A stretch of DNA of 38,526 nucleotides, taken from NCBI GenBank assembly GCA_004138175.2, contig RYFE02000048.1:1-38526 (forward strand), given 5' to 3'. The notes beneath the pieces are model-generated. The model did no database searches, was not told the origin of the DNA, and saw only the letters and a program-made list of their open reading frames with translations. Both the position numbers and the translations under genes were made by a program. Source of the DNA: Chloroflexales bacterium ZM16-3 (GTDB taxonomy: Bacteria > Chloroflexota > Chloroflexia > Chloroflexales > Chloroflexaceae). Below are positions 1 through 38,526 of this stretch, one piece after another; position 1 is the stretch's first letter, and every line of letters begins with the position of its first letter.

Positions 1-705
1 TCCATGGCGGCTGGTGACAGCAACGTTTGTATAGGCCCTTATAGGCGTGGCCAGCGTCTCGGGCAACGTCTGAGCGGGCGCCTGCGAGCTGGAGATCAAG
101 ACGGCGACGTGTTGGGCCTCCGCGCCCTGGCAGCCCAGCATCACCCCGAAGACACCTTGGATGGCGCTATCGGTGGCTGCACAGTCGGCGCTGGCCGCGA
201 CCTGCCAGATCGCGCGCTGGGGTATAAGGTTGGCCCCGAGGTAGCTGCCCTCCTGCTTGATCGCCTTGAGCAGCGCGAGCAGCGGCTGGTCGCTGGTCAT
301 CCCCGCCAGTCGGTAGGTGTTTGCCCTGGTGGGATGCAGGGCGACCCTGGTTGAGAAGGCGACAATGCCAACTTGGAGGCTTGCCTGTGGCGCGACTGTG
401 AGCGGCGACTGGGCGAAGCCGAGCGCGATCAGTGGCGGGCCAGCGCTAATCGGCTCGATCAGCGAGCCAGGCGGAAGGGTAAGCTGGAGCGGGGCATCGC
501 CGCTGCCCACAATGGTCGCCAGCGCCAGGGGCTGACCGTAATCAAGGCCATCGCTACTGGTTCCGCTGATCGACTCGACGCGTACCAGGCCCTGGGCCAG
601 CGCGTCCTGGAGTGTCAGCTCCTGAGTGCCCTGCGCCACCGCCGGAGACGAGGCGAGCAGAGCAGCGCAGAGGGCAAAGAGCAGGCTGTGGCTAATCCAG
701 CGCAT
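1..705 (-). CDS. secreted hypothetical protein, C-terminus beyond window
   Basis: The frame is open for 235 codons from the ATG at 705 to the window edge, so the C-terminus is missing. The first 25 residues form a clear signal peptide: MRWIS, a hydrophobic run, then a probable cleavage site after SPAVAQ. The mature part has no motif I recognise. It reads like a beta-rich extracellular protein, with many short hydrophobic strands, two widely spaced cysteines (DCAATD, LGCQGAE) and no membrane anchor before the edge. The start overlaps the 3' end of the FHA gene by 14 bp, so translation is probably coupled and the protein belongs to the same operon as the FHA and PP2C genes. It may be the extracytoplasmic output of that pair. 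Being a gene is well supported by the signal peptide and overlap; the function is unknown. Confidence 0.72.
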   Translation of the reverse strand, partial: MRWISHSLLFALCAALLASSPAVAQGTQELTLQDALAQGLVRVESISGTSSDGLDYGQPLALATIVGSGDAPLQLTLPPGSLIEPISAGPPLIALGFAQSPLTVAPQASLQVGIVAFSTRVALHPTRANTYRLAGMTSDQPLLALLKAIKQEGSYLGANLIPQRAIWQVAASADCAATDSAIQGVFGVMLGCQGAEAQHVAVLISSSQAPAQTLPETLATPIRAYTNVAVTSRHG

Positions 706-1609
706 AGCGGACATCCTTCGCTTCTCTGTCCACCTCGGCCTGATATAGCTCTTTGACATGGAACAGGAAGGGCACCCCGCCAAGCTTCACAATAGCGTCG
801 GGCGGGAGCAATGTCGGGCTATCAGGGCCAACCGGCTGCTCAGCAACCAGAACGCCCGTGCTTTCGCGGAGCGCGGTGATGAAGAATGCCTGCCGGCTCG
901 ATTCATAGAAAATCTGGGCGTGTTCACGGGAGATATGCAGGTACGCCGGGGAGACGGCTTCATCGAACCAGACCCCCGCCTCTTGGCTGCGCCCGATCAG
1001 GATCGGCTTGGAGGCAGACGGGATAGGGTAGACCTTCTGGCGCGCCTGATCGATCAGGCGCGGATAGAGGATCTTGACATCGTGGATGGGGCAAAGCTTA
1101 GCGGCGTTGAGCTTGCGACCGCATTTAGGGCACTGATCAAAGGGCTTCCAGCTGCGGGCAGCCGGGTCATCGAGCCGCTGGTAGAGCGCCACCGCCGAGC
1201 CAAAGAGGCAGAGGACCAGCGCGAGCACAACGCCGCTGGCAACATAGTGTATATTCGGTGAGGGCCAGGGGAGCGAAAGAGTAAAGAGGAGGAATGTGAG
1301 CGCGAGCAGACAGAACCCGACCACAACATGGATAAAGGCCGCAACAATCCGTGTCCCGGCCATGCCAATCGTCAGCCGGGTGCCAAGAACAATAAAGAAT
1401 ACCCCCACAAGCAGGGTGACCTGCGCCCCATAGGGCGGCGGTGCCCACACCGGGACAGAGATCATCGAGGCGAGGAGGCTCAGCACAGGGAGCAGTCCCT
1501 CAGGTATAGCGTTTATCAGGCGATCTTCAAGCACGAACCAGAAGATAGCCAGGCTAGAGCAGAGCACACCGATGCCCACCCATAAAACACCAATTGATCG
1601 CGAGAGCAT
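692..1609 (-). CDS. membrane protein with zinc ribbon and C-terminal FHA domain
   Basis: The product has 305 residues. The N-terminal 145 residues hold about four membrane helices (roughly 5-27, 63-80, 87-112 and 120-143). A short zinc ribbon follows, with C160-P-K-C163 and C173-P-I-H176. Residues 185-300 form an FHA domain with its two hallmark phosphothreonine-binding motifs, GRS at 206-208 and SREH at 227-230. FHA domains bind phosphothreonine peptides, so this is probably a membrane-bound receiver for Ser/Thr phosphorylation facing the cytoplasm. It sits 18 bp downstream of a PP2C phosphatase gene, which would remove such phosphates. No Ser/Thr kinase is seen in the window; it may lie beyond the left edge or elsewhere. 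The domain call is firm and the pathway is inferred. Confidence 0.9.
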   Translation of the reverse strand: MLSRSIGVLWVGIGVLCSSLAIFWFVLEDRLINAIPEGLLPVLSLLASMISVPVWAPPPYGAQVTLLVGVFFIVLGTRLTIGMAGTRIVAAFIHVVVGFCLLALTFLLFTLSLPWPSPNIHYVASGVVLALVLCLFGSAVALYQRLDDPAARSWKPFDQCPKCGRKLNAAKLCPIHDVKILYPRLIDQARQKVYPIPSASKPILIGRSQEAGVWFDEAVSPAYLHISREHAQIFYESSRQAFFITALRESTGVLVAEQPVGPDSPTLLPPDAIVKLGGVPFLFHVKELYQAEVDREAKDVRYALD

Positions 1610-1627
1610 AGGATCTTCCTTCGGGTT

Positions 1628-2761
1628 TCAGCGCTGAAGGAGCCACACAACGCTGAGGAGCAGTAGAGCGATGAGTAAAAAGAGCACCGCTCGGGCGAGC
1701 CGAGCCAATAGCATCGGAGAGCAGAGCGAGACCGACATGTTCAACTGCGTCCCCACGGTCAGCTCAGGCGAGCGGTGCGGGTCGCTCGGCGGGGCAGGTG
1801 CCCCCTCGGGCTGTCCGTGAATATCCTCAGTGATCGTCGCGTAGAACGCACGACGGGTTGCTGTAGAGACCTCTTCCTCGCCCAAGAGCCGGTTAAAGGT
1901 AGGGGCATACTGCTTGAGCAGCCCAACAGCGGGGAGGGTTGCATGAACTCCGATCAGGAAGAATGTTGTATCATCGCGGTTGAGTTGCTGCCCCCGCGCA
2001 ACCGCGCTTAGGAGCGCGTCGGCGCACTCTTCATTGACATCAGCGACCCCGTAGCGCAGCTCGGACACGGCGATTGCCTTCAGCAGACCGTCACTACACA
2101 GAAGCAGGACATCGCTCTGCTCCAGGCGACACTGTCCAACCTCGACCCACTGGCGTGGGTCAGGTGCGACATCACGCATGCCGAGATAGCGCGTGAGGGT
2201 ATTTTCAAGCAGCGCATAATCGTGCATCTTCTCATCGGCCAGCGTATCTCCAGACTGCTGGCTCTGCTCAACCTGTTGCTGGAGATCGTGACCGCGGCGG
2301 GTACGAAGCAGCGCCGTCTGATCCTGGGTGAGCGGCTGAAAGCCGAGTTGGCCACGACTGAGCATGAGCTGGCAGTCACCAACGTGAGCGAAGGTCAGAA
2401 CGCCATCGCGAATCAGCGCCAGCAGGCATGTTGTCCCGCCGTGCTTTCCCTCAATGCTGGCCAGCACAGCGTTCTGAGCAGCCTCCATCAGCTGATAGAC
2501 CATCTCAATCGGCTCGACGGATGCAGCATCAGCGACCTTGCTCCAGCAAACTTGGATCGCCGTTCGGGCGGCGCGAGAGGCGCTTATGCCGCTACCCCCG
2601 CTCGATATGCCATCTAGCACGGCCACAAGCAGGCCCTTGGCCGGGATCTGCTCTGGTCGCTCAGGGTCGATGATGTAGGCGTCCTCGTTCTCGTGCACAA
2701 GTTTTTCTTCGTACACACCGGGGAGCGTTCTTACGACGTAGCTAAAAGCCGACTGATGCAT
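1628..2761 (-). CDS. PP2C-family Ser/Thr phosphatase with C-terminal membrane anchor
   Basis: The product has 377 residues. The catalytic domain carries the PP2C metal-binding motifs in order: ENEDAY (24-29), the DG pair at 50-51, HVGD (126-129), CSDGL (222-226) and NRDDTT (261-266). All acidic ligands are present, so it should be an active Mg/Mn-dependent phosphoprotein phosphatase. The usual DGMGG loop is replaced by DGISSGG, which is common in stand-alone bacterial enzymes. After a Pro-rich linker a single C-terminal membrane helix (about 350-375) tethers it to the membrane with the enzyme in the cytoplasm. The gene lies 9 bp after the HTH gene and 18 bp before the FHA gene, indicating one operon. 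Confidence 0.93.
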   Translation of the reverse strand: MHQSAFSYVVRTLPGVYEEKLVHENEDAYIIDPERPEQIPAKGLLVAVLDGISSGGSGISASRAARTAIQVCWSKVADAASVEPIEMVYQLMEAAQNAVLASIEGKHGGTTCLLALIRDGVLTFAHVGDCQLMLSRGQLGFQPLTQDQTALLRTRRGHDLQQQVEQSQQSGDTLADEKMHDYALLENTLTRYLGMRDVAPDPRQWVEVGQCRLEQSDVLLLCSDGLLKAIAVSELRYGVADVNEECADALLSAVARGQQLNRDDTTFFLIGVHATLPAVGLLKQYAPTFNRLLGEEEVSTATRRAFYATITEDIHGQPEGAPAPPSDPHRSPELTVGTQLNMSVSLCSPMLLARLARAVLFLLIALLLLSVVWLLQR

Positions 2762-2770
2762 GCGATCTAC

Positions 2771-2983
2771 CTACGCTGGCTCAGCAGTTTCAGGGTGCTT
2801 CACGAACGTGCGCTGGATGTATAGGTCGAGATCGCTCCGCTGCACCCGCCACGCACGACCGATCCGAAATGCCGGAATCCTCCCGCTACTGCACCAGCGG
2901 CAGATTGTCGTCTTGCTAACACGAAGACAGTGGGCGACCTCATTCACAGTTAAGACATCCGGGAGTGATCGGCTATCGGTCAT
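2771..2983 (-). CDS. small excisionase-type helix-turn-helix DNA-binding protein
   Basis: This 70-residue protein is almost entirely one MerR/excisionase-like winged HTH: VNEVAHCLRVSKTTICRW is the HTH, and RIPAFRIGRAWRV is the wing that enters the minor groove. It starts the operon that continues into the PP2C gene and could regulate it or act as a recombination directionality factor for the recombinase at 3326-4195. A short upstream frame ends with an ATGA overlap on its start codon (stop at 2980-2982). Its last 45 or so codons are Lys-rich (DKRNKRHFDTKESGKVKLSA), but I see no good start codon or ribosome site for it, so I do not call it. The 187 bp up to the IS91 remnant otherwise shows no gene. 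Confidence 0.8.
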   Translation of the reverse strand: MTDSRSLPDVLTVNEVAHCLRVSKTTICRWCSSGRIPAFRIGRAWRVQRSDLDLYIQRTFVKHPETAEPA

Positions 2984-3170
2984 ACGCTTACATCCTCTTG
3001 CGCAGGCGCAGGGCGCTTATAAGGTTTCATAACTGGCATAGGATCGCTATAGCTTGTCTTTGCAGAAAGTTTAACCTTCCCGCTTTCCTTAGTATCGAAA
3101 TGTCGTTTGTTGCGCTTGTCGCATATGTGCCACAATGAGTTATATGTACCAGAACGAGCTATGGGCCGAG

Positions 3171-3329
3171 CTATAGCGGCGGACAGGTGTAGACCTGCCC
3201 ACCAAGCTTGGCCGTGCGACACTGGGCAATCGCGCGTAGCGCGTGGTGCTGGCTGTCCGACATGCGCGCACCGAACTGCGCGCAATAGGCAGGGCCATAC
3301 TGGCGCACGACATCGCCGAGCGTGATCAT
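3171..3329 (-). pseudogene. IS91-type transposase, N-terminal fragment
   Basis: The start codon overlaps the recombinase stop as ATGA (3326-3329). The 52 residues read like the N-terminus of IS91-family transposases: YGPAYCAQFGARMSDSQ followed by HALRAIAQCRTAKLGGQVYTC. In intact members the zinc-finger cysteines follow directly after YTCP. Here the frame instead hits a stop at 3171-3173 and the flanking sequence is unrelated, so the rest of the HUH transposase, including its catalytic tyrosine, has been lost. The break is either a deletion or the edge of a later insertion. It cannot transpose on its own. Confidence 0.75.
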
Positions 3330-4195
3330 GGCATGCCTGCGGTGATGCTGGCGAAGGCATCGAGCGCGGATCGTTCGGCGGTCTGGGTGAGATGGGTGTA
3401 GATCGCCGTGGTATTCGGAGAGGAGTGGCCCAGCCAGAACGGGATCAGCCGCAGATTCACGCCTGACTCGAGCAGGTGGGTCGCCCAGGAATGGCGCAGC
3501 GTATGCACCGTTGCCGCTTTTGTGATACCGGCCGCATCGCGCGCTGCCGCAAAGGCAAGCTGCACACTCCGATCGCCGATGGGGAGGGTGGCCGTTGGGT
3601 GCCCTTCTCCGTGCCGGTACGCGGTGGGAAAGAGCCAGACCGGGTTGCGATGAGTCACCCAATAGGCGCGTAAGCCGGCCAGCGTCCGTGGGGGGAGGGG
3701 CACCGCACGATCTTTATTGCCCTTGCCGGCGCGGATCTGGATCTGCATACGGGCGCTATCGATCTGGGTCACCCGGAGGCTGGCCCCTTCGTGCAGGCGC
3801 AAGCCACAGGTAAAGATGGTGCTTACGCATGCCCGGTAGATCGGGAGCCGCAGCTGAGCGATGATAGCCCAGGCTTCCGTAACGCTCAAAACGACGGGTA
3901 AGGTGTGCGACGGGAGCGGGCGAAAGCGATCGAGGCAGGTCCAGGTTTGACGCAACGTATGTTCAAAGAAGAACGTGAAGGCACTGATGGCAACCGTAGC
4001 CGTACTCCGGGAGACATGCCGGTCGTGGTGGAGATACAGGAAGTACTGGCGCAGTTCGTCCTCGGTGATCCGATCAGGGGATGTCTGATAGTGCTGGGCA
4101 AGCTGGGTGACGGCTTGGAGATAGGAGCGCTGGGTCAGCGGGGACAGCCGACGCAACTCCATGTCCTCGATCATACGTTGGCGTAATAGGGTCAT
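3326..4195 (-). CDS. XerC/D-like tyrosine recombinase, IS91-associated type
   Basis: The 289-residue product has a SAM-like N-terminal DNA-binding domain (about 5-90) and a tyrosine recombinase catalytic domain. The catalytic set is complete: R133 in GLRLHEG, K158 in GKGNKDR, H231-x-x-R234 in HTLRHSW, H257 in WLGHSS and Y266 in AIYTHL. It should cut and rejoin DNA through a 3'-phosphotyrosine. This subgroup commonly precedes IS91-type transposases, and the fragment that follows with a four-base overlap fits that arrangement. With its partner truncated, the recombinase may be a stranded passenger, or it may still act on sites in this element such as the 13-8-13 palindrome at 22652. That second role is speculative. 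Confidence 0.93.
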   Translation of the reverse strand: MTLLRQRMIEDMELRRLSPLTQRSYLQAVTQLAQHYQTSPDRITEDELRQYFLYLHHDRHVSRSTATVAISAFTFFFEHTLRQTWTCLDRFRPLPSHTLPVVLSVTEAWAIIAQLRLPIYRACVSTIFTCGLRLHEGASLRVTQIDSARMQIQIRAGKGNKDRAVPLPPRTLAGLRAYWVTHRNPVWLFPTAYRHGEGHPTATLPIGDRSVQLAFAAARDAAGITKAATVHTLRHSWATHLLESGVNLRLIPFWLGHSSPNTTAIYTHLTQTAERSALDAFASITAGMP

Positions 4196-4565
4196 GACGC
4201 GACCTCCTCAGCCCATGCACACGAGGCACCGCGGCGCGATGGCACCCGGCAACATGGCATGGGGCAGGGGCGTCACCGTCGGTGCGCGCGGCGCACGAGT
4301 CAGTACCGGGGATCATAACGATATGGTCAGCACGCGTGGCCAGATCCGTGAGGCGGCAAACGACCGGCTGAGGGAGCCCGTCTGATGGGGAGGAGTGTGG
4401 GGGTGTTCCTGTGAGAATAGCGGTTCTCGCGGGAGATGGCACGGAGCGATCGCGGTACAATGCTCCCGTCGGTACGGAGAACCCGACGCGCAATCGCATA
4501 GTATCGCAGGAATAGACCCAGGAGGCCCGCCCTGCCGTCCCCTGCACACGCACGTCGCCAGAAAA
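4196..4565. other. gene-free stretch upstream of the recombinase
   Basis: About 370 bp show no convincing gene on either strand; the open frames here are shadows with no start signals. It may contain the recombinase promoter and the outer end of the IS91-type element. A plus-strand GGTACAAT box near 4455 resembles the -10 boxes seen at 7720 and 38078, but no gene follows it. Confidence 0.5.
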
Positions 4566-4605
4566 GACACAACGCGCCGACCCACCTGGGTCAGCGCGTT
4601 GTGTC
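4560..4605 (-). terminator. strong intrinsic terminator of the antitoxin gene
   Basis: A perfect 12-bp stem (4566-4577 with 4594-4605) is topped, after one mismatch, by six further pairs (4579-4584 with 4587-4592). On the minus strand the stem is followed at once by TTTT. It lies 20 bp after the stop of the Phd/YefM gene and isolates that gene from the IS91 remnant. Confidence 0.85.
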
Positions 4606-4624
4606 ACTTCGGTCGGCCTTGGCG

Positions 4625-4999
4625 CTACGCCACGACCTCGGCTGGCGCGTTCGCGCGCGTGCGCCGCCGCTGCTTCGGGGCGGTGGTCTCCTGCGGCGCG
4701 GCGTCCTCGGCGGCAGGTGGTGATTCGTACGCGCCCAGCGCATCCACGATCGCATCAGTGGTCGCTGGCTCAAGCGCCGGCTCCGGCTCGCCCTGATGCT
4801 CGGCCATGTCCTTCAGGGCGCTGAAGATCTCGATCGGGAGCAGCACCCCGGTCGGATACCCTTTCTGCGTGATGATTACTGGCTGGCCGGTTGTGCCGGT
4901 GCGCTTGATCAGCGCCGCCAGCGACGAGGCCGCCTTGGAGATCGGCACGACGCCTCGTTGGAGATCCACGTTCAGGTTCAGGTTTGCTCGGGTAGGCAT
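4625..4999 (-). CDS. Phd/YefM-type antitoxin-like protein, no toxin partner
   Basis: The 124-residue product has a Phd/YefM fold in residues 15-65: ISKAASSLAALIKR, then GQPVIITQKGYPTGVLL and an IEIFSAL helix. This family binds operator DNA as a dimer and neutralises a toxin (Doc, YoeB and others) through its C-terminal tail. Here the tail is long, acidic and then basic (KQRRRTRA). No toxin gene adjoins it: downstream is a strong terminator and upstream about 340 bp without a gene. It may be an orphan antitoxin, a stand-alone repressor or an anti-addiction factor. The start at 4999 is preceded by AGGATGG, an acceptable ribosome site. Confidence 0.82.
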   Translation of the reverse strand: MPTRANLNLNVDLQRGVVPISKAASSLAALIKRTGTTGQPVIITQKGYPTGVLLPIEIFSALKDMAEHQGEPEPALEPATTDAIVDALGAYESPPAAEDAAPQETTAPKQRRRTRANAPAEVVA

Positions 5000-5101
5000 T
5001 GAGCCATCCTTTCTTGTACCGCACGGCAGCGTGCGGGGGTGGTTTGGCTACGGTGCGACAGGCGTTCCGCATGCGCCACGTATCGCTTCATTGCGTACCG
5101 A

Positions 5102-5187
5102 TAGCATAGCATGTTTGAGCGATGCACGATAGGACAGCATGAAAGCCATCAGGGATACACGTGTGTTTAGCATAGCAACTACTATGC
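5102..5187. promoter_or_regulatory. candidate operator: repeated TAGCATAGC boxes
   Basis: TAGCATAGC occurs at 5102-5110 and again at 5168-5176, and the second copy faces an inverted half site, CTATGC, at 5182-5187. The boxes lie upstream of the Phd/YefM-like gene, a family that autoregulates by binding short palindromes near its promoter. On the minus strand each box reads GCTATGCTA and could also contain a -10 element. The link to the antitoxin is inferred. Confidence 0.35.
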
Positions 5188-5237
5188 CTTTGCTGATGAT
5201 TCTGACGATCCATTGACTGCTGAGGAGTTGCCCGTGC

Positions 5238-5332
5238 ATGCTATACTCACGGGCAGCACAAAGCCCGCTCCGGTCGCCAAACCTTTGGAGCGGGCATGGG
5301 GTAGTTTTCGCCTATGCTCCGCATTGTAGCAT
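5238..5332 (+). ncRNA. structured element 1 with extended -10 box and GC-rich hairpin
   Basis: An extended -10 box (TGCTATACT, 5239-5247) is followed by CAGCACAAA and then a perfect 9-bp stem, GCCCGCTCC (5263-5271) with GGAGCGGGC (5287-5295). The far end, ATTGTAGCAT (5323-5332), is on the minus strand ATGCTACAAT, another extended -10 facing inward. A related element lies at 7626-7727, after the NACHT gene. It could be a small RNA gene, the leader of the NACHT gene, or a short mobile repeat with inverted ends. The rest of 5000-5389 holds no gene. Confidence 0.45.
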
Positions 5333-5389
5333 CCTCGCATGCCCTGCGCAACGGGGGTGTTGGCCTGCGGCGCGCCTGCTGAGCGTGGC

Positions 5390-7579
5390 ATGAGCGACCC
5401 GCAAAACCCTCCCCCACACCCAGAGCGCCCTGGGCAGCGTGTCGTCTCGCTCGACGGCGCACAGACCGGCGATGTCTCCATCGGTGATGTGGCTGGCCGC
5501 GACATCCACAAGAACACGATCATCAACCAGGCGAAGCTCAGCTATGAGGAGCTTCAGTCCCAGCGCAACCGCGCCGCCCTGCTCAGCCTGGTGCGTCGCT
5601 TCTGGGTCGAGGGTGTGCTCCACGAATCGCTGCACCAGCGGGTGCGGATCGAGCTGGGCATGCAGGCTCGCCCTGACACGGTCGATCACCCCTGGCGCAA
5701 TATTGTGCGCCTGCCTGGACAGGCACCTCAGACCCTCGCCCCTGGTCAATCTATCAGGACCGTATTCGAGCAGGCTGGTAGCCGCCTGCTCATCCTCGGT
5801 GCGCCCGGCGGCGGTAAGACCACGACCTTGCTCACCCTCGCCGAGCAGCTGCTTGACGCCGCTCAGGCTGATAGCTTTCTGCCGATCCCCGTAGTTTTCC
5901 AGCTCTCAACATGGGCCGTAGCCCGGCCCGCACTGGCCGACTGGCTGGTGACTGAGCTGAAGGAGCGCTACAAGGTGCCGCCGAAGGTGGGCACGGCTTG
6001 GATCGCGACTGGGGAGATCCTGCCCTTGCTTGACGGACTCGACGAGGTGGGACCAACCGACGCCGAGCGGGCGGCGTGTATCCAGGCGATCAACGCCTAC
6101 CTGGGAGAGACTGGCGCACAGGCGGTGGTGTGCAGCCGGACAGCTGAGTATGCCAGGCTTAGCGCACGACTCAGCCTGGAGTCGGCGATTGAGGTACAGC
6201 CGCTCGACACGGCCCAGATTGATGGCTACCTGTCCGGGTTTGCCGCGTCGCTCTCCGGGCTGCGCGCCGCTGTGGCCAAGGACGCAACTTTGAGCGATCT
6301 GGCAGCATCGCCGCTGCTATTGAGCGTGATGGCGCTGGCTTATCGCGACACGCTCGCTGACGACCTGGTGGGACAGGAGCGTAAGGCTGCCTATGCGCGG
6401 CTGTGGAACGACTATGTGCAGAACCGCTTTGCCTTGGAGCGCGCCGATGCTCCTACTGACCCACACCAGTTGCGTGCCTGGTTGATCTGGCTGGCACGGG
6501 GAATGATCACCCATGGGCAGCAGGTCTTCTACATCGAATACCTCCAGCCAAGTTGGCTGGAGAGTCGGAGGCAGAGAAGGTTATTTCGAATTCTGAGTCT
6601 TCTCTGTTACTGTCTGGTCAGTAGCCTAGTCTGCGGCCTGCTTAGCGGCTTAGTAGGTGGTCTAGTCAATAGCCTCGTTAGCGGCGTAACCTTAGGGCTA
6701 GCCATAGGATTGGCTTTTGGATTGCTCTTCGGATTAGGCTTCAGCTCAGGAAATATAGAGTTGGCAGAGACTCTTTCCTGGGCATGGGGGCCTGGGATAA
6801 GCGGACAGCGTATCGGTCGCAAACCAGTTGGTGGCGTAGTCAGTGGCCTGCTTGGTGGGTTGGGCGGCCTGCTCATTGGTTCAACTAGCGGCATCGCCTT
6901 TGGCCCGGTCGGCGGCCTTATCGGCAGCTTTATCGGCGGTCTGTTCTTCGGTCTGGCCTTCAGTGGAGTCTACGGCAGGTTCTACAATTTGTTCAGCGGC
7001 CTGTTTATGAGTGTACTATTCGGAGTGATCTGGGGCCGGTTCTATAGCCCAATGAGCGGCCTGGCCTTCAGCCTCACCATTAGTTTGTTCTTCGGCCTCT
7101 TCGGTGGCTTCGTTAGAGATGAGATTCTAATTTCTACCCAACCGAATGAAGGTGTCCGTCGGTCCCAATGGAGCATGAGCGTCGGCGGGGTGTTCTATTG
7201 CATGATCGGCGGCCTAGTTGGCATACTCACAATAGGCCAGATTGGTGATCAGGGCGAGGGAATAGCCTTTGGTGCTTTCGTGGGACTTGCTGGTGGCATG
7301 ATCACTGGCCTACTTAATTACGGCGGCGCGGCTGTCCTCAAGCACTACATCCTCCGCCTGCTCCTCCGCTTCCGCTGCGGCGCCCCTTGGGGCTTTGCCG
7401 CCGCCCTCGATGAGGCGGTGAGCCGCACGCTGATGACCCGCGTCGGCGGGGGCTACCGCTTCTACCACCGGCTGCTCCAGGAGCACTTCGCTGAGCACGA
7501 GCATTCGGATCTGCCTATCGCTCCCATCCTCGGCCCGCAGCCGGGCGATACGGCGGCGGGGCGGCGCGCCCAGGGCTGA
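5390..7579 (+). CDS. NACHT-family NTPase with glycine-rich membrane domain
   Basis: The product has 729 residues from the preferred ATG at 5390; the frame is open 17 codons further, but that stretch overlaps the leader and reads poorly. Residues 23-45 hold a short motif (GDVSIGDVAGRDIHKNT) often found just before NTPase domains of bacterial conflict proteins. The NACHT domain has Walker A GAPGGGKT (137-144), Walker B LLDGLDE (213-219) and a sensor CSRTAEY near 248-254. From about residue 400 to 660 come many membrane helices made of repeated GL/GG pairs. A short cytoplasmic tail (YRFYHRLLQEHFAEH) follows. Such proteins are STAND-type signal NTPases; the membrane region may be the effector that perturbs the membrane when the NTPase assembles. 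It sits alone between two related hairpin elements and next to other defence genes. Confidence 0.9.
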   Translation: MSDPQNPPPHPERPGQRVVSLDGAQTGDVSIGDVAGRDIHKNTIINQAKLSYEELQSQRNRAALLSLVRRFWVEGVLHESLHQRVRIELGMQARPDTVDHPWRNIVRLPGQAPQTLAPGQSIRTVFEQAGSRLLILGAPGGGKTTTLLTLAEQLLDAAQADSFLPIPVVFQLSTWAVARPALADWLVTELKERYKVPPKVGTAWIATGEILPLLDGLDEVGPTDAERAACIQAINAYLGETGAQAVVCSRTAEYARLSARLSLESAIEVQPLDTAQIDGYLSGFAASLSGLRAAVAKDATLSDLAASPLLLSVMALAYRDTLADDLVGQERKAAYARLWNDYVQNRFALERADAPTDPHQLRAWLIWLARGMITHGQQVFYIEYLQPSWLESRRQRRLFRILSLLCYCLVSSLVCGLLSGLVGGLVNSLVSGVTLGLAIGLAFGLLFGLGFSSGNIELAETLSWAWGPGISGQRIGRKPVGGVVSGLLGGLGGLLIGSTSGIAFGPVGGLIGSFIGGLFFGLAFSGVYGRFYNLFSGLFMSVLFGVIWGRFYSPMSGLAFSLTISLFFGLFGGFVRDEILISTQPNEGVRRSQWSMSVGGVFYCMIGGLVGILTIGQIGDQGEGIAFGAFVGLAGGMITGLLNYGGAAVLKHYILRLLLRFRCGAPWGFAAALDEAVSRTLMTRVGGGYRFYHRLLQEHFAEHEHSDLPIAPILGPQPGDTAAGRRAQG

Positions 7580-7625
7580 TGTAGGGTGATCGGAATTTAG
7601 GGTTGGCTCGGCCGCTCCCCGCTGC

Positions 7626-7727
7626 TGCATGTTATAATCAGGGCAACACAAAGCCCACTCCGTGCTGCCAGGCTTTAGAGTGGGCCGTGTGCTGGATATT
7701 TGTTTGCGCTGCGCCCGCTCATTGTAC
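7626..7727 (+). ncRNA. structured element 2, relative of the element at 5238
   Basis: It has the same layout as the first copy: extended -10 TGTTATAAT (7627-7635), CAACACAAA, then an 8-bp stem GCCCACTC (7650-7657) with GAGTGGGC (7675-7682), ending in ATTGTACCAT (7718-7727). Relative to copy 1 one stem pair has changed from G-C to A-T with both partners altered, which argues that the helix itself is selected. The remaining 250 bp before hsdM hold only a doubtful small frame. Confidence 0.45.
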
Positions 7728-7786
7728 CATCGGAGCGGCTCCCCCGCAACGAGTTGGCGGGCTGGCGTGGCAGGGGTGCCTGTCTC

Positions 7787-7966
7787 ATGCCGGCTGACTT
7801 GCTCCCTCAAACCAAATCCATCGGCCCTATACCCTATAGAACTTCACACGCCGCGCCACTGACTGACTCGCTGGCCGCAGCGGTATTGTCACGCCCGGCT
7901 TATATCCTGCCCCTGAGCGACGATGACCTGCGCGCCGTGATGGCGTGCGCGTGTCCTGGAGCGTAA
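7787..7966 (+). CDS. doubtful small ORF upstream of hsdM
   Basis: A 59-codon frame starts at an ATG in CTCATGCCGGC and ends ten bases before hsdM. The tail (YILPLSDDDLRAVMACA) reads like normal protein, but there is no clear ribosome site and no family match that I can recognise. It could be a remnant of a gene displaced when the restriction system arrived, or chance. Confidence 0.2.
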   Translation: MPADLLPQTKSIGPIPYRTSHAAPLTDSLAAAVLSRPAYILPLSDDDLRAVMACACPGA

Positions 7967-7976
7967 CGACCCTACT

Positions 7977-10424
7977 ATGGCAGTTAAGAAATCCGAGATC
8001 TACAGCTCGCTCTGGAAAAGCTGCGATGAGCTGCGCGGCGGTATGGACGCCTCGCAATATAAGGACTATGTCCTGTCCCTGCTTTTCATCAAGTATGTCT
8101 CTGACAAGTATGCTGGCCAGCCCGACGCGCCGATTGTCGTCCCCGAGGGCGGCAGTTTCGCCGATATGGTGAAGCTCAAGGGGAAGAAGGATATCGGCGA
8201 AGGGATGAATAAGATCGTCGGTGCGCTTGCCGAGGCGAATGAGCTGCGGGGTGTGATCAATGTCGCTGACTTCAACGACGGCGACAAGCTCGGCCAGGGC
8301 AAGGATATGCAGGACAAGCTCTCTGCCTTGGTCGCGATCTTTGAGAGCCCGGCCCTCAACTTTAGCCGCAACCGCGCCGATGGCGATGATCTCCTGGGCG
8401 ATGCCTATGAGTATCTGATGCGCCACTTCGCCACCGAGTCGGGTAAGAGCAAGGGCCAGTTCTACACGCCCGCCGAGGTCTCGCGGGTGATCGCCAAGGT
8501 GATCGGCATCAGTGCGGAGACCAAGCCCAGCCATACGATCTACGATCCTACCTGCGGATCGGGCTCGCTGTTGCTGAAAGCTGCTGATGAGGCCCCGCAC
8601 GGGATTACGATCTATGGCCAGGAGATGGATAACGCCACGGCTGCCCTGGCTCGGATGAATATGATCCTGCATAGCCATCCGACCGCCGAGATTAGGCGCG
8701 GGAATACGCTGGCCAACCCGCTCTTCCTCAGGCATAGCGCCTTGCAGACCTTCGACTTTGCGGTGGCCAACCCGCCCTTCTCCAGCAAGGCATGGAGCAG
8801 CGGCTTGGATCCGGCCAACGACGACTATGAGCGCTTTTCTGATGGACTGGTGCCGCCGACGAAGAACGGCGATTACGCCTTTCTGCTGCACGTCTTGAAG
8901 TCGCTCAAGAGCGCCGGCAAGGGCGCGATCATTTTGCCCCACGGCGTGCTCTTCCGAGGCAACGCCGAGGCGAAGATCCGTAAGGATATTGTCCAGCGCG
9001 GCTATATCAAGGGCATCATCGGCCTGCCGCCTAACCTGTTCTACGGCACCGGCATCCCCGCCTGCATCATCGTGCTCGACAAGGAGCACGCGGCCGCGCG
9101 CGGCGGGATTTTTATGATCGACGCCAGCAAGGGCTTCGTGAAGGACGGCCCCAAGAACCGCCTGCGCCACCAGGATGTCCACAAGATCGTCGATGTCTTC
9201 AACCGCCAGCTGGAGCTGCCCAGGTACGCGCGCATGGTGCCGCTAGCCGAGATCGCGGCCAACGACTACAACCTGAATATCCCGCGCTATATCGACAGCA
9301 GCGATCCCGAGGATCTGCACGATATCGGCGCGCACCTGCTCGGCGGCATCCCCGAGCGCGATGTTGAGGCACTCAATCGCTACTGGCAGGTCTTCCCCAG
9401 CCTGAGGCAGCAGCTCTTTGCGTCGGCCCCGCGCTCGTACGCCTGTCAGCTGCGGGTTGACCCGGCCCAGGTTAAGCCGACCATCTTCGCCTACCCCGAG
9501 TTTGTCTCCTTCACCCGCACCATCGATGTGCTGCTGGAGCAGTGGAAAGCGCAGATCACGCCTAAGCTGACCGGGCTGAGCACCGATAGCGACCCGAAGA
9601 AGCTGATCGATGCGATCTCCGAGGGGCTGCTGGAGTGCTTCGCTGAGGCGTCGCTGGTGGACAAATACGATCTCTACCAGCACGTGATGAGCTACTGGGC
9701 CGAGAGCATGCAGGACGATGTGTATCTGATCACGGCAGATGCCTGGGTCGAGGCCAGTAAGCTGCGCATGCTGGTGCAGCAGGGCGCGGCGGGCAAGGGC
9801 AAGGACGAGGCTGATCTGAAGGTCGGCAAGCTCAAATATAAGGCCGACTTGATCCCGCCTGCGCTGATTATCGCCCGCTACTTTGCCGCTGACCAGCAGG
9901 CGATTGCGCAGCTTGAGGCGACCCGCGACGCGCTCAGCCGCGAGCTTGAGGAGCTGGACGAGGAGCACGGCGGCGAGGGCGGCCTGCTCGACGAGGCCCG
10001 CAACGAGAAGGGTAAGCTGACCAAGGCCAGCCTGAAGGCGCGGGCCAAGGAAATACAGGGCGACCCTGATGCCAACGACGAGCGCGCCGTCGTCACGCGC
10101 TACCTCGACCTGATCGACCAGGAGGCCGAGGCCAACACGAAGATCAAGGCGGCCGAGGAGACCCTGACCCAGCGGGTTATGCGCAGGTACCAGCATCTGA
10201 GCGTGGATGAGATCAAGGCGTTGGTGGTTGAGGACAAGTGGCTCGCCACCCTGATCGGCAGCATCCAGGGCGAGATCGAGCGCGTCTCCCACGCCCTGGC
10301 CGGGCGCGTCCGCCAGCTCGCTGAGCGCTACGCCGCGCCGCTGCCGCAGCTAGTCGAAGAGACCGAGGCGCTGAGCGTGCGGGTAGAGATGCACCTGGAG
10401 AAGATGGGGTTTGTATGGGAGTGA
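7977..10424 (+). CDS. hsdM: type I restriction-modification DNA methyltransferase subunit HsdM
   Basis: The 815-residue product begins with the HsdM helical N-terminal domain (SLWKSCDELRGGMD) and continues into an N6-adenine methyltransferase domain. SAM-binding motif I is DPTCGSGSLL (190-199) and catalytic motif IV is NPPF (265-268). It methylates adenine in the target chosen by HsdS and joins HsdR in the restriction complex. The protein is about 300 residues longer than classical HsdM (about 500). The extra C-terminal part is rich in Lys/Glu and forms a probable coiled coil (around 640-700: LEATRDALSRELEELDEEHG) that may replace contacts normally made by other subunits. The stop overlaps the hsdS start by ten bases. 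Confidence 0.96.
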   Translation: MAVKKSEIYSSLWKSCDELRGGMDASQYKDYVLSLLFIKYVSDKYAGQPDAPIVVPEGGSFADMVKLKGKKDIGEGMNKIVGALAEANELRGVINVADFNDGDKLGQGKDMQDKLSALVAIFESPALNFSRNRADGDDLLGDAYEYLMRHFATESGKSKGQFYTPAEVSRVIAKVIGISAETKPSHTIYDPTCGSGSLLLKAADEAPHGITIYGQEMDNATAALARMNMILHSHPTAEIRRGNTLANPLFLRHSALQTFDFAVANPPFSSKAWSSGLDPANDDYERFSDGLVPPTKNGDYAFLLHVLKSLKSAGKGAIILPHGVLFRGNAEAKIRKDIVQRGYIKGIIGLPPNLFYGTGIPACIIVLDKEHAAARGGIFMIDASKGFVKDGPKNRLRHQDVHKIVDVFNRQLELPRYARMVPLAEIAANDYNLNIPRYIDSSDPEDLHDIGAHLLGGIPERDVEALNRYWQVFPSLRQQLFASAPRSYACQLRVDPAQVKPTIFAYPEFVSFTRTIDVLLEQWKAQITPKLTGLSTDSDPKKLIDAISEGLLECFAEASLVDKYDLYQHVMSYWAESMQDDVYLITADAWVEASKLRMLVQQGAAGKGKDEADLKVGKLKYKADLIPPALIIARYFAADQQAIAQLEATRDALSRELEELDEEHGGEGGLLDEARNEKGKLTKASLKARAKEIQGDPDANDERAVVTRYLDLIDQEAEANTKIKAAEETLTQRVMRRYQHLSVDEIKALVVEDKWLATLIGSIQGEIERVSHALAGRVRQLAERYAAPLPQLVEETEALSVRVEMHLEKMGFVWE

Positions 10425-11662
10425 GAGCAGGCTATAAGCTAACTGAGGTGGGGATGATACCGGAGGAGTGGAGCGTATCAAAAGTCGGGGTTGAATTCGA
10501 CATCCAACTAGGAAAAATGTTGGATGCAGAAAAGAATACCGGAGTACTGAAGCCCTACCTTGGAAATAAAGCAGTTCAATGGAATGTGATTGACGTTGGT
10601 GATTTACAGATGATGGCTATGTCCCGCTCTGATTTGGAGCGGTTTCGTTTACGGCATGGCGATTTACTTGTCTGTGAAGGCGGTGAGGTCGGAAGATCAG
10701 CAATTTGGGAAGATCAAATCGAAGAATGCTACTACCAGAAGGCACTGCACAGATTGCGCCCGCTACGTGGTTTTAACCCACGGCTTATGATCGAAATCTT
10801 ACGCTATTGGACTGATCAAGGAATGCTTGCTAATTATGTGACGCAGACAAGCATTGCGCATCTGACACGGGAGAAATTTGCAGAAGTCCCAATACCAGTT
10901 CCTTCTACTGAAGAACAAGACACCATCGCCGCCGCGCTGAGCGACGTGGACGCCCTGCTCGCCGCGCTGGACGCGCTGATCACCAAGAAGCGTGACATCA
11001 AGCAGGCCACGATGCAGCAGCTGCTCACCAGCAGGACGCGGCTGCCGGGGTTTAGCGGGGAGTGGGCAGTTATTAATATGGCTAGTGATGCCATCCTGAA
11101 AGCCAGAATTGGCTGGCAAGGACTTACAACCGCTGAGTATCTTGAGGATGGTGATTACTATCTTGTTACAGGCACAGATTTTGTTAACGGTCGAGTGGAT
11201 TGGAGTAGTTGTTGCTTTGTGGACAAGAGCAGATACTTGCAAGATAAACATATTCAATTAAAAGACGGGGATGTTTTGTTGACCAAGGATGGGACTATCG
11301 GAAAGGTCGGTTATGTCGATCATCTTCCAGCTCCTAGTACTTTGAATAGCGGTATCTTTGTCATTCGCCCAAAGAACGAGAAATACGAATCTCAATACTT
11401 ATATTATGTCATGACATCAAGCATATTTGACGGGTTTCTGGAAAGGCTCCAAGCAGGTTCAACCATTTCGCACCTGTATCAAAAAGACTTTGTAAACTTT
11501 AGCTTTCTAGCACCTCCACCGATTGAACAAACCGCCATCGCCGACGTCCTCTCCGACATGGACGCCGAGATCGCGGCGTTGGAGCGGCGGCGGGCGAAGA
11601 CCCAGGTCCTGAAGCAGGGCATGATGCAGGAGTTGCTCACCGGGAAGACGAGGTTGGTATGA
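10415..11662 (+). CDS. hsdS: type I restriction specificity subunit HsdS
   Basis: The 415-residue product has the usual two target-recognition domains, each followed by a conserved helical spacer. TRD1 opens with YKLTEVGMIPEEW and runs to about 165. The first spacer is EEQDTIAAALSDVDALLAAL (169-188) and onward. TRD2 spans about 215-370, and the second spacer is IEQTAIADVLSDMDAEIAAL. The two TRDs recognise the two halves of a bipartite DNA target. The TRD coding DNA is visibly richer in A+T than the spacers and the flanking hsdM and hsdR, which fits TRD exchange by recombination. The start at 10415 overlaps hsdM, and the stop overlaps the hsdR start as ATGA. Confidence 0.95.
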   Translation: MGVRAGYKLTEVGMIPEEWSVSKVGVEFDIQLGKMLDAEKNTGVLKPYLGNKAVQWNVIDVGDLQMMAMSRSDLERFRLRHGDLLVCEGGEVGRSAIWEDQIEECYYQKALHRLRPLRGFNPRLMIEILRYWTDQGMLANYVTQTSIAHLTREKFAEVPIPVPSTEEQDTIAAALSDVDALLAALDALITKKRDIKQATMQQLLTSRTRLPGFSGEWAVINMASDAILKARIGWQGLTTAEYLEDGDYYLVTGTDFVNGRVDWSSCCFVDKSRYLQDKHIQLKDGDVLLTKDGTIGKVGYVDHLPAPSTLNSGIFVIRPKNEKYESQYLYYVMTSSIFDGFLERLQAGSTISHLYQKDFVNFSFLAPPPIEQTAIADVLSDMDAEIAALERRRAKTQVLKQGMMQELLTGKTRLV

Positions 11663-14600
11663 GCAAAGTCGGCGCGAGGGAGCGGGCCACGCAGAATCGG
11701 GTGATCGGGCTGTTCCGCGACACGCTGGGCTACGCCTACCTGGGCGACTGGCACGAGAACCTGAACAACCGCAACATCGAGGAGTCGCTGTTGCGCGGCT
11801 TCCTGGCCCGTCAGGGCCACAGCGAGGCCCTAATCGCCCGCGCCCTCCACGAGCTCACCCGCGTCGCTACCGACCAGAGCCACGACCTCTACTACGTCAA
11901 CCGCGACGTATACGAGCGCCTGCGCTATGGGGTGAAGGTCAAGCTGGATGTTGGTGAGAACTACGAGACGGTTCACCTGATCGACTGGGCCAACCCGAGC
12001 AATAACCACTTCGCCATCGCCGAGGAAGTCACCGTCGTCGGCCCGCAGCACACCAAGCGCCCCGACATCGTGATCTACATCAACGGCATCGCCCTGGGCG
12101 TGCTGGAGCTGAAGCGCTCGATCGTCTCGGTGAGCGAGGGCATCCGGCAGAACCTCGACAACCAGAAGCCGATCTTCATCCGCCAGTTTTTTGCTACCAT
12201 GCAGCTGGTGCTGGCCGGCAACGACACCGAGGGCCTGCGCTACGGCAGCATCGAGACCCCCGAGAAATACTACCTGACCTGGAAAGAGCCGGTCGCGCCG
12301 GGCGACCAGACGCCCCTGCTGGATCGCCACCTGACCCAGCTCTGCGCGAAAGCGCGCCTGCTGGAGATCATCCACGACTTCATCGTCTTCGACGCCGGGA
12401 CAAAGAAGCTCAGCCGACACAACCAGTACTTTGGCGTCAAGGCGGCCCAGGCACGGGTAGTACGGCGCGAGGGCGGGATCATCTGGCACACCCAGGGCAG
12501 CGGCAAGAGCCTGACCATGGTCTGGCTGGCCCGCTGGATTCGCGAGCAGGTCACCGACTCGCGGGTGCTGATCATCACCGACCGCAGCGAGCTCGACGAG
12601 CAGATCGAGAAGGTCTTCCGGGGCGTCCACGAGGAGATCTACCGCACCAAGAGCGGCCAGGATCTGATCAACCAGCTCAACGCCGCGAAGCCCTGGCTGA
12701 TCTGCTCGCTCATCCATAAGTTCGGCGCCAGCGAAGAGGGCGACATAAGCGCCTACATCGCGGATCTCCAGAAGAGCCTGCCGGCCGGCTTCGCGGCCAA
12801 GGGCGACCTCTACGTCTTCGTCGATGAGTGCCACCGCACCCAGTCGGGCGATCTGCACAAGGCCATGAAGCGGATCTTGCCCGACACCATGTTCATCGGC
12901 TTCACCGGCACCCCGCTGCTCAAGAGCGACAAGCAGAAGAGCGTCGAGATCTTCGGTACCTACATCCACACCTACAAGTTCGATGAGGCGGTGAAAGACG
13001 GCGTGGTGCTCGACCTGCGCTACGAGGCCCGCGACATCGACCAGAGCATCACCTCGCAGCAGAGGATCGACCAGTGGTTCACGGCCAAGACCAAGGGCCT
13101 GACCGACATCGCCCTAGCCCAGCTCAAGCAGAAGTGGGGCACCATGCAAAAGGTGCTCAGCTCCAAGTCGCGCCTTGAGAAGATCGTCGCCGACATTATG
13201 CTTGATATGGAGACCCGCGACCGGCTGGTGAGCGGGCGGGGCAACGCCATCCTGGTCTCGGGCAGCATCTACCAGGCGTGCAAATTCTACGAGCTCTTCA
13301 CCGACCAGGGCTTCGACCGCTGCGCGATCGTCACCTCGTACAAGCCAACGCCAGCCGACATCAAGGGCGAGGAGACCGGCGAGGGGCTCACCGAACGGCT
13401 GCGCCAGTACGACATCTACAACACCATGCTCGGCGGCCAGGAGCCCGAGGCATTTGAGCGCGCGGCCAAGAAGAAATTCGTCGAAGACCCTGGCCAGATG
13501 CGGCTGCTGATCGTCGTAGACAAGCTGTTGACCGGCTTCGACGCGCCGTCGGCCACCTACCTCTACATCGACAAGCAGATGCACGACCACGGGCTGTTCC
13601 AGGCGATCTGCCGGGTGAACCGACTCGATGGCGGGGACAAAGAGTACGGCTATATCGTTGATTACAAGGACCTCTTCAAGAGCCTGGAGCGCTCGATCCA
13701 GGATTACACGGCAGAGGCCCTCGACGGCTACGATGCGGAAGATGTGGCCGGCCTGCTGAGCGACCGCCTGGACAAAGGCCGTGAGCGGCTGGACGATGCT
13801 CGCGAGGCGATTAAGGCCCTCTGCGAGCCGGTGGCACCGCCGAAAGACACGGCAGCCTACCTGCACTACTTCTGCGCCCAGGACACCAGCGACAAGGACG
13901 CGCTCAAAGACAACGAGCCCCGGCGGATCGCGCTCTACAAGCTCACCTCAGCCCTCGTCCGGGCCTACGCAAACCTGGCCAATGAGATGCCCGAGGCCGG
14001 TTACAGCGCGGCGGAGATCGCGACTATCAAGGGCGAAGTGGATTACTATGAGAAGGTGCGCAGCGAGGTGAAGCTGGCCAGCGGCGACTACATCGACATG
14101 AAGATGTACGAGCCGGCCATGCGCCACCTGATCGACGCCTACATCCGGGCCGAGGACAGCCAGAAAATCTCCGCCTTCGACGACATCTCGCTCATCCAGC
14201 TGCTGGTCGAGCGCGGCGCGGATGGGCTTGAAGATCTGCCGGGCGGGATCGCCAGCAACCCTGGCGCGATGGCCGAGACCATCGAGAACAACCTGCGCAA
14301 GGTGATCATCGACGAGCATCCGGTCAACCCAAAATACTACGATAAGATGTCGGAGCTGCTCGACACGCTGATCAAAGCGCGGCGCGATCAGGCCGAAGAC
14401 TACGCAGCGTACCTGGCCAAGATCGTCGAGCTGGCAAAACAGGTCAAGAACCCCGCAGCAACAATAGCCTACCCCACCTCGCTCGATACCCGCGCCAAGC
14501 GTGCGCTCTACGACAACCTCGGCAGCGACGAGCAGCTGGCTCTGGCGCTGGACAGCGAGATCCTCCAGACCAGAAAAGACGGCTGGCGCGGCCATGTGAT

Positions 14601-14700
14601 CAAGGAGCGCGAGGTGCGCTACGTGATCGGCAGGCACGTTCATGACAAAACGCGCGCCGCCGAGATCTTCGAGCTGATCAAGAACCAGAGCGAGTACTGA
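11659..14700 (+). CDS. hsdR: type I restriction endonuclease/translocase subunit HsdR
   Basis: The 1013-residue product has an N-terminal PD-(D/E)xK nuclease domain (PDIVIYINGIALGVLELKRS, roughly 130-155) and a superfamily 2 motor. Walker A is THTQGSGKS-like (HTQGSGKS, ending near 284), the DEAD-box-like motif is DECH (389-392), and motif III is GFTGTPLL. RecA-like domain 2 includes LLIVVDKLLTGFDAP and a QAICRVNRLDG motif VI. It translocates DNA using ATP and cuts unmethylated DNA when translocation stalls. The C-terminal helical part binds the methylase core. The length is normal and no motif is broken, so the system is probably active. Confidence 0.96.
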   Translation: MSKVGARERATQNRVIGLFRDTLGYAYLGDWHENLNNRNIEESLLRGFLARQGHSEALIARALHELTRVATDQSHDLYYVNRDVYERLRYGVKVKLDVGENYETVHLIDWANPSNNHFAIAEEVTVVGPQHTKRPDIVIYINGIALGVLELKRSIVSVSEGIRQNLDNQKPIFIRQFFATMQLVLAGNDTEGLRYGSIETPEKYYLTWKEPVAPGDQTPLLDRHLTQLCAKARLLEIIHDFIVFDAGTKKLSRHNQYFGVKAAQARVVRREGGIIWHTQGSGKSLTMVWLARWIREQVTDSRVLIITDRSELDEQIEKVFRGVHEEIYRTKSGQDLINQLNAAKPWLICSLIHKFGASEEGDISAYIADLQKSLPAGFAAKGDLYVFVDECHRTQSGDLHKAMKRILPDTMFIGFTGTPLLKSDKQKSVEIFGTYIHTYKFDEAVKDGVVLDLRYEARDIDQSITSQQRIDQWFTAKTKGLTDIALAQLKQKWGTMQKVLSSKSRLEKIVADIMLDMETRDRLVSGRGNAILVSGSIYQACKFYELFTDQGFDRCAIVTSYKPTPADIKGEETGEGLTERLRQYDIYNTMLGGQEPEAFERAAKKKFVEDPGQMRLLIVVDKLLTGFDAPSATYLYIDKQMHDHGLFQAICRVNRLDGGDKEYGYIVDYKDLFKSLERSIQDYTAEALDGYDAEDVAGLLSDRLDKGRERLDDAREAIKALCEPVAPPKDTAAYLHYFCAQDTSDKDALKDNEPRRIALYKLTSALVRAYANLANEMPEAGYSAAEIATIKGEVDYYEKVRSEVKLASGDYIDMKMYEPAMRHLIDAYIRAEDSQKISAFDDISLIQLLVERGADGLEDLPGGIASNPGAMAETIENNLRKVIIDEHPVNPKYYDKMSELLDTLIKARRDQAEDYAAYLAKIVELAKQVKNPAATIAYPTSLDTRAKRALYDNLGSDEQLALALDSEILQTRKDGWRGHVIKEREVRYVIGRHVHDKTRAAEIFELIKNQSEY

Positions 14701-14701
14701 G

Positions 14702-15418
14702 ATGCACCAGATCAGCGTAAGCGGCATCACCGTCGATGTCGTGCGGAAAGATATCAAGAACCTGCACCTGGGCGTCTACCCGCCACATGGGCGCGTGCGA
14801 GTCGCGGCCCCGCTACGCATCGACGATGACGCCGTACGGCTATTTACCATCACCCGGCTCGGCTGGATCAAGCGCCAGCAGGCCCAGTTTGAGGCGCAGG
14901 AGCGGCAGTCGCCACGCGAGTACGTGACTGGCGAGAGCCACTACTACCAGGGCCACCGCTACCTGCTGAACGTCGAGCACCAGGATGGGCCGCCCAAGGT
15001 TATCCTGCGCAACAACACCTGGATGGATCTGATCGTGCGCCCCGACAGCGACGCCGAGCAACGCGAGCGCGTGCTGCTCACCTGGTATCGCCAGCAGCTG
15101 CGGGCGCTGGCCGCACCGCTGATCGCCAGCTGGGCACCAGTCCTCGGCGTCAGCGTCGCCGAGTGGGGCATCAAGCGCATGAAGACCAAGTGGGGCACCT
15201 GCAACATCGAGGCGCGCCGGATCTGGCTCAACCTAGAGCTGGTCAAGAAATCGCCGCAGTGCCTGGAATACCTCGTCGTCCACGAGATGGTCCATCTGCT
15301 GGAGCGGCACCACAATGAGCGCTTCAGCGCCCACATGAGCCGGTTCCTCCCGCAGTGGCAGCGCCACCGCGAAGAGCTCAACCGTGCGCCGCTGGGGCAT
15401 GAGGAGTGGGGGTATTGA
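14702..15418 (+). CDS. YgjP/SprT-like zinc metallopeptidase linked to the hsd operon
   Basis: The 238-residue product has the YgjP-like (DUF45) fold with the zinc motif HEMVH at 194-198 and a downstream H-x-x-x-F/H set (ERHHNERFSAHM). The conserved MKTKWGTC element that precedes the motif in this family is present. Members are often encoded immediately after hsdR, as here (one base after the hsdR stop). Their substrate is unknown; a role in turnover or control of the restriction subunits is a reasonable guess, not shown. Same strand and tight spacing make it the fourth gene of the restriction operon. Confidence 0.9.
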   Translation: MHQISVSGITVDVVRKDIKNLHLGVYPPHGRVRVAAPLRIDDDAVRLFTITRLGWIKRQQAQFEAQERQSPREYVTGESHYYQGHRYLLNVEHQDGPPKVILRNNTWMDLIVRPDSDAEQRERVLLTWYRQQLRALAAPLIASWAPVLGVSVAEWGIKRMKTKWGTCNIEARRIWLNLELVKKSPQCLEYLVVHEMVHLLERHHNERFSAHMSRFLPQWQRHREELNRAPLGHEEWGY

Positions 15419-15466
15419 TGGCCGCCAGAACAACATGTACACCCGTGCCAGCACAACGGTAGGCCG

Positions 15467-16486
15467 ATGAAATACTTCACACAAGGCAGAGCGCTCGTCA
15501 TTGGGGTCGGCTCCTACAGCGACAAGCGTTGGGATACGCCGACAGCCTCGCGCGACGCGCGAGGCTGCTACGATGCGCTGGTTGACCCCAACGGGGCTGG
15601 CTACGCGCGCAGCGCAGTCGAGATCCTGCTCGATACGGATGCGACCCGCGAGGGTGTCGGCAAAGCCCTTGAGCGCCTAGCCGACCGCTGCACCGCGGAG
15701 AGCGTGGTTTTTATCAGCATCACCAGCCACGGGGCTATGGGCGATGACGGGCTCTACTACCTGGCCACGAGTGACACGCAGTTCACCGTTGAGCGTGATG
15801 AGCATATCAGAGGCAAGACCGGCTTTAGCGTGGTTGACCTTGCACGAGCCCTACGAGCTATTCCATCTCGCCAGGTGCTGGTCGTTGTCAACTCCTGCTT
15901 CGCTGGGCACCTCGGGCCGCGTCTTGTCCAAGGACGGGTCGGCCCCGATAGCCTTATCGCTCTACCTGAGGCCGCAAGCCAGGAAATGCTCAAAACTGGT
16001 GAGGGACGTGCGATTATCAGTGCCAGCAAGCCAGATCAACGATCATTCTATCACCAGGGCGCAGATCATAGCTACTTTGGCCAAGCCCTCATCCATGCGC
16101 TCAAGGGAGGCCCCGAGAGCGAGCGCAGCGGCTACGTCGGCCTCTACGAGCTCTACACGACCATCTACTGGCAGGTCAGATCTGCCACAATGCGGGCGCA
16201 TCTCGCACAAGAGCCGACCCTAACCCTCGTGCAGGGGGTCGGGCCATTCCCGGTGGCGGCCTACCCACATGCGACCAGTCACGACGAGCGCATTAGCCAG
16301 GAGCTACCGCAAGGCACCGCGGTGCGCGAGCTGCCGCCGGGCCAAGGTATGGGCGCAGCCATCACCAACGCCGAGATCGCAGGTATCGTTGACGCGCGCG
16401 GAGCTAATTTTTCCGGCGCGAGAGGCGTGAACATCTCTGGCGTCACCATCGACGAGAGGCCGAAGCCCAGACAAGGGCAAGACTAG
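15467..16486 (+). CDS. caspase-like (peptidase C14) protease, probable conflict-system effector
   Basis: The 339-residue product carries a caspase/metacaspase p20-type domain in residues 5-200. It opens with RALVIGVGSY; catalytic His88 lies in ITSHGAMGDDG and catalytic Cys144 in VVNSCFAGHLG. Cleavage would follow a basic or acidic P1 residue as in other C14 peptidases; the pocket cannot be assigned by eye. After about residue 290 the tail has a short run like pentapeptide or beta-solenoid turns (ITNAEIAGIVDARGANFSG). The next gene, an ATPase 48 bp downstream, carries a similar run, suggesting that the two proteins dock there. In such modules the protease is held inactive until a STAND sensor detects a trigger. 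Confidence 0.9.
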   Translation: MKYFTQGRALVIGVGSYSDKRWDTPTASRDARGCYDALVDPNGAGYARSAVEILLDTDATREGVGKALERLADRCTAESVVFISITSHGAMGDDGLYYLATSDTQFTVERDEHIRGKTGFSVVDLARALRAIPSRQVLVVVNSCFAGHLGPRLVQGRVGPDSLIALPEAASQEMLKTGEGRAIISASKPDQRSFYHQGADHSYFGQALIHALKGGPESERSGYVGLYELYTTIYWQVRSATMRAHLAQEPTLTLVQGVGPFPVAAYPHATSHDERISQELPQGTAVRELPPGQGMGAAITNAEIAGIVDARGANFSGARGVNISGVTIDERPKPRQGQD

Positions 16487-16534
16487 CGATACAGGCTTTT
16501 TGGATGCAATGAGCTGAACGGGCGGTTATGACAT

Positions 16535-17455
16535 ATGAGCATGCTTGACTTTGATCCCGACACGTTCATCAACTGCGAGGTTGAGCGCCGGCTTTTTTCG
16601 AGCCTGCTGAGCGTTGCTGACCAAGCTCGTATCCTTGCCATCCGCGGGGCTTCGGGTACGGGCAAAAGCCAACTGCTGCGCAGCTTCGCCCACCAATGCC
16701 GAACCGCCTATCCTCGGCGCATCCCCGTATGTCTGGTCTCGCTTGACACACCTGGCGACGCAGTCCTGCCATTGGTTCAGGAGATGGAGCGTCAACTCAG
16801 CAGGTTTGGGTTGACCTTCCCGACCTTTAAGCAGATCGAGAGCGCCCGCGTCGCCAATGATTTCTCAAAGATTCGCGCATCGGTCCATCTTGAGGGCGCT
16901 ATCTTTGAAGGCGCAACGGATGTGCGCATCAGTGGTACGATGATCAACCCAGAGCGCGTTGAGATGATCAACATCAGCGCCGAGCGGGTAGAGTTTACCG
17001 CCGAGCAAGTTGACCTAGCCCAGGAGGTCAGTGTTAAGGCTTTCTTTGACGATCTGCGGGTACACTGTGCTCAGTCACCCGTCGTGCTTCTGCTCGATAC
17101 CTATGAGAAGTGTCGGCCGAGCGTGCATGCATGGATTAATGAATACTTTCTTGAGCGTCTCTTCTTCGACCTCGATCAGCGACCGCAGCAACTTATGACC
17201 GTGATCGCCGGCCAGGACACACCGCTATTTCAGCAATTCTGGCCACGGCATATGTGTGAGGTGATTGTCCAGATTGTGCCGCACCTCAGCGCCTGGGAGC
17301 GTGAACATATTGCCGCATATTGTTTGACGCTCGGCATTTCACCCGAATCTGCGCCAATCGAACCGATCTACCAAATCGCGCAAACTGGAGGCATGACCCC
17401 AGAACTGATCAAGAATATCATCAGCACCATGCAAAGCCAGGTGAGGCCCCGATGA
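16535..17455 (+). CDS. P-loop ATPase of the caspase module (NACHT/AAA-like)
   Basis: The 306-residue product has Walker A GASGTGKS (38-45) and Walker B VVLLLDTYE (183-191), followed by a lid-like helical region (residues 200-300). Between the two motifs, residues 113-164 form an insert of short beta-like turns (HLEGAIFEGATDVRISGTM and NISAERVEFTAEQVDL). This resembles the tail of the caspase and the pre-NACHT motif of the protein at 5390. The protein ends where a STAND NTPase would continue into its winged helix and sensor repeats; those are encoded by the next gene, whose ATG overlaps this stop as ATGA. It therefore looks like the motor half of a split STAND protein. Confidence 0.85.
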   Translation: MSMLDFDPDTFINCEVERRLFSSLLSVADQARILAIRGASGTGKSQLLRSFAHQCRTAYPRRIPVCLVSLDTPGDAVLPLVQEMERQLSRFGLTFPTFKQIESARVANDFSKIRASVHLEGAIFEGATDVRISGTMINPERVEMINISAERVEFTAEQVDLAQEVSVKAFFDDLRVHCAQSPVVLLLDTYEKCRPSVHAWINEYFLERLFFDLDQRPQQLMTVIAGQDTPLFQQFWPRHMCEVIVQIVPHLSAWEREHIAAYCLTLGISPESAPIEPIYQIAQTGGMTPELIKNIISTMQSQVRPR

Positions 17456-20343
17456 ACGCAGAGGCAAACCAGAATAAGCCTGACAGCAAAGCAGAGCAGC
17501 TGACAGCCCTCCTACGTGCTGGCCTCAGCTCGGCCGAACTCACCTGGCAGCTCTTCCAAATTAACTATAGCCAGGCCCTCGCGGACGACCCTCGTCTGGC
17601 TTTTGTACTGCGTGCGTGCGCCATCCCCAAGCAGTTCGATGCAGAAATCATCGGCGCACTACGTGATGCACGTGAAGCCATTGAGGAAAACGAAGCACTT
17701 CTCAGTGGATTGCAGCAATACAGCTTTGTGCAGCGCTTGCCGGAGGACGGCTTCGCCTACCACGATACAACTCGGGATCTTGTTCTCACTGATTGGCAAA
17801 CAGATGCGTGGCAAACTGAATATGAAATCCTGTGTCAGAGACTTGCTGATGTATATCTTGAGCGTGGCAAGCAGAAGAGTGACCGCAATGACTATGCTGG
17901 AGCACTGCAGGATTTCAGCCGCGCGTTGGAGCTATCCACTGAGGATGCTGCGCTCTATCGTAGACGGGCTGAAGCACAGGCTGACCTGGGGAACTATGAA
18001 GCGGCCTTTCAGGATGTGCAACGAGCTCTTGAATTAGAACCTGAACAGAGTCGGAACTATCGTATACGCGGCTATATTTATGCGAAACAAAAAGATTATG
18101 CGAATGCTTTGACAGATTATGTGAATGCGATCAAGTTGCAACCAAATGATGGGCTTAACTACCTTTGGCGCGGGATAGTCTATTACAACCAAGGTGAGTA
18201 CGCGGCGGCACTGGCCGACCTTACCCGTGCCATCGAGATCCAGCCCGATGATGGGAACAACTACTACTGGCGCGGGTGGATCTCCCACGCCCAGGTCAAC
18301 TATGCGGCAGCGCTGGCCGACTTCTCCCGCGCTATCGCGCTCCAGCCCGATGATGGGAACAACTACCAACAGCGCGGGCGGGTCTACCGCGACCAGCGCG
18401 CGTACGATGCGGCGCTGGCCGACTTCTCCCGTGCCATCGAGATCCAGCCCGAGAATGGGTACAACTACTTCTGGCGCGGGTGGGTCTACCGCGACCAGCG
18501 CGCATACGATGCGGCGCTGTCTGACCTCTCCCGCGCCATTGAGCTTCAGCCTAAGAATGGCACCAACTACCACGGGCGTGGGGTGGTCTACTACGACCAG
18601 GGCGAGTACGATGCGGCGCTGACCGACTTCTCCCGCGCTATTGAGCTCCAGCCCGATGATGATACTAAGTACTCCTGGCGTAGTCGAATCTACTACGACC
18701 AGGGCGAGTATACGGCGGCGCTGTCTGACCTTACGCGTGCCATTGAGCTTCAGCCTGAGAATGGCACCAACTACCACTGGCGCGGGCGGGTCTACTACGA
18801 CCAGCGTGCGTACGACACCGCCCTTGCCGACTTCTCTCGCGCTATTGAACTCCAGCCCGATGATGGGAACAACTACGCCTGGCGCGGGCGGGTCTACTAC
18901 GACCAGCGTGCGTATGACGCCGCCCTCGCCGACTTCACCCACGCCATCGCGCTCCTACCCGATGATGGGCGCAACTACCATTGGCGCGGACGGGTTTACT
19001 ACGACCAGCGCACGTACGACGCCGCCCTCGCCGACTTCTCCCGCGCTATTGAACTCCTACCTGAGAATTGGAACAACTACCATTGGCGCGGGCGGGTTTA
19101 CTACGACCAGCGTGCGTACGACGCCGCCCTCGCCGACTTCTCCCGCGCTATTGAACTCCTGCCCGAGAATTGGAACAACTACCACTGGCGCGGGCGGATC
19201 TACTACGACCAGCGTGCGTATGACGCTGCCCTGGCTGACTTCACCCGCGCCATCGATCTCTTACCCGAGAATGGGAGTAACTACTCCTGGCGCGGAAAGA
19301 TCTACCGTGACCAGAGAGTGTACGATGCGGCGCTGGCCGACCTCACCCGCGCCATTGAGCTCCAGCCGGAGAAGGATACTAACTACCAATTACGTGGGCT
19401 TGTCTACCTCGACCAGGAAGCGTATGATGCGGCACTAGTCGACGTTACCCACGCCATTGAGCTCCAGCCGGAGAATGGTATCAACTACTACTGGCGTGGA
19501 CTTGTCTACTACGACCAACGTACGTATGATGCGGCGCTGGCTGATCTCACCCACGCCATCGCGCTCCAGCCGGAGAATGGTATCAACTACTACTGGCGTG
19601 GGAGAGTCTACTTCGAGCAGGGGAAGTACGCAGCAGCGCTGGCTGATCTCTCTCGCGACATCGCACTCCAGCCTGATGACGATGAAAACCACTTAGCACG
19701 CGGGGTTGTCTATTACTTCCAAGGCAATTATGTAGCAGCGTTAACCGATCTCACTCGCGCTATCGCGCTCCAGCCTGAAAATGGAACCAACTACTTCTGG
19801 CGCGGGCGGGTCTACCACGACCATGGCACGTACGATGCGGCGCTGGCCGACCTCTCCCGCGCCATCGCGCTCCAGCCTGAAAATGGTCTCAACTACCACT
19901 GGCGCGGGCGGGTCTACCACGACCATGGCACGTACGATGCGGCGCTGGCCGACTTCACCCGCGCTATCGCGCTCCAGCCCAACGATGGGGACAACTACTA
20001 CTGGCGCGGGCTAGTCTACGTAGCGGTAAAGGCAACCGATCAAGCGCCAGCAGATTTTGAGCGAGCGACCGCACTCATTGAGAGCACCGAAGACGATTGT
20101 ATACGTCACCGCCTTGCTGCGCGCATGGCACTGCTTGAACAACATTTCGATAGAGCGCTTCAGCATTATAGCCAGGCCGAACAGAGCTGTGAGATCTATC
20201 GCCTCGCTATCGAGCTAGAAGCGCTTGAAGCCGCCGCAGCCGTCTTGCCAGATAACCCAGCAATCCCACAGGCCATAGCATGGCTCACACCGCGCCTGGC
20301 AATGCCAGCGCCAAGCACCGGCGAACCAGAGCTAGGCGCTTAA
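17452..20343 (+). CDS. winged-helix plus 22-TPR sensor protein of the caspase module
   Basis: I take the ATG at 17452, which overlaps the ATPase stop, over an upstream ATG at 17320 inside that gene; the product is 963 residues. Residues 1-125 look like the winged-helix/arm region that follows a STAND NTPase (LRACAIPKQFDAEIIGAL; YSFVQRLPEDGFAYHD). One TPR is followed by 21 uninterrupted 34-residue TPRs (161-874) with consensus LQPENGxNYYWRGRVYYDQ then AYDAALADFSRAIE. The last 90 residues are helical without repeats. A superhelix of this size is a typical ligand or partner-binding sensor. Repeats 9-14 are nearly identical in DNA, so copy number can probably change by recombination. Confidence 0.9.
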   Translation: MNAEANQNKPDSKAEQLTALLRAGLSSAELTWQLFQINYSQALADDPRLAFVLRACAIPKQFDAEIIGALRDAREAIEENEALLSGLQQYSFVQRLPEDGFAYHDTTRDLVLTDWQTDAWQTEYEILCQRLADVYLERGKQKSDRNDYAGALQDFSRALELSTEDAALYRRRAEAQADLGNYEAAFQDVQRALELEPEQSRNYRIRGYIYAKQKDYANALTDYVNAIKLQPNDGLNYLWRGIVYYNQGEYAAALADLTRAIEIQPDDGNNYYWRGWISHAQVNYAAALADFSRAIALQPDDGNNYQQRGRVYRDQRAYDAALADFSRAIEIQPENGYNYFWRGWVYRDQRAYDAALSDLSRAIELQPKNGTNYHGRGVVYYDQGEYDAALTDFSRAIELQPDDDTKYSWRSRIYYDQGEYTAALSDLTRAIELQPENGTNYHWRGRVYYDQRAYDTALADFSRAIELQPDDGNNYAWRGRVYYDQRAYDAALADFTHAIALLPDDGRNYHWRGRVYYDQRTYDAALADFSRAIELLPENWNNYHWRGRVYYDQRAYDAALADFSRAIELLPENWNNYHWRGRIYYDQRAYDAALADFTRAIDLLPENGSNYSWRGKIYRDQRVYDAALADLTRAIELQPEKDTNYQLRGLVYLDQEAYDAALVDVTHAIELQPENGINYYWRGLVYYDQRTYDAALADLTHAIALQPENGINYYWRGRVYFEQGKYAAALADLSRDIALQPDDDENHLARGVVYYFQGNYVAALTDLTRAIALQPENGTNYFWRGRVYHDHGTYDAALADLSRAIALQPENGLNYHWRGRVYHDHGTYDAALADFTRAIALQPNDGDNYYWRGLVYVAVKATDQAPADFERATALIESTEDDCIRHRLAARMALLEQHFDRALQHYSQAEQSCEIYRLAIELEALEAAAAVLPDNPAIPQAIAWLTPRLAMPAPSTGEPELGA
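17932..20073 (+). repeat. 21 tandem 102-bp repeats encoding TPRs
   Basis: The 102-bp unit repeats 21 times with no insertion or deletion, keeping the frame. The middle copies (about 18750-19350) differ at few positions and share long identical stretches, while the first two and last copies are more diverged. Confidence 0.95.
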
Positions 20344-20425
20344 TTTCGCGGCCGGTAGCGTCTGGATCTGGTTCACCAGGTTAAGCACCTGAGCGTACCA
20401 GGGCACTGCCCGACCCGATTCTTGT

Positions 20426-21454
20426 TCAAATCCACTGCTGCGCGTGCAGCTGCCCCCAGGCCAACGTAATGTGGTCGGCGCGGAACTGGCGCTTGCGCTC
20501 GTTCCAGGCGTGAACCTCCTCGGCCGCACGGTGCGCATCCTGACGTGCGGCCGGGCTCTCCTGCGCGACCCAGTGAACTGACGAGAGCAGCTCGACCCCA
20601 TACGGTGTCTCGTAGCCCTCGATGAGGTCGCCGACGCGGCTCAGGCGCACCTGGGTTTCCGGGTAGGCGTCGAGAACTGCCTGCGCTTCCTCAATCGCGT
20701 CTGGGAGTGGGTGCAGCGATATCTCCTGCGTGCGGTCGCCATAGCCGCGCACAAAGTGGCCATCGATACGCTGAAGCACATGGTGCAGCTTCTCGGAGTA
20801 CGGGCCATAACGCGCCTTCTCAAACTCCAATTTGAGCGGCTCACCGGCCGACTCCAGGAAGTAGGCGAGCTTCTGAATTTCGAGCATCGTCACCCGATAG
20901 CCCCGCGGCGCATATTGCTCGATCAGGCCCAAGATCGCGGCCCGCACGAGGGTCATTGATGGGCGCTTCGTTGCGACACGTATCGTCTCAGGATCAGGGG
21001 ATCCATCGGGGGCATAGAGTAGCACCCGGACATCGGGAAGCTCCGCAAAGGCCGCCTCGATCTTCGGGCGCACCGCATCCCAGCTCAGACCACCGTTGCC
21101 ACAGCCAAGGGGTGGCACCGCAATCGAGCCGATCTGATGGGCACGAATCGTGGCGATCAGGGCGGCCAGACCGGTGTCAATATCCTCCATCTGGGCTTTG
21201 CCGCGCCAGTGGCGCTTGGTCGGGAAGTTGATGATGTAGCGCGGGTTGGTCAACTGGCCCGTTGGCACGACAAACATCTGGCCGGGGACAACGTCGCCGC
21301 GCTTACAGGCGCTCTGATAGGCGCTAAAGTTGGCGGGGTATGCCTGGCGAAACTGAAGCGCGATGCCCTTGCCCATGACCCCCACCGTATTCACCGTGTT
21401 GACCAGCGCCTCAACGTCGGCATCGAGCAAGTTGCCGTGAGTATGCTCAATCAT
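20426..21454 (-). CDS. darG: DarG-type antitoxin with macrodomain
   Basis: The 342-residue product begins with an ADP-ribosyl-hydrolase macrodomain (1-155): GNLLDADVEALVNTVNTVG, then GVMGKGIALQFR and PPLGCGNGGL, which line the ADP-ribose site. This domain removes ADP-ribose from DNA modified by DarT. The C-terminal half (165-342) is the DarG-type toxin-binding region, including LGLIEQYAPRGYRVTMLEIQ and the ARYGPYSEKLHHVL segment. The gene lies 11 bp downstream of darT in an xre-darT-darG operon. Length and motifs are normal, so the antitoxin should be functional. Confidence 0.95.
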   Translation of the reverse strand: MIEHTHGNLLDADVEALVNTVNTVGVMGKGIALQFRQAYPANFSAYQSACKRGDVVPGQMFVVPTGQLTNPRYIINFPTKRHWRGKAQMEDIDTGLAALIATIRAHQIGSIAVPPLGCGNGGLSWDAVRPKIEAAFAELPDVRVLLYAPDGSPDPETIRVATKRPSMTLVRAAILGLIEQYAPRGYRVTMLEIQKLAYFLESAGEPLKLEFEKARYGPYSEKLHHVLQRIDGHFVRGYGDRTQEISLHPLPDAIEEAQAVLDAYPETQVRLSRVGDLIEGYETPYGVELLSSVHWVAQESPAARQDAHRAAEEVHAWNERKRQFRADHITLAWGQLHAQQWI

Positions 21455-21465
21455 GGCATGCTTCC

Positions 21466-22089
21466 TTAGTAGTACCAGTCCCGCCGCACCGAGACCATGG
21501 GCTTGTGCTCTGCCGTAGTGAGCAGTTGTTCTACACGCCCCTGCACCCCTGTATCGAGCACACCTATCTCAGTGATCAGCGCCCACGGACAGAAGCGATG
21601 CACCAGAAACTCTGCCTGGCGACGCCGCTTCCGATCACCATCATCATCCGTATCCCGCCAATACTTCTCGCGCATGATCGCCCAATCAATAACCGAAAGT
21701 TGGGCCAGATCGGTGGAGAACTGCGAGAGGGCGATCTCAGCGTGGCCATCCGTAAAGACCCAAGCACACTCCGTGGAAGCAATCGCCTCTGCCTCTGCGA
21801 CGAGATGAATCACGGCACGCTGACCACCCTGATAGCCGGCGACACGCCCGGTATGGATCGCGCCAAGCATCGGCGAGCGCGGCGCAAAATAGAATGGCAC
21901 ATACTCCGCGATGGTACCGCCAGGGCCACAGGGAACGGCTCGCCGCGTTCTGCGCTCCTTGATGTGCTCGTGCGCGATGCCTGTCGGAGCGATCCCTTGG
22001 GCTACGATCTGCGCATCGCACCAGAGGCCACCCACATGCAGAATGGAGGTCAGATTACCGCCATGCGTGATGTGATAGATCGCGGTCAC
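21466..22089 (-). CDS. darT: DarT-type DNA ADP-ribosyltransferase toxin
   Basis: The 207-residue product matches the DarT (DUF4433) family: an N-terminal IYHITHGGNLTSIL NAD-binding segment, the conserved YVPFYFAPRSPMLGAI, and the catalytic glutamate in RRRQAEFLV. DarT transfers ADP-ribose from NAD to thymidine or guanosine in single-stranded DNA, blocking replication; DarTG pairs stop phage growth by abortive infection. The start overlaps the upstream regulator stop as ATGA and darG follows after 11 bp. All key residues are present. Confidence 0.94.
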   Translation of the reverse strand: MTAIYHITHGGNLTSILHVGGLWCDAQIVAQGIAPTGIAHEHIKERRTRRAVPCGPGGTIAEYVPFYFAPRSPMLGAIHTGRVAGYQGGQRAVIHLVAEAEAIASTECAWVFTDGHAEIALSQFSTDLAQLSVIDWAIMREKYWRDTDDDGDRKRRRQAEFLVHRFCPWALITEIGVLDTGVQGRVEQLLTTAEHKPMVSVRRDWYY

Positions 22090-22304
22090 TGGACAGACTC
22101 ATCCTCATCAATCACGCGGGCGGGGATCGCGGTGACGACATCCATGCCCAGCACCTCGCAGAGGTGGTAGAGGACGTGCACGGTGATGCGCTGGCGACCG
22201 GCCTCAATGTTGGCCACGGACGAGCGCAGGAGCCCAACCCTGGCGGCAAGATGCGCCTGGGTCATCTTCAAGCTGTGCCGACGCTCACGCACGCGCGCCG
22301 ACAA
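22086..22304 (-). CDS. XRE-family repressor at the head of the darTG operon
   Basis: I choose a TTG start at 22304, giving 72 residues; the frame is open further upstream but that part overlaps a strong promoter and cannot all be translated from it. The HTH spans residues 3-56: RVRERRHSLKMTQAHLAARV and a recognition helix in LLRSSVANIEAG. The stop overlaps darT as ATGA, so it is probably the transcriptional regulator of the toxin-antitoxin operon. Most DarTG pairs lack such a gene, so a dedicated repressor is a local variation. Start choice is moderately sure; a GTG six bases further in is the alternative. Confidence 0.82.
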   Translation of the reverse strand: MSARVRERRHSLKMTQAHLAARVGLLRSSVANIEAGRQRITVHVLYHLCEVLGMDVVTAIPARVIDEDESVQ

Positions 22305-22343
22305 ACTGGTAGAGCTGCCTGTCCCGCATATCCATAGGGAGTA

Positions 22344-22372
22344 AGTATGACTGAGGATTGGCCCCATGTCAA
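22344..22372 (-). promoter_or_regulatory. sigma-70 promoter of the xre-darT-darG operon
   Basis: On the minus strand a perfect -35 box TTGACA (22367-22372) is followed after exactly 17 bp by CATACT (22344-22349). Transcription should begin near 22337, about 33 bases before the proposed TTG start of the repressor. This position is the main reason for rejecting longer starts of that gene. Confidence 0.75.
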
Positions 22373-22606
22373 CGTCAGAAACCAAAACAGGTGATGCGTG
22401 AGACGATACAGGATACGGAGGCGGCATGAGCCATTCCGATCACCAGCCGCCATGCCAAAGAGGCCGTCGTACGCAGCACCGCATGCCTAGCCACTATGAC
22501 TCCTAGAAACGGTGCGGTCACGCATGCGTACGAAGCTGAGCACGTGTGCCACACGACACGCGGTGGGCGTGCCCCGATTCACCGCATTCGGTCGTTGGCA
22601 GGGGTC

Positions 22607-22658
22607 GCACATACGGCATTTCACCGCCCGTTAGGGGGTGGGGTCGGGCCGTATGTGC
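22607..22658. repeat. inverted repeat sharing an arm with the 13-8-13 palindrome
   Basis: GCACATACGGC (22607-22617) is the exact inverse complement of GCCGTATGTGC (22648-22658), with a 30-base loop. The right arm overlaps the left arm of the palindrome at 22652, so the two structures exclude each other or represent neighbouring half sites for one protein. A further odd palindrome, CGTGTGCCACACG, lies at 22543-22555. Confidence 0.6.
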
Positions 22659-22685
22659 AACATATCTGCGGCTATGTTGCACATA
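22652..22685. repeat. perfect 13-8-13 palindrome, loxP-like in layout
   Basis: TATGTGCAACATA (22652-22664), spacer TCTGCGGC, and its exact inverse TATGTTGCACATA (22673-22685). The asymmetric 8-bp spacer between 13-bp arms is the same architecture as loxP, a plasmid dimer-resolution site, though the sequence differs. It lies in the 370-bp gene-free gap between the darTG promoter and the end of the beta-CASP gene. It could instead be an operator for the XRE repressor or a terminator of the beta-CASP gene, but no T-run follows. Confidence 0.6.
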
Positions 22686-22743
22686 GCCCCGTTCGCTATA
22701 GAAATGCTCCTGCCAAGCTGGCATGCGACCCTGCCCGGATTCG

Positions 22744-25700
22744 TCACGCCGCGGCGGCGTCCCCCTGCTCCGCCGCCCCGACATCGACCGGGCGCAGGAG
22801 CAGCAGCCATCCGGTCGCCTGCGCGAACGCCTCCTGGGCCGCCTGAACCGCCGCCGCATCGAGGTGTCCGCGATACCGGGCCTCCACCAGCTGCCGCTGG
22901 GTGTACACCGACAGCGGCAGCACCAGCTCGGCTCCCGCGGGCAGCGCCGCGCGCGCCGCCGCCTCCAGCGCCGTGTGCTGCGCATGCGGGCGTACCCGCA
23001 CCGCCCAGCCCGTGCGCCGCACCACCTCCGCCAGTTGCTCGGCGTGGCGCTGGATGTCGGCGTGCGGCAGCGGGAAGCGCACGATCACGAATCCGTTGGT
23101 ATGATCCAGGTCGATCTGGAGGACCGCCTCGGCAAGCACCTCCTGGGTGATCGCTCGTGCCACTGACCGCTCACAGCGATCCACAGCCGGTGTCCCAACT
23201 ACCAGCTGATGCTTGGCCTTCGCGGGCGCGGGCTGCGGCACACCCCCTGGCACGATCACCGGAGCGGCCACCGGCACCACCTCAACCGCAAACCCGGTGC
23301 GCGCCGTGATCGCCGTCAGCGCAGCCGCCAGCGCCTCTGCCGATGGCTCGCCCTGGCAGACCACGGTCACCCGGCGCGCTCCCTGAACCACCGTGGGGAC
23401 GCCTTTGATCGTCACGATCGGTCGTAGGTGGAGCTGGATGATATTCAGCAATGCCGTGAGATCCGTCTCCGCGTTGATCGCCACGCGCACCGGTAGCTCG
23501 GCCCGCAGCGCCGCCAGCTGCGCGCCATAGCGCGTCTCGGCCGTCAGCGGAAAGCGAAAACGCAGCGTGACGTCGCCAGTCTCGGAGTCGATACTGCGCC
23601 GGTACAGGTCGCTCGCCCCGCGCAGGTGCCAGTCAATCCGCTGCTGGATGGCGTGCGTGTCCGGTCGCGGCTGGGCGGCATCCTCCTCACGCGCATCCTC
23701 CCAGCGCGTCGCCAGCCGCACCGACCAGCGCGCATCCTGGAGCGGGCGCGCGGCGGGCATCATGGCGAACATGCGCGGGTTCGCCACCACCAGCCGGGCG
23801 ATATGCAGCCGCCAGGCCAGATCATCAACCGGCTGGCCGACCGTCGCCACCAGGGTGTCAAGCTCGTAGCTCTGTGCCGGGTCCATGACTGCGGCGACCG
23901 CGCGGGCCGAGACGTGGCTGCGCTGGGTGCGGCTCTGGAGCAGCCAGTCGTCGATTACCCGCTGCTGGGCGTCATCGGGGGCACCGGCCGGGACATCCCA
24001 GTGGCCAACCCAGGCCAGCACATCGCGGACGCCCACGAGCTGGTGGGCGGGCGCGCGGCTTGGCCCCACGCCGCTGATCACTCCCCCCGCCACGTGCGTA
24101 CAGAACCAGGGTGCCACGGTCGTGCCATTGACCCGGGCCAGGATGAGGCTGCCCGCCTCCACGCGCGGCGTCTCCACCGGCGCGCTTTGGCGCAGCGCGG
24201 CGGGCGGCAGCAGGCGGTAGAACCCGGCCAGGGCCGAGATCGGCTGGAAGCGCTGCGGGGCGGTAGCCAGCACCGCCACCACGGCCTGGATCTCCTCCGG
24301 CGTACCCTCAGCCCCGTACCAGCGCCGCGCCACCGCGCGGGCCTCGACCACCACCGGCTCAACCGGGCGCCCCTCCTCCTCCCAGAGCGCCACGGCCAGG
24401 GCCTCTGCGGTCGTAGGGGCTGCCTGCCGGGTGTGCGCGGGAAGGGCATGGGTGACGGGCTGGGCGACCGCCCGCCTGGTCGTCGGCACATGCAGCACAT
24501 TGCCGGTTGGGGGGAGCACCACCGACATCCCGCTGGCCCGCAACGCGGCGGCCAGGCCACCCCGCGCGCCGCCGTCGCCGTGAACCAGCGCGACCATGCG
24601 CGGGCGGATCTGCTGGGCGAACCCGACCAGCTCGGCCTGATCGGCGTGGCCCGAGAGGTAGTAGGTCATCACCTTCGCCGCGACGGTGACGGTCTGCTCG
24701 CCCAGCACCACGGCGTTCCGCTGGCCGGCGGCCACCTGCTGAAGCGCTCGGCCGGGAGCCTCCTCGTCCTGATAGCCGGTAAGCGCCACGGTCGCCTCGG
24801 GGCGTGTGAGCAGACGCTCGGCATACCAGCGGCTCGGCCCGCCGGTCAGCATCCCCGAGCTGGCGATGATGCATGCGGGCTGCCCCTGGAGGATGCCCTT
24901 GCGCTGGCTGGGTTCGACCATGTGGATCGTGTCGGTGAAGAACACCGGCTGGCCGCGCACAACCCGCTGGCGCACAGCGGGGCTGAGGAAGGTCGGGATG
25001 GTGCTGTAGGCGGCGCAGACGCGGCGCACCAGCCCGTCGACCCAGACCGTGAAGTGCGGGATCGCGCGCTGCCGTTGGGCCTCCTGGAGGATGAGGATCA
25101 CCTCCTGGGCGCGGCCAAGCGCGAAGGCCGGGATCAGCACGTGGCCGCCCCGCTGGATGGCCGCCGCCACCTCGGCGGCCAGGCGCTGCTCCTCCATGTG
25201 CCGGGGTGCATGCGCGCGCCCGCCGTACGTGGACTCCAAGATCAAGAGGTCGGGCTGGGTGACGAGCGGCGGCTGGGCGCCCTGGATGGTACGCTGCGGA
25301 GCGACGCTGATGTCGCCGGAGATGACGACCCGCCCCTCGGGGTGCTCCAGGCCCACGCTCACCGCCCCAGCGATGTGGCCGGCCAGGCGCAGCGAGATGA
25401 CCAGGCCGGGGATCTCGGGGATGGCGTGGCGATCATCGACCGCCAGCGGCGTCAGGCGGCGCAACATCTGCTCGACCGCCGCGCTATCGTACAGCGGCAG
25501 CTCCAGCTCCTCGGCGGCGCGCTTCTCCATCACGGCGATGGCGTCGGCCAGCATGATCGTCATGAGCCGGATGCTGGCGGCGGTGGTGTAGATCGGCGCG
25601 CTTGGGAAGCGCTGGTGGAGGATCGGCAGCGCGCCGATGTGGTCGGCGTGGGCGTGGGTGATCACGATGGCCGCGACGTGCGCGCCATCCAGGGCGGAGA

Positions 25701-25839
25701 AATCGGGGAGCCGCTCCTCGGCGGCCCCGCTCATACGCACGCCGGCATCGACGACGAGCCACGAGTCACCGAAGCGCACGGCAATACAGCTTGCGCCAAC
25801 CTCCGAAGCCCCGCCGAGAAAGGCAACGTCAAACGTCAT
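22744..25839 (-). CDS. beta-CASP metallo-beta-lactamase hydrolase with long C-terminal extension
   Basis: The 1031-residue product opens with a metallo-beta-lactamase domain: HAHADH (62-67), the AGHIAGA histidine and the VISGD aspartate. A beta-CASP insertion follows with motif A (ESTYGG) and SSGMLTGGPS, then motif B (LSGHADQAEL) and motif C (LVHGD). That is the layout of RNA-processing nucleases of the CPSF/RNase J type, and all metal ligands are present. Family members are usually 450-550 residues. Here another 550 residues follow with no domain I can name; within them two segments resemble each other (RFRFPLTAETRYGAQLAALR and VRFPLPHADIQRHAEQLAE) and may be duplicated alpha/beta modules. 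The ATG is preceded by AGGACACCT. Likely a nucleic-acid hydrolase of the element. Confidence 0.9.
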   Translation of the reverse strand: MTFDVAFLGGASEVGASCIAVRFGDSWLVVDAGVRMSGAAEERLPDFSALDGAHVAAIVITHAHADHIGALPILHQRFPSAPIYTTAASIRLMTIMLADAIAVMEKRAAEELELPLYDSAAVEQMLRRLTPLAVDDRHAIPEIPGLVISLRLAGHIAGAVSVGLEHPEGRVVISGDISVAPQRTIQGAQPPLVTQPDLLILESTYGGRAHAPRHMEEQRLAAEVAAAIQRGGHVLIPAFALGRAQEVILILQEAQRQRAIPHFTVWVDGLVRRVCAAYSTIPTFLSPAVRQRVVRGQPVFFTDTIHMVEPSQRKGILQGQPACIIASSGMLTGGPSRWYAERLLTRPEATVALTGYQDEEAPGRALQQVAAGQRNAVVLGEQTVTVAAKVMTYYLSGHADQAELVGFAQQIRPRMVALVHGDGGARGGLAAALRASGMSVVLPPTGNVLHVPTTRRAVAQPVTHALPAHTRQAAPTTAEALAVALWEEEGRPVEPVVVEARAVARRWYGAEGTPEEIQAVVAVLATAPQRFQPISALAGFYRLLPPAALRQSAPVETPRVEAGSLILARVNGTTVAPWFCTHVAGGVISGVGPSRAPAHQLVGVRDVLAWVGHWDVPAGAPDDAQQRVIDDWLLQSRTQRSHVSARAVAAVMDPAQSYELDTLVATVGQPVDDLAWRLHIARLVVANPRMFAMMPAARPLQDARWSVRLATRWEDAREEDAAQPRPDTHAIQQRIDWHLRGASDLYRRSIDSETGDVTLRFRFPLTAETRYGAQLAALRAELPVRVAINAETDLTALLNIIQLHLRPIVTIKGVPTVVQGARRVTVVCQGEPSAEALAAALTAITARTGFAVEVVPVAAPVIVPGGVPQPAPAKAKHQLVVGTPAVDRCERSVARAITQEVLAEAVLQIDLDHTNGFVIVRFPLPHADIQRHAEQLAEVVRRTGWAVRVRPHAQHTALEAAARAALPAGAELVLPLSVYTQRQLVEARYRGHLDAAAVQAAQEAFAQATGWLLLLRPVDVGAAEQGDAAAA

Positions 25840-25924
25840 AGGTGTCCTGCCCGATACGTTGCGGTGATGTCAGTGGAAGAAGATCGCCACATGTTCGTGA
25901 TTTTGCTATACCATTGTAGCATGG

Positions 25925-25953
25925 TTGGTCTATTGGATACCCTGTGGTATACT
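25925..25953 (+). promoter_or_regulatory. promoter of the parA operon
   Basis: TTGGTC (25925-25930), 17 bp, then TATACT (25948-25953) with GG before it. Octad array A starts two bases after the -10 box and fills the whole leader, so binding of the partner protein there would block transcription as well as mark the site. Confidence 0.6.
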
Positions 25954-25954
25954 T

Positions 25955-26046
25955 CGCACTACTGCGATTGTGCGTTACTGCGATTGTGCGTTACTGCGAT
26001 TGTGCGTTACTGCGATTGTGCGTTACTGCGATTGTGCGAATTCGCA
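25955..26046 (+). repeat. octad array A: 12 TGCG/CGCA boxes at strict 8-bp spacing
   Basis: CGCA or TGCG occurs every 8 bp from 25955 to 26043 without a slip. The central part is five copies of the 16-mer ACTGCGATTGTGCGTT (25961-26040). It sits between the parA promoter and its ribosome site. Arrays of short phased boxes in this place are the usual operator-centromere of parA operons with ribbon-helix-helix partners. Confidence 0.9.
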
Positions 26047-26066
26047 GCGTTAGGGAAGGAGTGACT

Positions 26067-26843
26067 ATGGCGCATGTGATTGGGCTCTGCATGCAGAAGG
26101 GGGGCGTCGGAAAGACGACGACAACCCTGAACCTTGGGGCGGCGATGGCGGCCCGAGGACACAAGGTGCTCCTGATTGATATTGACCCTCAGGCTAATCT
26201 GACTCAGGGGCTAGGGCTCGACCCTGCAGACCTTGAGTACTCGATCTACGAGGTGCTGCTCAACATCGAGGCCGGCACCGCGTTCGCCACACAGACGATC
26301 AGCGCAGGGCTTGATATCATCCCCTCTACTCTGGCACTCGCGGGCGCCGAGCTGGAGCTGGCTGGTAAGGTCGGGCGTGAGTTGCTGCTGCGGAAGGCGC
26401 TGCGTGCCGCAAGGAGCGTCTACGACTACATCTTGATTGACCCCCCGCCCTCGCTGGGCCTATTTACACTGAATACAATGGCGGCTGCCGATACAGTGCT
26501 AGTGCCGCTTCAGGTGCATGCCTATGCACTTAAGGCGATGCCCCAGCTTGAGGCGACCATCGACCTGGTGCGTGACCTGAACCCACCGCTGACTATCGGC
26601 GGCATTGTCTGTACGCTTGTGGATCGACGCACCAACTTGAGTCAGGCGGTGGAGCGACAGATTCGCAGTACATATGGCGATCTCGTTTTTACAACGACGA
26701 TCCCGATGAATACCAAGCTCGCAGAGGCACCGGCGGCGGGCGAGTCGATCAGGATGTATGCGCCCAGTAGCGCCGGCGCGGTTGCGTATGAGGCATTGGC
26801 CGAAGAGCTGGAGGCTCGCTATGGCAGCGAAAAGGAAGCTTGA
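26067..26843 (+). CDS. parA: ParA/Soj-family partition ATPase
   Basis: The ATG at 26067 is preceded by GGGAAGGAG and gives 258 residues; an upstream open stretch only translates array A and is not used. The deviant Walker A motif is KGGVGKTT (11-18), followed by LLIDIDPQANLT (Walker A') and LIDPPPSLG (Walker B-like). It lacks the N-terminal HTH of P1-type ParA, so it is the small type Ib form, which works with a short ribbon-helix-helix protein. ATP-bound dimers coat the nucleoid and move partner-bound plasmid copies apart. The stop lies 23 bp inside the next gene. Confidence 0.95.
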   Translation: MAHVIGLCMQKGGVGKTTTTLNLGAAMAARGHKVLLIDIDPQANLTQGLGLDPADLEYSIYEVLLNIEAGTAFATQTISAGLDIIPSTLALAGAELELAGKVGRELLLRKALRAARSVYDYILIDPPPSLGLFTLNTMAAADTVLVPLQVHAYALKAMPQLEATIDLVRDLNPPLTIGGIVCTLVDRRTNLSQAVERQIRSTYGDLVFTTTIPMNTKLAEAPAAGESIRMYAPSSAGAVAYEALAEELEARYGSEKEA

Positions 26844-27246
26844 CGATATGCTGGCCGATGAGAATAGCAAGCCGGTCATCCGCCGCGGGCAGGGCGTGCG
26901 CCTCTCTACTGAAGAAGCACCACCAGTGGTACTAGGCGCGCAGGATCGCACTATCGCAGAAACGCAGGATCGCACTATCGCAGAAACGCAGGATCGCACT
27001 ATCGCAGAAACGCAGGATCGCACTGTCGCAGAAACGCAGGATCGCACTGTCGCAGAAACGCAGGATCGCACTGTCGCAGAAACGCGGTCGAACACGACAA
27101 AGCGCGTGAATCGGGGATACATGCTGCGAGAGGATCTTATCCTCGGCTGCAAGCGACTTGCCCTCAATGATGGACGTAAGCTCTACGAGGTTATGGAAGA
27201 GGCGCTTGCGGAATATCTGAGCCGCCACGGCCAGGCTGCCTCGTAG
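26821..27246 (+). CDS. ribbon-helix-helix centromere-binding protein with octapeptide repeats
   Basis: The 141-residue product starts inside parA. Residues 1-39 are basic and flexible (MAAKRKLDDML, PVIRRGQG), as in ParG-like tails that stimulate the ATPase. Residues 41-88 are six copies of QDRT(I/V)AET. Residues 95-138 look like a ribbon-helix-helix fold: strand NRGYMLRE, then LILGCKRLALNDG and KLYEVMEEALAEYLSRHG. I infer it is the ParG/omega-type partner that binds the octad arrays. The repeat block is exactly octad array B, so the peptide repeat follows from DNA sites kept inside the gene; the 24-bp unit happens to be a whole number of codons. No known family has this middle block that I can recall. 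Confidence 0.82.
   Translation: MAAKRKLDDMLADENSKPVIRRGQGVRLSTEEAPPVVLGAQDRTIAETQDRTIAETQDRTIAETQDRTVAETQDRTVAETQDRTVAETRSNTTKRVNRGYMLREDLILGCKRLALNDGRKLYEVMEEALAEYLSRHGQAAS
26939..27082. repeat. octad array B: 18 CGCA boxes inside the RHH gene
   Basis: Six 24-bp units, each made of octads CGCAGGAT, CGCACTRT and CGCAGAAA, lie head to tail with no spacer. The first three units have A and the last three have G at the R position, pointing to block duplication. Read on the minus strand the boxes are the TGCG form seen in array A. Confidence 0.95.
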
Positions 27247-27252
27247 CGAAAT

Positions 27253-27296
27253 CGCATATCTGCGATCCTGCGATTTCGCAGGATCGCACTTTCGCA
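27253..27296. repeat. octad array C with 12-bp perfect hairpin
   Basis: Six TGCG/CGCA boxes at exact 8-bp steps (27253, 27261, 27269, 27277, 27285, 27293) begin just after the RHH stop codon. Boxes change orientation in the centre, which makes GCGATCCTGCGA (27262-27273) and its inverse (27276-27287) a perfect stem. It lies upstream of the antirepressor gene and may regulate it. Confidence 0.88.
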
Positions 27297-27354
27297 ACGA
27301 CATCGGACTCCTGATTACGGCAGTCCAATATAGAAATAGGAACTGTAGGCAGAT

Positions 27355-28164
27355 ATGAGCGAGCAACAGGGAGGCGAGATCCTCATCCCCAACGAAATCA
27401 AGACGGTGGACTTCTATGGTGACCCCATCACTGGGGCGCTCGTGCGCGTGGGCGAGGAGTCGCGGATTTATGTTCCGCTACGCCCAGTGTGTGACTACCT
27501 GCAACTTGACTGGTCATCCCAGCGCAAACGTATTAATCGGGACGAGGTGCTAAAGGAAGAGATAAAAGGGGTGGTCATAATGACCACCCCTGGCGGCCCG
27601 CAAGAGATGATCTGCCTGCCGCTTGATATTCTCCCTGGCTGGCTGTTTGGCATCACCCCAGGAAAAATCACTGACCCCGCTCTGCGTGAGAAGATTACGC
27701 GCTATCGACGTGAGTGCTACCGCCGACTCTGGGATGCCTTCGCTCCCAGCATCCTGCCGGCCATTACAGCCGCACCTGTCGAGCGGCAGCCGAGCGGCGC
27801 ACAGCTTGCTTATGAGCTGGCGACCGCTGTCCAGAATTTGGCTCGCGACCAGATAGATCTTGAGGCGCGCATGGGCAAAGCTGCCCACTGGGCCAAGGGT
27901 ATCGAGAGCCGCGTTACTGCCCTGGAGCTGCGGCTGGAGGGTGATGAACCCATCAGTGAGAGCCAGGCTGCTGATTTGGCCCTATCCGTCAAGAACGTGG
28001 CACATTTGCTCACAAGCAAGGGCACACAGAATGGCTACGGGCGTGTGTATGGAGAGCTCTACCGCCGTAACGGTATCACCAGCTACAAAACTCTTCCCCG
28101 GTCACGATTTGACGAAGTGATGCGCTGGCTTCAATCCTGGCACGACGAGCTCTCTGTTGAATAG
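27355..28164 (+). CDS. phage antirepressor-like protein (P22_AR_N plus ORF6C-like)
   Basis: The 269-residue product has an antirepressor N-terminal domain in residues 25-130: IYVPLRPVCDYLQLDWSSQ, then KRINRDEV and LPLDILPGWLFGITP. A helical linker follows (150-205), then a C-terminal DNA-binding-like domain (YGRVYGELYRRNGITSYKTL). In phages such proteins counter repressors or act as regulators. Here the gene lies between octad arrays C and D, 108 bp after the partition genes on the same strand, so it may be regulated by the RHH protein or modulate it. Function in partition or replication control is a guess. Confidence 0.85.
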   Translation: MSEQQGGEILIPNEIKTVDFYGDPITGALVRVGEESRIYVPLRPVCDYLQLDWSSQRKRINRDEVLKEEIKGVVIMTTPGGPQEMICLPLDILPGWLFGITPGKITDPALREKITRYRRECYRRLWDAFAPSILPAITAAPVERQPSGAQLAYELATAVQNLARDQIDLEARMGKAAHWAKGIESRVTALELRLEGDEPISESQAADLALSVKNVAHLLTSKGTQNGYGRVYGELYRRNGITSYKTLPRSRFDEVMRWLQSWHDELSVE

Positions 28165-28235
28165 CGAGCCTGCTATGTAGCAGACACATCCGATGGCGTT
28201 CTTCCCGCCTAAGCGACCACGAGTAGGTCATTTAC

Positions 28236-28303
28236 TGCGATACTGCGATACCGCATTTATGCGATACTGCGATATCGCAGTATCGCATTATCGCAGTATT
28301 GCA
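28236..28303. repeat. octad array D between antirepressor gene and dnaB
   Basis: Eight TGCG/CGCA boxes plus one TGCA at exact 8-bp steps from 28236 to 28303. Boxes on the left are mostly TGCG and those on the right mostly CGCA, so the array is roughly an inverted repeat (GATACTGC facing GCAGTATC). It lies between the convergent ends of the antirepressor gene and dnaB. Confidence 0.92.
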
Positions 28304-28336
28304 GCCCAGACCAATGCTACTCTAGACTGGCTCTTT

Positions 28337-29680
28337 TCAGGAACCTCCATAGCCGACCGGCGCACGGTAGTGCTCCAGGTTCTGAAACTGCGTCGTCCGC
28401 CCCTCGAAATGCAGCGGTATCACCCCCAGCGGCCCGTTGCGGTGTTTGAGCACGTGCAGATCCACAATGCCCTTGCGGTCGGAGTCCTTGTCGTAGGTCT
28501 CATCCCGGTACAGCCCAATCGCGATGTCGCAGTCCTGCTCAATCGCCCCCGACTCGCGGAAGTCCGACAGCACCGGCACGTGGTTGGGCCGCTGATCCAC
28601 ATTCCGCGAGAGCTGGGAGAGCGCCAGCACCGGCACGTCCAGCTCGCGGGCCAGCTGCTTTAGGCCCCGGCTGATCTCCGCCACCTCCTGCACCCGGTTC
28701 TCCCCCCGCCCGCTCCCCGTCATCAGCTGGAGGTAGTCCACGCACAGCAGCGCGATCTTCTGCTGCGCGCACATCCGCCGCGCGCGGTAGCGCAGGCCGC
28801 TCATGCTCAGCGCCGGGGTGTCGTCGAGGTAGATCGGCAGTTCGCCCAGGTGACCCATCCCCGCAAAGGCCAACGCCAGCTCGTCATGACTCAGATCACC
28901 GACTCGGATGCGCTGGAGATCCAGCCCGGTGTGCATCGCCAGCATGCGCTGGGTCAGCTGGTCACGGCCCATCTCCATCGAGAAGATGCCCACGCCCTCG
29001 CCGGCGTGGTGCGCCACGTTGTAGGTGATCGACAGCTCCAGCGCCGTCTTGCCCTGGCTCGGGCGCGCGCCGACCACGATCAGATCGCCCTTCTGGAGCC
29101 CGCCGGTAAGCCGATCCAGCCCGATGAAGCGGGTGATCACGCCCGTGGGCTCGCCGCGATGCTCCTGACGCCGCTCCATCGCCGTGAACAGCTCATTGAC
29201 CGCCTGGCTGATCGGGACGTAGCCCGTGGTGGCGGTGCGCCCGCGCACGCCCTCTAGCCGGGCCTCGGCCTGGCTGAGCACGTCATCGAGATCGTCGTCC
29301 TCGCGGTAGCCCAGCGCCGCAATCGTCCCGCCCGCCTCAATCAGCCGACGCAAGGTGGCCGCCCGGCGCACGTTCTCGGCGTAGTAGGCGACATGCACCG
29401 CCGTGGGCACCTCGCTGAGCATCTCGCCCAGGAAGGTCAGCCCGCCAACCAGATCGATCTGCTCGCGTCGGCGCAGCTCGCCCGCGACCGTCGCGAGGTC
29501 GGGCGGCACGCGCTGCGCATAGCAGGCCAGCATCGCCGCGTAGACCGTGCCGTGCTTTTCAAGGTAGAAGTCATCCGGCGTGAGCGTGTCGGCGATGGCG
29601 ATGATCGCCTCGCGCTCCAGCAGGATCGACCCGAGGGTCGCCCGCTCGGCGGTCAGGTCGAAGGGGACGCTTTTCTCCAT
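28337..29680 (-). CDS. dnaB: replicative DNA helicase DnaB
   Basis: The 447-residue product has the DnaB N-terminal helical domain (AERATLGSILLE; LEKHGTVYAAML) and the RecA-like helicase domain. Walker A is GARPSQGKT (204-212), Walker B VDYLQLM (314-320), and motif H4 includes LSQLSR. It forms the hexamer that unwinds DNA at the fork. It lies seven bases after the putative initiator gene, as the loader/helicase genes do in phage and plasmid replication operons. Length and motifs are normal; it is likely the element's own copy in addition to a chromosomal one. Confidence 0.95.
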   Translation of the reverse strand: MEKSVPFDLTAERATLGSILLEREAIIAIADTLTPDDFYLEKHGTVYAAMLACYAQRVPPDLATVAGELRRREQIDLVGGLTFLGEMLSEVPTAVHVAYYAENVRRAATLRRLIEAGGTIAALGYREDDDLDDVLSQAEARLEGVRGRTATTGYVPISQAVNELFTAMERRQEHRGEPTGVITRFIGLDRLTGGLQKGDLIVVGARPSQGKTALELSITYNVAHHAGEGVGIFSMEMGRDQLTQRMLAMHTGLDLQRIRVGDLSHDELALAFAGMGHLGELPIYLDDTPALSMSGLRYRARRMCAQQKIALLCVDYLQLMTGSGRGENRVQEVAEISRGLKQLARELDVPVLALSQLSRNVDQRPNHVPVLSDFRESGAIEQDCDIAIGLYRDETYDKDSDRKGIVDLHVLKHRNGPLGVIPLHFEGRTTQFQNLEHYRAPVGYGGS

Positions 29681-29687
29681 AGTTTCC

Positions 29688-31607
29688 TCAGTGCTGCTGC
29701 GTCTGCGCAGGGATGTTGAGCGCGGCCATCAGCTCCGGCGGCAGCGGGTATTCGGCGAGCAGGCGGCGCAGGACGACTTGCTTGGCGGGCTTGCTCGGCG
29801 CATCGTTGTAGCGCCCAAACCACAGCCGCCGCAGCTCTTGATTCTCCAGCGCCGGGTGGTAGTCAAGCACGGAGGACGGGATGCGCGGCGCATCGGTCGG
29901 TATGCTGGTGGCAGAAGACACCCCGGCAGCGACCTCGCGGTCATAGCGCTCCAGCAGGCCGTCAAAGTGCGCCCAGTTGGCCTTGGTCTGGTACTGCGCA
30001 TGCCAATTTGTCAGCACCGCCTCCCAGGCCGGGCGATCCGTGACCCGCACGATGATCTGCTGCGCCCGCGTCAGCGTGATCGCCACGCGCGGGCCGGCGA
30101 ACTGGCGCCAGGCCACCAGCGCCCAATGCTGCTCCAACTCCGCTGGCAGGGGGGTGCCAGCGGGTGCCGCCTCGGGTGCCGCCGGGGCCTTGCCGCGTGG
30201 AACGCGGTCAGTTGGTGTCGCTACGTGGGCGACACTAGGTGCGATGCTTTCGGCGCGCTGCTCCTTTGGTCGGCGGCACAGCTCCTCCGTGCTCCAGTCG
30301 TTCCGCTCCTGCATGCGGCGCAGGATGCCAGCGGCGTAGTTGATGCTCAGCGGAGCCTGCTCTTCGAGCGCCACACTGCTCAGCGCACGCCCCAGCCAAT
30401 AGGCCGCGTGGCCCTGACTGGGCTGCTCAAAGCGCAGCACAATCTCCTTGATTCGCCGGATATCGACCGATGAGGGCGTCTGTCGGCTGACCTCGGCCCA
30501 GATCGCAACCGGGCCGGCGTCGATTGCGGGTTCACCTGCCGGTGCTGCGGGGATGGGTTCGTCCTGCGGGCGCGGTACGGGCGTGAAGGTCGTCCCAATC
30601 CCGAAACTAGATAACGCCTCGTGGATGGCTGGGCGCAGGCTGTCCTGAATCAGTTGACGAATGTCATCCGGCGTGGGCGTGTGTGCAGCCCTCACCCCCA
30701 CATCCCTCCCTACATCCCTCCCTCCCCACATCCCTCCAACGACCTCCAAGGATGTCGGCTGCGGTCCCCCTGGGATGGCAGGTGCCCCCAGAAGGTCGGT
30801 TGCCGTCATCCAGGGATGTTGGTTGCCGTCATCCAGGGGTGTCGGCACCTCCTGAATCGTGATGCCCGCCATCCTCGGATGTTGGCTGGGAACATCCTGC
30901 GGTGTCGGCTGAACTAGGATGTGCGGTGCCGTCATCGCCGGATGCTGGCTACCGTCATCGCCGGATGGCAGCGGCGTTGGGGTGACGGCACCCGTCCCCC
31001 GGCGAGGTCGGGCCGCTGCCATCCTGCCGTAGCCCATCCTCCGCCGAGGTCGGGCAGGTGCGCCGCCCACGATGGGGGGCGGCGCATTGTCCCCGTCTCC
31101 GCTGGGCGCGGGCAGTCCAGCGAGTTCTAGCGCGGTCTGCCCTGGCGACGGTCGGATCACGCGCAGCGGCGGCGGCAGGTTCTCGGCGCGCAGGTCGTGG
31201 ACGACGACCTGCGCGCTCTCCTTGCGCAGCCGGTCGAGGTCAATCTTGTAGTGCGCCGTCCAGAACGCGGGGGCGAGCCCTTTGATCTCGCGGTGGCCGA
31301 TGACATCGACCAGCTGCTTCGCGCAGAGGCCGCGCAGGTAGGCCGGGATGCGCCCGCGGCTGATGCCCGGCGCGTAGCGGGCGATCTCGGAGGCGGTGAA
31401 GTCGGTGCGGCCCACCGCCGCAAACAGCAGGGTGAGGTAGTGCAGGGCGTCGAAGGTCTCCTTCTCGCCCAGGTTCTTGCCGCAGCGGTGATTGACGATC
31501 CGTGGCCGGGGCGGGGCCATCAGGTCGGGGGACGCCTTGTGCAGGAGCAGATCGGCGATGGGGTCATGCACCTCCACCGGGGGACGGTTCGCGGTGATCG
31601 CGATCAT
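29688..31607 (-). CDS. putative replication initiator or helicase-loader-like protein
   Basis: I take the ATG at 31607 (AGGAGG seven bases before it, ATGA overlap with the upstream gene), giving 639 residues; a longer frame starts in that gene and is not used. Residues 35-130 resemble a winged-helix DNA-binding domain (FTASEIARYAPGISRGRIPA; LRGLCAKQLVDVIG). Residues 150-370 are Pro-rich and low in complexity, including four 21-residue repeats with QHPxMT. The C-terminal part (430-639) is helical, with RAQQIIVRVTDRPAWEAVL. No family is certain. The position before dnaB and after the iteron array, and the domain-linker-domain plan, recall lambda O: origin-binding domain, repeat-rich middle, helicase-contacting tail. 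Confidence 0.7.
   Translation of the reverse strand: MIAITANRPPVEVHDPIADLLLHKASPDLMAPPRPRIVNHRCGKNLGEKETFDALHYLTLLFAAVGRTDFTASEIARYAPGISRGRIPAYLRGLCAKQLVDVIGHREIKGLAPAFWTAHYKIDLDRLRKESAQVVVHDLRAENLPPPLRVIRPSPGQTALELAGLPAPSGDGDNAPPPIVGGAPARPRRRMGYGRMAAARPRRGTGAVTPTPLPSGDDGSQHPAMTAPHILVQPTPQDVPSQHPRMAGITIQEVPTPLDDGNQHPWMTATDLLGAPAIPGGPQPTSLEVVGGMWGGRDVGRDVGVRAAHTPTPDDIRQLIQDSLRPAIHEALSSFGIGTTFTPVPRPQDEPIPAAPAGEPAIDAGPVAIWAEVSRQTPSSVDIRRIKEIVLRFEQPSQGHAAYWLGRALSSVALEEQAPLSINYAAGILRRMQERNDWSTEELCRRPKEQRAESIAPSVAHVATPTDRVPRGKAPAAPEAAPAGTPLPAELEQHWALVAWRQFAGPRVAITLTRAQQIIVRVTDRPAWEAVLTNWHAQYQTKANWAHFDGLLERYDREVAAGVSSATSIPTDAPRIPSSVLDYHPALENQELRRLWFGRYNDAPSKPAKQVVLRRLLAEYPLPPELMAALNIPAQTQQH
30744..30995. 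repeat. four 63-bp tandem repeats inside the putative initiator gene
   Basis: CATCCNNGGATG-like palindromic boxes recur at 30807, 30830, 30870, 30893, 30933 and 30956, that is with spacing 23, 40, 23, 40, 23; weaker copies lie at 30744 and 30767. The unit is therefore 63 bp (21 codons, and six turns of B-DNA) and contains two boxes. Just to the left (30695-30740) is a pyrimidine-rich tract of CATCCCTCC units. Confidence 0.85.
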
Positions 31608-31999
31608 GGGGTGTCCTCCTTCGCGGTGGGAAAGAGCGATTCCTGGGTTGCCTGAAGCGGGGCGATACCAGCGCGGCGGCGCAGCTCGTTGCTGAACGGC
31701 AAGACCGCTTGCCAGCTGGCCTCCTGGAGGCTCCACCAGCCGATGTCGCCGTGGGCGGTGAGCAGGCCGCGCGCGATCAGCGTCGTGGTCAGCAGCGTGA
31801 TCACCGCCGGGGCGAGCAGGGTGCGCTCGGCCCAGGTGGCGGCATCGGGCTGCTGGCCGAGGGCATCGTCAATCGGGTTCCAGATCGCGTAGTGGCACCA
31901 GAGCGCCAGCAGGCGCGGGTCGTCGCGCGTATGCATCACGACCGTCGCATAGAGCGGGGCGGATGAGAAGTCGGGGATGCGGCCCGTGGTCGATGTCAT
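31604..31999 (-). CDS. hypothetical protein at the head of the replication operon
   Basis: The 131-residue product has no family I recognise. The first part (ATVVMHTRDDPRLLALWC) and the Trp-rich centre (GWWSLQEASWQAVL) suggest a small globular helical protein. AGGAAC lies eight bases before the ATG and the stop overlaps the initiator start as ATGA, so the two are translated together. It is the gene closest to the iteron array and could be a small replication or copy-control protein. Confidence 0.7.
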   Translation of the reverse strand: MTSTTGRIPDFSSAPLYATVVMHTRDDPRLLALWCHYAIWNPIDDALGQQPDAATWAERTLLAPAVITLLTTTLIARGLLTAHGDIGWWSLQEASWQAVLPFSNELRRRAGIAPLQATQESLFPTAKEDTP

Positions 32000-32055
32000 A
32001 GATAGTGTTCCTGTGGTGTGTTACAGGTGCGTGGTTCCTGTGGCGGTGTGACAGC

Positions 32056-32165
32056 TGCTAAACTAGGAAATGAGCACAACACAAAGCTGGCCGCAGCGCG
32101 GCCATAAGAAGATCACTGGGATCTCGCGGGGGCTAAAGCCGGAGGAGTCCAGGGCTCTTTTTCGT
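32056..32165 (+). ncRNA. possible small RNA between the replication operon and the iterons
   Basis: An extended -10 box TGCTAAACT (32056-32064) is followed by CAACACAAAGC, a perfect 7-bp hairpin TGGCCGC/GCGGCCA (32088-32104), a small AGATC/GATCT hairpin, and GAGTCC/GGGCTC followed by TTTTT near 32158, which resembles a terminator. The CAACACAAA box and following stem match the elements at 5238 and 7626. It is transcribed away from the replication genes. The -35 region is poor. A copy-control RNA is possible but unproved; 32000-32055 shows nothing else except loose repeats of GTTCCTG. Confidence 0.35.
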
Positions 32166-32249
32166 TAGCTGTATCACGGCGGTGCGGCGGATGCTTGGCC
32201 CTGTTAGAGGTAGAGCCTAGCGCGATCACTTGTACTGATTCTAGCCATG

Positions 32250-32408
32250 AACCGCGCCACATGGAATAGGGAACCGCGCCACTTTCATCGCTAAACCGCG
32301 CCACTTTTTGGTCAAACCGCGCCAAATGGGCTCTAAACCGCGCCACTTTTTGCTAAACCGCGCCAACGACACAAACTGCGCCACAATTTGGCGCGGTTGG
32401 CGCGGTTT
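32250..32408. repeat. iteron array, candidate replication origin (oriV)
   Basis: AACCGCGCCA (one copy AACTGCGCCA) starts at 32250, 32272, 32294, 32315, 32336, 32356 and 32374, so spacing is 22 to 18 bp, close to two helical turns. Two further copies are inverted (32388-32398 and 32397-32408), the last covering the stop codon of the ATP-binding regulator gene. Several copies are followed by CTTTTT or similar A/T-rich bases. Iterons of this kind are bound by plasmid initiators; the replication genes begin 250 bp away. Confidence 0.85.
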
Positions 32409-33450
32409 AGGCGTCGGATTCGTCGGGCGGGAGCGAGCTGGCGAGGTCGTAGCGCAGGGCGCGTCCTTCGCCGACAGCCTCGATCAGCCGGGACTCGACG
32501 AGCCCGCTGAGGTCGCGCTGGATGGATCGCTTGGCGCGATCTGGGAACTGGGCCGCGATGTCGCGCGGGGTGAGTCCGGAGCGGGCGTGCAGCAGCGAGA
32601 GGATCTTGTACTGGCTCTCGTTGAGGTTCTGGTAGATCGCGCCGCCGTAGAACAGGTCGAGCGGGCGCCCGAAGACGGTCACCACGAAGGATGCCCCGCT
32701 GTCCACAAAGATTGGCTTGGCCATCCCTTCGCGGCCGAGCACATGGACAACGGTGTTGAGTCCCTGCCCGATCGCCTCGACGAAGCCGGCCTCGAAGAGG
32801 ATGTTGAGGATGATCGGGTTGCGCGCCACCTGCTCGCTCAAGATGTTGGCGATGGTCACGCCGGGCGGCAGGCCACCTGGTGACGTCCACTCGATCCGGT
32901 TGCGGAATAGGTGAACCCGCGCTGCCGAGCGGAAGTTGGTATAGTCGCGGTGCGCGATCATGTTTACGCAGAGCTCGCGCAGTACGGCCCGCGGGTACTC
33001 GTGTACTTCGGTGCGCTGAAAGCTGCCCTTGGCCAGGGTCATCCCGTGATGGATGTTCGTCCACAGGTAGCTCTCGACCCGGGCCAGTTGATCGAAGAGC
33101 GAGCCGCCGATATTCTTTTCGAGATGTACCACCTCGAAGGAGAGCGGCTCTGTCCCGCGCCAGTGTCCGATATCGATCACCGCCTGGCGAAAGAGCTGCT
33201 GCGGGCTGTGGCCAAAGCACATCAGCCCGGCGAGCGATGCCATGTCCTGCCCGTCGAGATCCACCAGGCAGCGGTTGTAGCGCAGGTAGTCGAGCGGGTC
33301 GCTGGGGCCGATCAGGCGCCCGTTGTCGGTCGCGCGCTGTAGGTGTGCTTCGACGAGGCGCATATCCAGCATATCGATGCTGGTGCCGATAACTGGCTGG
33401 CTGTCGATTCCTCTGAGTGCGTCTGGATTGATCACGCCGCGATCCTGCAT
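32407..33450 (-). CDS. ATP-binding transcriptional regulator-like protein (HATPase_c_4 type)
   Basis: The 347-residue product matches the C-terminal two thirds of Schlafen/AlbA_2 type regulators. The divergent ATPase region has RAVLRELCVNMIAHRDYTNF (about 153-172), SPGGLPPGVT and ARNPIILNILFEAGFVEAIG. A winged helix ends it (ARSGLTPRDIAAQFPDRAKR). The AlbA_2 domain normally at the N-terminus is absent, and only 61 bp separate this gene from its upstream neighbour, so it is either a natural short form or an old truncation. AGGAAG lies five bases before the ATG. The stop codon lies in an iteron, so it may be controlled by origin binding. Confidence 0.85.
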   Translation of the reverse strand: MQDRGVINPDALRGIDSQPVIGTSIDMLDMRLVEAHLQRATDNGRLIGPSDPLDYLRYNRCLVDLDGQDMASLAGLMCFGHSPQQLFRQAVIDIGHWRGTEPLSFEVVHLEKNIGGSLFDQLARVESYLWTNIHHGMTLAKGSFQRTEVHEYPRAVLRELCVNMIAHRDYTNFRSAARVHLFRNRIEWTSPGGLPPGVTIANILSEQVARNPIILNILFEAGFVEAIGQGLNTVVHVLGREGMAKPIFVDSGASFVVTVFGRPLDLFYGGAIYQNLNESQYKILSLLHARSGLTPRDIAAQFPDRAKRSIQRDLSGLVESRLIEAVGEGRALRYDLASSLPPDESDA

Positions 33451-33511
33451 AGCTTCCTGGGTGCGCTGTCATGGCTTCCTCTCCAATCCTAGCATAGATT
33501 GCTACCCGTGG

Positions 33512-34216
33512 CTATTGAGCCTTCCGCTCGCGGGCATGCCGCCGCCCATGCTCTAGCTGCTCGCCCTTCGTCAGCCCCTCCGCGCCGCAGTGTCGGCAGC
33601 GGTAGATCGTCGCCGGCACATTGCTCGTATTGCCAGCTACGGGATCGCCATTGTCACGCGGCTCCTCAATACCAGCCCATGACACAAGCTCCGGCGCGGT
33701 GATCTCGTCGCGCGCCCAAACGACCCGGCTGTCTGCTGCGGGCGTTTCATCGCTATCTGAACCATGCCCATCACGCTGCTCCTCAGCCAGGCGGTGAAGC
33801 AGCGAGGCGAGGGCGAAGGCCAGCCCGGCCAGCGGGGCGGATTCAGCGAGGGAGAGGATGAGGGCCAGCGGGTCAAAGAGGTGCTGCGCCGCAGCCCAGC
33901 TCGCGAGCCCACCAATGACGCGGTGGGCGTAATCGGCGAGCCCATTGAGCGCAATTGCGGTGATTACGGCGCCAAGTGCGACGGCGCGGGCCTGCTGGCG
34001 CAGCGCGGGGCGCAGTGTGAGTAGGCTGAGGCTGAGGTAGGCCAGCTCAAAACCGGCGGCGGCGAGGCCGGCGGCAATCGTGCCGCGGGTGGGGTTCAAT
34101 GCGCGGTATACGCCGACGGCGGAGGGGGCGCTGAGCAGGAGGACGGCTACCACGGCGATGCCGACCTTCCAGCGGGCGTTGATGGGCGGGGTGGTGGTTG
34201 GGTGTGCGCTAGCCAT
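33512..34216 (-). CDS. membrane protein with C-terminal zinc-finger-like motif
   Basis: The 234-residue product has about four membrane helices in residues 15-145 (VGIAVVAVLLLSAPSAVGVY; AAGFELAYLSLSLLTL). A charged linker follows, then a C2H2-like motif at the end: YRCRHCGAEGLTKGEQLEH with a final GRRHAR. The start has GGAG nine bases upstream and lies two bases after the ATPase stop, so the two are co-translated. A role as membrane partner of the ATPase in DNA movement is inferred from that alone. Confidence 0.78.
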   Translation of the reverse strand: MASAHPTTTPPINARWKVGIAVVAVLLLSAPSAVGVYRALNPTRGTIAAGLAAAGFELAYLSLSLLTLRPALRQQARAVALGAVITAIALNGLADYAHRVIGGLASWAAAQHLFDPLALILSLAESAPLAGLAFALASLLHRLAEEQRDGHGSDSDETPAADSRVVWARDEITAPELVSWAGIEEPRDNGDPVAGNTSNVPATIYRCRHCGAEGLTKGEQLEHGRRHARERKAQ

Positions 34217-34218
34217 GC

Positions 34219-35586
34219 TTATGATCTCCCTTGGTGCAGCTGCTCGTCCTCGATCTGGCGCACGAGCGCGCCGATCTCGCTGTTGGTGCCCTTGAGCGTG
34301 TCGCGGATCTGGGTCACGCCCCAGCCGGCGGCCAGCAGCACGCGCACCAGATCCTCGCGGGTGCGCAGAGCGGAGGTGGTCGGTGCGTCCGTCCGTGCGG
34401 CGGCCAGGGGCGTTGGAGGGGCTGCGGGCGGCTCGATGATCGGTTCGTTCGCCCGTTCGTCCCTGGCGGGCGGCGTGAGGGGTACGGTGGCCGTTGTCGC
34501 TGCCGGTCGCTCACTTCTCACGACGACCCTGTCGATCCCGCGTAGGTCGAGCAGCCGCCGTGCGCCGGTGATCGGCGAGACGGCGACGACGATCAGTGGA
34601 AATGTCCCGCCCTCGGGGGTGCGGCCCATGGGCAGGCGTTGTCCGATCTCGGGCAGGTCGCGCAGCTCACGGCCCACAAATGCGCCGCAGTACACGATCC
34701 AGTCGAAGCTGGCCCGAAACGCCGCGGTGTCGCCCTTGGAACCCAGGCTCTCGGCGGTGTCGCCGTGGGCGCAGCCGATGAAGGAGATGCCGAACTTGCG
34801 ACCTTCTTTCAGCAGGCGAATCATCAGCCGCCCCGGCGAGTCCTGGTCTTTGCCGACGACGATCTCTGAGGTGACGCTGCCCCACTCGTCGGAGGCCAGG
34901 GTGAAGGGGGCGAAGCGGGCCTGGGCGTTGGTGTTGAGCGCCTGCGCCCGCTTGGTCAGCTCGTCCTCGCCGCGCAGCAGGGCGGCGTAGATGGTGGCGA
35001 AGTCGCGCCCGCCACCGAGGACGCGGGCGTTAGCGGGCCACTTGCCGGGGTGGCTGTGCGGGTCGAGCACGTAGCAGCGGCGCTGACGATGGGCCAAGAG
35101 GGCCTGGAGCAGCGTGGTCTTGCCGCTGCCCCGGCTGCCGACGATCAGCAGGTTGTCGCCGGCGGCCAGCTCGGCGAGGGTGATCATCGGCAGGGCGGAA
35201 AGGCCCTCACCCCCCCAGCCCCCCTCTCCCGCTGCGGCGGGCGAGGGGGGAGTCAGCGGGTCGTCGTCGCCCCAGTCGGGCAGGGCGCGGCTCGCGCCAG
35301 TGGTGTCATCCTCGCGCCAGGGCGCGGTGGCGCGAGCCCAGCGGTCGCGGGCGCTGGCGGCCCCGTCGGCCAGCAGTCGGCGCTGGGCGATGGGCAGCAG
35401 CCGTGTGCCCGCGTCGAGCCAGCCGGGCTGGGCCTGGACGATCAGGTAGGCGAACCAGATCGTCGGGATGAGCCCCCACGGCCCGAGGAAGTGCCAGCTG
35501 GCGGCCATGAGCAGGGCCACGCCAAACTCGCGCGGGCGCAGATCTGTTGGGGGTTGGGAGTTGGGGGTTGGGGGTTGGGGTTCCAT
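34219..35586 (-). CDS. HerA/FtsK-like ATPase with N-terminal membrane segment
   Basis: The ATG at 35586, with GAGGAA eight bases before it, is preferred over one at 35610; it gives 455 residues. One or two membrane helices lie at 22-52. The motor has Walker A GSRGSGKT (150-157) and Walker B DEWG with D233/E234, plus FIGCAHGDTAESLG. The C-terminus ends in a winged-helix-like piece (REDLVRVLLAAGWGVTQIRD). This plan fits membrane-bound DNA pumps or coupling proteins of conjugative elements. Residues 107-130 are encoded by a dispersed palindrome and residues 3-14 by a G-rich repeat, so parts of the N-terminal region are repeat-derived. I cannot assign it to one named family. Confidence 0.8.
   Translation of the reverse strand: MEPQPPTPNSQPPTDLRPREFGVALLMAASWHFLGPWGLIPTIWFAYLIVQAQPGWLDAGTRLLPIAQRRLLADGAASARDRWARATAPWREDDTTGASRALPDWGDDDPLTPPSPAAAGEGGWGGEGLSALPMITLAELAAGDNLLIVGSRGSGKTTLLQALLAHRQRRCYVLDPHSHPGKWPANARVLGGGRDFATIYAALLRGEDELTKRAQALNTNAQARFAPFTLASDEWGSVTSEIVVGKDQDSPGRLMIRLLKEGRKFGISFIGCAHGDTAESLGSKGDTAAFRASFDWIVYCGAFVGRELRDLPEIGQRLPMGRTPEGGTFPLIVVAVSPITGARRLLDLRGIDRVVVRSERPAATTATVPLTPPARDERANEPIIEPPAAPPTPLAAARTDAPTTSALRTREDLVRVLLAAGWGVTQIRDTLKGTNSEIGALVRQIEDEQLHQGRS
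35203..35254. repeat. GC-rich palindromic repeat inserted in the ATPase coding sequence
   Basis: The CCCTCACCCCCCAGCCCCC run, CTCCCGC and its near inverse GCGGGCGAGGGGGGAG make a long hairpin. Elements of this look are dispersed in many bacterial genomes, usually between genes. Here the frame stays open and the repeat encodes the TPPSPAAAGEGGWGGEGL segment in a linker before the Walker A motif. Confidence 0.65.
35549..35580 (+). repeat. GGGGGTT tandem repeat, possible G-quadruplex
   Basis: Five G-runs of three to five bases (35549, 35556, 35563, 35570, 35577) separated by TT or AGTT, at 7-bp steps, make a strong quadruplex candidate on the plus strand. It covers codons 3-13 of the ATPase gene and is its template strand. 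Confidence 0.75.
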
Positions 35587-35599
35587 TGCTGTTCCTCGC

Positions 35600-36229
35600 T
35601 TATCCCTCAAGCGCCCGTGTGCGTGGTCGATCCCCCGGCGCGATGATCGCCCCAGCGAGGTAGAGCAGGCTCGCCGCCACTAGGATCGTCGCCGACTGGA
35701 TGACCACCGAGGCCAGCACGGTGGCCAGCGCGGTGACGATGAGGCGGGCCAGCCCGGCAAGCGGCCACCAGCCGAAGGTCGTGTCATACCAGGCGCTCTG
35801 CACGACGATCTGCCAGAGCGCGGGCCAGTCGGTGATTAAGTCGAAGCCGAGGCTGACCTTGACCAGAAATCCGAGCGCGGGCACGCTGACGAACCGGGTC
35901 ATGCCGATCTGCACGGCGGAGGGCAGCAGGGTGAATCCCGTCCCGAACAGCAGCAGGATGAGCCCGGCGGTGGCGTCGTCGGCCCCGGCTTTGGCGGCGG
36001 CCGCGCCGACCTCGGCCTTGGCGGTGCTGCCGTCGCCGATGAGCACGGCGAACCAGCCCCAGGTCGAGCTGAGGTCATATCTCCACCAGAGGTAAGCGAG
36101 CGGGCCGAGGATGAGCAGCAGGCAGGAAAAGATGAGCAGCGCGCCGCCCCGGCTGAGCTGCCGGATGCGCGGGGCGAGCTGGCCCATGGCGGTGGGCACG
36201 TCCATCATGGTGATGATTGCGCGGAACAT
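35600..36229 (-). CDS. polytopic membrane protein, possible transfer component
   Basis: The ATG at 36229 is preceded by GGAGG at a good distance, giving 209 residues; a frame opening at 36289 has no ribosome site. About five membrane helices are visible (GGALLIFSCLLLILGPLAYL; GLILLLFGTGFTLLPSAVQI; FGWWPLAGLARLIVTALATV and others). I do not recognise the family. It lies 13 bp before the HerA/FtsK-like ATPase, with a second membrane protein just after that gene, so the three probably form one membrane complex. Confidence 0.75.
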   Translation of the reverse strand: MFRAIITMMDVPTAMGQLAPRIRQLSRGGALLIFSCLLLILGPLAYLWWRYDLSSTWGWFAVLIGDGSTAKAEVGAAAAKAGADDATAGLILLLFGTGFTLLPSAVQIGMTRFVSVPALGFLVKVSLGFDLITDWPALWQIVVQSAWYDTTFGWWPLAGLARLIVTALATVLASVVIQSATILVAASLLYLAGAIIAPGDRPRTRALEG

Positions 36230-36316
36230 AGAGGGCCTCCAGTGCGCGGGGGCAAGTCGCATGCGCGGGGAACCGCGCCCTTCCCGCATTCGTTCATTCG
36301 ATAGGTATTCGTTGTC

Positions 36317-36694
36317 CTACCCATCCCAGACGAGCGGTCGCCAGTCGGCGGGAATGATGCCGTCGCGGAGGGCGGCGGCGATCATGCCCTGATGTTCATG
36401 TCCGGCGCGCAGGACGTGGCAGCGCCGGCAGAGGGTGCGTAGGTTGGGTAGTGCGTTCGATCCGCCTTTCGAGAGCGGCTGGATGTGATCGATGTGTGCC
36501 TGGTCTAGCGGGATAGGTGGCTGGTTGCCGCAGTAGGGGCCTTGGCAGCGGCCTTCGTCGCGCTTCCAGACCAGCTGGCGGCGTTGTGCCCAGCGCTGCC
36601 ACCGCATCCGTCGGTGTCGGGGCATCTTCTCGTAGTCCTCGCGAGCGGCGAGCGAACCATGGTCCGCTCGCCGTGGTGTGCTTTGCCTCGTCAT
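36317..36694 (-). CDS. HNH endonuclease
   Basis: The 125-residue product has a compact HNH fold: a CxxPYC-like first knuckle (GRCQGPYCGN), the HIDHIQPLSKGGSN motif with catalytic histidines, and LRTLCRRCHVLR closing the zinc site. Such small nucleases serve in phage packaging, homing or plasmid mobilisation. It is the third gene of the right-hand minus-strand run. Decameric repeats fill the short gap upstream, overlapping its start codon. Confidence 0.88.
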   Translation of the reverse strand: MTRQSTPRRADHGSLAAREDYEKMPRHRRMRWQRWAQRRQLVWKRDEGRCQGPYCGNQPPIPLDQAHIDHIQPLSKGGSNALPNLRTLCRRCHVLRAGHEHQGMIAAALRDGIIPADWRPLVWDG

Positions 36695-36741
36695 GCCTTG
36701 CCATACCGCGCCAAACCGTGCCTTACCCCGCCTAGCCCCGC
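36692..36741. repeat. five 10-bp repeats before the HNH gene
   Basis: CATGCCTTGC, CATACCGCGC, CAAACCGTGC, CTTACCCCGC and CTAGCCCCGC follow one another without gaps. They span the gap between two genes, from the HNH start codon to the stop codon of the upstream gene. A 10-bp period puts each box on the same face of the helix. Confidence 0.55.
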
Positions 36742-37346
36742 CCTGTAGGATGTTCGTCTGTATCGGTGATCGCCCATGCCGTCACCGCAAAGCGGCCGTA
36801 CCCGATGGCGCGCCCATCGCCGATGCCCGCGAGGCGTCCGGCATCATAGGCGACCGCCTGCATCTGGTCGCGTGAGACGACGGTTTTATCCCATGTGATG
36901 TGGAATTCCATCTGCCAGCCAGCCCCGGCACCGATGCGATAGCGGACGTTGCGGGCACGGGTCGCGGGATTCCGTACGCTCTGCACATCGAGAAAGACTG
37001 GGGCGTTCTCGTCGGTGGGGAGGGCGGAGGGGAGCGTGAGACCGACGAGTGGAATGATGCGCTCTGCGACCTGGAGGGTGCTGACGAGTTTGGCCTGGAG
37101 GCTGCCGCGTCCGAGTGGTGTATGCTTGGCGCCATCGCGGAGGCAGCCAAAGATGTAGGTGTTGCGGATATAGAGCTGGCCGTCCTCCCGCGCCAGGACG
37201 GTGCGGGCCCACTCGGATGGATCATTGCCGGCGACGCCGGAGCGCTCCGTTTTGCCGATGGGGATGGCGTCAGGCGTAAACGCATGCCAAAGGAATGGAC
37301 GGGTACCTTGGATCGCTATGCGCGCGGTGAGGATGTTGTTGCTCAT
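36732..37346 (-). CDS. phage/plasmid protein with RAMP-like glycine-rich loop
   Basis: The 204-residue product starts with ARIAIQGTRPFLWHAF and ends with RLAGIGDGRAIGYGRFAV. The order 'beta strand, PFLxH, central RNTYIFGCLRDGAK helix, final GIGxxRxxGYGRF' fits a group of phage and plasmid proteins of unknown role. The final loop resembles the glycine-rich loop of RAMP-fold RNA-binding proteins of CRISPR systems. No CRISPR array or cas gene is present, so I read it as an independent nucleic-acid-binding protein of the element. The fold call is tentative. Confidence 0.7.
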   Translation of the reverse strand: MSNNILTARIAIQGTRPFLWHAFTPDAIPIGKTERSGVAGNDPSEWARTVLAREDGQLYIRNTYIFGCLRDGAKHTPLGRGSLQAKLVSTLQVAERIIPLVGLTLPSALPTDENAPVFLDVQSVRNPATRARNVRYRIGAGAGWQMEFHITWDKTVVSRDQMQAVAYDAGRLAGIGDGRAIGYGRFAVTAWAITDTDEHPTGRG

Positions 37347-37435
37347 GGGAACGCCTTATGGAGCGGCAGCGGTGAAGCTGGCGCAGAATGATGGCTGAGG
37401 GAAGGGTTGTCTCTATGGATGCCGAGGGCGCGCGA

Positions 37436-37897
37436 TCACTCCGCCGTGTGGGCACCCCACATGGCGAGAAGGTCTGCCGCCGTTACGGGGTATCCGAACG
37501 CGCCCAGCCAGCTGGCCTGGGCGGCGGCCTGCGCGGCACGCTGCTCCGGCCCAAGCGCGGCGATCAGCTCGTGGGCAGCTGCTGTTTCGAGCAGGGCGAG
37601 GATCTCGGGGTCGTAGGTGGCGCCATCCTCTATGTCGCGGGCAGGGCGGGCCAGGGGCGGGCGCGGGCAGCGGGCGATCAGTTGCTGCCAGTCAGTGTGA
37701 ATACGCGCCACATCGACTCCGCAGAGGGCGGCGTGGGCCTGAGCCTGCATGGTGCGGACGGCCGGGCGCATGGCGGCCAGGAAGGCGGCGGCGCGCGGCG
37801 GGTCGCTGGAGAGCAAGGCGTCGAGGATGGGTGGGGCGAGGGGTAGGGAAATCTGGCTCTCGGTCGGCTGGCCAGGAGCGGGCGGAGCGAGGGACAT
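37436..37897 (-). CDS. hypothetical helical protein
   Basis: The ATG at 37897 has GGAGGA upstream and gives 153 residues; the frame opens earlier at 37945 without a ribosome site. It is Ala-rich and helical (PRAAAFLAAMRPAVRTMQAQ; LLETAAAHELIAALGPEQRA) with no motif I recognise. It is the first gene of the right-hand minus-strand run, 89 bp before the RAMP-like gene. Confidence 0.65.
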   Translation of the reverse strand: MSLAPPAPGQPTESQISLPLAPPILDALLSSDPPRAAAFLAAMRPAVRTMQAQAHAALCGVDVARIHTDWQQLIARCPRPPLARPARDIEDGATYDPEILALLETAAAHELIAALGPEQRAAQAAAQASWLGAFGYPVTAADLLAMWGAHTAE

Positions 37898-38075
37898 GGC
37901 GGCGAATCCTCCAGATACCGGAGGATGCCGCGTGGCAGGGGGCATAGACCATGACGCACGGCGATCCTCCAGGGTGCCTCATAAGCCTGAGGCGCTGGCT
38001 GCACCGGCGAAGGACAACTCCGGTGCGAACGGCCCCACCGCTGTCGCGGGGTGGGCCGGGATCGCCGCGATTGAT

Positions 38076-38162
38076 GGTACAATCGCTCCCAGCCTCACGC
38101 CTGCTCATATCAGGTGTGGGGTGAGAGGTTGCGTAGGAGGGTCCAAGCTCCTACGTGGCCTC
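38076..38162 (+). ncRNA. structured intergenic element with two hairpins
   Basis: TGGTACAAT (38075-38083) is a good extended -10 box. Downstream, an 11-bp stem with two G-U pairs (38093-38103 with 38111-38121) is followed by a perfect 8-bp stem CGTAGGAG/CTCCTACG (38132-38139 with 38148-38155) enclosed by GAGG/CCTC. No plus-strand gene follows. On the minus strand it would lie in the leader region of the gene at 37897. It fits a small RNA or a leader structure. The rest of 37898-38203 shows no gene; TATTAG/CTAATA around 38188-38205 may end the HTH gene transcript. Confidence 0.35.
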
Positions 38163-38203
38163 GTCACTTCTTGTATATATACTATTAGGAAAAACTAATA
38201 CTG

Positions 38204-38437
38204 TCAAGAGCGATTGCGGTATTTCTTGGGGATGTTCTCAAAGTTGCGCGAGGCGAGGTATTCATCGACGGCAGCTTGGGTCGTAAACCACATCCAGCCG
38301 CGTCTTATTGCTTTCAGACGACCGCTTTTGACGTATACGAGTAAAGAGCCTTTTGCAAGCCCTGCATACTCCGCCGCCTCAGCGAGCGTGATCAACTCGC
38401 CGACCGTCATCGGGTCATGTTCAGAAGAATCAGCCAT
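38204..38437 (-). CDS. excisionase-type helix-turn-helix protein
   Basis: The 77-residue product has a MerR/excisionase-like HTH: LAEAAEYAGLAKGSLLVYV, followed by a wing (RLKAIRRGWMWFTTQAAV) and DEYLASRNF. It resembles the protein at 2771-2983 in fold but not closely in sequence. It may regulate the run of genes to its left or act with a recombinase. Phased CACTGAGG octads lie 58 bp upstream of its start and may be its binding sites. Confidence 0.82.
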   Translation of the reverse strand: MADSSEHDPMTVGELITLAEAAEYAGLAKGSLLVYVKSGRLKAIRRGWMWFTTQAAVDEYLASRNFENIPKKYRNRS

Positions 38438-38494
38438 AGAACAAATCTACCATCTGCAATCAAAAATCTGCAATAGCGGGCGGGGGTTGAGAAT

Positions 38495-38526
38495 CACTGA
38501 GGCACTGAGGATATGAGGCACTGAGC
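38495..38526. repeat. CACTGAGG octads at 8-bp spacing, cut by the window edge
   Basis: CACTGAGG, CACTGAGG, ATATGAGG and CACTGAGC follow without gaps and probably continue beyond the window. The 8-bp phase is the same as in the partition arrays but the core differs (TGAG instead of TGCG). They lie upstream of the HTH gene. Confidence 0.6.

Follow-up and report, generated by a model that had tools for sequence, protein, structure and literature searches.

The window, the whole stretch of 38,526 nucleotides from Chloroflexales bacterium ZM16-3 that was analyzed, contains a parA gene, an overlapping gene for a small ribbon-helix-helix (RHH) protein, and four arrays of TGCG/CGCA boxes with an 8-bp step, which together probably form a type Ib-like ParA-RHH partition module. 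The RHH protein would coat these octads, which would act as centromeres and operators, one of them within the sequence that encodes the protein's own linker.

Table 1. Features of the module and its surroundings (window coordinates)
Feature	Start	End	Strand	Description
Exchanged module	25930	28348		All between two synteny blocks with G034:C122
Array A	25955	26046	+	12 octads, parA leader; orientation -++++++++++-
parA	26067	26843	+	258 aa, ParA/Soj-type ATPase, KGGVGKTT; Pfam AAA_31 1.1e-53; PHROG 164 ParA-like 8.5e-63
RHH adaptor gene	26821	27246	+	141 aa; start overlaps parA stop by 23 nt
Putative ParA-docking motif	26878	26910	+	IRRGQGVRLST; codons in 5' part of RHH gene
Array B	26939	27078	-	18 octads within RHH gene, linker-coding part
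RHH domain	27088	27243	+	Profile match; model strand-helix-helix
Array C	27253	27296		6 octads, interval between RHH and P22_AR_N genes
P22_AR_N (anti-repressor Ant-like) gene	27355	28164	+	269 aa; Pfam P22_AR_N 1.4e-27; PHROG 524 anti-repressor Ant 1.9e-33
Array D	28236	28303		8 exact octads (last ends at 28295) and a TGCA slot at 28300
dnaB helicase gene	28337	29680	-	Pfam DnaB_C 3.3e-90; adjoins module, not part of it

Exactly four strict 8-bp chains of at least three boxes are present in the window, with 44 boxes in all; in 200 first-order Markov simulations, the mean was 0.19 such chains per window and the longest had four boxes. The first-pass annotation had described about 45 boxes in four blocks keeping an exact 8-bp step, and this holds; one more slot, at 28300, reads TGCA. 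It had also called box orientation uniform in arrays A and B and mixed in C and D, which is right for B (18 minus boxes), C (-++---), and D (++-++---) but not for A, where 10 plus boxes are flanked by a reversed box at each end. The spacers around the 4-bp core are 62 to 86% A+T, and an inverted repeat (28243 to 28304; 84% complementary) overlaps array D. In the organism's own genome (6.27 Mb), a three-box, one-strand pattern occurs at 39 places, 26 of which are in this module region, and the remaining 13 are isolated triplets.

The module is bounded by sequence that aligns to the contig G034:C122 at 91 to 93% identity on one side (22716 to 24907 and 25034 to 25929) and at 80% on the other (28349 to 30742), and G034:C122 holds about 3.3 kb of other DNA in its place. 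Several of its traits are those of type Ib systems, including a ParA without an N-terminal DNA-binding extension (the Walker motif KGGVGKT is at residues 11 to 17), a small partner with a C-terminal RHH domain encoded beside parA, and short repeats upstream of the operon, as supplied by array A. The partner is not of the ParB/HTH kind that characterizes HTH-ParB ParABS systems. The neighboring dnaB is one of six dnaB-like matches in the genome. Because a scan of positions 25800 to 28400 found no sigma-70-like promoter, a promoter read by eye 5' of array A was dropped. The plasmid context presumed in the first-pass annotation was not supported: the 38.5-kb contig has no end overlap, and the 15 PLSDB matches listed for ParA are all 44 to 47% identical. 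No replication initiator was recognized in the proteins scanned.

Among solved structures, the best profile match of the RHH protein (P0001) was omega of pSM19035, although weakly (2bnw, E 0.0042; 1irq, E 0.0087). The domain was modeled as strand-helix-helix (mean pLDDT, 85.5), and the folds listed by a structure search were mostly RHH proteins with weak scores, Foldseek giving no E below 0.39 and VIA-align giving a Z no higher than 4.7, in itself no proof. ParG was not among the sequence-profile, Foldseek, or VIA-align matches listed. Pfam alone returned 56B_RHH at an E of 0.019, below the family cut-off, and no ParB family at an E of 0.1; PHROGs and NCBIfam returned no family at an E of 0.001. 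The full-length model was poor (pLDDT, 61; residues 33 to 61 below 50) and served for disorder only. The N-terminal part carries an arginine-bearing stretch, IRRGQGVRLST, akin in kind to those of other ParA partners.

Relatives of the RHH protein were located by protein search, with the array not used as a query. Among 158 genomes of the class, 11 passed and RHH loci were found in four (the organism's own, G053, G082, and G086); the G504 locus came from a separate search and G082:C45 from a ParA search. Candidates in G058, G033, G035, G039, G040, G005, and G046 were dropped, as their matches covered mainly linker residues, and plasmid and phage matches (1 and 2 records) were rejected as lying mainly in the repeated linker. 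Also read and rejected were L056, with no RHH-like frame among the listed open reading frames near the match, L058 to L060, and L156. Viral contigs yielded no relative by RHH alignment and two contigs at 36% by ParA.

Three of the five other RHH loci (G082:C32, G053:C194, and G504:C76) have the same box and the same 8-bp step, both in the leader of parA and within the RHH gene. This supports an association of the arrays with this RHH gene. TGCG arrays are absent at the other two loci, G086 and G082:C45, whose RHH proteins differ from the array-bearing ones in the predicted DNA-reading strand: the sequence RV[NS]xGxxLR is common to the four array-bearing proteins and is not found in these two. 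Strand sequence matches box across six loci, and the RHH protein is a candidate reader of the octads.

The observed box counts were not reached in any of 2,000 dinucleotide shuffles for each of the leaders of G082:C32, G504:C76, and G053:C194, and were reached in 0, 0, and 7 of 2,000 for their respective RHH genes. Synonymous recoding reached the in-gene count in 0 of 2,000 trials for the window (the 18 boxes of array B), 0 for G082, 4 for G504, and 29 for G053; the G053 count stands out little against codon permutation (98 of 2,000). Array B, which encodes six 8-residue repeats, QDRT(I/V)AET, is under constraint at the DNA level inside the RHH gene, which had gone unremarked in the earlier annotation. 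With a looser score, requiring three of four letters to be right, shuffles reached the observed value in 25 (window), 0 (G082), 46 (G053), and 13 (G504) of 2,000 for leaders and in 0, 80, 88, and 2 for genes. WTWN is favored 5' of TGCG in the window (44 boxes), G082 (31), G504 (13), and G053 (12). In arrays C and D and in those of G082 and G504, spacers differ between most slots (10 of 10 in the G082 gene; 9 of 9 in the G504 gene). G082 has five array sites, some of them 4 to 5 kb from parA; G053 has three, one only if TGCA counts; and G504 has two, where the array and RHH gene adjoin a decayed parA. Since more than two sites recur in G082 and G053, though not in G504, the earlier proposal of several centromeres, or of one centromere plus operators, is reasonable. 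Array C has no counterpart in the first 200 bp 3' of the RHH gene at the G082, G053, and G504 loci. At G086, sequence 3' of the gene shows a suggestive 8-bp TAAG phase (13 of 500 when one unit is taken); a repeat of about 104 bp inflates this signal, and in the leader no phase stands out clearly (25 of 300 shuffles).

In TP228, the parH box is ACTC and the spacers are 4 bp long. The ParF-ParG-parH system resembles the window in its spaced tetramer boxes and AT-rich spacers, a likeness of layout and not of homology, and in its RHH partner, which there is described as having a flexible N-terminus (PMC7308502, PMC5016525); it differs in box sequence, in that an array lies inside the reader gene here, and in that the RHH profile matches do not include ParG. 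An 8-bp step is not new in kind, since the published account of parH has boxes of four bases set between AT-rich spacers (PMC7308502). The module is like delta-omega of pSM19035 in joining ParA to a small RHH partner, and its RHH profile matches omega best. For pSM19035, several arrays of contiguous short nonpalindromic repeats, direct and inverted, are described as overlapping promoters, with at least four contiguous repeats needed and six parS sites (PMC9499535), which the multiple array sites here resemble. Unlike pSM19035, the window arrays have an 8-bp TGCG step and not the 7-bp WATCACW heptads of the omega centromere, one array lies within the RHH gene, the linker is long and repeat encoded, and the two genes overlap, whereas those of pSM19035 are described as transcribed apart (PMC5016525). 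An in-gene parS is already known from the Streptomyces SCP2 ParA-ParT-parS system, where the site is reported to lie within the gene that encodes its own reader (PMC12260392); the form differs, since ParT resembles ParB and recognizes an 18-bp inverted repeat, in contrast to the RHH protein and 18-box array described here.

In the proposed mechanism, the RHH protein would dimerize through its C-terminal domain, and the dimers would read TGCG boxes 8 bp apart in either direction and cover each array as a cooperative filament. The N-terminal IRRGQGVRLST would dock on ParA and stimulate its ATPase, and array-bearing DNA would thereby be transported or retained on the nucleoid. Array A, and possibly C, may also act as operators through which the module represses itself. 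Array B, which lies within the RHH gene, and D, where the P22_AR_N gene (3' end, 28164) and the minus-strand dnaB (3' end, 28337) converge, seem better placed as centromere sites.

RHH proteins are often repressors, and the arrays might be operators only, through which the protein represses parA-RHH and the P22_AR_N gene, partition not being their purpose. Array A fills the parA leader, C is just 5' of the P22_AR_N gene, and genes like the latter recur near this ParA clade (by tblastn, at L054, L093, L095, L097 to L099, L101, L107, L108, and L111, among others). However, the positions of B in coding sequence and of D between converging gene ends, the G082 arrays distant from parA, and the N-terminal motif common to other ParA partners all make this reading unlikely.

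Even less probable is an origin as dispersed octamer satellites, or as 16- or 24-bp units grown by slippage, that lie at par genes by chance, with the 8-bp phase as a remnant. TRF does resolve array A into 4.9 copies of a 16-bp unit (two octads; 100%) and B into 6.1 copies of a 24-bp unit (three octads; 99%), and 10 of the 13 isolated triplets in the own genome are on one contig, C65. Arrays away from par genes, which the first-pass annotation named as refuting its idea, do occur to some extent and also weigh against the partition reading: in G040, a TCGCATCC octamer satellite gives 24 matches to a three-unit pattern on six contigs, with long CGCA octamer arrays at L030 (G040:C266) and one array between ferrochelatase-like and DnaE-like frames, and in G016, two four-box chains lie 3' of its DUF-type gene. 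The G040 arrays are of another make, however, running in one direction with one to four spacer types, nearly one spacer, whereas several par arrays are mixed in direction, and the pattern is absent from the seven other genomes searched, the own genome among them. Spacer A+T is 57 to 95% in 13 par arrays versus 29 to 50% in 8 others. Arrays C and D, like the G082 and G504 arrays, are not tandem copies, and the in-gene box counts exceed synonymous recoding. The adjacent dnaB, the closeness of A and D to the edges of the exchanged module (25 and 45 bp inward), and an inverted match between parts of A and D (29 nt; 86%) could instead indicate replication iterons or the ends of a transposing unit, but no transposase or replication initiator was recognized among the module's three proteins by Pfam or PHROGs, and the arrays of relatives lie within the RHH gene and, for G082, also far from the gene pair, which leaves this the least credible of the alternatives to a partition module.

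Genes of this ParA clade are also followed by alpha/beta-hydrolases (27 loci) and by DUF3102-like or unassigned proteins (18 loci), two further partner kinds that the first-pass annotation did not remark on; the ParA comparison leaves out three listed places of 52 to 65% identity (G062:C3382, G022:C167, and G022:C69). An N-terminal motif, [RKQ]Gx[GP]xx[LVI][ST], is present in the first 110 residues of 41 of 51 partners (RHH, 5 of 6; hydrolase, 27 of 27; DUF type, 9 of 18). Partners of ParA/MinD ATPases that position cargo are likewise said to act via a charged N-terminus (PMC10241942); unlike in those systems, ParAs 68 to 76% identical to that of the window are here paired with an alpha/beta-hydrolase. 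Chains of four TGCG/CGCA boxes occur at none of the 27 hydrolase-type loci. At DUF-type loci, CGCA-N2-5-TGCG sites exceed expectation inside the gene; the excess is clear at L099 and L100 (0 of 1,000 each), moderate in L096, L101, and L098 (11, 12, and 39 of 1,000), and weak in L093, L094, and L102 (117, 246, and 260 of 1,000), in tests that are partly circular because the motif was found in those same loci; two of the three L096 sites are of another sequence, and the other 10 of the 18 loci have no such in-gene site.

It is conceivable, though doubtful, that in this ParA lineage the reader gene itself stores the partition site, where the linker-coding stretch would hold octad arrays in RHH partners and, in some DUF3102-like partners, a rare palindrome (CCGCAAWTTGCGG or a CGCAAAATGCG variant). 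Two unrelated DNA-binding partners would then have converged on an in-gene centromere, and a third branch would have swapped DNA for alpha/beta-hydrolase cargo, with nothing but the short docking motif retained. Few plasmids have so far revealed the spacing rule of RHH centromeres, and this rule becomes testable with a family whose loci allow box, register, and reader to be compared. The in-phase array within the reader's own gene would be one sequence serving as linker and binding site at once, and a short motif on three partner kinds offers a natural experiment on cargo change by a ParA ATPase.

The parA and ribbon-helix-helix (RHH) genes of the window, together with their TGCG/CGCA arrays, are best read as a predicted type Ib-like partition module. 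The first-pass annotation had placed four blocks of boxes with an exact 8-bp step around these genes, and all four were recovered as strict TGCG/CGCA chains of at least three boxes at an 8-bp step, against 0.19 such chains per window in simulations. The contig (C71, 38,526 bases) is the entire window and belongs to a genome of 6.27 Mb in 127 contigs, where a three-box one-strand pattern occurs at 39 places, 26 of them in arrays A to D; the remaining 13 are single triplets, 10 on contig C65, where ten TGCGGCTTTGCGGCTTTGCG-like triplets lie within ~14 kb (locus L150).

Genes and arrays of the window
Feature	Position	Strand	Description
HsdM	7977-10421		defence-like cluster
HsdR	11659-14697		defence-like cluster
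RNase J-like gene	22744-25839	minus	left flank of parA group
Array A	starts 25955		12 boxes TGCG/CGCA, 8-bp step
parA	26067-26843	plus	
RHH gene	26821-27246	plus	
Array B	starts 26939		18 boxes TGCG/CGCA, 8-bp step
Array C	starts 27253		6 boxes TGCG/CGCA, 8-bp step
P22_AR_N gene	27355-28164	plus	
Array D	starts 28236		8 boxes TGCG/CGCA, 8-bp step
dnaB gene		minus	right flank of parA group

All four arrays have at least six boxes. The nearest model for the predicted module is pSM19035, whose RHH protein binds runs of adjacent 7-bp repeats in either orientation, whose six repeat sites overlap promoters, and whose ParA activation requires at least four contiguous repeats (available text of PMC9499535). 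The C-terminal 52 residues of the window's RHH protein had omega of pSM19035 as their best solved match (2bnw, E 0.0042; 1irq, 0.0087) and were modelled as strand-helix-helix (pLDDT 85.5); Foldseek and VIA-align returned mostly RHH proteins for this domain, with weak scores (E of at least 0.39, Z of at most 4.7).

A search with the RHH protein across 158 genomes of the class left 11 genomes with a match at E 0.001, of which seven matched chiefly in the linker; further loci came from a collection scan, and one (G082:C45) from the ParA search. Six RHH loci were accepted: the window, G082:C32, G053:C194, G504:C76, G086:C164, and G082:C45. G504 is an Acidobacteria MAG by title, and misbinning is possible. 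Extending the search to 400 genomes of the phylum and to 297 from G504's own phylum gave no further acceptable locus. The 8-bp phasing, which the first-pass annotation proposed to seek beside parA genes of Chloroflexota plasmids, was present at three of the five other RHH loci, where, as in the window, TGCG/CGCA boxes keep a single register in parA leader and RHH gene alike. G082 has five arrays across 9.8 kb, G053 three (one, counted only with TGCA allowed, lies past its P22_AR_N gene like array D), and G504 two, where window composition predicts 0.06 such arrays per 38.5 kb. No counterpart of array C was found within 200 bp past the RHH gene at the other loci. Among 2,000 dinucleotide shuffles, the observed count was never reached in any of the four leaders and was reached 0, 0, 7, and 0 times in the RHH genes of the window, G082, G053, and G504; a looser score (three of four letters) was weaker, at 25, 0, 46, and 13 for leaders and 0, 80, 88, and 2 for genes. 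The parA adjoining the G504 RHH gene (L053, 5227-5993) is frameshifted, with GGVDRTTT as Walker A, and the RHH gene and arrays are retained. The motif RV[NS]xGxxLR at the strand position is common to the RHH proteins of all four loci that carry TGCG arrays; G086 (RDNAKIR) and G082:C45 (ERQSVRIR) lack both motif and TGCG arrays. The G086 box at the same step may be TAAG, which is suggestive only (13/500 shuffles, one unit).

Within the RHH gene, the 8-bp phase is maintained at the DNA level. The genes of the window, G082, G504, and G053 hold 18, 9, 7, and 6 in-register boxes, counts reached in 0, 0, 4, and 29 of 2,000 synonymous recodings by local codon usage and in 0, 0, 23, and 98 of 2,000 permutations of the gene's own codons; the linker encoded in G504 and G082 has no evident amino-acid repeat. 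An in-gene site as such is not new, since in SCP2 the parS site is contained in the ParT coding sequence, ParT being the protein that reads it (available text of PMC12260392); an array within an RHH gene was not found in the accessible portions of the open-licence literature.

A parallel is offered by the ParA-adjacent DUF-type genes, some of which contain the palindrome CGCAAWTTGCG or CGCAAAATGCG, in most cases at ~540-650 bases from the gene start. L099 has five copies and L100 three plus one unlike site, neither reproduced by synonymous recoding (0/1000 each); other DUF-type genes have fewer or none. Across 12 genomes, CCGCAAWTTGCGG had 17 sites in seven genomes with DUF-type loci: 7 inside ParA-adjacent DUF-type genes, 9 directly after such genes (G014, G016), and the last in another DUF3102 gene (G037). 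Because these loci suggested the motif, only its rarity elsewhere (0, 2, 1, 0, and 2 sites in the five remaining genomes) counts as evidence. At L093, L095-L101, and L157, CCGCAAWTTGCGG or a variant lies inside or directly after a DUF3102-like gene.

Similar arrays at random genome sites without par genes had been named as a refuting observation, and 8-bp CGCA arrays away from par genes do occur in G040, which counts against specificity. They are of another make. Locus L030 (G040:C266), which entered the set through a linker match, holds a tandem repeat of 33 copies of TCGCATCC between ferrochelatase-like and DnaE-like frames. A pattern of three units was matched 24 times in G040, across six contigs, and was absent from seven other genomes, including the window's own and all those with accepted RHH loci. 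Octamer satellites in G040, of TCGCATCC and also GAGGCGAA, occupy several sites without par genes, on C266 (L030 1444-1788) and on five other contigs. Outside par modules, a scan of 162 loci found at least four in-register boxes in L030, L032, L041/L048, L097, and L145; the arrays of L030 and L041 run in one direction with 1-4 spacer types, and that of L032 is a 24-bp repeat. Spacer A+T was 29-50% in eight non-par arrays versus 57-95% in 13 par arrays, whose spacers are mostly varied and 9 of which have both box directions. Spacers in parH of TP228 are 4 bp. The parH site combines tetramer boxes with AT-rich spacers (available text of PMC7308502). Given the non-par CGCA arrays, a par site is not identified by box and 8-bp step alone; it is better marked by the combination of these two with place and with varied spacers rich in A+T.

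ParAs at least 52% identical to the window's were separated, among the matches listed, from the next ones at 43-49%. In 50 ParAs analysed, the following partner gene was RHH in 5, alpha/beta-hydrolase in 27, and DUF-type in 18. Two hydrolase partners tested matched Abhydrolase_1 (E 3.7e-28 and 2.5e-28); of three DUF-type partners, L097 matched DUF3102 (E 1.3e-5), L104 only HTH_ParB (0.028), and L111 nothing. On the ParA tree, which leaves out the broken parA of G504, ParAs with hydrolase partners group as a single clade (94/94), unlike those of the RHH and DUF types, and three partner changes suffice. The motif [RKQ]Gx[GP]xx[LVI][ST], defined on the same proteins in which it was counted, occurs in the first 110 residues of 27/27 hydrolase, 5/6 RHH (all but G082:C32), and 9/18 DUF-type partners, and never at residues 111-220, where few RHH proteins extend. 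Partners of ParA/MinD ATPases are reported to dock via a charged N-terminus (available text of PMC10241942), and this motif is a putative ParA dock. The alpha/beta-hydrolase is possibly a ParA-positioned cargo. ParAs of the 27 hydrolase loci (L065-L086, L088-L091, L106) are 68-76% identical to the window's, with IRRGxGLRLST-like N-terminal motifs in the partners; in the single-contig genomes G006 and G064, the pair is on the main contig. P22_AR_N (Ant-like) genes recur beside this clade (the window, L054, L093, L097, L098, L107, L111), with both RHH and DUF-type partners.

The par module is exchangeable: two parts of the window, 22716-25929 (with one gap) and the sequence from 28349 onwards, align to a single contig of G034, a genome of the same genus, which has ~3.3 kb of other DNA in place of 25930-28348. 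Synteny breaks 25 bp before array A and, on the right, 45 bp past the final (TGCA) slot of array D, and G+C is 57-59% in two 1-kb windows within the module versus 67-73% in the preceding three. The genome has six dnaB-like matches, the window's dnaB being 90% identical to the C50 copy and 64% to the C84 copy, and the contig could represent either a replicon or an integrated element. A defence-like cluster (5339-21454) encodes a NACHT ATPase and type I restriction-modification, caspase-domain, TPR, and macro-domain proteins. Window 37919-38474 matches G034:C122 twice, once within the segment replacing the par module.
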